From: Liolophura sinensis
Taxonomy: Eukaryota > Mollusca > Polyplacophora > Chitonida > Chitonidae
Length of the DNA stretch: 64,000 nt
Direction: 5' to 3'
Assembly: GCF_032854445.1 (NCBI RefSeq)
Contig: NC_088307.1
Location: forward strand, 8,320,017 to 8,384,016
The notes under the pieces are model-generated. The model saw only the letters and a list, made by a program, of their open reading frames with translations. It was not told the DNA's origin and did not search any database. A program made the translations under genes and the position numbers. Below, piece by piece: positions 1 to 64,000 of this stretch. Each line of letters starts with the position of its first letter. The stretch's first letter is position 1.

Positions 1-3000
1 GATAGACACATTTTTCTCAACTGTCAATCCAAGCCTAAAGACTTTTAGAGTGGTGTCATTTTACCCACATATAAACAGCCAGTGTTATACTTTTTCCACT
101 GCCTCTTACATCCTTCCTTGTATCTAGTACGTGCTGGTCTTTTCATTCCCACTAGCACTATCAGATGCTAGGAAGGAAACACAACATCGTTGACGACAAT
201 TTTTCATTCGACTCCAATCCTTTCCTTGGATCTGATATGGGCTGATGTAAAGCAAAAACTACCACTATTAGATGCTATGGAAAGTATTCTCACCATCAGT
301 TGTGTGCCTTGAATTTAATTCCAGTCAGGCGTCTTCCCTTCCTTGTATGTGCTACGTGCTGGTGTAAATCTTCAATTAGCACTATCACATGCTAGGAAAG
401 GAAAAGTTCTACCACCCATACTTGGATAGTTGTAGTATATTTACTACATCTATAGGTCCGCTAATTTCATTTGGAAGAAGCTACAGTACTCGTGTTTTAA
501 TCTATGCTGTCTTTCTTTGTATCTAGTACGTGCTGGTTTTAAATACTATATTAGCACTATTAGATGCTTAGGATGGCGTGTGGAGCAATTATCAAAATCG
601 GCAAACAACTGTCTGAAGCATGCCTAAAAGTGTACTGCTAAAACTCTGCCAATGCCTATATTTCTTCTTTGTATAGAGGAGGATATATACGTTTCATTCA
701 TTAGTCTTTTGTTTTGGACTCACCAGTGATTATTTCAAAAAAGAAAACACAGCAGGAGTTCACACAGAGTAAACATTTTCCACGCTTCTACTCGATAGAC
801 ACATTTTCCTCAACTGTCAATCCAAGCCTAAAGACTTTTCGAGTGGTGTCATTTTCCCCACATATAAACAGCCAGTGTTATACTTTTTCCACTGCCTCTT
901 ACATCCTTCCTTGTATCTAGTACGTGCTGGTCTTCTCAGTCCCAATAGCACTATCAGATGCTAGGAAGGAAACACAACATCGTTGACGACAATTTTTCAT
1001 TCGACTTCAATCCCTTCCTTGGATCTGATATGGGCTGGTGTAAAGCAAAAACTAGCACTATTAGATGCTAGGGAGGGTATTCTCACCATCAGTTGTGTGC
1101 CTTGAATTTACTTCCAGTCAGGCGTCTTCCCTTCCTTGTATGTGCTACGTGCTGGTGTAAATCTTCAATTAGCACTATCACATGCTAGGAAAGGAAAAGT
1201 TCTACCACCCATACTTGGATAGTTGTAGTATATTTACTACATCTATAGGTCCGCTAATTTTACCTGGAAGAAGCTACAGTAGTCGTGATTTAGTCTATGC
1301 TGTCTTTCTTTGTATCTAGTACGTACTGGTTTTAAAAACTATATTAGCACTATTAGATGCTTAGGATGGCGTGTGGAGCAATCATCAAAATCGGCAAACA
1401 ACTGTCTGAAGCATGCCTGAAAGTGTACTGCTAAAACTCTGCCAATGCCTATATTTCTTCTTTGTGTAGAGGAGGATATATACGTTTCATTCATTAGTCT
1501 TTTGTTTTGGACTCACCAGTGATTATTTCAAAAAAGAAAACACAGCAGGAGTTCACACAGAGTAAAAATTTTCCACGCTTCTACTCGATAGACACATTTT
1601 TCTCAACTGTCAATCCAAGCCTAAAGACTTTTTGAGTGGTGTCATTTTACCCACATATAAACAGCCAGTGTTATACTTTTTCCACTGCCTCTTACATCCT
1701 TCCTTGTATCTAGTACGTGCTGGTCTTTTCAGTCCCACTAGCACTATCAGATGCTAGGAAGGAAACACAACATCGTTGACGACAATTTTTCATTCGACTT
1801 CAATCCCTTCCTTGGATCTGATATGGGCTGGTGTAAAGCAAAAACTAGCACTATTAGATGCTAGGGAGGGTATTCTCACCATCAGTTGTGTGCCTTGAAT
1901 TTAATTCCAGTCAGGCGTCTTCCCTTCCTTGTATGTGCTACGTGCTGGTGTAAATCTTCAATTAGCACTATCACATGCTAGGAAAGGAAAAGTTCTACCA
2001 CCCATACTTGGATAGTTGTAGTATATTTACTACATCTATAGGTCCGCTAATTTTACCTGGAAGAAGCTACAGTAGTCGTGATTTAGTCTATGCTGTCTTT
2101 CTTTGTATCTAGTACGTGCTGGTTTAAAAACTATATTAGCACTATTAGATGCTTAGGATGGCGTGTGGAGTAATTATCAAAATCGGCAAACAACTGTCTG
2201 AAGCATGCCTAAAAGTGTACTGCTAAAACTCTGCCAATGCCTATATTTCTTCTTTGTGTAGAGGAGGATATATACGTTTCATTCATTAGTCTTTTGTTTT
2301 GGACTCACCAGTGATTATTTCAAAAAAGAAAACACAGCAGGAGTTCACACAGAGTAAACATTTTCCACGCTTCTACTCAATAGACACATTTTTCTCAACT
2401 GTCAATCCAAGCCTAAAGACTTTTCGAGTGGTGTCATTTTCCCCACATATAAACATCCAGTGTTATACTTTTTCCACTGCCTCTTACATCCTTCCTTGTA
2501 TCTAGTACGTGCTGGTCTTTTCATTCCCACTAGCACTATCAGATGCTAGGAAGGAAACACAACATCGTTGACGACAATTTTTCATTCGACTTCAATCCCT
2601 TCCTTGGATCTGATATGGGCTGGTGTAAAGCAAAAACTAGCACTATTAGATGCTATGGAGGGTATTCTCACCATCAGTTGTGTGCCTTGAATTTAATTCC
2701 AGTCAGGCGTCTTCCCTTCCTTGTATGTGCTACGTGCTGGTGTAAATCTTCAATTAGCACTATCACATGCTAGGAATGGAAAAGTTCTACCACTTAGATA
2801 GTTGTAGTATATTTACTACATCTATATGTCCGCTAATTTCATTTGGAAGAAGCTACAGTAGTCGTGATTTAGTCTATGCTGTCTTTCTTTGTATCTAGTA
2901 CGTGCTGGTTTTAAAAACTATATTAGCACTATTAGATGCTTAGGATGGCGTGTGGAGTAATTATCAAAATCGGCAAACAACTGTCTGAAGCATGCCTAAA

Positions 3001-6000
3001 AGTGTACTGCTAAAACTCTGCCAATGCCTATATTTCTTCTTTGTGTAGAGGAGGATATATACGTTTCATTCATTAGTCTTTTGTTTTGGACTCACCAGTG
3101 ATTATTTCAAAAAAGAAAACACAGCAGGAGTTCACACAGAGTAAACATTTTCCACGCTTCTACTCGATAGACACATTTTTCTCAACTGTCAATCCAAGCC
3201 TAAAGACTTTTAGAGTGGTGTCATTTTCCCCACATATAAACAGCCAGTGTTATACTTTTTCCACTGCCTCTTACATCCTTCCTTGTATCTAGTACGTGCT
3301 GGTCTTTTCATTCCCACTAGCACTATGAGATGCTAGGAAGGAAACACAACATCGTTGACGACAATTTTTCATTCGACTTCAATCCCTTCCTTGGATCTGA
3401 TATGGGCTGGTGTAAAGCAAAAACTAGCACTATTAGATGCTAGGGAGGGTATTCTCGCCATCAGTTGTGTGCCTTGAATTTACTTCCAGTCAGGCGTCTT
3501 CCCTTCCTTGTATGTGCTACGTGCTGGTGTAAATCTTCAATTAGCACTATCACATGCTAGGAAAGGAAAAGTTCTACCACCCATACTTGGATAGTTGTAG
3601 TATATTTACTACATCTATAGGTCCGCTAATTTCACCTGGAAGAAGCTACAGTAGTCGTGATTTAGTCTATGCTGTCTTTCTTTGTATCTAGTACGTACTG
3701 ATTTTAAAAACTATATTAGCACTATTAGATGCTTAGGATGGCGTGTGGAGCAATCATCAAAATCGGCAAACAACTGTCTGAAGCATGCCTAAAAGTGTAC
3801 TGCTAAAACTCTGCCAATGCCTATATTTCTTCTTTGTGTAGAGGAGGATATATACGTTTCATTCATTAGTCTTTTGTTTTGGACTCACCAGTGATTATTT
3901 CAAAAAAGAAAACACAGCAGGAGTTCACACAGAGTAAACATTTTCCACGCTTCTACTCGATAGACACATTTTCCTCAACTGTCAATCCAAGCCTAAAGAC
4001 TTTTCGAATGGTGTCATTTTACCCACATATAAACAGCCAGTGTTATACTTTTTCCACTGCCTCTTACATCCTTCCTTGTATCTAGTACGTGCTGGTCTTT
4101 TCATTCCCACTAGCACTATCAGATGCTAGGAAGGAAACACAACATCGTTGACGACAATTTTTCATTCGACTTCAATCCCTTCCTTGGATCTGATATGGGC
4201 TGGTGTAAAGCAAAAACTAGCACTATGCTAGGGAGGGTATTCTCACCATCAGTTGTGTGCCTTGAATTTACTTCCAGTCAGGCGTCTTCCCTTCCTTGTA
4301 TGTGCTACGTGCTGGTGTAAATTTTCAATTAGCACTATCACATGCTAGGAAAGGAAAAGTTCTACCACCCATACTTGGATAGTTGTTTAATATTTACTAC
4401 ATCTATACTTCTGCTAATTTTACCTGGAAGGAGCTACAGTAGTCGTGATTTAGTCTATGCTGTCTTTCTTTGTATCTAGTACGTACTGGTATTAAAAACT
4501 ATATTAGCACTATTAGATGCTTAGGATTGCGTGTGGAGCAATCATCAAAATCGGCAAACAACTGTCTGAAGCATGCCTGAGAGTGTACTGCTAAAACTCT
4601 GCCAATGCCTATATTTCTTCTTTGTATAGAGGAGGATATATACGTTTCATTCATTAGTCTTTTGTTTTGGACTCACCAGTGATTATTTCAAAAAAGAAAA
4701 CACAGCAGGAGTTCACACAGAGTAAACATTTTCCACGCTTCTACTCGATAGACACATTTTCCTCAACTGTCAATCCAAGCCTAAAGACTTTTAGAGTGGT
4801 GTCATTTTCCCCACATATAAACAGCCAGTGTTATACTTTTTCCACTGCCTCTTACATCCTTCCTTGTATCTAGTACGTGCTGGTCTTTTCATTCCCACTA
4901 GCACTATCAGATGCTAGGAAGGAAACACAACATCGTTGACGACAATTTTTCATTCGACTTCATTCCCTTCCTTGGATCTGATATGGGCTGGTGTTAAGCA
5001 AAATCTAGCACTATTAGATGCTAGGGAGGGTATTCTCACCATCAGTTGTGTGCCTTGAATTTAATTCCAGTCAGGCGTCTTCCCTTCCTTATATGTGCTA
5101 CGTGCTGGTGTAAATTTTCAATTAGCACTATCACATGCTAGGAAAGGAAAAGTTCTACCACCCATACTTGGATAGTTGTTTAATATTTACTACATCTATA
5201 CTTCTGCTAATTTTACCTGGAAGGAGCTACAGTAGTCGTGATTTAGTCTATGCTGTCTTTCTTTGTATCTAGTACGTACTGGTTTTAAAAACTATATTAG
5301 CACTATTAGATGCTTAGGATGGCGTGTGGAGCAATCATCAAAATCGGCAAACAACTGTCTGAAGCATGCCTGAGAGTGTACTGCTAAAACTCTGCCAATG
5401 CCTATATTTCTTCTTTGTGTAGAGGAGGATATATACGTTTCATTCATTAGTCTTTTGTTTTGGACTCACCAGTGATTATTTCAAAAAAGAAAACACAGCA
5501 GGAGTTCACACAGAGTAAACATTTTCCACGCTTCTACTCAATAGACACATTTTTCTCAACTGTCAATCCAAGCCTAAAGACTTTTAGAGTGGTGTCATTT
5601 TCCCCACATATAAACAGCCAGTGTTATACTTTTTCCACTGCCTCTTACATCCTTCCTTGTATCTAGTACGTGCTGGTCTTTTCATTCCCACTAGCACTAT
5701 CAGATGCTAGGAAGGAAACACAACATCGTTGACGACAATTTTTCATTCGACTTCAATCCCTTCCTTGGATCTGATATGGGCTGGTGTAAAGCAAAAACTA
5801 GCACTATTAGATGCTAGGGAGGGTATTCTCACCATCAGTTGTGTGCCTTGAATTTACTTCCAGTCAGGCGTCTTCCCTTCCTTGTATGTGCTACGTGCTG
5901 GTGTAAATCTTCAATTAGCACTATCACATGCTAGGAAAGGAAAAGTTCTACCACCCATACTTGGATAGTTGTACTATATTTACTACATCTATAGGTCCGC

Positions 6001-9000
6001 TAATTTCATTTGGAAGAAGCTACAGTAGTCGTGCTTTAGTCTATGCTGTCTTTCTTTGTATTTGGTACGTGCTGGTTTTAAAAACTATATTAGCACTATT
6101 AGATGCTTAGGATGGCGTGTGGAGCAATCATCAAAATCGGCAAACAACTGCCTGAAGAATGCCTAAAAGTGTACTGCTAAAACTCTGCCAATGCCTATAT
6201 TTTTTCTTTGTGTAGAGGAGGATATATACGTTTCATTCATTAGTCCTTTGTTTTGGACTCACCAGTGATTATTTCAAAAAAGAAAACACAGCAGGAGTTC
6301 ACACAGAGTAAACATTTTCCGCGCTTCTACTCGCCAGACACATTTTTCTCAACTGTCAATCCAAGCTTAAAGACTTTTCGAGTGGTGTCATTTTACCCAC
6401 ATATAAACAGCCAGTGTTATGCTTTTTCCACTGCCTCTTACATCCTTCCTTGTATCTAGTACGTGCTGGTCTTCTCAGTCCCACTAGCACTATCAGATGC
6501 TAGGAAGGAAACACAACATCGTTGACGACAATTTTTCATTCGACTTCAATCCCTTCCTTGGATCTGATATGGGCTGGTGTAAAGCAAAAACTAGCACTAT
6601 TAGATGCTATGGAGGGTATTCTCACCATCAGTTGTGTGCCTTGAATTTACTTCCAGTCAGGCGTCTTCCCTTCCTTGTATGTGCTACGTGCTGGTGTAAA
6701 TCTTCAATTAGCACTATCACATGCTAGGAAAGGAAAAGTTCTACCACCCATACTTGGATAGTTGTACTATATTTACTACATCTATAGGTCCGCTAATTTC
6801 ATTTGGAAGAAGCTACAGTAGTCGTGCTTTAGTCTATGCTGTCTTTCTTTGTATTTGGTACGTGCTGGTTTTAAAAACTATATTAGCACTATTAGATGCT
6901 TAGGATGGCGTGTGGAGCAATCATCAAAATCGGCAAACAACTGCCTGAAGAATGCCTAAAAGTGTACTGCTAAAACTCTGCCAATGCCTATATTTCTTCT
7001 TTGTGTAGAGGAGGATATATACGTTTCATTCATTAGTCTTTTGTTTTGGACTCACCAGTGATTATTTCAAAAAAGAAAACACAGCAGGAGTTCACACAGA
7101 GTAAACATTTTCCGCGCTTCTACTCGCCAGACACATTTTTCTCAACTGTCAATCCAAGCTTAAAGACTTTTCGAGTGGTGTCATTTTACCCACATATAAA
7201 CAGCCAGTGTTATGCTTTTTCCACTGCCTCTTACATCCTTCCTTGTATCTAGTACGTGCTGGTCTTCTCAGTCCCACTAGCACTATCAGATGCTAGGAAG
7301 GAAACACAACATCGTTGACGACAATTTTTCATTCGACTTCAATCCCTTCCTTGGATCTGATATGGGCTGGTTTAAAGCAAAAACTAGCACTATTAGATGC
7401 TATGGAGGGTATTCTCACCATCAGTTGTGTGCCTTGAATTTACTTCCAGTCAGGCGTCTTCCCTTCCTTGTATGTGCTACGTGCTGGTGTAAATCTTCAA
7501 TTAGCACTATCACATGCTAGGAAAGGAAAAGTTCTACCACCCATACTTGGATAGTTGTTTAATATTTACTACATCTATACTTCTGTTAATTTTACCTGGA
7601 AGGAGCTACAGTAGTCGTGATTTAGTCTATGCTGTCTTTCTTTGTATCTAGTACGTGCTGGTTTTAAAAACTATATTAGCACTATTAGATGCTTAGGATG
7701 GCGTGTGGAGCAATCATCAAAATCGGCAAACAACTGTCTGAAGCATTCCTGAGAGTGTACTGCTAAAACTCTGCCAATGCCTATATTTCTTCTTTGTATA
7801 GAGGAGGATATATACGTTTCATTCATTAGTCTTTTGTTTTGGACTCACCAGTGATTATTTCAAAAAAGAAAACACAGCAGGAGTTCACACAGAGTAAACA
7901 TTTTCCACGCTTCTACTCGATAGACACATTTTTCTCAACTGTCAATCCAAGCCTAAAGGCTTTTTGAGTGGTGTCATTTTCCCCACATATAAACAGCCAG
8001 TGTTATACTTTTTCCACTCCCTCTTACATCCTTCCTTGTATCTAGTACGTGCTGGTCTTTTCATTCCCACTAGCATTATCAGATGCTAGGAAGGAAACAC
8101 AACATCGTTGACGACAATTTTTCATTTGACTTCAATCCCTTCCTTGGATCTGATATGGGCTGGTGTAAAGCAAAAACTAGCACTATTAGATGCTATGGAG
8201 GGTATTCTCACCATCAGTTGTGTGCCTTGAATTTACTTCCAGTCAGGCGTCTTCCCTTCCTTGTATGTGCTACGTGCTGGTGTAAATCTTCAATTAGCAC
8301 TATCACATGCTAGGAAAGGAAAAGTTCTACCACCCATACTTGGATAGTTGTAGTATATTTACTACATCTATAGGTCCGCTAATTTCATTTGGAAGAAGCT
8401 ACAGTAGTCGTGCTTTAGTCTATGCTGTCTTTCTTTGTATTTGGTACGTGCTGGTTTTAAAAACTATATTAGCACTATTAGATGCTTAGGATGGCGTGTG
8501 GAGCAATCATCAAAATCGGCAAACAACTGTCTGAAGCATGCCTAAAAGTGTACTGCTAAAACTCTGCCAATGCCTATATTTCTTCTTTGTGTAGAGGAGG
8601 ATATATACGTTTCATTCATTAGTCTTTTGTTTTGGACTCACCAGTGACTATTTCAAAAAAGAAAACACAGCAGGAGTTCACACAGAGTAAACATTTTCCA
8701 CGCTTCTAATCGATAGACACATTTTCTTCAACTGTCAATCCAAGCCTAAAGACTTTTCGAATGGTGTCATTTTACCCACATATAAACAGCCAGTGTTATA
8801 CTTTTTCCACTGCCTCTTACATCCTTCCTTGTATCTAGTACGTGCTGGTCTTTTCATTCCCACTAGCACTATCAGATGCTAGGAAGGAAACACAACATCG
8901 TTGACGACAATTTTTCATTCGACTTCAATCCCTTCCTTGGATCTGATATGGGCTGGTGTAAAGCAAAATCTAGCACTATTAGATGCTAGGGAGGGTATTC

Positions 9001-12000
9001 TCACCATCAGTTGTGTGCCTTGAATTTACTTCCAGTCAGGCGTCTTCCCTTCCTTGTATGTGCTACGTGCTGGTGTAAATCTTCAATTAGCACTATCACA
9101 TGCTAGGAAAGGAAAAGTTCTACCACCCATACTTGGATAGTTGTAGTATATTTACTACATCTATAGGTCCGCTAATTTCATTTGGAAGAAGCTACAGTAG
9201 TCGTGATTTAGTCTATGCTGTCTTTCTTTGTATCTAGTACGTGCTGGTTTTAAAAACTATATTAGCACTATTAGATGCTTAGGATGGCGTGTGGAGCAAT
9301 TATCAAAATCGGCAAACAACTGTCTGAAGCATGCCTAAAAGTGTACTGCTAAAACTCTGCCAATGCCTATATTTCTTCTTTGTGTAGAGGAGGATATATT
9401 CGTTTCATTCATTAGTCTTTTGTTTTGGACTCACCAGTGATTATTTCAAAAAAGAAAACACAGCAGGAGTTCACACAGAGTAAAACATTTTCCACGCTTC
9501 TACTCGATAGACACATTTTTCTCAACTGTCAATCCAAGCTTAAAGACTTTTAGAGTGGTGTCATTTTCCCCACATATAAACATCCAGTGTTATACTTTTT
9601 CCACTGCCTCTTACATCCTTCCTTGTATCTAGTACGTGCTGGTCTTTTCAGTCCCACTAGCACTATCAGATGCTAGGAAGGAAACACAACATCTTTGACG
9701 ACAATTTTTCATTCGACTTCAATCCCTTCCTTGGATCTGATATGGGCTGGTGTAAAGCAAAATCTAGCACTATTACATGCTAGGGAGGGTATTCTCACCA
9801 TCAGTTGTGTGCCTTGAATTTACTTCCAGTCAGGCGTCTTCCCTTCCTTATATGTGCTACGTGCTGGTGTAAATTTTAAATTAGCACTATCACATGCTAG
9901 GAAAGGAAAAGTTCTACCACCCATACTTGGATAGTTGTTTAATATTTACTACGTCTATACTTCTGCTAATTTCATTTGGAAGAAGCTACAGTAGTCGTGA
10001 CTTAGTCTATGCTGTCTTTCTTTGTATCTAGTACGTGCTGGTTTTAAAAACTATATTAGCACTATTAGATGCTTAGGATGGCGTGTGGAGCAATCATCAA
10101 AATCGGCAAACAACTGTCTGAAGCATGCCTAAAAGTGTACTGCTAAAACTCTGCCAATGCCTATATTTCTTCTTTGTGTAGAGGAGGATATATACGTTTC
10201 ATTCATTAGTCTTTTGTTTTGGACTCACCAGTGATTATTTCAAAAAAGAAAACACAGCAGGAGTTCACACAGAGTAAACATTTTCCACGCTTCTACTCGA
10301 TAGACACATTTTTCTCAACTGTCAATCCAAGCCTAAAGACTTTTAGAGTGGTGTCATTTTCCCCACATATAAACAGCCAGTGTTATACTTTTTCCACTCC
10401 CTCTTACATCCTTCCTTGTATCTAGTACGTGCTGGTCTTTTCAGTCCCACTAGCACTATCAGATGCTAGGAAGGAAACACAACATCGTTGACGACAATTT
10501 TTCATTCGACTTCATTCCCTTCCTTGGATCTGATATGGGCTGGTGTTAAGCAAAATCTAGCACTATTAGATGCTAGGGAGGGTATTCTCACCATCAGTTG
10601 TGTGCATTGAATTTACTTCCAGTCAGGCGTCTTCCCTTCCTTATATGTGCTACGTGCTGGTGTAAATTTTCAATTAGCACTATCACATGCTAGGAAAGGA
10701 AAAGTTCTACCACCCATACTTGGATAGTTGTTTAATATTTACTACATCTATACTTCTGCTAATTTTACCTGGAAGGAGCTACAGTAGTCGTGATTTAGTC
10801 TATGCTGTCTTTCTTTGTATCTAGTACGTGCTGGTTTTAAAAACTATATTAGCACTATTAGATGCTTAGGATGGCGTGTGGAGCAATCATCAAAATCGGC
10901 AAACAACTGTCTGAAGCATTCCTGAGAGTGTACTGCTAAAACTCTGCCAATGCCTATATTTCTTCTTTGTATAGAGGAGGATATATACGTTTCATTCATT
11001 AGTCTTTTGTTTTGGACTCACCAGTGATTATTTCAAAAAAGAAAACACAGCAGGAGTTCACACAGAGTAAACATTTTCCACGCTTCTACTCGATAGACAC
11101 ATTTTTCTCAACTGTCAATCCAAGCCTAAAGACTTTTAGAGTGGTGTCATTTTCCCCACATATAAACAGCCAGTGTTATACTTTTTCCACTGCCTCTTAC
11201 ATCCTTCCTTGTATCTAGTACGTGCTGGTCTTTTCAGTCCCACTAGCACTATCAGATGCTAGGAAGGAAACACAACATCGTTGACGACAATTTTTCATTC
11301 GACTTCAATCCCTTCCTTGGATCTGATATGGGCTGGTGTAAAGCAAAAACTAGCACTATTAGATGCTAGGGAGGGTATTCTCACCATCAGTTGTGTGCCT
11401 TGAGTTTACTTCCAGTCAGGCGTCTTCCCTTCCTTATATGTGCTACGTGCTGGTGTAAATTTTCAATTAGCACTATCACATGCTAGGAAAGGAAAAGTTC
11501 TACCACCAATACTTGGATAGTTGTTTAATATTTACTACATCTATACTTCTGCTAATTTTACCTGGAAGGAGCTACAGTAGTCGTGATTTAGTCTATGCTG
11601 TCTTTCTTTGTATCTAGTACGTGCTGGTTTTAAAAACTATATTAGCACTATTAGATGCTTAGGATGGCGTGTGGAGCAATCATCAAAATCGGCAAACAAC
11701 TGTCTGAAGCATGCCTGAGAGTGTACTGCTAAAACTCTGCCAATGCCTATATTTCTTCTTTGTATAGAGGAGGATATATACGTTTCATTCATTAGTCTTT
11801 TGTTTTGGACTCACCAGTGATTATTTCAAAAAAGAAAACACAGCAGGAGTTCACACAGAGTAAACATTTTCCACGCTTCTACTCGATAGACACATTTTTC
11901 TCAACTGTCAATCCAAGCCTAAAGACTTTTAGAGTGGTGTCATTTTCCCTACATATAAACAGCCAGTGTTATACTTTTTCCACTCCCTCTTACATCCTTC

Positions 12001-14455
12001 CTTGTATCTAGTACGTGCTGGTCTTTTCAGTCCCACTAGCACTATCAGATGCTAGGAAGGAAACACAACATCGTTGACGACAATTTTTCATTCGACTTCA
12101 ATCCCTTCCTTGGATCTGATATGGGCTGGTGTAAAGCAAAAACTAGCACTATTAGATGCTAGGGAGGGTATTCTCACCATCAGTTGTGTGCCTTGAATTT
12201 ACTTCCAGTCAGGCGTCTTCCCTTCCTTGTATGTGCTACGTGCTGGTGTAAATCTTCAATTAGCACTATCACATGCTAGGAAAGGAAAAGTTCTACCACC
12301 CATACTTGGATAGTTGTTGTATATTTTCTACATCTATAGGTCCGCTAATTTCACCTGGAAGAAGCTACAGTAGTCGTGGTTTAGTCTATGCTGTCTTTCT
12401 TTGTATCTAGTACGTACTGGTTTTAAAAACTATATTAGCACTATTAGATGCTTAGGATGGCGTGTGGAGCAATCTTCAAAATCGGCAAACAACTGTCTGA
12501 AGCATGCCTAAAAGTGTACTGCTAAAACTCTGCCAATGCTTATAATTCTTCTTTGTGTAGAGGAGGATATATACGTTTCATTCATTAGTCTTTTGTTTTG
12601 GACTCAGCAGTGATTATTTCAAGGAAGGAAACACAGCAGGAATTCACACAGAGTAAACATTTTCCACGCTTCTACTTGACAGACACATTTTTCTCAACTG
12701 TCAATACAAGCTTAAAGACTTTTCGAGTGGTGTCATTTTCCCCACATATAAACAGCCAGTGTTATACTTTTTCCACTGCCTCTTACATTCTTCCTTGTAT
12801 CTAGTACGTGCTGGTCTTTTCAGTCCCACTAGCACTATCAGATGCTAGGAAGGAAATACAACATCGTTGACGACAATTTTTAATTCGTCTTTAATCCCTT
12901 CCTTGGATCTCATATGGGCTGGTCTAAAGCAAAAACTAGCACTATTAGATGCTAGGGAGGGTATTCTCACCATCAGTTGTGTGCCTTGAATTCACTTCCA
13001 GTCAGGCGTCTTCCCTTCCTTGTATGTGCTACGTGCTGGTGTAAATCTTCAATTAGCACTATCACATGCTAGAAAAGGAAAAGTTCTACCACCCATACTT
13101 GGATAGTTGTTGAATATTTACTACATCTATAGGTCTGCTAATTTTACATGGAAGGAGCTACAGTAGTCGTGCTTTAGTCTATGCTGTCTTTCTTTGTATC
13201 TAGTACGTACTGGTTTTAAAACCTATATTAGCACTATTAGATGCTTAGGATGGCGTGTGGAGCAATCATCAAAATCGGCAAACAACTGCCTGAAACATGC
13301 CTAAAAGTGTACTGCTAAAACTCTGCCAATGCCTATATTTCTTCTTTGTGTAGAGGAGGATATATACGTTTCATTCATTAGTCTTTTGTTTTGGACTCAC
13401 CAGGGATAATTTCAAGAAAGGAAACACAGCAGGAATTTAAACAGAGTAAACATTTTCCACGCTTCTACTCGACAGACACATTTTTCTCAACTGTCAATCC
13501 AAGCCTAAAGACTTTTCGAGTGGTGTCATTTTACCCACATATAAACAGCCAGTGTTATACTTTTTCCACTGCCTCTTACATCCTTCCTTGTATCTAGTAC
13601 TTGCTGGTATTTTCATTCCCACTAGCACTATCAGGTGCTAGGAAGGAAATACAACATGGTTGACGACAATTTTTCATTCGACTTCAATTCCTTCCTTGGA
13701 TCTGATATGGGCTGGTGTAAAGCGTAAACTAATTAGCACTATCACATGCCGGGAGAGGAAAAGTTGTACTACTCATGTATTAGTGGTTGTATATTTACTA
13801 CATCTCTTGAGCTTGCTATTTTCACCTGGAACGAGTTACAGCAGCCGTCGTTTAGTCTATACTGTTTTTCTTTGTATCTAGTACGTGCTGGTTTTGAAAA
13901 TTCTATTAGCACTTTTAGATGCTTAGGATGGCGTGTGAAGCAATCATCAAAATCGGCAAACGATTTTTTCAAGCATAGCGTAAAGTTTCTGCTAAAACTG
14001 CTATTGCGTATATTTCTTCTCTCCGTAGGGAACCATATTTACGTTTATTTTATTAGTCTTTCGTTTTGGACTTAGCAGTGAGTAGTTTAGGAAGTAAACA
14101 CAGGAGGAATTCACACAGAGTAAACATTTCCCGCGCTTATTCTAGCCAGACATTTTTCTCAGCTGTCAATCCAAGCTAAAAATCTTTTCGAGTGGTGTCA
14201 TTTTCCATATATATAAACAGCCAGTGTTATATTTTTACCACTGCCTCCTACATCTTTCCTTGTATTTAGTACGTGCTGGTCTTTTAAGTCCCATTAGCAC
14301 TATCAGATGCTAGGAAAGAAACACGAGAGCGTTGACAATTTTTTATTCGACTTGAATTCCTTCCTTGGATATGATATGGGCTGGTGTAAGGCATAAACCA
14401 TCACTGCCTGATGCTACAGAGTATTCTTTTAATCAGTCGTGTTTTCTTAATTGGG
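1..14455. repeat. 793-bp tandem satellite array, about 18 monomers
   Basis: The same sequence recurs every 793 bp. The landmark ggactcaccagtg is found near 716, 1509, 2300, 3088, 3881, 4669, 5462, 6255, 7048, 7841, 8634, 9428, 10221, 11014, 11807 and 12600 (one base different) and 13393, with a decayed copy near 14,069. Two intervals are 5-6 bp short through small deletions. The array already runs at base 1, so its left end is outside the window. Copies are very similar up to about 12.5 kb, then diverge, and the last partial copy fades out near 14,455. Each monomer contains four related imperfect palindromes (separate entry). A 68-codon open frame is kept in most copies but resembles nothing I know. 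I do not recognise the family by name. Confidence 0.97.
2490..2948. other. Four related hairpins in one satellite monomer (example copy)
   Basis: In this representative monomer four segments (about 2,490-2,554, 2,597-2,662, 2,714-2,780 and 2,881-2,948) can each fold on themselves. The arms are variants of GTATCTAGTACGTGCTGGT and ACTAGCACTATCAGATGC. They are flanked by CCTTCCT on the left and AGGAAGG on the right, with a 12-20 nt loop. The first can form roughly 25 base pairs. Hairpins 1 and 4 pair ATCTA with TAGAT or a near match, while hairpin 3 has ATGTG pairing with CACAT, so both sides changed together. The hairpins are related to one another in sequence, but the spacers between them are not obviously related. 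The pattern repeats in every monomer. Confidence 0.85.
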
Positions 14456-15831
14456 GAGCTCGTAAAATTCCTTTCGGCATGTATTAAGAGGTCCAAAGCT
14501 GTGAACTCATCTTTTCCTTCCTTTATTACACTATTATCGGTGTATGTGTGCTTATGAAACATACATGAAGTATATACGCAATGCAACTTCATAGAAGAAA
14601 ACGATGCCTTCTACTGTTATTTAATGGTGAAGTGCGACGTTAAACCCCAAGCACTCACTCACTCTACTGTTATTTTGATTTTCTGTGGGGCTCGTCCTCG
14701 AGTCTTCCATTCATTTCCAGTTAGATATCTCTCTCACATCAAATAAATAAATACACAAAAATATTTTTTATGCAGCGTCTTTTGCATGTTACTAACACAT
14801 GTGGTAGCATACGAAAACAGAAGCAGATATATATCTTTTACAGCAGGACACAATAACAATATTTACAAATCTTTTCTAGTGATCATAATGTCTTAAATTT
14901 TCCAGAAAATACGAGCACTGTCAACTGGTGACAACCAGTTAGATGCACAGGTATCAGTTGATAGTTAAAAAGCTGATATTTTCTGGTCATAAGAAGAGGA
15001 AGGTTGAATTTTGGTGTTTTCTGTATTGTCTGGAGATGAGGTATGTATGTACATCATATCTGGGGGGGGAGGGGTTTGTTTGTCTATTTTTTTTTTTTTT
15101 CTTTTTGTTAATTTCCTGCACCTGAGTACATATTTCAAGTAAATGCTTGAAAGTTAACCTATATGCACGTGCTGGTCACCTCTCAATATCATGCAACTAC
15201 ATAAAACAACTGCCAGGTAACAAACTGACAGTTTAACTTTACTGGGGACCATATTTATCTGGGGTTTTAAGACTTAGTCAATTCAAAAAAAAAACAGCTA
15301 CAATTAAAATATTTTGCCCTACGAAGTTGGAAATTTGTACACTGATTCTTTACTGTAGTACAATGAACAATCTACAATTTTTAAGCACTTGCAATTTGTG
15401 ACTAGGTCTTGCTTGCTTGATAAACACAGGCCTGAGGTCACTGAAGAACTACTGACAGGTACAATATACATCAATGTGCAGTTAATCCATGAGGTAATAA
15501 ATTATCATTTAAAATTCAACATTAATACAAATTTAGCAGAACATAACATGTAATAACATTCAAATACGAGGATAACACAGCTAACAAAGTGCCCACCACA
15601 GCAGGTGTCTGAAAACAACAGGTACAATGCTGAGGACCAAGCCAAATTACAATACACTTCACAAAAGAACATAAATAGTCCTTCAGGTTTTATGTGATAT
15701 AAAAAAAAAACATTTGCCATCAGTGATGTATAAACACTAACAAATATTGTTTTACTTCCATTGTTGAGTTCTTGACAGTGACTACAAAGATGTACGGTAT
15801 TATTAAAGTTACACTAATTGAGGCACTAAGG
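14456..15831. other. Intergenic spacer between satellite and IDH3B 3' end
   Basis: No coding gene is visible. The stretch holds a SINE remnant (14,622-14,664), a run of G followed by a T-rich tract near 15,061-15,105, and presumably the 3' untranslated region of the minus-strand IDH3B gene next to 15,832. I could not fix a polyadenylation site. Confidence 0.6.
14622..14664 (-). mobile_element. SINE family B fragment
   Basis: The motif gttaaaccccaagcactcac, ending in a short ACTC run, is the reverse complement of the block gagtgcttggggtttaac seen again near 56,460 and, altered, near 49,428. Only about 43 bp remain. Confidence 0.6.
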
Positions 15832-18800
15832 TCATAAGTCAATATGATCTATTACTGCTCCGGTGAAATCAGTGGTGGTTGAGTAGCCTCCCATGTCTGG
15901 AGTTCTCACCTGCAAGAGATCAGAAAAGAATCTGAATACATGTAAAAAGACTTTCACCACTGCCAAAAAAATATACTTGTCTGGTATTCAACAAGTGAAA
16001 GTTCTGAGAGCATTCTTTTGTATATAGTACCTGTTAATTAACAGCTTTTGTTCTGCTGTATCATACTCCATTTCGCTGTGTTTGTGATCTTCCAAGCTCT
16101 GCGTGCACAAAATAACAACACAACTCAACTGGGAATGGCTATGTGGAAGCAGTTAACCACAACCATCAACAACTGTGACCAACAGTGTATGATCAGTTGA
16201 GTCGCATCTTAACAGTCTATGTATGCTGAGCTTAAGATGAAACAAACTCATGTTTCTTACAGACTTTGTAACTAAAATGTGGGGGAATCAAGAAATTATC
16301 TAGAAATTCTCTGTCCAATGTCAAGATTGAACTTCAACCTCTGGTGCGAGCAGTTGGGTGTCACACATCTACATGTAATACCGCTGAGCTGTCCTGCTTC
16401 CTGGAGAATAATTGAATAAACAAATAAATAATCATCATCTTACCTTGCCCGCCTTGATCACTCGTTCCAGGGCATCCCCAATGACTTTGGCATGAAATTC
16501 CAGATGCATGTGTGTCAGCATGTTGACAGATGCAGACAAGATAGCTGTCGGGTTGGCAATGTCACGACCCACTGCCTGAGCAAACGGGTGTCTAGCCCCC
16601 TGGAATCAAATCAAACATGGTGTTTCAGTTTGAGTCATACAACTGCTGGATCTTGGTAATGAATTTGGTAATTCATTAATTATTCATCTTATTGGAGTTT
16701 TACAAGATGACTCAAGAATATTCACTACTCTCAGGTTTATGGAAAAAGGTTGACCAACCACACTGTCAGGCAGATGTATCCAGGAAATGTGTTAACTGTT
16801 ACACATGCAATCAAATAAGGAGCCTACTATAAAGTCACACAGATTAATCCATATGCATTGATACAATACGTTATCTCAGTGTTGACAGATAACAAATTTG
16901 TCCCAAGGTATTCAATATATTAGGAAAAATTATAAACAATCCACTGTAACGTGTAAATGTGCAAAAATATACGGGTATCTGCACCCAAAAATCAAGGGTG
17001 ATAACTCACTAACTCCCACGTATGCAGGCCTGCACAACATGAGAGGTGCACCCCTTCTCCTGCAATGTTACAGAAAAGTTCTTCTACGTAAGTTTTAAAA
17101 TTACTTACACTCCAGATGTTGTTTTATACCCTGCTTGACGAAAATGTCTATAACAGACATCTCGTGTACTAAAACTTCACCTGGTCAAACCTAATAATCA
17201 ACTAAACAAATACATATATTTATATGAACATATATATTATTATATAAACATATATTTTGTTGATCAGCTGTTAAACCTAATAAGAAAGACAGCTTGATGA
17301 TTGAACTCACGGGTTCAAAGATTGCCACCTCTTGACTGTAACTCTCCCCTGGGACTACCCCAGCACCCCCTACCAGTCCAGCTGCCAGGTTGTCCACAAT
17401 GTTACCATAGAGGTTAGGCATCACCATCACATCAAACTGATGCGGGTTGGATACAAGCTGAAAAATACCAGGGTCAAATGCAGCTTTTTATTTGGTCACA
17501 TCTTTCAGTCTCATAATTTGTGTTAAAATTGTTGAAAGACATGTACATCTAATATTAGGCTAAATATGCAATTTGATAACAATACTAATTGAGAATAAAA
17601 AATGTAATATTATGTCATACATTTTCAGCATCACAGAAATCAACATAAAATCCCCTCAAAAAAGTCCATTTTGTACCCCACATCAGTGTTACCGAAGGTA
17701 TCCAAATTTCAACTTCCAGTACCAAAAACTAAGAATCGTAGAGAGTTTTCAAATTTTGACTTACAAAAAGGGCTCTGTGAAATCCACCCCAGGGATCAAG
17801 TTTATGGGTGGAATAAAATGGAGAGCCCATAGTTTATAAACCACCACTCCTCTCTTTTGCTAAGCACCTGACAAACTCCCTGACAAAGCTTATTTGCCTC
17901 TAAACATGCACTTTGTGTTTTTATGGCAAAAACAGCATATTACATGAGTGCTTACCTGCATACAACAGTTGTCAATGATCATGGTCTCAAACTCAATCTT
18001 TGGGTAAAGGGCAGCCACTTCTTCACAACACTGAAGGAACAGTCCGTCCCCCAGCTTCCTGAAGAAACAAATAATGCCCAAAGGATTTGTTAAACTGTTG
18101 TAGAACACCATACTCCAAAATTCTTACTTGTCACAGGCACACTGTATGTGGCTCATTATATCTTTTGGGGCAGAAAAGTTTTTAGCATACATGTACCTTT
18201 TAACATGGGTATCCCACCTCTTACCTCTTATCATAGGCACCCTACCCACCTTATCACATTTTAACGTACAGGCCATTCACTTAACAGGATGATGTGAAAC
18301 ACTACTTGTGTCATCACAACCATTGTGAACTGCTTGTTCCCCTGCTGAATGGCAGTCAGCCCTCGGCAAACCATTGACAGGTTACTGACAAACTTACCCC
18401 TTGTATGACATACAGGCTTGCATGCCATACTGGTGGAAAACATGTTGTTTTCAACATCTTGGGAGTGCAAATCGCTCCATGAGCACCATCCATGCTTATT
18501 GTCACCATGGACTCACAAACAATCAGTGGTGTGTCTGGCATGCAATTCTTTAATATTTTTACAGACTTTTTTTTTTTCTTGGGGGGGGGGGCGAGGTTAG
18601 GGGTTTTTTTTTTTGGCTCTAGACAGAATTTTACTCCTCATGCAACACTGCACTTGATTCAACCATATATTTGTTTATTTCACTGGTGTTTTAGGCCTTA
18701 CTTAAGAATATTTCAATCCTACAACAGCGGCCAGCATTATATCTCATGGCCTGCGTACACTCAGACAAGTAAGGAGCATGAGCTGGACTTGAACTCGCAA

Positions 18801-21800
18801 AGACTGCACTGGTGAATGGCTTCTGAGTGCTAGCACCTCACCCCACAAATCAAGTTACTTCTAACATGATAAGGGTGCACGTAAAACTAGATTCAGAATG
18901 TACATTCCAGCTGGAAGCAACCCAATGTTTAAGATCAATATAAAATTATTATTATTGATGCATTCAAAACCTTCAATCCACTCACTCCATTCTAACCCTG
19001 AATTCTCTTCTTTTGGATGAGCTTAATTTTCATGGCATTCTCCTTAAACACTGTAATTCAATAGTGCCATATTTATTGTACATGTAGTCATATAATATGA
19101 CAATGAAAACAGAAATGAGTGTCGAGGATTTTAAGCACAATACAGTCTAGATCTGAGATCTGTTTCGTTTTTCCTGGCTTAGCTTTCAGAAATACAAATC
19201 TGTACTCTTCCATTCACTAACCTGGAATTTTGCCCTTTCACATGTGCTGTCCAAAAGCTGTACGCTACAAAAACATCGTGTAATCCTTCAGTAATTCTTA
19301 CTTCATATCACCTAGTTATTTATGAATAATAAAGACCATTATGTCAAAATAAACACAAATGTATCTCTTACATCGTTAGCAAGCCAAACTTCACTAGCCC
19401 CCATACTCAATTTGAGTCGGCCGCACTCAGCATCAGCTGGAAAAATTAATTAAATGATTTGAGTGAAACCAATGAGATGTACAATCTAAACTGGTGATCG
19501 ACAAATTGCTTGGGAGACCTCTACTTTAATGCGCATGTCAATAATGAACAGCATGGAACTACATATATAATTAACTATTGTGAAAACTGGAGATGATCGT
19601 TATTTTGGGAAGAGCAGCCAGGTCTACCATTCGAAAATGGCGGTTGGCAAAGTTCTGATGCTGTACAAGCAGATGTGTAGGATACATTTGTGTTATCTGT
19701 GATGTTACTGTCTTTATTATTACCACAAATGACATGATATGAATTTAGAATCACAGTACACCACTTTTTATGTCATGCAACGTTGGCACGTTGAGGAGAG
19801 CACCAGCCACATGACCGACTTCCAAGTTAGTCAACGTAACAATTCAGAGGAGTTAATGAGGAAGTCAAGCTGGGAACACGGCCAACCAATTTCAGAGCTA
19901 AATAGAGCCTTACATGATGTTAGCCTTGTGAACTGCTGTCACTTTCTTCCTCCCATGACGAACTGCATAGTCAAATGCAAACTTGGCAATACGACTCGAC
20001 TTGGCTCTTGTAACAATCTTCAAACATTCGACAACTCCTTCTACACTCTAAAAATGACCAAACAGAAAACATAATCACTTCATTAATATGCACATTCTTT
20101 CTTATGATATATTTACAAGTCAGCTCAACTGCTGTTTTAACATCCTATACAAGAAGCTTTCAATTACATGAATATAATGGTGACCGATTTTATGGGTGAA
20201 GAGGGCCTGAGTAAATTACAGACATTCGCAAGTTACTGGTGAGCTCAAGCCAACTTCATGTACAAACACACCATCACTGACCATCACCAAGGTAACCTGA
20301 GAATACAAGAGGCATAGCAATCTTCAAAATTCTCCATCTTGGGTGACCAAACAAATGAATGCACCTTATTTAAATCACTCAACTGGTCTGTGTCACTAGA
20401 GCACAGCTTTTCGCAATATGTCTTTAGAAAATGCGCAGTCAAATAAAGTACTACAATGGAGGCATTTATTTATCTCATGGAGGTATAAAGTTGGTGCTGT
20501 GGCCCTGTGGTATGGCAGTATTGTCACAACGGTGGCTAATACCAACAGCTTACCATTAGCACACTTGTGGCTGGCTTCTGGCAAGCCACCACCCTCCACA
20601 AAGTCCTTATCTGCGGAGGGTGTAATTTATCAATTTTATTTATTTGATTGGTGTTTATGCCGTACTCAAGAATATTGCTGATTCATCATTCGACAGATGG
20701 ATGACGATGCCTGCAAACGACCATCAAGGTCACAGCATATAATAAAAAAGGTCAGAAATAACACTGAACATGAAGTTACATGTACCATGTTAGCAGGGCC
20801 ACCATAAAACCTCACAAAGACTATTCCTCCTCCTTGAAGACTCCACCACCACAACCACCTCTCCACACCGTGGTTTTGACGGCTACACATGTTACCACTG
20901 ATTTCACGACAGCAGTCTACTTTATAATTTCCACTGAGAATTTCTAAGGGCACATCATTTACTGCATATTAACAAATCAAAGTCATACGTTTTATGTACC
21001 CTGTAAAACTTGCCTCCATGTCTACACAGGTTGACCACAAGTATAATTACAGGATTCTCCCTGAAAGCTACATGTGTACATCCCTTACCTCATGCTCTAA
21101 AGCGCTGTATTCTCCTTCGGTCTGTTCTCTAATGATCACAAAGTCCAGGTTATTGTGCCGCGTCTTGAAGCCAGGCAGACTCTTGCACAGGACCACATTA
21201 GCAAACAGGTCCAGCTCAGACCTGCAACAAGGTTTGATTGATTGATTGACTGACTGATTGATTGGTCATGAATGCTCTATCCTGGAATTTCCGACATAGA
21301 TGATGGCTGTCAGTTTTACAGTTGAAGGAAACCAGAAACCGTGGTAAACACCAACCTTTGGCACATTATTAACACACTTTCCCACGTGTGGCATACACAC
21401 CTGCTCACCATATGGGCATGACTGGTAGACAAGACACATTTCCTGTCCACGGCCAGAATTGAACCTGTGCCTCATGTGCCTCATGTGCCTCATGTTTAGG
21501 AACATCTTTCACCTTGCTCACTCAGCTACATCCTACTGCCTTTCCCTCTGTGACACTGACAAATGTCAATTTCTACAGTGGTAAAATGAATGTTCTGCTT
21601 TCTGACTGCTACAGGAGACACGGGCAAGATAACATTTACTGCAGACTTGACTCAATACTTTCAAGGCCATTTCCACAAAACTCAAGTTTACATCTATTTT
21701 CTTACACATGCAATTTGTTGTTGTTGTTTTTTCATTAAAAGTGGTCAACATTCAAAACTCAGATGGAGAATTCATATACACTGTACCCATATAACTGGGG

Positions 21801-24231
21801 CAGGGAATGTTGGAAAAAAGGTGTGTCAGACGCCACATGCAAAAACTGTATACTGCAATATTAAAATAAAGATTTTACCTGAGCCTCATATTGAGGGTCT
21901 GGAGGATGCCCCCCTTGAAGCCACTGGGTGAAGCTATAATTCCTTTAAGCCCGACTCCATTGGTCCGCAGAGACTGCACAACCGCCTCCAGATCTGCACT
22001 GGTACCTTTCTGAACCTCACTGAAAAAATGACATGTACATGTACAGAGGCTGTATCAAATACAACATGTTTTTATCTACGACTATTAAAACAGCTTCATA
22101 AGTTCTATTTTCTAGCTGGTTAGTAGGTCATATTTGTGACACCCTATGTTTGTGCAAGGTATATTAAAGAGACTACACCACAGATTATTGGTCAAAGAGA
22201 TGAAAATCAACGTGAAATTCCATCAGTTTGATCAAATAATAATGACTCAGATTTCAAAAAATCAAAATAATGAATCTTTTTTTTTATATGCAAACACAGC
22301 TGCAGCATACACACATTATACAGCCAAACAAACTTTATTACCATTTTGATATTATACATAAGCTGATTTTATATTGATAAAGGAAAAAAATCTAATGATT
22401 GGCACTTACAGAATTTTTCCTCAGAATCTTTGGTTATAACCTTATTCAGGGGAGAGAAGCAAGTAATGCCTCAGTAGTTCATCCATACCAACCAGTCTTG
22501 TCCCATATTTCATATTGTAACATTACCTGATGAAGATTTCCTCAAAGTCAATCGGCACACCAGCGGCGCTGAATACCTCACGGACGCTAGTCATTAGGTC
22601 AGGTCCCACCCCGTCTCCTGGCACCATGGTGACAGTGTGACGGCCAGCAGGTTTAGACACAGGCTCGCTTATTCCCTGCAAGAAAACATTGGTAACAAAC
22701 CACTGAACTGCTCAGGATATCAAAGTTTAAAACCATACTCAAGATTTTTTTTACTTCCATGATGCCATTCAGTTAAATGGGTGCAAGAACATACATGTAC
22801 TTTGCTATTGAAAAAATAGAAACTGAAGGAGTCTGCCCATACTGTCCACTCTACACCAAAACCATCCCACACAAATATAGCTTTCAGTGACATGGTAATA
22901 ACATAATTCTCATCATTGCGATTTTACGTATAAAAGTAGGTGCTTTCTCAGCTGCCCGATCATTTACAGAAAGGCTGAAAACGAATGGTAGAGTAAGTTC
23001 ATTACCAAGGCCTGTGTAAGTGGTGCTCCCTGGTGTAAACATCGTGAGTATCCATGATTAGGACATGTCTGTTTCTGGAACATATAATACAAAACATGTG
23101 TATAGAATGGGCACACATGGTTAAATCGAAAATTACTGTATTTCACCTAAAGTTTGGCATGCAAAAATGCACTTTCAATCACCACAAACAATGGTTTATT
23201 CCACTGATCCAACAAGGGTCTGCGAAGACATGACAGTCTTGACAGAATTCGGAATTCATCTTATTCTTAACCACTTGATCACGACCTGCTCCCAACATCA
23301 TCCATGACATTGCTGACGTGTACCTCTCTACAATTATTTGTTTGTATGTGTTCTTTCTTGCCTGGGCATCAACTTTTTAGCACACTATTTTGACACCTCA
23401 CACGAACAAAATACCATATAATGGTTGATATTAACGCTCTTAACTAAAGTGTACACACTTGATGACAGTTTGAATCTATATCATGATAATGAGAGCTCCT
23501 ATATATACATATATTTTTATTTTTATTTTGGTTATGTCTTTGCGCTGCATTTGATTGCACATGATAAGCACAAAAATGGCTTGTGCATTAAAAGGCTTAG
23601 GCAATAAAAGGCTTAAAAAGCTGTTCTAATCTAAAATTGCCAAAATTAATAACTCTCTTTCTGAAGTTAACCCTTTACCAAGTCCAAAAAATACTATCAC
23701 ACATTATAAAATTGGAATGTTATTAATTAGGACGAATTACACAATGCATTTGATTTCATCATATATTTATGAAGTCCCTTGCAATGACTGAGGATATAGC
23801 TTCAGAAAGATACATTTTCTGACAGTGAGTGACAGTTATATGGTGATTTTGATAGTAAGTGACCTTGCAATGCCCTTCGCTAAGTATACAGTTTTAAGCA
23901 TTGCCTTTCTGAGGAAACAACCATGTATGTAAAATCACAAACCATTTGTAACAGCCATGTCTTTTATCGTGCCAAAACCCAAATTCTGTGTAAACATCTC
24001 TATTTATGGTTTTGGTATGACAAAAAATCATTATTCAGTGTGCAGTTTTCGTCTGCGTCGGGAAAATTCAATTTTAGCATCTTTATTGATAAACACGAAT
24101 CTGTACATGAACTCGTAATAAAAACAAGTGAATGAACCTTACGGCCAAGAAAAGTAAATTGTTCTAACCTGGACAGCTCGATAGAGTCCAACGAACGCTG
24201 TTCGGAACCGGTGCATGCTTCGTGAAGCCAT
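15832..24231 (-). CDS. IDH3B: Isocitrate dehydrogenase [NAD] subunit beta, mitochondrial
   Basis: Ten coding exons on the minus strand, in order: 24231-24169, 23068-23006, 22675-22527, 22019-21879, 21221-21089, 20047-19914, 18058-17956, 17457-17311, 16599-16444, 15909-15832. All introns are GT-AG, the phases match at every join, and the total is 1,167 nt, giving 388 aa (the human protein is about 385). The N-terminus ([13 protein letters not shown]) is basic and Ser/Arg-rich, as expected for a mitochondrial presequence spread over exons 1-2. Diagnostic stretches are [65 protein letters not shown] and [18 protein letters not shown]. Ending in [11 protein letters not shown] rather than a gamma-type tail marks it as beta. 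In the IDH3 heterotetramer of the TCA cycle, alpha carries the catalytic centre and beta is structural/regulatory. The gene looks intact. No alternative last exon, as known in mammals, was seen. Confidence 0.97.
18671..18847 (-). mobile_element. SINE family A copy in IDH3B intron
   Basis: It begins with the tail side (ttgtttatttcactggtgtt, then the equivalent of gtactcaagaatatttc) and ends with the tRNA-like side (gagctggacttgaactcgca, a degenerate B box in reverse). Compared with the copies at 50,771 and 54,698 it lacks much of the middle. Confidence 0.75.
20635..20680 (-). mobile_element. SINE family A tail fragment
   Basis: Only the tail end is left: tttatttgattggtgttt followed by gccgtactcaagaatatt. 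It lies in an IDH3B intron. Confidence 0.6.
21232..21263. repeat. (GATT)n microsatellite
   Basis: Seven or so GATT/GACT units in the IDH3B intron just upstream, in gene sense, of the exon at 21221-21089. Confidence 0.8.
21466..21495. repeat. 9-bp tandem repeat, 3 copies
   Basis: The unit gtgcctcat is repeated three times, inside an IDH3B intron. Confidence 0.75.
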
Positions 24232-25017
24232 TGCGTTGACTGCGTTGGCTGCGTTGCTTCACTATGCCAAACAAACATTCGTGAGTCTCCGGCAAATTCC
24301 GGAAAGTCAAGATTTTTTTCCGATGTGTGCAGGTATCCTATTACGATAGCCCCCCACCCCCCCAAATCACCATTACACACACATACCTCCCAGCACCTTT
24401 ATCCCACACTCAGACAAAAAAAAAGCACTTAAATTATGATAAAATTGTCCATATTGTGTGCCAATATTTGTTGGTAGACCACAACGTTTAAAAAAAAAAC
24501 AGTATGTAGGCCATATATTTTTAATCCCCAAATTTAAAAGTCTGGGGACTGATTGAGCCGTCTATAAGTCTATAGTCAGCTGTCTGTAAAATCAATCTTT
24601 CTCGCTACCAGAATTGTAACATAAACTCTACACATTGATATGTTTGATGTTCACACTATAACAAGGAAAATGAAGTTTGAATAATTATTTTGAATAATTA
24701 TGAAGTCATACGGGGCAATGAGTTCTTGGCGTCGAAACTGAGCTTATGTAGTTTAACATTATGAATTAGAAAAAAAGTGTTCTAATAAGCCCTGGTTTTC
24801 TTTAAAATCATATGGACTTCTAATATACCATGCGTAGCGCTTGCAAGTGTTGTTACAGGTCACTGACTGAAGGCAGTTCTGGTAGCGGGAAATAGACAGT
24901 TGGATATAGGCGACTCTCTAAAAGAAATAGCTAGGCTGTAGCTGAGTTTCGAGTCAAGGCCGTGACTTTTTATCTCAGGACCTGTGGACAGTAACGCTAA
25001 GTGGCTACCATATAGGC
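24232..25017. other. IDH3B upstream region
   Basis: Upstream of the IDH3B start codon are three near-identical short units (variants of tgcgttggc) within 40 bp, then ordinary AT-rich sequence. The promoter is presumably here, but no defined element could be identified. Confidence 0.4.
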
Positions 25018-25115
25018 TATTTATTTATTTATTTGATTAATGTTATACGCCGTACTCAAGAATATTTCACTTATACGACGGCGCCCAGCATTATATGATG
25101 GGAAGAAACTGTGGT
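25018..25115 (-). mobile_element. SINE family A, truncated
   Basis: The ATTT-rich tail is followed by the family block gccgtactcaagaatatttc and acttatacgacggcgcccag, then the match stops. Confidence 0.8.
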
Positions 25116-25344
25116 GTTGTTTTGGAATAAATAATTATAAACAAATAAACATACAGCAGTAGGCCTTTACATTTAGTCACGAGCAGCGCATGCCTATATG
25201 TATGTTTCTACATGTACGTATATAATGCGAACACGTGGGTGAGAAATCAAGTAAACAAATTGACGCACTAACTTCTGGTTATATATATGTAACTGTCCAT
25301 GCAGAGCCAATTCATATGTGTTGTTTGCTGCAGTTTGATCCAGG

Positions 25345-25890
25345 AAGCGTTTACACCGCGGAGAAAACATTTACCCACAGAGAAGACGTTTACGCCTTGA
25401 AGAAAACGTTTCCATCACAACTAAAATAAATTTCTTCACAGACAAAAAGTTTGCGCCACAAAAACCTTCCACTGCGGAGAAAACGCGTCCACTAATCCGG
25501 AGAAAACATCTTCATTGTGGAGAAGAACTTTGCACTGCGAAGGAAAAGTGTAACCGCCAGAGTAAACCTTTCCACAACTGTTTATACTGCAATCGAGAGA
25601 AAACCTTTCCACCTCGGAGAAAACTTTTGCACTACACATGTACTTTTTGCCCTGCTGAGAAAAATATTTACCCAAAAAACAAAACCTTTACATTACACAG
25701 AAAACCTTCCCACCGCAGAGAAAACTTTTACCCATGCACGGAAGAAAGATTTACATCAGAGAAAACTTTACACCAGGGAGCAAATTACTGCACTGTAAAC
25801 AAAACTATTTCCACAACATGAGAAGCCCTTTTCAGCCCGGAGAAAATCATAAAACTGCTGAGATAACACTTACATCACAGTGAAAACGTT
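25345..25890. repeat. Degenerate 21-bp minisatellite (GAGAAAAC-rTTT)
   Basis: A loose unit of about 21 bp, core gagaaaacctttccac, recurs some 20 times with many substitutions. The core spells the codons for Glu-Lys-Pro/Thr-Phe on the plus strand, reminiscent of the C2H2 zinc-finger linker, but no Cys/His finger pattern surrounds it. I therefore read it as an old minisatellite, not a gene. Frames on both strands stay open for up to 93 codons because the unit length is a multiple of three. Confidence 0.75.
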
Positions 25891-26004
25891 TCTGAATGTT
25901 TTTGTATAAATTTACTGCTGAATGCATGAGTTTTGTGTCCATTTGCTTTCATTAATGATACATTTTGAAAGAAAACCTAGGAATCATTGTAATCTGTGAT
26001 ACAA

Positions 26005-26148
26005 TTTATTTATTTATTTGATTGGTGTTTTACGCCGTACTCAAGAATACTTCGCTTATACGACGGCAGCCATCATTATGGTGGGCGGAAACCGTGCAGA
26101 GCCCGGGGGAAACCCACAACCATCCGCAGGTAGCTGGCAGACCCTGTG
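26005..26148 (-). mobile_element. SINE family A, truncated
   Basis: A well-preserved tail-side half: attggtgttttacgccgtac, cgcttatacgacggcagcc, gcagagcccgggggaaaccc and catccgcaggtagctggcag. The tRNA-like half is missing. Confidence 0.85.
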
Positions 26149-26263
26149 ATACAAAGATAAATATTTAATACGTCACTAGTAGGTCACCATACGATATTTT
26201 TCGGTTTATTCTCTGTTTAAAAGACAAAGACTGTAACTCGAACAGCCTTTTGTATTCATTCTA

Positions 26264-26528
26264 CTGATTGGTGTTTTACGTCGTGCTGAAGAATATTTCC
26301 CTTATACACTGACAGCCAGTGATATAGTGGTAGGAACCATGCAGTCTGAGCTCGCGTGAAACCCACGGTCATCTACACCATACAATCCATGACACACCCT
26401 CTCACGATAATCTGACAGCAAACCAGTATGAGCTGAATTGAATTCCTAGCCAACACATATACATGCAGACAAGTGGCTCCTCCTAGACCATTGTGTTGCC
26501 CCAATCATTAGGCCACTGAGGCCCCCGG
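26264..26528 (-). mobile_element. SINE family A, near full length, old
   Basis: It runs from gattggtgttttacgtcgtg to the tRNA-like end ttaggccactgaggccccc. The middle (cccttatacactgacagcc, gcgtgaaacccacggtcatc) is more diverged than in the neighbouring copy, suggesting an older insertion. Confidence 0.75.
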
Positions 26529-26639
26529 AGCAGCATTTATAAGATATTACAGGACAGATACAAGGTAACCATCATGCTTGGAAGCTACTGAGATGGCATG
26601 TATGTTTTCTGGTTGTCGATGTGATGTGCATTTAGTTAG

Positions 26640-26998
26640 ACAGTGCCATGTTCAGATGTTGTACAGGGAATGTCTGGTGTCTGCGTATTGTATACTATGA
26701 CTGGATGCATGGGGTGTCATAGCCGGTGTCAGTATATTGACTGGGCAGGCCTTCTTACCTGGTTCCTGTATACTTGTCTGGATGAGCCATAGTGTCTGGT
26801 TTCAGTATACTTTGAAACCGAGTTTGGTGTCCTGTACTGTGACTGGGTGGGGTGTCTCATCTGGAGCCAATACACGCAGTTATTGAGTTGTCATACCTGG
26901 GTCAGTTTACTGTGTGATTGGGTTGTGGTGTCTCTGTCTATATGTCTTGTATTATGTGACTGGATGGAGTCTCATGTTTGGTGTGAGCATACAATGAC
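26640..26998. repeat. Degenerate ~45-bp tandem repeat
   Basis: A motif built from tggtgtcagtatactgtgac and tggatggggtgtcatacc recurs about eight times with substitutions and small indels. No coding signal was seen. Confidence 0.6.
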
Positions 26999-27004
26999 AC
27001 GAGC

Positions 27005-27119
27005 TAGTTTCATGAAGCTTACTTAGTGTTAAGTTACCCTTAGCTAAGTGCACTTAGCTTATGGTAGCTAAGCCATTGTAGTTAAGGGCTTACTTAGCTA
27101 AGTGAGCTTCATGAAACCG
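27005..27119. mobile_element. Foldback/MITE-like element with 20-bp inverted arms
   Basis: gtttcatgaagcttacttag at 27,007-27,026 is answered by ctaagtgagcttcatgaaac at 27,098-27,117. The spacer holds more ctaagt/acttag half-sites. It is short, has no coding capacity and can fold into a hairpin, as non-autonomous DNA transposons do. Target-site duplications were not resolved. Confidence 0.65.
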
Positions 27120-28402
27120 GACCCTGGTCATATCAGGAGTTATATCACTCCCCTGGTCAAATCAGGAGTGGCAGTTAAGTGAGGCTTCAATGGAACTCTT
27201 CAGAGAGATGGTCAAACCCCACACAAACAAGCAAATTTCTCTTCCACTGGCCATTCCATCACATTTAGTTCATGAATTTGAAATTACAAAATTATGTAAC
27301 AGACTTCAAGAAATTAACACCCAGAGCAACATTTTCCAGTCTAACTAACCACATCAGTCATAATGAGCATAACTTGACTAAAAAGTGGCCAAAACTTGGA
27401 ATAAGGCGATTTATTGTATTTGTTTATTAGGTGAATTGGATCACCAAATGGATCAGCAATTTGAACTTGATCACCAATTGGAATTTGATCCAATATGGAA
27501 GTAGTCTAAATTTACTATTAGTGCTACAAGGATGTTCTGAAGGACATTGTTGTTATTAAAGCATGAACACTGGGAGTCCACATTTTTTCAAGGGTTTTTT
27601 ATATTGTTCTTTTATAATTACAAAGTGTTTTTAAATATGCTGTGTGTTATACTCTAACTTAGAAATCTCAATTTTAAATTTAAATACACTATATACATAT
27701 CTCGCCTCCTCCACATCGGTACATGTGCAATCAAAACTACGTGCCTTTGTTCATTGTTACTTGATTGTTTTCTCCAGCTACTAAAATGCACCTGAATACA
27801 TGCTACAATAAAAGTTTAATTTAAGGTTAAAATTTTATATATAATACTAGTACCTTGATTCTAAGTGTATCACATTGCACGTCATTGTCAGTGCAAAGGT
27901 CGTCAGTATAGAAGCTCCTGTTCAATAACCCAATGACTGATTAAATGCACATATGCCAATACAGTGCACTGCTTATACTACTACTAAACACCACTGATTT
28001 ATTCCATTGACGTAAGAATGTCAAAATTAATTTTAAAAAAAAAAAAGAGAGAAAAAAATGAAGATAGCCCAGCTATGCTGCTATGAATCTCTCTGTTCTG
28101 GATATTGTTTATAGCATTCAGATTCTAACTCCCAGCAGTGAACAATATTTTCTACACGTTTTCCTTGCCCAGTGCCAGCAGTATCACCCTCAGCTGTGAG
28201 CTGAGAGTTTGTCAAATGATGCCTGCTGTTACAAAAAAGTCAGACAATAAAATGAGTTTTCATAAAAAGCATGGCTCTCAACACTAAATGTACAATTAAT
28301 CAGGGGAGACAACCAATCTGCTGCCACACTGATAAAACATTGACATACATAATAATAGAGATCTTCATTTGATTTCCAAATCCAAGTCGTCAAATTAAAA
28401 AT
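27120..28402. other. Intergenic, no gene seen
   Basis: AT-rich sequence with simple A-runs near 28,040. It includes an 18-bp direct repeat (variants of ctggtcaaatcaggagt, 27,124-27,172). The 3' untranslated part of the AhpD-like gene should lie just below 28,403. Confidence 0.5.
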
Positions 28403-31400
28403 CTAGGAGTTTTTTTCACGAGGCATTCTTCCCAACATATAAAATTCTTCATTAGGTTTCATATTTGTTACGAATGCCATTCTGTTGGACATAGCAAAAA
28501 ATGCTGTAATAGCTCCTATGTCCCAGGCATCATCTCTATCCAATCCATGCTTCTCTAAGTTCTTGAGCCTATCTTCAGACGGTGCTTCACAATTTGCCAC
28601 ATCCATCGCAAATTCCAGAATTGCCCTCTGACGCTCATCCAAGTCCGCAGTACGCCAGTTGGCTGCAATCTAATGAACACAATCAGAAAATTCTATTTAA
28701 AATCTTTCCAAATCAAAACCTTCAACAAACTAAAAAAAAAACAACTACCTGTGATTAAGCCAATCCTCCACAAATTGTTCTATTTATTTGACTGTTTGCT
28801 TCGCAATATGTTCACTATATTTCACTGTCTCTAAAATATGAAGACAGAAGTCAAGTGTGTAGGTGGAGGAAACCGGAAAGAGCCTAAGGACACCACCACA
28901 ACTCACCAAGCAGGAGCACAGGAAGCACATGCAAAGTGAGGGTCACTATCTCAACCAATGAGACGCAGGAGATAGGTGAAAGTGAAAGTAAGCTCTTATA
29001 TATAAACAGATGTATGTAGACTAGCCTATCAATAATATATGACCTATGGAGGGAGCCTCCTCAAAGTCGCAAAAGGGAATTCCAGTCTAACGTTATAATA
29101 CAAGCCCCATGTAAACTTTCATAAATTAAATAAATAGCAAAAGAAATACTATATTTCATAATTCCTAAAACAGAGTAGTAAACAGGACAGGCTAGTTTCC
29201 ATAAAAATTGATTACCATATGATATTCTACTGGGAACTGGTTTGTGATGAATACTTACTTGATCAGCCAATACTGGATTTTTAGAATAGATCCTGTGCAA
29301 GGCTCCATGAGCTATGATACAGTACAAGCAGTTGTTCTTTGAACTGGTTGCCACAACTATCATCTCTTTGTCTGCCTTCGTCAAGTTTCCTGTAGTAATC
29401 AGAAATCTAGATAGCATAATTCAAAATTTACATTTAGAAATTTACAAATGAATTTCTAAATACTTTGAGAAAACGAGAAGTTAGTGAGCATGAAACAACC
29501 ATACTGCTGGGGGCATCCTTGCACCCTATGACCATATATGCATAATTGTGTTCTTATCTTCCTTTCCATGCAGACTAATGGGAGATAACTCAAAGCAAAC
29601 TTTATAACAGTTTTGCCATGTCGACTTCAGTTTGCAGGATCATGGAACTCAGACTTGGACTTAACTTCAACAGTTTACAATGCTAAAATTAAGTTTAAAA
29701 CAGTTTTATGATCCTAGGGTGAATTCAACATAAATGTATTAACCATAAATAAATCTCAAAGACGCTGACATCTGCAGACTTGGAGGTTTAAAGGAGCTGG
29801 AAACATTTTAATGCTCTCTGACATGTCTTTGCTCTGCATGTCCATGCAGACTAAAGGACATAACTCCACCTATGCCAAAAAACATGCGAAAGTTTGGGTC
29901 TCACAGTTCTTCCCACATTTCAGCTTCCAGGCATTCCCAGTGTGATGTTAGAGACAAATTAATCAACTCTGTAAGAATTTATTTCCTGAATCTTTCAGTT
30001 TCAAGACATCACACAGAAACCTTTTCAACCATCTGACCAAGCGCTAATCTGCACTGACTATATCAATGGTTCATCCCAATGAGTTATTTTGTGGAGTTCA
30101 TTATAGAACTGCATGAACAATTAAAGTTATTCATTAATGATGACATTACTAATCAGCTATACTTTGAACTGCTGTGAATGACAGTAGTTTGTACTCAACA
30201 TTTAAAAAGCCATCCTGATTAATGAAATGATAGGAATGCAGCCAACTAGGGGATCTACACTGCCTTTTTAACATTTTAACTCAAACCTAGCATATGGTGT
30301 TTTGGGATTCATTTTTTTCAAGAGTAAAAGTATAATTTTTAAGTTTTTTTAAGTATAATGACTGTACCTCTATCTGTGGCCATCAACACATCGTAGTAAT
30401 TGAAGAATGCTCTGAATTCATCCGGTCTGTATGAGAGAGTTTGAAACACATTTGGTAAAAAACCTCCCTGTTAATGTGAAAGAAAAACAAATATGGGTGA
30501 ATAACCACTGAAAACTATGTCAAAACTGCTGTTTTTCTCCACTGAATAACATGCAACTGAAAGAATACTCTGGTGTTCTTGTTAGCGGGGTCAAATTAAG
30601 TTTTTGTAAGTTTATTTTTCACTTTTGTATGAAATTGTTGTTTTCTTCACAATTATATCATCTACTCATGCAGAAATGAGCTACTCCAACATTATATATG
30701 GTATTTAGAACGGAAAAAACTGTTTGTAATGTCAATGAAACCTGAAATATTTTAAAAAAAGCCCACCACAGAATTTGAACGTCCCAAAAATAATCCAAAA
30801 ACAAAAAGTAAGCATTCTGGAAGTATTGTCTCACAACATATGTCCCCTACCAATTTTATAATTAAGCTGTCCACAAAAGACAACTCTGAAATGGGTGATA
30901 CCCTTGGATTTTTTTCCAAAACAAAAACTCTTGAAACTACCTTAGCATATATGAGTAAGGTTTGCCAATTTAATATAGCTCCAAATTCTAAAGTGGTTTT
31001 TGAGATATGGCCGCTTAGAAACACTTTGTGTTGTTCATTTTTTACAATCTCAGAACAATTTGTTATGGAGGCATTTTTAGAAGGCTGTAATTTCTCATTC
31101 AAAAGATATGGAAATCTACCTACGGGGATTTTCACAAAAAGTTATGCTTTCTGAACGTCATGTGCGATACTTGATTGGTGCACATACATATGTATTCTGG
31201 TGTTGTCTTTTCTTTTAAAGTTATAGTACAGTATTAAAGCTATAATGGATATTTATTAAAAGAAAACTTGACCTTTTCTTCAACTTCATTCATAGTCCTT
31301 TGAACATCTTCTGGAAGGCTCTCTCTGGGTGGTATTGGATAACGACTTATCTCAGAGCTGTCAGGCAGCAATGGAGACATAGAAGTATGGAATGTGCTTT

Positions 31401-33673
31401 GTCCTGCCTAAAAAGAACATATATATATATAACACTGGAATATAGGCGTCAGTGAACAAAGCTTCATAAAGCAAATTTCTCCTCACTTTTTGTCACAAAT
31501 CAAGTGGCTTTGGTTAAACAGCACCATAAGGCCTTTGTAATTTATGAGAAAAATTAGTAAAAAAAAATGATTGACAAAGATTTGTGATAGTTGTCCCTGG
31601 AAGATAAATCATAATAGTACACCAAGATATTATGTAACATAGTTCACATGTTCAAAATTTCACATTTAATATTTTTCAAGAAAAACGACTGATGCATGAT
31701 GGGAAACTGGCCATGGATGCTTAAAACAATTTATTGTCACATGCCCCAAATTAATTGTCATGATTTGTAATGTAAGCAGCACTTCACAAATATGTCTAAA
31801 GAGGAGCGATATGACTGGAGTGCATGTTTACTGGTGATTCCATGAAGTACTTTAAAGTCGGTTTGATAGATAGACAAATAGATAGATAGACAGATAGATA
31901 GATACATAACATACATGTAGATTCATTCTTTCAACAAGCTTTGGCCACTCTGCTCCAGAGGAATTTACACAACTTGTCAGTTATCAGTACTAAAAACCAC
32001 ACCCAACAAGATGTGTCCACTTTGAATGTTCAATCATTCTATCAATCTATGCTCAACGACCAGCTTATGAGAATGAAAAACACTGTCCCTTTAAGCCGAC
32101 TCCGTAACCTTACATTGTCAATGAGCTCTCAACCATTTCTAAACTCTAACAGATGGTATCAGTGAATTCTAGAGCATTGTTTGATCAACACAAAATAAAT
32201 GAATTTGGAAATCTGTACTTCGGTAAATTCTTATTTCATGTTGTTTGTAAAAACTGAATGAAACTCTGTTACAGGAACACAATTATAAGTAAATGACTGA
32301 GCCAGGTGTAATAATGAGTTTTCTTTGGCCCACCTGTGATTTGTTTGATACACTGCATTAATTCTTTATTTAGTCATATTGCCTCAGGGAACAGCATCAC
32401 CATTTTATTCAGAAGACAACACATTAAGATGAGTCAACTTAATACACAACACTTTCCATGACATTCTTCAAAAATGCAGATTTGCTTAACATTAAAGGGT
32501 CTCTAACTTCAATCCCATCAACATAATTCCAGTTTATCTTTAAGTACACACCTGCAACTCTCATACTTAATATACTGATGGGCAGTTTGCTACAGAGTGA
32601 ATGCTGCACGCATCAGGTGACTCCAGTCCAATCCAAAACAAAGTAATATGGTAATATGGCAGTTTCAGTTGGAGAGGGAGGTGCTTTGCTTGGAGCACAA
32701 ATGTTAGAAGTGTATGAAAGATGTGGTGAAAAACTACATCTTAAAAGGCAGTTTAACTGACAGCTTTTTTTCTCCTTTTAATAACAAGGTGTCTATATGT
32801 AATGATAGCCTTATAGGCCCTTGAACCGCTCTTTTATCTAGTGCTGCTTCCCTGAGACAACTTACCAAAGGTACTTTTTTAAGGTCTTAGTTGTGACCCA
32901 ACCCTGGATTGACCCTGGATCTACCGCCCCCAAAACCGAGACTCTACCAACTGAACAATTGGGGCCAGTAAATTATAGTATGTTAGACAATAGAACAATC
33001 TTCACACCCTATAGAAATTGTTTTGGACTTATGAGGATGTATAGAAGAGTTTTGCATTACTTCTCATGTTATTTAGACAATATTTTCAATGCACAAGTAA
33101 AATGGCAGCTGCAATACTGTATTTATTTAATCTTTTAATGTGCAAAAATGATGCTACATGAAATAAAAACATGATGGTACAAATAAGGGAAAATAAAGGA
33201 TCAGGTGTTGTTCCTCGTGCTACCTTAGTTTAATTAAATTAATCATTGGGGTATATTTTCAACAATTTCTGATATTCACCTGTTGTAGGCAATTATAAGT
33301 CACAATTATATTGTTGAAAATTGATCTCGACATTTAATTCAATTGAACGAGTGCTGCCTCTTATTGTTGGCAACTCATTCATCTGCCAACCTATCCTTTA
33401 CTATAACCACAAATAGTTAACTGCGTAACAAATTTGAATAAATTACAAGAACTGGACAAGGAAGAAAGACAGTTTTTGCAGAAGTAGAGCCCAACAGTAA
33501 CAGAAGTGTTGACAGTTAATGCACTTTACTAGGGCCAGTAACCCATGACACACCTGGAAGAAACTTGTACTACAGAATCCATTATTCGAGAGTATTTTAC
33601 GCGAGTGACAGACGTAAATGCTTGTCACTCGGCTGACAATTTGACCAGCAAACTTTCGAACCTGAAAAGACAT
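28403..33673 (-). CDS. AhpD-like / carboxymuconolactone decarboxylase-fold peroxidase-related protein, probably mitochondrial
   Basis: Five exons on the minus strand: 33673-33554, 31407-31273, 30467-30368, 29389-29259, 28669-28403. Phases agree at every join and the total is 753 nt, 250 aa. Exon 1 (MSFQVRKFAGQIVSRVTSIY...) is basic and free of acidic residues, like a mitochondrial leader. The core has a Glu (residue 127) twelve positions before C139, then C139-L-Y-C142-I-I-A-H146. This matches the Glu, CxxC and His proton-relay centre known from AhpD alkylhydroperoxidase. The CxYC form is the one I associate with the 'uncharacterized peroxidase-related' subfamily. The last exon (IAANWRTADLDERQ...) is the helical part typical of that subfamily. 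It probably reduces peroxides or handles thiol redox; the substrate is unknown. The gene looks intact. Confidence 0.9.
28782..28935 (-). mobile_element. Possible very old SINE family A copy
   Basis: Faint similarity only: tttatttgactgtttgcttc, later tggaggaaaccggaaagagc. It lies in the last intron of the AhpD-like gene. Confidence 0.3.
30730..31190. other. Unexplained intronic block, open on both strands
   Basis: Inside intron 2 of the AhpD-like gene, overlapping frames are open for 127 codons on the minus strand and 104 on the plus strand. Neither encodes a recognisable domain, and splice sites of the host gene skip the block. It may be a fossil of a dispersed repeat. No terminal repeats were found. 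Confidence 0.35.
31866..31912. repeat. (GATA)n microsatellite
   Basis: A GATA-rich run with a few GACA/AATA variants, in intron 1 of the AhpD-like gene. Confidence 0.85.
32823..32967 (-). mobile_element. SINE family B with tRNA-like promoter
   Basis: Read on the minus strand, it starts with a tRNA-like head: an A-box-like TTGTTCAGTTGG near 32,945-32,958, then a B-box-like AGGGTCAATCC near 32,905-32,915. The body (plus-strand ctcttttatctagtgctgct) follows and it ends near 32,823. It sits in intron 1 of the AhpD-like gene. Confidence 0.65.
33228..33348. mobile_element. MITE-like hairpin element, family 2
   Basis: The left end holds tattttcaacaatttctgat and the right end holds its partial inverse, ttgttgaaaattgatctcga, then ttcaattgaac. 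The element at 62,853-62,997 belongs to the same family. It has no coding capacity. Confidence 0.7.
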
Positions 33674-34029
33674 GATGACAGATAGACGAAGAACTAAACC
33701 GGAAGGGGAACTGTGCAGCCTCTTTCTCAGCCACGGTCAAGGGCAATTACTCATGGGGGGAAAAATCTCTGCGAGCTGTAGTCCTGAAATCTGAGCGCTC
33801 GGGTCGCTCAAGAATTCTCCTTTTAGAAGCATAACAGTAACTATGTCGTTTTTTCAAATATTTTAACTAGAAACTATGCCCAAGTCCATGTAAAACTTCA
33901 GGTATCACAATGATTCAAATAAAAATGTAGCCATTTGTGACAGAGGGTTTTAAACTGTATGCGCACTCCACACTGCTGTCGCGCGGTTTTCGAAACCATA
34001 TGAAAGCCTGTGGATGATAACAACACCTA
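33674..34029. promoter_or_regulatory. Upstream region of the AhpD-like gene
   Basis: This is the sequence just 5' of the start codon. The stretch 33,760-33,815 is locally richer in CpG than its surroundings, which fits a promoter, but no defined motif is called. Confidence 0.3.
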
Positions 34030-34205
34030 TCTCCAGGTGGCTATTTCAACTCCTCTGGCGGAGTATTATCTATATGCTGGGCTGGCGGAGTATTTTATTT
34101 ACACTGGGCTTTCGGAATATTTTACTTATACTGGGCTGGCGGAATATTATGAAATACTCCGCCAGCCTGGAATAAAAGGAGGAGCTGCAATAGCCATCTG
34201 GAGCT
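34030..34205. mobile_element. Foldback element with internal 27-bp repeats
   Basis: The outer arms ctccaggtggctattt (about 34,031) and its inverse aatagccatctggag (about 34,191) enclose three further 27-bp units that each begin ctggcggagtatt or a close variant (34,055, 34,082, 34,109, 34,136). The inverse aatactccgccag is at 34,153-34,165. The whole piece can fold on itself. No transposase is present, so if mobile it is non-autonomous. Confidence 0.65.
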
Positions 34206-34837
34206 GAGTATCACCTGGTATGTTCAGAAGTGTATTAACTTTACTCTAGAGTGCCATTCTCTTTGTGTCATGGTCAGACTGGTACAAACTTTAAAACCTG
34301 GCTTAACTTTAATACTCTTTTGAACAAGTGCTCCCAGAAAATTATGATGACAAGTATATTTAAATTAAAAGTTGGACTTGTAACAAAAGTAATGAGAGGT
34401 TTCAGTTTTGTAATCAGCAAAATATTTCTGTCCAAACTCTGGCTGATGTGTCTGGTTTCTGTGTGGAGGAAGGTCATAAGGTAATCAAACTCTCAGCAGT
34501 ATGCATTATATTAGTCCCAATTAAACTGAAGCTTAATTATATGTAACCCATGAAGATATTAAGCCTTTCAAACTGCTCACCCAAAACCAGTACTCAAAAA
34601 AAAAAAAAAGAGGCCCTGCGTGTTCTTTCCACCACAGTGTTGTTTTGACAGCAATCACATACAATTGATTGATATTTCAAGTCATATTTAGGCATGGTAT
34701 ACTTACGTAAGATTTATTTACTTGTTCCTAGTGATTTATTTGTAACATATCATAATCACAAATTGTTTTACCTATACAATGATGATCAGTTCTACTCGTG
34801 AAAGAAACCATTGTGCCCTTAACACTTTGATTTTGTT

Positions 34838-35035
34838 ATATATTTGGTTGGTGCTTTCCACTGTACACAAGAACATTCCAGTAATATGACGGCAGCAAGC
34901 ATTTTAGCAGGAAGAAAACAGGCAGAGCCCAGGGGAAGCCCATGACTTTCATCAGCTCCTGACAGACCTTCCCACATATGGCCGGGAAGGAAGCCTGCAT
35001 GAGCTGGATTCGAACTCACAGCGACTTTGTGAACT
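34838..35035 (-). mobile_element. SINE family A copy
   Basis: It runs from ttggttggtgctttccactg through atatgacggcagcaagcatt and cagacctt-type sequence to gagctggattcgaactcaca (B box in reverse). The tRNA 5' end is degraded. Confidence 0.75.
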
Positions 35036-36802
35036 ACAGATATGCACGGCATATTGATGGAAGACAAGAACATGTTCTTCATCAAAAATTAGCGCAAATG
35101 GCCACACTAGCAACATCAACCACTTATTGTGTCCATGGCCCCAGTGAGAGCTGTGGAATCTAACCCAATTCCTGCCAGTGTCTAATTCCCTCTTTAATAG
35201 GTTGCGCACCTATCAAGGCATATGTTTGGGTGAAAAAAGGAACAAGTGACAACACTGATTTGAAATCATTCATTTATACAGCAAAAATGTTTTCACACTG
35301 ATAACCTACCAAATCTATTTTGCGCATCATATCAGTAACAATAAAACATCCATGCTTGCACAGTTTTGATCTCACAACAGCAAAGTAACCTCCCTTGGTG
35401 ACCTGATGTTTGTCGTATTATTTAAGATATCCAGTTTCAAGGCCTTCTTGTGTTACAAGGAGCATGAAATGAAATCATTATAATCTTGATAAATTTCCTA
35501 AAATTATATCCTATGTTACAGTTTGACATGTCCTCTGCAAATCCCAGAGAATCATGTCCACATTTTCCATACCTTACGTCATATGAGAACACAGTTGAGC
35601 TTAGGGTCACCCACAGATGTTATACAGATAACCATGCTGTAAATGCCAAAAGCTCTGACTTCATTCCAGCAAGATTAATGGCCTCACTGTACATTCATGA
35701 TTCAACAACACATCAGAAATATTTCTGCGCCACGTCGAGCAAAAAAAAAAGGAAGTACAAGGCTCGTAATTTCACAAAACTTCCGAAGTCCACTAAACTT
35801 CTTACGCAAGTCCAACATTGTTTCTCCAAAAGACTAAAATCAAACACTACCTACACTCATGTATGGTACATACGTATAATTTAGAATAACCAAGAAGCTT
35901 GGTGAAACTGGGGCCAGATGACTAAAACACTTCATGATACGTACCTATTAAATGATGTAGTATATTGTAAATATAACCACGGAGCCTGGATTTTTGTTCT
36001 ATATAATGGCCTCATTAATATAACTGTTAAAATTGATAAGTTCATGATGATGGGTACATCTTCACTTCAAAATTTTGCAGTAACAGTATTGACAACTTAA
36101 CATTTTGAACACTCTAGCACTTTGTTTAAATTACTTGTAAAATTATAACCATTTCATGATAATTACCACTTTATTACATTTACACATAAATGACACCACC
36201 ACATCTGATATCACAGAATTTATACTTGAACTGTCATACGTGGGAAGGTCTGCCAGCACACTTCCCCCCTCCCCTATCGAGGTACATACTTTATGGGCAG
36301 CCCTCATGTGTAATTACAACATGTCGTGTTAAACCACAGAGACTTTATTGGCCTGTTTCACAATGTCATTTTGTCAGAAACTTTCATCTCCTCTACAAAA
36401 CAAACCCCTTGAAATTGCCTGAAATCATTCTACTACAGCATAGAAGCATTGGTTAATATTCACTTTTATCAATTTTAATGTACATTTACAAAAGAGCTTC
36501 ATTTGATTACATTTTTGGGCTAAAGCCCGAATCGCATTGTGAAACAGTCCCCTTGCATGATCACACCCTGATGACATGACACTTGTTAACAGTACAATAA
36601 ATATGACTAAATAATTACTTGGAGAATTTACAAGACCTGTGCATGGAAATCTAAGCACTTTATAGTCCTACTAAATACCTGTAACTGACGCTGACTAGTG
36701 AGCTACACAAGATATACATACATTACATCTTAATGCTAATCTATTTCAGCACAGTCAGCAAATCACACATGTTCAGTATATACTGAAATGAGCAGGAACG
36801 TT
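35036..36802. other. Intergenic, no gene seen
   Basis: A 132-codon plus-strand frame at 35,486-35,884 is open but has no recognisable domain and no splice context. The rest is ordinary AT-rich DNA. Confidence 0.4.
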
Positions 36803-36915
36803 GGGCTTCCCCCGGGACCTGCCCGGTTTCCTCCCACCATAACACTCGCTGCCGTCGTATAAGTGAAATATTCTTCAGTACGGTATAAAACACCAATTAA
36901 ATAAATACATAAATG
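36803..36915 (+). mobile_element. SINE family A, head-truncated
   Basis: It begins in the middle of the family (cttcccccgggacctgcccg), continues with gccgtcgtataagtgaaata and ends in the ATAAAT tail. Confidence 0.8.
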
Positions 36916-37029
36916 CAGATGTGCCCATAACACTGTCTCAAGACAAGTTCTCTTCAATGAACATTTAATGACTACTCGTCACCACAAAGGTTACTCAAAT
37001 GGCTCTTATTAAGTGAATTTTTCACAAAT

Positions 37030-37655
37030 TTGTATTGCTCCTCCAGAGCACAATTATGTACTGATCCTCCAGAGCACAATTATGTACTGATCCTCCAGAG
37101 AACAATTATGTACTGATCCTCCAGAGAACAATTATATACTGATCCTCCAGAGAACAATTATGTACTGATCCTCCAGAGAACAATTATGTACTGATGCTCC
37201 AGAGAACAATTATGTACTGATCCTCCAGAGAACAATTATGTACTGATCCTCCAGAGCACAATTATATACTGATCCTCCAGAGAACAATTATATACTGATC
37301 CTCCAGAGAACAATTATGTACTGATCCTCCAGAGCACAATTATGTACTGATCCTCCAGAGAACAATTATGTACTGATCCTCCAGAGAACAATTATGTACT
37401 GATCCTTCAGAGAACAATTATGTTCTGATCCTCCAGAGCACAATTATGTACTGATCCTCCAGAGAACAATTATGTTTTGATCCTCCAGAGAACAATTATG
37501 TACTGATCCTCCAGAGAACAATTATGTACTGATCCTCCCGAGCACAATTATGTACTGATCCTCCAGAGCACAATTACGTACTGATCCTCCAGAACACAAT
37601 TTTGTACTGATCCTCCAGAGCACAATATTATATCAGTACTCCAGAGCACATAATT
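37030..37655. repeat. 26-bp minisatellite, about 24 copies
   Basis: The unit tgatcctccagagaacaatt plus atgtac repeats with a strict 26-bp period and few substitutions (mainly gaaca/gcaca and tatgta/tatata). The edge copies are more diverged. It lies downstream of the TRPV stop codon. Confidence 0.95.
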
Positions 37656-38149
37656 TTGCATCAAACTGATCAACCAATGCAGAAATTTACACAAATGTAT
37701 AAATTTATCAACCATTGTACAAGTTTGTATTGAAGTCCACAATGATCATCCATTCCATAAATATCAGTTACAATCTACATCGCATGAACACATTTACTGC
37801 TGTACATATATCTTCACATTTACAACAAATCACCTGTAAAAAATCAGCTATAAAAATTACATATAAAAACATTATTTCTAGCCATCAAGTGGGTGTAAAA
37901 ATTATATGGATAAATGAATACTGTAAATTCTATTAAAACTTGACAATCTTGTCAATATGAGTACAAAAATACATGTACATAGATATCTGAATGTAAAACA
38001 GATGAATAAAAGTTTAATCAGCAGTAAAAACATTACAGTTGGTTCCACATGTAGCTTCAGTTTTGTACCAGCAGAACTGTCCACCAATGTTTGGGCATCC
38101 TCCTGTGAATAGACGTTTCGAAACACTGGCATTGTTCTCTGTACCTGTA

Positions 38150-38904
38150 TTTGGGATATCAACACTGCATTCATCTTGGACACTTACTGTTATTATTATC
38201 ATGAACACAACTCTAAGTGTTGTGTATACCTTGAGACACCAATGTGACCATATGTATTGGACACCGATCTTGTTGTATCTTAGACACCAATCTCAGCGTT
38301 GTATGTATCTTGGAATACCCCACTGTAAGCACTGGACGGCTCTCAGTCTTGCATGTATCTTGCACCTCTTCGGTGTTGTCTGTATACTGCACACACCTCC
38401 CTCAGGGTGGTATCTTGGAAACTCCTTTCAGCCTTGGACACCCACACACAGTGTTGTATTTATATTGGACACCCCCCCCCCCCCCCCCCCCCCACCTTCA
38501 AAGTGGTATTTTGGACAACCCTCTCGTTGTATGTATCTTGCACACTCTTTTCAGTGTTGTCTGTATCTTGGACACTCGTCTCAGTGTTGTATGTATCTTG
38601 GACACTCGTCTCAGTGTTGTATGTATCTTGGACACTCCTCTCAGTGCTGTATGTATCTTGGACACTCCTCTCAGTGTTGTCTGTCTCTAGGACACTCCTC
38701 TCAATGTTGTCTGTATCTTGGACACTCCTCTCAGTGTTGTATGTATCTTGGACACTCCTCTCAGTGTTGTATGTACCTTGGACACTCCTCTCAGTGTTGT
38801 ATGTATTTTGGACACTCCTCTCAGTGTTGTATGTATTTTGGACACTCCTCTCAGTGTTGTATGTATTTTGGACACTCCTCTCAGTGTTGTATGTACTTTG
38901 GACT
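38150..38904. repeat. 30-bp minisatellite carrying the TRPV stop codon
   Basis: From about 38,540 to 38,904 the unit tcagtgttgtatgtatcttg plus gacactcctc repeats strictly every 30 bp; looser copies extend back to about 38,150. A run of about 25 C lies at 38,470-38,494. On the minus strand each unit reads CAACACTGA, and the unit nearest the gene supplies the last codons and the TGA of the channel. One minus-strand frame through the array stays open for 157 codons, but it is not the channel's frame. Confidence 0.9.
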
Positions 38905-41900
38905 ATTGAGTCTAGCCTCAATGTTCTGATCAACCTTCACAGTTTCCATATCTCTTCTCTTCAAATTGTTTTTGGCTCGAGTATGATCCATCTCTCTCTT
39001 ACTCTTCAGGGTTTCCTTTTCCTTTTCCTGTATGTCAATAAACAAAATTAATCACATTAAATTAATTAGGATACAAATCCATGAATTTATAACACTTTAT
39101 TTGCCCTAATACATTAACTTAAAAAAGTGTATTTTTTAACACCACACACAAGAATTTTTCACTTATATGACATGTAGGTCAGCAATCAGATTTATAGGCA
39201 GAAAAAAACACAGGAGCATCTGGAGTAAACCATCAACCTTTACGAGACATCAACCTTTACAAGGTACGAGACAAACCTCTGAACAAATAAAACTGCGGCA
39301 GAAACAGCAAGAACTGGATCTGAACACTCAATCTTAATCAAAGACCTGATAGTCACAAAAAAATTGTTCTTGGATTGGTGAAATGTCAATCATGTTCACT
39401 TACCGACTGATGCCACCGACTGACCAGCACCCGCTTGTGCGCGTCCTCATTCATTGGTTGAGAGTAGGCCAATTGCTCTTCTCGCCGATGAGCTGTTGTG
39501 ACACTCTGCTCAATCACCAGTACAATGTTTGCCCACTGCAAAAAAAGGAAAAAAACAAAAAATGTGACAAAATCCAATATACAAGAAATGTTCAGTATCA
39601 GGTTGGCTTGGTCTGAACTCCTGTGCGGGATTTGAAGGTAGCCAATTGATGTATAACATTAATTTCAATTTTAGGTAAATGACATCCGTAATACTGGTAA
39701 CTTTTGTATAACTACATCTAGTTCACATCTACTACAAACCCATGGACTCACCTGTCTGAACCACTCTTTCTGTGTGTAGTTCACAAGCTGGTAATGGACG
39801 ACTGTTTCACACCTACTACAAACTCATGGACTCACCTGTCTGAACCACTCTTTCTGTGTGTTGTTCACAAGCTGGTAATGGACAACCAGTTCACACCTAC
39901 TACAAACTCATGGACTCACCTGTCTGAACCACTCTTTCTGTGTGTAGTTCACAAGCTGGTAATGGACGACCAGTTCACACCTACTACAAACCCATGGACT
40001 CACCTGTCTGAACCACTCTTTCTGTGTGTAGTTCACAAGCTGGTAATGGACGACCAGTTCACACCTACTACAAACTCATGGACTCACCTGTCTGAACCAC
40101 TCTTTCTGTGTGTAGTTCACAAGCTGGTAATGGACGACTGTTTCACACCTACTACAAACTCATGGACTCACCTGTCTGAACCACTCTTTCTGTGTGTTGT
40201 TCACAAGCTGGTAATGGACAACCAGTTCACACCTACTACAAACCCATGGACTCACCTGTCTGAACCACTCTTTCTGTGTGTTGTTCACAAGCTGGTAATG
40301 GACGACCGGTTCACACCTACTACAAACCCATGGACTCACCTGTCTGAACCACTCTTTCTGTGTGTTGTAAACAAGCTGGTAATGGACGACCGGTTCACAC
40401 CTACTACAAACCCATGGACTCACCTGTCTGAACCACTCTTTCTGTGTGTTGTTCACAAGCGTGTATGTATTTCCCATCATAGCAATCAGCATGTTGACCA
40501 GAAGCAGAGTCACCATGATCATGTATACTAGGAAAACCACCTAATCAAGACGAAGAAGAACAGTTCATAAACTCAGGCACAAAAAAATTCACACCAGTGG
40601 CGCCTGGGTTTTCTTTCATATATTTTGTAATTTTTATCCGCTTAATATCTTCTAACAATTCTCTGCAAATTAGCAATGAAACTTTCGTAAAATTTGCGCA
40701 TGCATGTGCACTAGTCTCTGCATGCATGTATATGTATAAAAGGAATTCACCTGCAATGAAGCCTTACATTTATGTAAATTCTGCATGTAATTCAGCTAAA
40801 GTTTCGCAGTTTTGAAGTGGCACATTTTGATTGATTTTGATGGATTAATCCACTATAAAAGATTACTTTGAAGTCTGGTCTTAAATTTTTTGCAAAAACC
40901 AAACTAGGTAGCAGGACATCGAAAGTATCATTTTAAGACCTGCAAGTGTAAGTGCTGCGATCTGAAAGTGCATCATTACATACAAGTTTTTGGGCGATAT
41001 ACAGTACATGTAAATGTTAAAGAATACTGGAAACTCAAGTTCCTCGTTGAAATTAATGCTACAGCTCAACAGTGAGAGGTTTTGGCAGGTACCTAAAGGT
41101 GACGCTGATTTCCCACATCTCTGAACCACACTGCATGTGTAAAATTGAAATATTCTATTACATGTATACTAAATATTCGTTCAAATAAATCAAAGTATAA
41201 ACTTATAGATGGGGAATTTAACAGTGGACATGTACCACCAAAAGACATTTATCTTATACAGTATAATTTTTCTTTTTCTTCCATTCTATCCCTAATTATA
41301 AAGACTCACATTCAGAGCATGGAAATGTCGGGATTCATCAAACTCTTCAACAAAGTCTTCAAATTCACCCGTTGCCATGGTGAGCAGAGCCATTATTGTT
41401 TCTAAGCCACTACTAAAGACTGTGCGCTTGGTGACGCCCAGGAAGGCAATGTAGAAGGCTACAAGTGCAGGGATTGCAGGGTACATCAAGTGCCAGGGAA
41501 CCACACGAGAGTGAACATCAACCACACCGATACAACACCAAATACAAAGAGAAGAAAAAACAAGAAAGATATGTGTAAATTAGGTAATATCACCTTGGAG
41601 ACTTGAGTGAAGATTGTTACAGCAATTTAATGAAAGTGGTGTGTAAATTTAATTTACATGTCTTGTTACAGCTTTGTTAAACCTGGGATTAATACAGACA
41701 GAGTCATTCTTAATCCAGGGTTAAATTGTCTAAATCCATATGCACAAAATTCCAAGCAGTGTGCACTTTGGTAATCCCAACAAATAGCGCTAATATCCAT
41801 TAACAACAGTGTTGATTTATCTCCCCTTGGTCAAAGAGGTAATTAATCATACGTAAATGAATATGAAATGAAAATGAATATGTCTATGTACCATAATTCT

Positions 41901-44900
41901 TCCAGAATTGCAGACACTCTAGAAATTCAGACACTCTCGAATATCTCCCCCCCACCCCTCCAAGGCCCAGGTATTTAAACTTCTGAAAACATGGCTGATT
42001 GGATTATAGCTCCCTTACCCAACCTATCACCTGTACAGCTGTGCCTGCAGGGCTAGCCTATGATTGCCCGGAGGGCCAGCCAATTCTCCTCTACTGTCAC
42101 GAGTGTTAACATGGCAGCTAAGTTTCATTTAGATATTAGTGCCAAACTGTTCAACACAAGCTCATTATTTGGAAGGCAATATAAAGTCTACAAAAAATCT
42201 TGGCAAATTTCACCTTTCAGCAACTCTCTACATATGCCAAATTTGTTACATTATTTATGCCACCTATAAATAATGTAAAGTTTTATGGAACAAAACAGTT
42301 TTCCAATAATGGTATACTGCAGATAATTCAAGCATGACCCTCTGATCTATAAGAGAAAAGGAAATGTGCATATTTCACAACATCAGAAAAATAAACAAAT
42401 GTCTATTAAAATACCGGTACATGTAAATTGATCATGTATTGTAAATCTTCAACCTTTTCAACCACTAAAGCACTTTTTCAGTGGAATTGCATACGTTTAT
42501 TATGAAAATCATGCTAAAAATGATTTGCTTGTAACATTAAAGATACAAACTTCACAAAAGTGTGCAAATTATTTCTCTACATTCCATAGTACTTTCAACA
42601 TTTCAAAATATTGGTTGCATAGGTGGCTGAAAAGGTTGAAGAATTAGGATATGCACAACACTGAAAAATAAAGGTGCAATGCTGAAATAAAAAGGTGCAA
42701 TGCTGAAATAAAAAGGTGCAATGCTGAAACAAAAAGGTGCAATGCTGAAAAAAAAACACAGTATAAAGTGTGTCACATAATTCATCTGCAACAGTCAACT
42801 GGCTAATGAAATATGCAAATTATGACAAAAAACTAAAAGTTTAAACAAAACCTCTTTCTCGAATGGTGAATTAAGAAGAAAGTTTCAAAAAAATGGTTAA
42901 TGAAATATGCATGTACTGGTTCAAGGTAGCAATAAAGGCACACACACATGATACATCCACATGTCATTAAGCAGGGGTATGCTCATATTAAAAAGAATTT
43001 GCTCTTAAATTCAATGTAACAGTGACATCATTATACCATACAGCTCAGCTCAATACTGCCAATATCAAATTCACTTTAATATAAAGACAAAATTTGTCTT
43101 ATTTTCTGTAACATTTTGCTGGCCTGGAGAAGAAATATTCTTAATTACACAACCTTTTTACAGTTTGTCCACACAATTTGTCCTTTTATACGTGTGTTTT
43201 ATAGTCAGAAATAACAAGAGGGCATTTCATGAAGAAGCCATTATAGTTACCTTGTCTTCAGTGTACCAAAATTTGTATAATACTGGGACATTTTACTTGC
43301 AACTCTGGAATGTCTGGGTCAATGCACTTTCCAAAAACTTGGAAAAAAACGTTTCACAATTTTTCTTTTATTCCTAGATAATGTCATTTCCACTATGAAA
43401 AACATAAAAGAAACTGAACACACACTGTTAAAGAACAGTTACATCGGACATAAAATGTTGAGAAAAAAATGGAATTACGAAAATTTGTTAAAAAAAAATT
43501 GTATTTGATTTCTTGCCTTTTTTTCAGGAGAAAAAAAATCCTTTTCAGGGACAAATAAATGTCATAAAATATCACTTTTGGTGCTAAAACACCTTTTTGG
43601 GGGTGGGGGGTGGGGGAAGGGGGTAAATAAACTTTTTTCCAGTGCAATATAATCCTCCTTTCCAAACAAACCTCAAAACACATTTCTGAGACTCAGACAA
43701 AATAATCAAATAACTTATGCATGGACACAATTTTTGCTCATTTACCATATCAGAATCATCTTTGGGAATTCTTTCATGATCTGCAGAGTCACTCTCATTA
43801 TGTACCAGTATTATACAGACCTTCGTCATCAATCAACTACACACCCTCAAAATTATTTAGTGCAGAACTACAATGAACAAAACAAGTGAATTTTTAAACA
43901 CAAGTGCAATACTGTTGTGACTCCAGGCAGCCACAAAGACACTGGGGTCCTGGGGTGTAAAATACATGTGCACCAACATTATACATACTCTGCCAAGATC
44001 AGGGTATTTCGTCTCAACAAACGAGTCATAAATGTCTCCAAACTCTCCTAGGGACATGATGTACATGCCCATCATGGATTCTATTGGATGACTGAACACA
44101 CTCCCATCCACTCCCCCAAACACCACGAACATGGCTGGAAAGTTGATCATTGTGGCAACGGTTTGTTATTGTAGGTAAAATCCAAAACCAGAAATATTTA
44201 TTTAGTTATTAATGACTTGACTGTTGTTGACGGCTGTCAGGTTTATGGGCGGAGGACTGCCTGGAGTATTAAAACCACCTGCCTTCACAGATACTGTATT
44301 TGATCTACAAACCATGAACACTAAAAAGCTCAATCACTAAGAAATTATCATTAAACATTATGGGCGTGAGCATGTGATTTGCCATGTGAGAAGGTCAATG
44401 ATGGTGTTCATACATATATGTATATGGAATATCAGTATAAGGTTACCAATGCACATAATGAATATGTAGATATTATTTACCCTGGGAGAATCCAATGACA
44501 AAGATGGCGTAGATGATGAAAAAGCGCAGCAGATCTCCACGAATCATATTGTAAATCATTACTACGAACGGACCCACAATACGGAAGCCTCTACAAATTA
44601 AGGAACAAAGCATCAAACATTACAACAGATGCTGCAACTGAAAAACAACCACTTCCTTTTCACACCTTAGTTTTTTTTTCAATCCTATGTGCTAAATCAG
44701 TTTGCAATGATTCAAGCACTTCAGCATTTTTTTTTTTTAATTTCTTATATGGTCACCTCTTTTATTAACATCCATAAATTTGACAATGGTGAATGTCATA
44801 GATTATAAATATTTTTGAGTATGGCTCAATCACATAACAAATTAATAACCAAATATTTTTAACAGTCATACAAAACATAAATAAAACGAAATTAATTTCC

Positions 44901-47900
44901 GATCTTAGATAAATCAGTACCGAAACTGCTACGCTGGAAATGATATAAAGTATACTTCTATGGACCAATCTGCTGGGTGACTTCTGGTGATGTTTATGGT
45001 TATTGTACCGGAGACTAACATCATTTTACTGATCAATCAATGTATTCATAACAGTGAAATCCCCCGTACCAACATGTAGTTCAAGTAAAATGACTGAGTC
45101 TACAATACTCTTCACAGGTAGGGCAAAAGATAATACACGCAGAAAGTTAACCCTTCAAATTGTGGAAACAAATCATTACATGTACCTGCAGAAGAAGAGG
45201 AAGTACGGGGCTGTAAACAAGATAGCCAGAATTCCCATAATGTCTTCATACTGGTAAGCACAGGCGGCCCGTCCAGGTAACATCAGGATAACAAACACAC
45301 AGGACAGCAGGAACAGGGCCTTTGTCGGGGCTCCTTTCTGAGAAAACAATCAATAGATATCATGACAAACACACAGGACAGCAGGAACATGGTCTTTGTT
45401 GGGGCTCCTTTCTAAGAAAACAATCATGGGATATCATGACAAATGTATGACAGCGGGCACAGGGCCTTCCTCAGAGCTGCTTTCTAAGAAAACAATCAGG
45501 AGATATGACAAACACACAGGACAGCAGGAAAAGAGCCTTTGTCTGAGCTCCTTTCTGAGAAAACAATCAATAGGTATCATGACAAATACACAGGATAGCA
45601 TGAAGAGGGCCTTTGCTGAGGCTCCTTTCCGAGAAAACAATCAGGAGATATCATGACAAATACACAGGATAGCATGAAGAGGGCCTTTGTTGAGGCTCCT
45701 TTCCGAGAAAACAATCAGGAGATATCATGACAAATACACAGGATAGCATGAAGAGGGCCTTTGTTGAGGCTCCTTCTTGAGAAAATAATCAGGAGATATC
45801 AGGACAAAGACATACATCAAAAGTAAATGTATAAGCATGTAGTTACCAGAGTTGTGAAGAATATTTTTGTGCCCTGGTGGTAGATTTCTTTCATAGCCAG
45901 CAGTATGTAGAGACAGGACCCTAGGTACATCATCACCTCCAAGACAAACCGAGCCTGCAAACAGAGTGCAGTTTTATGTGGCTTTGCACAGTAAGAAAAC
46001 CTTGCCAAAACTTAACTGTGATCATTTCGGTCATGAAGTTTCTTTTGAAATTTCATGCCCTGTCCTATAAAATTTAACGATTTGAATCTTGACTGCAAAT
46101 TCCAGACTGTTCACAATTAGTTAAAACCATGAGAGCTCAGCATTCTGGTGTTGCAGACTTGCCTGTCTGAAACCACATTACCATTTATCAGTACAAAAGA
46201 CTAATCCTGCTGTATGAATGCTTCACGATAATCATTCAATCAAATTTATCAGATTTCTCAATCATAATATAAATAAAACACATGTATACATTTATAGTCT
46301 CATTCTGAGTCCAGTCTAAATCAATATGACAAACAACGCAAGTCCAAGCTCTGATAGGTGGGGTGCGGTTGGTTTCAATAAAACATGTTAAGCTGACAAC
46401 TTCCCTTAGTAAAACAAAGACTGAAGAAATCTAAAGTAATTCAGAAGAATTTATATCCGGCCATGCCAGATATCCAAAAACCTAAGGAATGGATCAAGCT
46501 GGGTTTTATCTGTGCAGACACAAATGAATCTGCACACAAAATTTTTTCAGAATTGTAACAGAAATCAACAATTAATGAGAATCCCAGAAATAAATTTCCC
46601 AACCTTCCACAAAGTGACCCCTGGCACATACAAAGTGATCGAACCTGATCGATTTGGGACATGGAGTTGTGTATTAAGGATAATTTTATACATACATAAA
46701 TTTACAAAAATTAGACAATATGAGCAGTTATTGCATGGATACCAAAGAAGGTTTGACATATGGGCTCAAATAAATATATCCCATGCTTTTGCTGAAGCTT
46801 GGAATGAAAAGAAAGACATATAAATATACAACATAAGACAAAGCATGACCAGTGTCACATGAAATACTTTGTGGCATGAAGATTTCACTGGAAAAAAAAT
46901 ATTTTCACCAAAGCAAAGTCAATTAATTTACATACATGATACTCTGATAAAACTGAGAAAGGAGAACAGTTCAGTTTATTCCAGCATTCATAGATTGCCT
47001 TTGTTTACCACATCATCCTTAGCTGCCACCCAACCATCCTCCCACAACGACAGCACTTTTCAATGGCTGCACCCACTGAACCATTCATTAATCTAACTCT
47101 GCTTTCTTTGTATTACTGGAACTGATGTGCACACATACATACCAGCCACTTGTGCTACGGTCAATGACCTCAAATTTCACTCTGGACTATGTTGTACATT
47201 TTGCCTGATTATAAGGAGGTCTTGTGGTCTCAGAAAGATGTTTTAATGTTTGTTTGGATGATAGGATGGTATCCTTCCAGAAAAATGTAATTTTCACACC
47301 AAAAGTAACGTGACATTTATCTAGACTTCTAATAAGGCACTTTTATGGATGAAATTATACATCATTTACAATCCTTTCTACAAATCATGCCAAAAAATGT
47401 CAACAAACCTCAAATATGCAACTCCTCAGTATCTATGTATTTCCATTAATTATGGCATAAAGATTATTAGTGGATCAACAACAAAATTAAACATAAATGT
47501 CTTGTTCAGTTCAAACAATTCTTACGATGTCCTCTGTCCTGTAGGGTTTCATCAGGTAGCAAGGATTAATGGTGGTTTCCTTGACCAGGGTGACATTGCC
47601 GTCATCTGTTACATTTTTCTCTGTAAGGGTTGGATTTAAGTCTGTGCCAGGTCTCAGCAGAAATGCCCCAATCACGATCAAAAAGTAGAACACAAACACA
47701 ACAAGTCTCCGGTAGAATCTGAAAAATAAACGAAAGTCATGAGGATGAACAGCTCATTCATTACAATGAAAGACTGTTTATACCAACACACATGTACATA
47801 GATTGTCAAAGTTTAAATATTACCTGTTACTGTCCTGTTCAGCTGACTGAACTATCCAACACAAGGGCTCGCCCGGCCTATTTTCACTTTTCTTTATGGA

Positions 47901-50900
47901 CTAATTTACTGAAGGTAAAATCAAGGTAAACAAACAAAAACAACTAATTGGTAAATTGATGAATTAACAGGTACACATGCTGGCTTATAATATATAACTG
48001 AGCCAGAATGTCTGCCATTTTTCCATCTCAACGACTTTTTATGACTTTCTGTGACCTTCTGGCATGAATTAACATTTGTCACATTATTCAATTTAAAATG
48101 CACAAAATCAAAAAACAAAAACTGTGAATTTTCATTACTTTTCTTCACCAGAGAGAACGAAATAACTTTTATGAGTTAAGTGTATAACCCGTGCATGTAG
48201 TGGAATAGCCTGCTGAGGGTTATGGACCCAAATGTTGATGGTTCAAACCCCCAACACTCTGCACTCACATGGCGTCATAGCCAGTGGTTACCTGAATCTG
48301 ATAAATGTCCGCCACTTCTCCTTTAACAGGTACACTACAAGTCCATCCATCATCTCCAGGTGACTTTCCTTCTCCTAAAACATCCATTTGAATTCAGAGA
48401 ATCTATTTCATTGTTGTGTTATGCCATTCTCAAGAATTTTTAACTTACACAAGGGTTTTTAGCTTTATGGGTGGAGGAAACCTGAGTGTGTGGTCCTCAG
48501 GTCACGAAACAATCTTAGACTTACGTCAAATTTGAAATAGTTAATTCTGATGTAGCCATGTTAAACATTGCTTGACAACTTTAATTCTGGGTGAGTTATT
48601 GTACAACAAATTTCAGCTAGAACAACAGCAAGGATTATGCCAAATTGAATGATTAAAAGTTTGACTTATGTTTAAGAACGCTTCATGATCCCTGGGGCTG
48701 GAGTAAACCACCAAGCTGTGCATGTTACTGACAAACTTCTCCATGTGTGACCTACAGATATTAAAACTGACTACTATGCACTGGTGGCAGACAAGTGGTC
48801 TTCAATGTTGTTGAATGTTGCCCCGTGAACAGTGAGAATGAGGTGAATGTATAAACCCAACAATAACCAGGTTTGAGCCGGCCTTAATGACTACACCATG
48901 CTCTCCTCCTCAGAGAAGGTAAATCTCAGATTTAATATGCAAAACATACACAGATACACCTGGTTTTGAAACCTGATCTGGGGAGCCTCCGTTGCTCAGT
49001 TGGCGCGGTCATTGTGAGTTCAAGTCCAGCACATGCTGACTTCCTCACAGGCCGTAAGTGGGGAGGTCTGCCAGCAAACTACAGATGGTCATGGGTTTCC
49101 CCCGGGCTCTGCCCGGTTTCCTCCCACCTTCATACTGGCCACTGTCGTATAAGTGAAATATTCTTGAGTACGGCATAAAACACCAAGCAAAGAAATAAAT
49201 ACATAAAACAAACCTGATCTCGGGAACACAAAAAATGAACCTGCACACAAAATTGTATCCAAATCAGGCAATACATGAAGCCGTAGCTACACGAAAACCA
49301 AGAAGCAGCCAATATCAAGGAAACATGTAAAACTCATGCAACACAGTTGCTACAGGAACAATAAGCAACCGATACAAAGCAAACAAAGGGGCATGTATAT
49401 GCTAGTTAGTTATACTGCATGTATTTATGCTTGGGTTTTTACACCATATTTAACAATTTTTCAGTCATATGACAACGAGGAGTCATATTAGGTGTGTGTA
49501 CATACATGTACATGTATACCATGTTTTTGTGTGGCAGGGAGAATCCATGCTGTGTTAGTCCTGCCGCCACTGAAGTATCATGCCGAAGACACCAGACATG
49601 ACACCCCACCCAATCACATCATACTGACACTGGGCCAACCAGTCCTGTTTCCTCGCTCTAACCTCTCAGTGGTGAATGCCAAGTGAGGCAGCAGCAAGTA
49701 CCATTTTTACAGTCTTTGGTATCACCCGACACAGGTTTGATCCCAGGTCCCGTGACTTCGAGGCATAAGTAATACTGAAGTGAAGCTGAATGTTGTTTGG
49801 TGAAAGTCGGACTGAGCAGAGGAAAAAAAGATGGTCAGAGGTTGAAAGCTAAGAATATAAATGGAAGGCAAAGATGTGGATACAAGTTGCCGGATTTTGC
49901 CACTGAGCTGCTCACCCCATAAACAATGAGATGAAGGGCTGAGTACTTGTTTATCTCCCCTGTCACAGAGATGGTGTCTATGTGCTCCAGAGGGTAGCCC
50001 GCACATGTCACATTCCCGTAGATCCAGTAATCCTCCCGCTCAATTTCCAAGATATACTCGTACATCTGTCAATAAATTCAAAATCTGCATTTAAAATGGG
50101 TAGATGTAACTCCGTCAGATTATTTGCTGATCACTGAAGCCTTAAATAAACATACAACAACAGCAAGTTTAAGTTTTCATGTAAATGTACATACCATTTA
50201 AAATAAACTCATCTTTATCAATATCAAACAGGTCATTGTTATTAATGTCCCAGCAAAATTAACACGCTTGAACTTTAACAATTTTATGTGCATGTTTAAA
50301 TGTTACAGCTTGAAATATCACAAATGACAAGAAGTTTGTGACGATGTTGACAGCAAGTTTGACTGGCAATTGTATATTATTACTGTGTAACAACAACTCA
50401 GTGATGACATAGATATAACAAAAACCTACCGTCTTCCTGGCCAGCTTTGCTGCCAGTGTGAGCGGAGTGAGATTCTGTCTGTTGCTTATATTCAACTTTG
50501 CTCCCAGTCCATGCATCAAAGAAAACATGTCCTGGAAACAGTATTCATCATATAAACCCTGTAATATTTAACATTTTAACTACATGTAACTAAATGTTAT
50601 CTCACTGTTATACACTCAATGTTATTGAATCTCTACACATGTATATGTACCCCTTCCCATACTATATGCATGGTACATTGAACTGTGTGAAACGTGTTTT
50701 CATGGCAAAATTAATCTGTCATATCCAGTGAGTTATTGTTAACTGTTATAATGGATTATCATTATGACATGGGGGCATCTGTGGCTGACATGATTGGCAT
50801 GTGAGCGTGGCACAATGACCCAGGAGTATCTCACAAATGTGGTCGCTGTGAGTTCAAGTCCAGCTCATGCTGGCTTCCTCTCCGGCCATATATGAGCAGG

Positions 50901-53900
50901 TCTGTCAGCATCCTGCAAATGGTTGTGGTTCCCCGAGCTCTGCCCAATTTCCTCCCACCATAATAGTGGCTACCATTGTGCAAGTGAAATATCCTTGAGT
51001 ACAGCGTAAAACAGCAATCAAATAAATAAATAAATGTCTTTTGCAGGCCTTTGGGGAAGAACAATTTCATTGTAAACTGATCGCGCAATCTTCATTAAAT
51101 GAAAATATTATTTTTATTTTTATTACCAAACAACAGACTCATGTAACACATTACCCCTTAATAAGATAGGACAAGCCAGCTTGGGTTTTATTTCGGCCTT
51201 TATTTATTAACTATACGAAAAAGATATTATATTATTTTTTGTCAATATATGAATAAACGCAATGTATTGTGAAATAAACAAATAATGCAACCTTTTTGTC
51301 ATAGATAACCAACATATGCAGAACTGTGTTCCCATTGGAATCTTGAAAGTTGAGGTCTGCCCCTTTAGCCACCAATAACCTCACACATTCCTCCTGTTCC
51401 AGGCAGGCAGCAAAGCTTAAAGGGCTTTCTCCCCAGTATGTGTACCTGGCCAAGGGAAAACAAAGAAACAAACTCATAAAAAAGTTTGAAAAAGTCAGAT
51501 ATACAAGTACATGGAGGTAAATGCAACCACTTATTTTACCATGCAAAAATCTTAAGCTTACACTTCTTTATCCTTGCTATATTTCGGCCTTAAAAATGCA
51601 TATACGTATAGATTTATGAATACATTCACTGAATGAACCTTGAAGTGAGCTATTTCAAGCAAAGGATTACGAATGTAATGTCACTGATACCCTCCGGTTC
51701 ACTACAGGCCAACGTAGAATCTGATGTTTTAAAACCATTTTACTTGGTTGGGAAAATTCTAAAAAAGTAAACCACAATATTTTCTTGGACAGCGTTTAAT
51801 GGTCTTTGACCTGATATATTCTTCATTTTAGTGTTTTCTTTGTTGTTAAACACTTATACTTACCCCTCATAGTTGGTTTTCTTGCTGACATTAAACCACT
51901 CCTGGTCCGCCACCCCAGTGCGTGAATTCTTCTGGTCATTGGGACAGAAGAACTGACCACAGCACCTCTGGTGGACGTCCGCACCATTATCAAGCAGAAA
52001 CTTGACCAGCGCTGGGTCCTCATTCACTATGGCAAGATGTAGCACGGACTCTCCTGGAGAAAATGCACAATTTTGAATTGCAGAGTAGTGGTCTCACACA
52101 GTGCCATTAATTTACAAACACATGTACATGTAGTGCTTACTAAGCAGAACCACCAAATAGGCCTGCCCTGAATTACCTCCCTTGTTACACAAGGCAGAAA
52201 TGTCAAGAGATCTTGAATGAAGACCGTCTATTTCAGCTTAAGAGTTTGCCGAAGCTATCTATTGTATTTAATTAGGGCCAGGGTTTTAAAATTACCTGCA
52301 AATGGGTTAAAAAATACAGAATGTTCATCATGGGCTTTCCAAATAAGTATACAAAGTTAAGTCTTTAATGCTAGTAACTCACCATTCATCATTTTTTGAG
52401 GTCCCACCTAACCACAGATATCACTGATCAGTTTTGGGATATTCCTCAGCCATCATGCCTTACCAAAGTAGATATCCCCGATGCTGATATCACTGATCAG
52501 TTTTTGATATCCTTCCCTTTAGTAAACACTTTTTTTTTTGCACAAGAACATTTGTAATTTTGTAGTCCGGCACTATTTTGTTTGACGTAAAATATCTGAA
52601 TCAAAAGAGTATCATGCTTTATTATTTTAATGAGATTTCACTGAATAACATGTAGAACAAAATGACAATACTGCGGCTGGTGTGAATCATAGCAGCCATC
52701 TTGAGAATTTATCCAATCAAACACGTTACTATCAGACATTTCAGATTGCATGGCCTATGCTGTGACATGGCCTTTTCCCATTCACTCCATGAATCAGTTG
52801 TTTTACAAGCCGTGTAATATTCAACGATGCCAAATTATGTCAGACACTAGCATACCATCTGGGCTTAAACCGCATTCATCTCTCAACAGACCCCTACAGG
52901 TATAATTAGTCACTCTGTTCAAACTACATTTTTTTCATTTATTTTAGTGTTTAGACAACAGTTCTGAATAACAAAATTTATTATGTAAGCCAAAAATTTA
53001 TTGATATGACAAGACAGCATCTAACCGGATAATACTGAAAATTAACTAAATCTTATGATAAATAAATTAAATCTTAATGATATATTTTTTTCTCTGAATT
53101 TATTACAAATGAAGAATTTAAATTTTGCTCCTTCGTCTGTCTCACATACAAGGGATGTTTCTTCCCTTTTCTTCAAAGTCAAACAATTAACAATGATTTA
53201 TTTCAGAATTGAGCATGAATCTAGTTGTACAACAACAGTTTGAAAATGTTTAACTGGGGTCAAAATCACCAGCATAACCCCTCCTGAGGCTACGACCTGA
53301 ATCAGAAATGCCTTGGCCATGCATTTGCAGGTAGGCTATTGAAACAGGATTGCTGGAGTTCCTTGTACATAATATGGTAAGCCTGCTGTGTCAACAGTTC
53401 AAGCATTGGAAGAAATATCCTTTCAGTATGTCCAATTTCCGAGAAAGCTATTTATCACTTCGTGACCGAAGTCCACAGCTTTTATCTGCCATAAGCTACT
53501 ACTTAGACTATTACACGGAGAACACCTTAGACGTTAAAGAGCGATAGTAAATGTGACATCACCTTTCTCTCGATAATGGAGACGTGCTGACGCTGTGTCA
53601 AGATGAAGTTTAACTAAACTTTTACTGTGCTGAAAAAAATCTAAAAAAAACATTTAATGCCGGGTTCACTTTAAGATTTACCAAAGTACATGAACATGTC
53701 CCCCGATTTAGATATCACTGATCAGTTTGGGATATCCCTCCCTTAAGACTCACCAAAGTACATGTCCCCAATGTAGATATCATTGATCAGCTTGGGGTAA
53801 TGGTGCAGCAGCCTCTTAGCCAGGTCGGCATGTATAGTAGAGGAATTCAGGAAACAGAGATGTAGGATTGTCTCCCCTACAGTACCTCTTTTGTCTATAC

Positions 53901-56900
53901 GCCAACATGTCTCCTTTACCTTCAGATCTGAAAAATACAATCACCCATAAAATGAACTACTTATATAAATCTTATGCCACGTACATGTATGTCACATATG
54001 CATACGAATCTAAAGAAATATATTTATCGTGAAATGAAATTAAATATATGCAAGATAAAATGACATCAAATACATGAATATGTGGAATGAAATCAAATAA
54101 AATACAAGTAACATAAAATGAAATGAAATACACATACAGAATGCAATCAAATTAAATACAAGCAGTATGAAATACATCATGTATCATTAAATCAGATGAA
54201 ATACATACTGCATGAAATTCAAATACAAGTAGAAGAATGAAATACATTTAACATGCAATCAAATGAAATATCTAATGCAGCAGAAGTAGTATCCCTAGGC
54301 TTCCCACTTCAATTTCGGGGGTGGGTGCGTGTGGGGGTGGGGTGTGCAAAACCAACAGCCCCCACAGTTCAGCTGCTTATGTACATGTAACATGCATTCA
54401 AATGAAATACATCAGGAGCGAAGGAATGTCATGAAATTTGGTGGGGGGGGGGGGGGGCTAATGCAGCAGAAATTTCAGGGGTTGGGTTTGTGAGGGGGGG
54501 GGGGGGAATCTTAAAAACCTATTTGTTCAATACATGTTACATGAGTTTGAATGCACCGCTCACGGTTTTGGCCAAGGCTTCAAGTTACAACACTCAGGTT
54601 TGTCATGTGCCTGACAAAGTTCAGTGGTTTTATACTCTGAGCACTCCTCTTTCCTATATATATCATGTAAAGTGAAAATTCTTCAACACAGCCTACTTAT
54701 TTTTATTTATTTGATTTGTGTTTTACACCATAATCAAGAACATTTCACTTTTGCAATGGCGGCCAGCATTATGATGGGAGGAAACCAGGCTGAGCACAGG
54801 GGAAACCCATGACCATCCACAGGTTGCTGACAGACCTTCCCACACATACAGCAAAAGGGGTAGCCGGCATGAGCTGGACTTGAACTCACAACGACCGCAT
54901 TGGTGAAAGGATCCTGGGGCACTGAGACGCGCTGGCATGCTAACCCAGTCAGGCACGATGAGTACAAAAAAACTTCATGGGTACTTTAATATTAGCAGTA
55001 ACTAAATTTTACACCATATAGTTAAGATTTACCAGCAGTTGATGGGTTTGACTCTTTCAGACTGTACTTTCTTTCCTTGTACCTCTTCCCATACACAGAC
55101 TTGTTTGCTGTAGCACAGCTATAATCAACCATATCCCGATAATTCAGAATTTCTACGAGTGGCAGATCATACCCCTTGCCTTGGTGATACATCATTGATC
55201 TGATATCCCGAATTTTGGCGTCGAGCTTCGAAAAGTCGCCTGTTTGCTTAGCCAGCCTACACAGTTCCACCAGTTCTCCACCATCATTCAAATCCACCAG
55301 TTTGTAAACAGGGTTATAACTGTGGTCACCCTGCTTTCGGACATCCCGTGTTATATCCTCGGACTCCTTTGACCAGCATGAATGCCCCATCGCTCAGGCT
55401 TGGAGGACTCTATATAATGACGTCATAAAGTCATCACCTACATGTATAGTATAAACACTGCCACCGGTTACCACAATCACAAGCCTAGTTAGGGACACAC
55501 TTTACAATATCATGAAACTATTCATCTCAGACGTGGCACCAAACTACATGTAAACCGCAGAGAATTGGTTACACACACTTCAGACATGCTTAGAGATCAC
55601 TCACATATCCAGGTAACCTGTCCAGCATCCCTGCTCCAAAACCTTTGGGTCTTGCACCTTTGAGTGTCCTCAGGTACAAGTATACAGGTAGCACATTATA
55701 AGGTATTGTAACACCTTAGCCTCGCTTCAGGGAATAGTTCCTTGTATATGTATAGACTGTGTGATAATTCACATACAGATATACCTGTACACAGCGCAAG
55801 GTTTCGTCATGCATCACAACAAAAATCTACACAAACCCCTGGTAATATATTGTTGTAATGAGGCGACCTGAAACCCACAATTTGTCAACAGCAAACTGAA
55901 ACCTGATTCAACCCTCTCAAGGATCAATCACTGTGACAGTGTCAGCCCACAAATCATAATTTTGAACACATGCAAATGTAGGTGTAATGTTATTTCAGTT
56001 TACAATCACATGCCATCCCTAAAGCAAATCATTTCTGACTAAATTTTTTTTCTCAAAAGAAGAAATCATTAAAATAATCTTTTTTGTATCATTACATGTA
56101 CACGTAAATGTGGGTCTCAAAAAAAAAATATGAAACAAAGTTCTTTTCTGTGAGCATCAAATATAGGTCAGGCACCTGTACTTGTACATGTATGTAATGC
56201 TGGGGGTCCTTCACTGGGCTTCTCTAAGTGTTGTCCTGTCTCTTACACAGTCTGGTGACCTACATACACCCCTGCTCATCACATACAATGATATGCACGT
56301 CAGTACTTGTCTGTCTTATCAAGCACATACTCTACTAGTACTTGCCTCCTTTTAAGACGTACGTGTACATGTACAGTATAATGACACTAATTGTCATTAC
56401 AGCCTATCACAGAATTACAATCCCTGCAGCCAACTGGACCAGACCACAACATGAGTGAGTGAGTGAGTGAGTGCTTGGGGTTTAACATCGTACTTAACAA
56501 TTTTTCAGTCATATGTTGCAGGACCACAACATGAAGACTTGAAACTTTGGCACTTTATGTATATGTATGCTTGTTGTTTAACGACGTTCTTAATTAGTAC
56601 TTAAACAAGTACATGTGACAACATGTATGAAATAATGCATAGTTTACATGTACACAGGTTTTGCTGTCCTAATTAAATAACTTATAGGTTGTACAAGTGT
56701 GTATTTTAATTGCAGTGCTTTATATAGACATATTTTATATAAACTGTTCCAATATGATTCTACATATTTATTTATTTATTTGATAGGCATTTTGCGCCAT
56801 ACTCAAGAACATTTCACTTCTGCGATGGCAGCCAGCATTATACAGAAATGACCGGGAAAAGCCCATGGGAAAAAAACACACCATCCACAGGTAGCTGCAG

Positions 56901-59900
56901 GCCTTCCAATGTATGACCATTTATGACACCTGATATTACAGTTACATATGGCTAGTTGTTTTATACTTAAGTACATGTGCATGCTACGAGGTTCAACTCG
57001 CAGATAAATCCAACCGGCATTCATGCCAAGTACTCTAACACTGCAACTAGATACATTTCTGTCTAAAACAAAACATGTTCAAAATGAACTATCCATTAGT
57101 GTTCTGTGATCCAATATTACATGGTGTATTTACACGCACTGTTATGTTATGAGCAATAATGACTTCCTAACTACAAGACCCGGACAACAATGCTACCCGG
57201 TAATTCAAGTATGAGGCTTTGGGGTTGCCACTGGTCTAAAGTAGCCAGTGGGCCAAAACTGCCACCTAGCTCTGACAGCCAGCAACTGGACTCGCACAGT
57301 TGGGCTTAGACTGGGGCGGGAATATACAAAATGGCTGGAATTACCACTTAGCCAAAATTGCCACATGACAGGATTGCCACGGGAGTGGAAACCGTCACTG
57401 GGCTACATGTGATATTACTGTAGGGACAGAATTACATGAACATTATGCTAGTACATGTACCACTAGGATGAAATTAATAACCACAGGGCCAGAATTATTG
57501 CTGAGACACATGTAGAATAGCCAGGTGGCCAAAGCTGCCCGTTGGTGGAATTGCCACAGGGCCAGAATTTCTACTGAACATGAATTACCACCAGATAAGA
57601 AGTGCTACAGTCAAGTGCTACAAATGTATTACTTGCCACTGGGTCTGAATTGCCACTGGGTTAGAGATGCCACAGGACTAGAATTGTCACAGGGCCAGAA
57701 TTGCCACCATCCTAGAAGTGCCACTAGATTAGAGTTGCCACTAGGCTATAACTGCCCAAAAGCCAGAATTGTAGCTGGAATTTCAAAAGGCACTAGAATT
57801 TGTCACTCTGCTAACAAAACTGTCACAGGGTTAGAATTACCACAGGCCGAGAAATCCCACCAGACTAGAATTGCCACATGGTGAAAATTGCTAACAGGCT
57901 AGAATTGCCACAGGTCGAGAATTGCTACTTGGCTGGAATTGCAGAAGGGAGAGAATTGCCACTGGGCTGAGTTAACTCATGGCTACAATTGTCACACTGC
58001 ATAACTTAAAGAAATACCAAAAAATGATAACAGCATCAACTGACAAAAAACTCCACTTGCCCTGTATCCCATTTATACACACATACCAAAAAAAGGCAAA
58101 AATTGCCGTACAGACAGACAGTTGTATAGATAAGGTTAAGACCTATAGTCCCGACCAATAGAGGACTAATAAAACCAAAAACACTGAAAAGTAAAAAAAA
58201 AAAAATAGATACACCACAAATATAAATTATTTTCTTATTCAATGTACACTATATACAAATATTACACCTCAAACATACGGTAGAGGAAAGTAGCGCCCCC
58301 TCAAATACAGGGCGGATGAAAGTAGCGCGTCCTTAAATACATGGCGGAGGAAAACAGCGCCTCCTCAAATACATGACAGAGGAAAGTAACACTTCCTCAA
58401 CTACATGACAGAGGAAAGTACAGTGGACAGTTTTTCAGGGCAAAGAACCATACATGTGAAGTGCCTGTACCATACATGTACCCAACAGACTTCTACATAT
58501 ACAGTTCAAGCGGATACTAGCCATTAATCCTGCACCCATTGTGGCCAGAGGATACGCTGATGATTGGCCCATGGTCAGCGTACGATACATCGACCATGTC
58601 ACCCTTCATATGCGTACCGTGGCGTGATCCTTCGGCTTTCATACGCCAACCCTCAGCCAACCATGAGCATCAAATGTTTCAACGCTATATATGATATATG
58701 GACCGATTTGCTGTAAACTGTCATGCCTCTTATCAACACCGTGATGGTTCACAGCATATTTACTTGCTGTGGACAGGGATTCAAGTTTACGATATTTTCT
58801 ATGTAACATAAGTTACTTCACTAGTTATTAAATAACAAGACTTAGAGGTATTTATGGCAGAGTTATGTGCCAACAAATATACATGTATGCATAAGCAACA
58901 CATTGCTTTCTCTGAAGTCCGCATTGTACATGACCGCTCTATACAACCGTGGCAGCGATTCACAATTTGAAAACGGACTCAAGTTCTTTGGCTTATCAGT
59001 TATCAGTAAATTTACCACAGTTTCATGTTGAATACAAAATTACGCAGGAATATTTGATTTTGGTGTGTGTGATGTGTATCAACCTGCGTGCTTATATACA
59101 ACAAAAGGCCCTTTAAAAACCTATATTGAAAATGTATATGTGATAAGCCATATCGGTAAATCACACAATGCCTACAATGTATAAAATTCAGACACATATA
59201 TAAAGGTCTGCATGTCACTGTTTTTCCTTTTAATCTTGATTCCCTTAATTGTATCCCTTATTCCATATTTGTTGATCCTATCATTTATTAAAGGAGAAGA
59301 AAATTTAAATATCAATCAAATAGCATTGAAAAGAGTATGCTTTTCTTCACAGGTGCAAGCTGATATATTATAAATAAAGTCAGCGCCAAAATCCGCTGTG
59401 AACGAATCCATTTTGCCTAAGAACAACTCCTGAGGTCTTCTGTGTTAGGAGGAGAATTGCTGTCGGAAACCGCCGAAGTGCAGTTTGTACATTTCTGGTA
59501 GAACTCTTCTTCCCAAAAGGCAGCAATGAGTACAGTTCATTTTCCACTTGACGATCAGGAAACCAGAATGTTGGACGTAGGTTTCGAGTTTACATGAACA
59601 AGCCGGCAGTTTAAATGACTCCTACTGGCTGAGAGGCAACGCACTCCCAGCATAAATTACAGGGTGCTAAAGATGGAGGACGCGATGGACTGGGCAATTT
59701 ATGCCACCTTTACCCTTTTCAGGCTTTACATGTATGGCGAGGAAAAATCGCAAAATTATGCAGTAGGCACCACCAGATAGAAAACAATGTGCTCTTTTCA
59801 GCCCATAGTGTCATGTTTTTAGGTTTTCTTCTCCTTAAATTTTTATTGACACAAAAACAAGTTTATTGTAAGTTTATGCACAACAAGTGCAATCTTATTT

Positions 59901-61767
59901 ATCTTTATTTTCACTTTACATGTACATGTGAACACATGTGAGTTGTAGGCCTATATATATATATGTACCCTAAATCTTGCAACCTATTAAATGTATTACA
60001 TATTTTGAGAATATTCCTTTTCTTGTCAATGTACAAATTATAAAAACACATCGAAGACAGTAAAAATCGATACCGAAGATTTTTGGCACTGTTAAAAAAA
60101 TCTATTAGCGCTAATTCAATTTGCTTTTTGCTGTTACTTTAGAAAAGCCCAAATAATTACCTTTCATGCAAATGTTACGTTCAAAATCAGCAATAAAGTT
60201 TGAAAAATTTATGGAGCAAGTCCCATTATAACTTTAGAATCATTTTAACAATTTCAATATTACAGGTATGCGTCTGGCATTTACAGCTTGAAACTCGGTT
60301 TAACACAAGCGAATAATACAAGGCCTACAGTGTACATCTGATGTTGTTACATCAAACTCGCAAGTGCATGACTGTTGTAAAATGATACGCTAACCATGCC
60401 GCCACCATGCATGGACTGTCGGCGGACCGTGTGCGGACCCTACGTAGATGGTAGGGCGGAAGATGACGGCGTGTTTGATCAGGGTCAGGCCAGGGTCAAC
60501 AGCTATTTCGAAATCACAGAAAAAAAACAAAATTTATGCAAGCAATGTACATGTAAATACAAGTTTGCGAGGGAGGGGCACAGGTGGCTTCTTTAGAGAG
60601 ATTAGAGTTGATTGTCAACCTGACTACTAAGAGTTGAACAATTCTTTGATTAGCGCCAGAGTCAGAATTGTAATATATACATGGAGTGTACATGTATATG
60701 CTAAAAATCTCTTCTGATTATTGTAAGACACATGTAGACATTAATAACTGTAATGTATACCTCTACACTTAGATAAACATGTGCCTATAAAAAACATACA
60801 CTGTATCCTTCCTACATAAAATATAGCTTCATAAAAACATTGTTTGTTTCTTGCCTTTATCTGTCATCCAAATTATTTGATGTAGCTATTAATTATACTA
60901 TTTCTAAATGAAAAGGAAAACTTGTATAGTAGTAGATGAAGTGAAAACAGGCATGTTTTAAGAGCACAACAGATCAAGTGCAGTTTTGTACATTCTGATG
61001 ATGCAGTCACATGTATTTGCAAAAGTGGCAGGGAGTTGTAAAGACATAGGTGATGCCTTTGTTAATTGCTGACCCACTTCTCAGAAGTTCATCATGAAAA
61101 GGAAACCCTTCAATGAACTTACATCACTCTTCCACGTTACAGCAACCTAGTCTTTACAACAACCACGAAACATATTTCTTATTCACTATATGATGGTGTT
61201 CTTTCCAAATTTCGCGAAAAACCCAAAAACAAAAAATTTGAAAAGGTATGGATGCCCAATTATTCATTAGGCTTGGCTGGTGATCAGAAACAACTTATTT
61301 AACAAGTAATTTATATGAGATTCTTGGATTTTAAGCATTGGTCTTGCCTCATAGTCATACAAAGTCATTACAGTAGCAGCTTACATACAGGTGATATTAC
61401 CTTTCTTTCTGTACAGATAGTTAAAATCCCCATTGGTGAGCGTGTCAATCTTTGGCAAAGGGTCTGCTTTGCCTTTGACTTTTAATCCAAATGGCTCTTT
61501 TCTGTAGTCTTTGTTGTCTCGAATATTCAAGATGTCAATGAGTGGAACTTTTTTACCTCCACCTCCATTGTAAAGCAGGGATTTGAAGCCATTGCTCAAG
61601 ATAATCTCATCAAGCTCAGAGAAATCTTTCTTTCGTCTTCCTAGTTTGGTCAGTTCGACAAACAAGCCACCTCCATTAAGATCCACTAATTTGTACACAT
61701 CATTTACAGCGTCATTGCCTTGCTGCTTCACATCGTTCGTGACATTCCCAGATTCTGTATTTCCCAT
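38881..61767 (-). CDS. nan: TRPV cation channel, Nanchung/OCR type
   Basis: Common exons, minus strand: 2, 53927-53754; 3, 52053-51864; 4, 51445-51292; 5, 50531-50430; 6, 50065-49916; 7, 48374-48292; 8, 47718-47526; 9, 45954-45847; 10, 45337-45186; 11, 44590-44481; 13, 40540-40424; 14, 39535-39404; 15, 39027-38881. First exon: 61767-61401 or 55390-55033. Pore exon: 44134-43989 or 41458-41310. Every join is in phase, giving 771-777 aa. Exons 2-6 hold the ankyrin domain ([40 protein letters not shown]). Helix S1 is in exon 8, S2 in 9, S3-S4 in 10-11, S5 in 11, and S6 ([15 protein letters not shown]) in 13. The TRP helix follows ([15 protein letters not shown]). The YSQPM motif and the N-terminal [11 protein letters not shown] fit Nanchung/OCR better than Inactive/OSM-9. 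Known members are mechanosensory or chemosensory channels of sensory cilia. The gene looks complete. Confidence 0.93.
39131..39235 (-). mobile_element. Degenerate SINE family A copy
   Basis: acaagaatttttcacttata and later gcaga/ggagcatctggagt-like blocks echo the family. It lies in the TRPV intron between exons 14 and 15. Confidence 0.35.
39744..40459. repeat. 84-bp minisatellite that copies the TRPV exon 13 donor, 9 copies
   Basis: The motif cacctgtctgaaccactctt occurs at exactly 84-bp steps: 39749, 39833, 39917, 40001, 40085, 40169, 40253, 40337, 40421. Each unit holds the last 36 nt of exon 13 (residues [12 protein letters not shown]), its GTGAGT donor and 48 nt of intron. Because 84 is 28 codons, the donors at 40340, 40256 and 40172 stay in frame with the true exon; beyond that a TGA appears in the unit. 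Confidence 0.95.
41310..41458 (-). CDS. nan: TRPV pore exon, version b
   Basis: It encodes [19 protein letters not shown] then [20 protein letters not shown] (149 nt). Its entry and exit phases equal those of version a. Sixteen of about 49 residues are identical between the two. The filter region reads ATGEFED, so charge and bulk around the pore differ from version a. The acceptor is TTGTAG and the donor GTGAGT. Confidence 0.85.
41678..41724. other. Inverted repeat
   Basis: ttaaacctgggattaa at 41,678 faces ttaatccagggttaa ending at 41,724, a 15-bp hairpin with a short loop. It lies in the TRPV intron upstream, in gene sense, of pore exon b. Its role is unknown; it may be a remnant of a small element. 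Confidence 0.6.
42661..42755. repeat. 21-bp tandem repeat, 4 copies
   Basis: The unit ggtgcaatgctgaaataaaa occurs at 42,673, 42,694, 42,715 and 42,736, in the TRPV intron between the two pore exons. Confidence 0.85.
43989..44134 (-). CDS. nan: TRPV pore exon, version a
   Basis: It encodes the end of S5, the pore helix and the filter: [19 protein letters not shown] then [19 protein letters not shown]. It needs one base from exon 11 and ends on a codon boundary (146 nt). The filter region reads SLGEFGD, in the place of the GMGD filter of mammalian TRPV1. The donor is GTATGT. Confidence 0.85.
45290..45800. repeat. ~74-bp minisatellite that copies the TRPV exon 10 acceptor, 7 copies
   Basis: The block gctcctttctgagaaaacaa recurs near 45330, 45404, 45476, 45547, 45621, 45695 and 45769. 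Each unit holds the polypyrimidine stretch and AG acceptor (TTTTCTCAG on the minus strand) plus about 45 nt of the 5' part of exon 10. Only the copy at 45,337 is joined to the rest of the exon; the six others are decoys in intron 9. Spacing varies from 71 to 74 bp, so read-through between copies would not keep the frame. Confidence 0.9.
48412..48490 (-). mobile_element. SINE family A, degraded
   Basis: gttatgccattctcaagaat and atgggtggaggaaacctgag resemble the family tail-side half. It lies in the TRPV intron between exons 6 and 7. Confidence 0.4.
48980..49208 (+). mobile_element. SINE family A with A and B boxes
   Basis: The head carries an A box, ttgctcagttgg (48,992-49,003), and a B box, gagttcaagtcc (49,016-49,027), showing tRNA origin. 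The two boxes are closer than usual, so part of the head is deleted. The body (gtttcccccgggctctgccc, gtcgtataagtgaaatattc) and ATAAAT tail are well kept. Confidence 0.88.
49428..49765 (-). mobile_element. SINE family B, near full length
   Basis: Reading the plus strand, it has tgcttgggtttttacaccat, aacaatttttcagtcatatg, a middle with ccactgaagtatcatgccga and ccaaccagtcctgtttcctc, and a reversed B-box area (aggtttgatcccaggt). The tRNA head is at the high-coordinate end, so the element is on the minus strand. It lies in the TRPV intron between exons 6 and 7. Confidence 0.65.
50771..51034 (+). mobile_element. SINE family A, full length
   Basis: The order is head ggcatctgtggctgacatga, B box gtgagttcaagtcc near 50,850, body ctctgcccaatttcctccca and tail caatcaaataaataaataaa. 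About 264 bp, the family's apparent full length. It lies in the TRPV intron between exons 4 and 5. Confidence 0.88.
52380..52520. repeat. Two stray copies of the TRPV exon 2 donor end
   Basis: Two units about 68 bp apart share gatatcactgatcagtttt. One also has ccaaagta next to a GTAAGG donor on the minus strand, like the true exon 2 end at 53,754. They lie in intron 2, about 1.3 kb from the exon. Confidence 0.75.
53690..53800. repeat. Tandem duplicate of the TRPV exon 2 donor end
   Basis: The last part of exon 2 (gatatcattgatcagcttgg, caaagtacatgtcccc) is repeated 65 bp away as gatatcactgatcagtttgg and ccaaagtacatg. The copy ends at a GTAAAT donor-like site. The inner, more conserved copy at 53,754 keeps the protein frame. 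Confidence 0.85.
54030..54300. repeat. Degenerate AT-rich tandem repeat
   Basis: Variants of gaaatcaaatgaaataca recur with irregular spacing, in the TRPV intron before exon 2. Confidence 0.6.
54312..54508. repeat. Cluster of long G tracts
   Basis: Several runs of G, three of them 8-16 bases, with TG-rich linkers and a short direct repeat (taatgcagcagaa, also near 54,275). On the transcribed strand of TRPV these are C tracts; the plus strand could form a quadruplex. Confidence 0.7.
54698..54960 (-). mobile_element. SINE family A, full length
   Basis: It has tail tttatttatttgatttgtgt, body ggcggccagcattatgatgg, aaacccatgaccatccacag, reversed B box gagctggacttgaactcaca, and a tRNA-like end ggcatgctaacccagtcagg. 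It sits about 70 bp from the donor of exon 1b, inside the TRPV gene. Confidence 0.9.
55033..55390 (-). CDS. nan: TRPV alternative first exon 1b
   Basis: It encodes [16 protein letters not shown]... with [20 protein letters not shown], 119 codons plus one base, ending at a GTAAAT donor in the same phase as exon 1a. It starts with its own ATG, about 1.1 kb before exon 2, and is clearly homologous to 1a ([10 protein letters not shown]-, DFS-LD--I, ---LYN/HQGKG). An internal promoter upstream of 55,390 is inferred. Confidence 0.82.
55391..56451. promoter_or_regulatory. Presumed promoter region of TRPV exon 1b
   Basis: No coding sequence is visible. The 5' end of exon 1b must lie here if that exon is a transcription start. 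No core element is obvious; short palindromic tacatgtacatgta-type motifs recur, as elsewhere in the window. Confidence 0.3.
56452..56520 (+). mobile_element. SINE family B end fragment
   Basis: A GTGA microsatellite leads into gagtgcttggggtttaacat and aacaatttttcagtcatatg. A second shorter echo lies at 56,569-56,593. Confidence 0.7.
56764..56905 (-). mobile_element. SINE family A, partly degraded
   Basis: tttatttatttgataggcat, gcgccatactcaagaacatt and gcgatggcagccagcattat are followed by a loose match up to about 57,025. Confidence 0.7.
57215..57980. repeat. Degenerate ~20-bp minisatellite (agaattgccac)
   Basis: The motif agaattgccacagggcta, with variants, recurs about 30 times with loose spacing of 18-22 bp. 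It lies in the long TRPV intron between exons 1a and 1b. No coding signal was seen. Confidence 0.8.
58280..58425. repeat. 32-bp tandem repeat, about 5 copies
   Basis: agaggaaagtagcgcctcct-type units recur with a strict 32-bp step (landmark agtagcg at 58,289, 58,321, 58,353, 58,385, 58,417). Confidence 0.9.
58426..61400. other. TRPV intron, no gene seen
   Basis: Mostly AT-rich intron between exons 1a and 1b. A more GC-rich patch at 60,390-60,600 has a short plus-strand frame with several Cys but no recognisable domain. Another patch near 59,390-59,660 is likewise unexplained. Confidence 0.45.
61401..61767 (-). CDS. nan: TRPV alternative first exon 1a
   Basis: It encodes [16 protein letters not shown]... 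with [20 protein letters not shown], 122 codons plus one base, ending at a GTAATA donor. The left-over G joins AT of exon 2 to make Asp. MGNTES with the [11 protein letters not shown] block resembles the N-terminus of insect Nanchung as I remember it. The exon faces the divergent promoter shared with the CIMIP2 gene. Confidence 0.85.
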
Positions 61768-62364
61768 TGTCAGTTATTAAAATAAATTTCAATCACGTAA
61801 ATGTCTACAAGTAAGTCTGTTTTCTCTCTGCATAATAAGACCTAACAATAAAATTCATTTCATAAATGTTAATGTATGCATGAAACCACAGAGTTCAGCA
61901 CAAACCTGAGCTGAGAGAATTTTAGCCAGTAACATTTGGCATCAGAAACTAAGCAAATACATTAGATCAGTTCTTTTGAATCCTATTCTTCCATGGATAG
62001 TCGCACCGATCTAGTCATCAGACATCAAGCTGCTGAACGGAGCCAAAAACATATTGATGGAGAAGTGCCAAACATCCCTCTCGCCGGGTATCGTTAGACG
62101 CCATTTGTAAACAACCAGCGGTGCGCATGCGCACATCATCAACATCTGTCAAAACGGGTCAGTGCGCGTTTGTGGAAGCGGAAATGCACGCTTAGCGACA
62201 AAAGCCAGCGGACCTAGTTACGGGATTAGAGCGGTCGCAAACAGGCAAACTGTTAGTCTTTAAGGCCTGTTTTAACCGCAAATTTTCACTTCAGCACAGT
62301 GTTTTCAAGGGTCACTCCTCACTCTTTTCGCTAGCAATTGACGCTTCGAGTTTATCAAATAATC
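61768..62364. promoter_or_regulatory. Divergent promoter between TRPV exon 1a and the CIMIP2 gene
   Basis: About 597 bp separate the two start codons, which point away from each other. The half near 62,030-62,260 is clearly richer in GC and CpG than the flanks, as expected for a shared promoter. It contains a perfect palindrome typical of NRF1 sites (separate entry) and a cgccattt motif near 62,100 that fits YY1. Transcription start sites cannot be read from the sequence. Confidence 0.6.
62121..62134. promoter_or_regulatory. Palindromic NRF1-type site
   Basis: gtgcgcatgcgcac is a perfect 14-bp palindrome that contains the NRF1 consensus core GCGCATGCGC. It lies mid-way in the divergent promoter. 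Binding is inferred from the motif only. Confidence 0.65.
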
Positions 62365-63961
62365 ATGACTACCATCGCATTCGGAGGCGGCCCAAGTCTG
62401 GAACAAAGGAGGTCTTTTGCCGCTCTAAAGGAAGGCGCCCATGTTCCGGGGTAAGATCCAAGATATAGACATAGATATATATTAGAATCCATCACAGTTA
62501 GTAGGTATCACGCTAACAGCAGTGTTTGACAGGTCAACAGGTTAAGTGCCAGTGATGTTTGTTTTGTATAGGGCGCTCTAAGCAATAAAGAGACATGTGA
62601 ATGTTTGAATGTCAATCATGTGTTTGAATATGTCACAGGTACAGTTGAGATGACATAAATCATCGATATCGAGAGGACTGATGATTTTCTCTCTCGTTCA
62701 TGCCATTTTGTCCACAGATCCAGGACAAGTCACAATGGACCATTCAAATGTCTGTTTTGATGATATATTTTAATAGAATGGAGTATCTGCATTTTATGTG
62801 ACTTTGATAATGCTTCAATGTTGGACGTTTGAATCCCGTCATTCAATAGTTCAGTTCAGTTAAACATCAAGGTCTTTTTTTTCAACAATTTCTGATATAT
62901 ACCTGCCTCAGCATTTAATCGTTGAATCCAAAAACCCAAGGCAGGTAAATATCAGAAATTGTTGAAAATAGACCTCAACGTCTAAATTAATTGAACTTGT
63001 CATTTAAGAATACCAGTTTGATCAGTCAGGCACAATATCATTTCCAACCAACTTGATGTTTCATATATTTAATATGGTTATAGGTGTCAGTGATTTCTCG
63101 ACAACATCACAATGTCAGAATTGATTCATTTTGCTGAAAACATTATTAATACACTGTTACAAAAAAGGGATACAGGACATTCAGGATTTGGGAAATGTGT
63201 ATTATGGACAATACATAAATGATGTGGGAATACCCATTATAATAATATTAAGTGAGGTTATTGAACTTTGTCAAGACTCATTTTAAATTTCATTAAAACT
63301 CAAAGCAAACCTAGTGAAAAGGGAATTATTTATTCTTGCTTTCTGTGATTAAAGCTGATTAAGAGCGAAAGTAGCTATACAATAATTTCATGTAAATTAT
63401 TCTTTCTTTGCAGGTACAGAGGCTACTGCCCACAAATCAAATACAGAGTTGGCCAAACATATGGACAGGACACTCACGACTTAGCCAAGGTCAAAAGAAA
63501 GCCTAGCTTTTTGTTCCTACTACAGTGCATATTGTGACATTTGACTTATTTCTGTTATATCATATTAAACTTTATGATAATAATTATTAAGATTTATTCC
63601 TGACCTCTGTCAAATAAATATGACTGATTTTTAAAATGGACAAGTTTTTGCCTATGTGTATGTCTAAGCTTTTGAAAGGAGTGAATTTTAAAGTTTACAA
63701 CCTTCCATACTATGTCTGACAACTGTACATCTAACATTGCTTGAGAGCTAGATTGACCAGATGGTTAGCATCTGAACGTTTCTGAGTGATTAGATATAAC
63801 AAGGTGGTTAAAACAATATTTACACATTTTACAGGGAAAACACCAAGTGAAGACGCAGTATGGAATTCTAAGTCCTGTGGTCAAAGAAACAATAATGAAT
63901 CGTTTACCTGAATCAACAGGTGATAATAAATACACTGAGAACATGGTTCCTGGATACACTG
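62365..63961 (+). CDS. CIMIP2B: Ciliary microtubule inner protein 2B-like (FAM166B-like), 5' part
   Basis: Three exons are visible: 62365-62450, 63414-63489 and 63835-63961, with GT-AG borders and matching phases. The gene continues past the window. The protein begins MTTIAFGGGPSLEQRRSFAA. It has the family motif VPGYRGYCPQIKYRVGQTYG in exons 1-2, a GILSPVV segment and a second MVPGYTG motif at the end of exon 3. Human CIMIP2B has the same spacing of an IPGYTG...GQTYG block and a later MIPGYTG block. Family members sit inside the doublet microtubules of motile cilia and flagella. A CIMIP2A assignment cannot be ruled out without the rest of the gene. Confidence 0.82.
62853..62997. mobile_element. 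MITE-like hairpin element, family 2
   Basis: tcaacaatttctgatatata plus cctgcct on the left and aggcaggtaaatatcagaaa plus ttgttga on the right form an almost perfect 27-bp inverted repeat. Outer arms (agttcagttaaac, ttaattgaact) extend it. Same family as 33,228-33,348. It lies in intron 1 of the CIMIP2 gene. Confidence 0.8.
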
Positions 63962-64000
63962 GTAAGTGCTGTACTAATTAACCAAGAAAACATACTGCAT

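What the first reader, a model, noticed from the sequence alone, without database searches (positions are those of the whole stretch)
41310..44134. Two mutually exclusive pore exons in a Nanchung/OCR-type TRPV channel
Two homologous exons, at 44,134-43,989 and 41,458-41,310, each encode the end of S5, the pore helix and the selectivity filter. Both need one base from exon 11 and both end on a codon boundary, so exactly one must be used: skipping both or keeping both breaks the frame. The filters differ (SLGEFGD versus ATGEFED), so splicing could swap the ion selectivity of the channel. About one third of residues are shared, so the duplication is old and both copies have been kept open. I do not know of a described TRPV gene with exchangeable filter exons.
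Basis: partly seen in the sequence, partly recalled or inferred. Interest (0 to 1): 0.88.

Follow-up and report, generated by a model that had tools for sequence, protein, structure and literature searches.

The report
Swappable pore exons in mollusc TRPV
A mollusc gene for a Nanchung-type sensory ion channel carries two alternative copies of the exon that builds the ion-selecting pore, only one of which can be used per message, and oysters, mussels and snails have a like pair, so splicing probably changes which ions the channel passes.

Summary
A 15-exon TRPV gene (minus strand, 55,390-38,881; best solved relative Drosophila Nanchung) has two homologous pore exons, 12a (44,134-43,989) and 12b (41,458-41,310). 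Either alone gives an intact 771/772-residue channel; both or neither gives early stops. A profile built only from other molluscs finds these two peptides in the six-frame window (E 2.7e-24 and 2e-11; next 0.49). The pair is not peculiar to this genome: in five bivalve species annotated isoforms have no substitution outside this stretch but 29-35 within it, and 76 of 77 listed mollusc proteins carry exactly one pore type. The types differ at one filter position: Gly/Ala in 20 of 20 a-type, Glu/Asp in 22 of 22 b-type; 12a has Gly, 12b Glu. Two short contigs with uninterrupted b-type frames indicate transcription in molluscs. Best reading: a conserved mutually exclusive exon pair, probably at least as old as the bivalve-gastropod split, that adds an acidic ring at the filter. 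Changed selectivity is inferred. Filter exons are exchanged in NALCN; my searches found none described for TRPV. No transcript of this species was available, and 12b is diverged.

The parts
61401..61767 (-). Exon 1': probable alternative first coding exon (367 nt, phase-1 donor GTAATA, same phase as exon 1)
   Evidence: sequence and phase; 46% to the first exon of Lingula P0076 and 41% to P0047, against 39% and 32% for exon 1
55033..55390 (-). Exon 1 (first coding exon used in the model)
53754..53927 (-). Exon 2
51864..52053 (-). Exon 3 (ankyrin region)
51292..51445 (-). Exon 4 (ankyrin region)
50430..50531 (-). Exon 5 (ankyrin region)
49916..50065 (-). Exon 6
48292..48374 (-). Exon 7
47526..47718 (-). 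Exon 8 (S1 region, by inspection)
45847..45954 (-). Exon 9
45186..45337 (-). Exon 10
44481..44590 (-). Exon 11 (S4-S5 linker and most of S5); gives one base to exon 12
43989..44134 (-). Exon 12a: end of S5, pore helix, filter SLGEFGD; a-type, like the pores of outgroups
41310..41458 (-). Exon 12b: end of S5, pore helix, filter ATGEFED; b-type by its acidic residue at the switch position
40424..40540 (-). Exon 13 (S6 and start of the C-terminal region)
39404..39535 (-). Exon 14
38881..39027 (-). Exon 15, ends with the stop codon
44135..44215 (-). Acceptor of 12a with a 79-nt AG-free stretch upstream (second longest of 15 acceptors)
41459..41593 (-). Acceptor of 12b with a 133-nt AG-free stretch upstream (longest of 15 acceptors)

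Best explanation
[quoted passage not shown] Exon 12a is the ancestral pore; 12b is an old tandem copy. Each transcript uses one: including both or neither shifts the frame and gives a premature stop (inferred to be removed by nonsense-mediated decay). The two proteins share ankyrin repeats, S1-S4, S6 and tail, and differ only in the end of S5, the turret, the pore helix and the filter. The b-exon places an acidic side chain where the a-exon has Gly or Ala, so a tetramer gains up to four carboxylates at the outer end of the filter. Most likely consequence (inferred): splicing sets divalent selectivity, block or proton sensitivity of one sensory channel by cell type. Shown: the gene anatomy, the frame logic, both pore types in relatives as isoforms with one pore per protein, and spliced-looking contigs with b-type pores in other molluscs. 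Inferred: use of 12b in this species, the decay step, the change in permeation.
For: 12a alone or 12b alone open, both/neither stopped. Non-chance homology. In Ostrea edulis, Mytilus galloprovincialis, M. trossulus, Crassostrea virginica and Dreissena, annotated isoform pairs have 0 substitutions outside a stretch of about 75 columns from GFSQ and 29-35 within it (the last two also differ by gaps elsewhere); the differing part starts right after GFSQ[AS] and ends just before the S6 part, the borders seen here. 76 of 77 hand-labelled mollusc rows carry exactly one pore type. Switch residue G/A in 20 of 20 a, E/D in 22 of 22 b, not acidic in the 15 of 16 outgroups that the pattern could read, G in 12a, E in 12b (sets picked by eye). 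Exon tree: 12b inside the mollusc b clade 98/94, 12a with a-types and outgroups. Two 'lgn' contigs of 2978 and 2766 nt hold 772- and 781-aa b-type proteins, hence spliced RNA or a retrocopy. 12a and 12b have the two longest AG-exclusion zones of 15 acceptors (79 and 133 nt; rest 17-69), a mark of distant branch points at regulated exons (recalled).
Against: No transcript of this species was available, and no genome-wide search was answered. 12b is a long branch (1.64) and its highest pairwise identity is to an a-type pore (Solemya, 45%); its profile scores for b (50.6) and a (43.8) are close. With the switch residue masked (and two long outgroup rows dropped) the clade of b plus 12b falls to 78/41, so the age of the b type is also less sure. 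A 12a+12b sister pair is not rejected (p-AU 0.088). The tree nests 12b among bivalve b-exons, yet 12b lacks the cysteine pair that the 12 bivalve b-exons show. A search with the 12b exon alone gave 4 candidates and no hit at E 10. One mollusc model (Biomphalaria P0075) holds both pores in one protein. In Potamilus the two pores lie on gene models with consecutive tags that differ by 74 substitutions elsewhere, so there it does not look like splicing. The isoforms are database annotation, whose read support I could not see. No current was measured.
Confidence: 0.88

Rival explanations
1. 12b arose by a separate, later duplication of 12a in this lineage and resembles the b-exons of other molluscs by convergence on an acidic filter residue.
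For: 12b is diverged, a/b profile scores are close, masked tree support is only 78/41, the 12a+12b sister tree is not rejected (p-AU 0.088) and the nearest single sequence is an a-type at 45%; 12b lacks the bivalve b cysteine pair; M. edulis has a further a-like third exon, so extra duplications do occur (P0067).
Against: Unmasked tree puts 12b in the b clade at 98/94, not with 12a; exon order a then b matches the concatenated Biomphalaria model; the b-profile ranks 12b just above 12a in the window. Gastropod b-exons mostly lack the cysteine pair as well.
Confidence: 0.25
2. 12b is a relic: an unused or decaying copy, and only 12a is spliced.
For: No transcript from this species; long branch; no close homologue of the exon alone.
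Against: Open frame, donor GTGAGT and an AG acceptor, right phase at both ends, intact pore helix and filter, 133-nt AG-exclusion zone, and b-type pores annotated in many molluscs.
Confidence: 0.08
3. The exchange is real but mainly alters gating, assembly with Inactive-type partners or turret binding, not ion selectivity.
For: The exon also swaps the turret; the 12 bivalve b-exons aligned add a cysteine pair there, and Nanchung and Inactive are chains of the same solved entries, e.g. 9nvn.
Against: In the five-residue filter core only the acidic switch separates the two types fully.
Confidence: 0.35

Closest known systems
NALCN exon 15a/15b (and 31a/31b) alternative selectivity filters, Senatore et al. 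2013 (PMC3557258; passages read)
   Same: Tandem mutually exclusive exons spanning a pore loop, ancestral copy upstream, one filter residue differs, old and conserved in invertebrates including molluscs; isoforms confirmed by cDNA in Lymnaea.
   Different: Four-domain channel, so one of four filter residues changes (E to K); here a TRPV subunit, so all subunits of a homotetramer change, and the switch is neutral to acidic.
Cav3 exon 12a/12b, reviewed in Stephens et al. 2015 (PMC4436565; passages read)
   Same: Alternative S5-to-pore exons found in most protostomes, differing in turret length and cysteines, shifting sodium/calcium preference.
   Different: Those exons end before the filter; here the filter itself is included.
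TRPM3 splice variants (Oberwinkler et al. 2005; only its title in a reference list seen)
   Same: The title says that alternative splicing switches divalent selectivity of a TRP channel.
   Different: As recalled, a short change by alternative splice site, not exchange of whole homologous exons; another TRP family.
Drosophila Nanchung (PDB 9nvn) and mollusc 'TRPV5-like' proteins
   Same: Closest solved relative, 744 bits against 393 for Inactive; listed full-length mollusc proteins are about 51-66% identical to the 12a isoform.
   Different: Among the listed arthropod rows I saw one pore type only; the mollusc isoforms are annotated but I found no paper that remarks on them.

Membership tests
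TRPV channel, Nanchung/OCR group | N-terminal ankyrin repeats and C-terminal six-helix ion-transport domain | tested here: met
   Ank_2, Ank, Ank_3, Ank_4, Ank_5 and Ion_trans above Pfam cut-offs in both isoforms
TRPV channel, Nanchung/OCR group | closer to Nanchung than to Inactive or vertebrate TRPVs | tested here: met
   PDB search: Nanchung 744 bits, Inactive 393, TRPV6 217
Mutually exclusive exon pair | neighbouring homologous exons with the same phase at both ends | tested here: met
Mutually exclusive exon pair | either one gives an open frame; both or neither does not | tested here: met
   stops at codons 659 and 639
Mutually exclusive exon pair | transcripts of this species use exactly one | not testable with these tools
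   no RNA of this species; in related molluscs 76 of 77 listed proteins hold one pore type
Mutually exclusive exon pair | a mechanism enforcing exclusion (steric spacing, paired intron RNA) | tested here: inconclusive
   12a and 12b lie 2530 nt apart, too far for steric exclusion; pairing among intron 11, the last 500 nt before 12b and the intron before 13 is no better than 60 shuffles (z -0.76, 0.44, 1.34; the rest of the 2530-nt intron was not tested); frame loss with decay could enforce it
NALCN-like alternative selectivity filter | charge change at a filter residue between the exons | tested here: met
   G in 12a, E in 12b; G/A in 20 of 20 a, E/D in 22 of 22 b (sets picked by eye, placement of the residue by sequence and weak models)
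NALCN-like alternative selectivity filter | measured change in ion selectivity | not testable with these tools
   needs electrophysiology

The most novel reading that the evidence does not exclude
For roughly as long as bivalves and gastropods have been separate, molluscs have used splicing to insert or remove a ring of acidic residues at the filter mouth of a Nanchung-type TRPV, so that one sensory channel gene yields a weakly selective and a calcium-preferring (or differently blocked and acid-sensed) channel; some mussels added a third exon (Mytilus edulis) and freshwater mussels split the two pores onto neighbouring genes.
Probability: 0.4. Interest if true: 0.85.

Novelty: new variant of a known kind. 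Interest (0 to 1): 0.74.

Why it matters
Selectivity of TRPV channels is usually taken as fixed per gene. A conserved filter switch in a TRPV of the fly hearing-channel type gives a natural, whole-exon experiment on what sets calcium selectivity in this family, and another invertebrate case beside NALCN of filter exchange by splicing. It would also mean that mollusc TRPV physiology (oyster, mussel, abalone) cannot be read from one cDNA, and that counts from protein lists may mistake isoforms for paralogues.

Tried and rejected
Chance homology: rejected. Two separate genes in this window: rejected, since one set of exons 2-11 and 13-15 serves both and the profiles find no other pore-like peptide in the 64 kb. 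A third pore exon here, as in M. edulis: none found. RNA pairing between flanking introns as the exclusion device: no signal over shuffles, tested on parts. Homologues of the 12b exon alone: none. The first profile-scoring script returned nothing because of an option clash and was rerun. A first a/b sorting by pairwise score to the window's own exons misplaced many b-type rows; trees and the filter residue replaced it. The a and b sets were picked by eye with the filter in view, so the 20/20 and 22/22 split is partly circular; the masked tree is the control and is weaker. Trees used 17 of the 22 b rows and 15 of the 20 a rows plus the third Mytilus exon; Seison and Helobdella were in the tree and were dropped. 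AlphaFold models of oyster isoforms gave mean pLDDT 63.6 (b) and 76.9 (a): both show S5, pore helix, loop, second helix, S6, with the switch residue at the start of the second helix; the b model is too weak to build on, so no fold search was run. Mapping the switch to a TRPV1 residue depends on where a one-residue gap is placed, so I do not claim it. Species: by whole-protein score the top hit is the brachiopod Lingula (1118 bits, a model with a repeated N-terminal part; next Haliotis 1050), but the tree puts Lingula outside the molluscs and the window beside bivalves with SH-aLRT 80 only. On rereading I raised the rival 'separate duplication' from 0.20 to 0.25 because of the missing cysteine pair and the 45% match to an a-type pore.
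Full report
What was checked. The minus strand from 55,390 to 38,881 encodes a complete TRPV channel in 15 coding exons with GT-AG introns. Exon 12 exists in two versions. 12a (44,134-43,989, 146 nt) and 12b (41,458-41,310, 149 nt) both need one base of exon 11 and both end on a codon boundary. With 12a the protein has 771 residues, with 12b 772. With both, translation stops at codon 659 inside 12b; with neither, at codon 639 in exon 14.

What the gene is. Both isoforms carry ankyrin repeats and an ion-transport domain above Pfam cut-offs. The best solved relative is Drosophila Nanchung (744 bits), then Inactive (393), TRPV6 (217). Pore pieces alone also find Nanchung first. A quick tree without exon 1 and the pore exon places the window among molluscs (94), beside bivalves with weak support (SH-aLRT 80). 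The top whole-protein score is Lingula (1118 bits, a model with a repeated N-terminal part), then Haliotis (1050).

Not chance. HMMs of pores from other species, with no window sequence in them, were run on 2319 six-frame peptides of the window. The 12a and 12b peptides stand out with every profile: a-profile E 2.7e-24 and 2e-11, b-profile 2.2e-13 and 1.2e-13. The best other hit has E 0.49, and the reversed window gives nothing better than 2.6.

The pair is conserved. A protein search with the pore region of the 12b isoform (403 hits, 120 listed) returned 77 rows that I labelled by hand as mollusc (42 species or records). 76 of 77 hold exactly one pore of type a or b; one Biomphalaria model holds a followed by b. 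Ten of 42 show both types among the listed rows, including that Biomphalaria model and two freshwater mussels with separate gene models; 19 show only a, 13 only b. I compared ten pairs that differ in the pore and one control pair. In five species, Ostrea edulis, Mytilus galloprovincialis, M. trossulus, Crassostrea virginica and Dreissena, the isoforms have no substitution outside the pore stretch and 29-35 within it; the first three are also free of gaps there (730 of 730, 754 of 754, 747 of 747 columns), the last two are not (730 of 748, 721 of 732). M. edulis X2 and X5 likewise (0 outside, 20 within), giving a third, a-like exon. The other four pairs differ elsewhere too: M. edulis X2/X7 5, Pomacea 7, Mya 13 (a truncated model), Potamilus 74. 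The Potamilus models have consecutive locus tags, so there the two pores appear to be split over neighbouring genes. The stretch starts after GFSQ[AS] and ends just before the S6 part, as in the window. Read support of the annotated isoforms was not visible to me.

Transcription. Two contigs of 2978 and 2766 nt from the source labelled lgn hold 772- and 781-residue b-type channels (P0014, P0028). The same coding length spans about 16.5 kb here, so these are spliced RNAs or, less likely, retrocopies. They are from other species.

What differs. In the filter core G-x-F-x-D the fourth residue is G/A in 20 of 20 a-type, E/D in 22 of 22 b-type, and not acidic in the 15 of 16 outgroup pores that the pattern could read; 12a has G, 12b has E. 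I chose the sets with the filter in view, so this split is partly circular. The pore-exon tree gives a b clade including 12b at 98/94, while 12a sits with a-types and outgroups. With the switch residue masked, b plus 12b still fall together but at 78/41 (Seison and Helobdella dropped). Profile scores of 12b are 50.6 for b, 43.8 for a, its best pairwise match is the a-type pore of Solemya (45%), and a 12a+12b sister pair is not rejected (p-AU 0.088). It also lacks the cysteine pair of the bivalve b-exons among which the tree nests it, though most gastropod b-exons lack it too. So common origin of 12b with other b-exons is favoured, not settled. 12a as the ancestral form is well supported (85.4 against 50.1 bits).

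Splicing control. Of 15 acceptors, 12b and 12a have the longest AG-free stretches upstream (133 and 79 nt; the rest 17-69). Being the top two by chance is 1 in 105. Such zones mark distant branch points and are frequent at regulated exons (recalled). The 2530 nt between 12a and 12b exclude steric exclusion, and intron pairing, tested on intron 11, the last 500 nt before 12b and the intron before 13, shows no signal. Frame loss with decay of wrong products is the simplest way to enforce exclusion (inference).

How it likely works. A cell picks 12a or 12b; the rest of the channel is shared. The b pore adds an acidic side chain per subunit next to the filter. AlphaFold models of oyster isoforms put this residue at the start of the helix after the filter loop (a-type mean pLDDT 76.9, b-type 63.6), i.e. 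at the outer mouth; the b model is weak. I expect altered divalent selectivity or block; altered gating or partner choice is the main rival, since the turret changes too.

Relation to known systems. NALCN has tandem mutually exclusive filter exons in invertebrates (PMC3557258, passages); Cav3 has alternative S5-turret exons that stop short of the filter (PMC4436565, passages). Two insect TRP genes have mutually exclusive N-terminal exons (PMC7143563, PMC6137742, passages). A study of TRPV evolution in metazoans has no word beginning with 'splic' in its main text (PMC9664204, passages); a TRPM evolution study has no 'mutually exclusive' (PMC13143021, passages). My searches for TRPV with exclusive exons or mollusc pore variants (listings) showed no description. 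The library holds open-licence papers only and matches exact words; a search worded for the NALCN case returned nothing.

Noticed in passing
window 1-14442: Tandem array of a 793-bp unit (16 full copies at 95-98% to a reference copy, plus partial and more diverged ends). The unit examined holds four microRNA-precursor-like hairpins (-28.8 to -33.1 kcal/mol) sharing the 3' arm TAGCACTAT; 69 exact TAGCACTAT on the + strand of the window, none on the other. No Rfam match.
   Followed up: partly
window 61767-61401 and 55390-55033: Two homologous first coding exons (46% over 96 columns) with the same phase-1 donor; the upstream one is closer to the first exons of other molluscs and Lingula, so the gene may have two alternative starts as well.
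   Followed up: partly
window 45291-45812, 39720-40460, 38526-38903: Minisatellites seeded on exon edges: 74-bp unit holding the acceptor and start of exon 10 (7.1 copies), 84-bp unit holding the end and donor of exon 13 (8.8 copies), 30-bp array that begins at the stop codon of exon 15 (12.6 copies).
   Followed up: partly
window 52509-52456: Short copy of the 3' end of exon 2 (67% over 18 residues) in intron 2.
   Followed up: no
proteins P0121, P0123, P0124, P0125 (Mya, Mizuhopecten, two oysters) and P0127: Listed isoforms that end just after an a-type pore exon, without S6; P0127 ends as if reading through the exon 11 donor. Truncated or immature forms.
   Followed up: no
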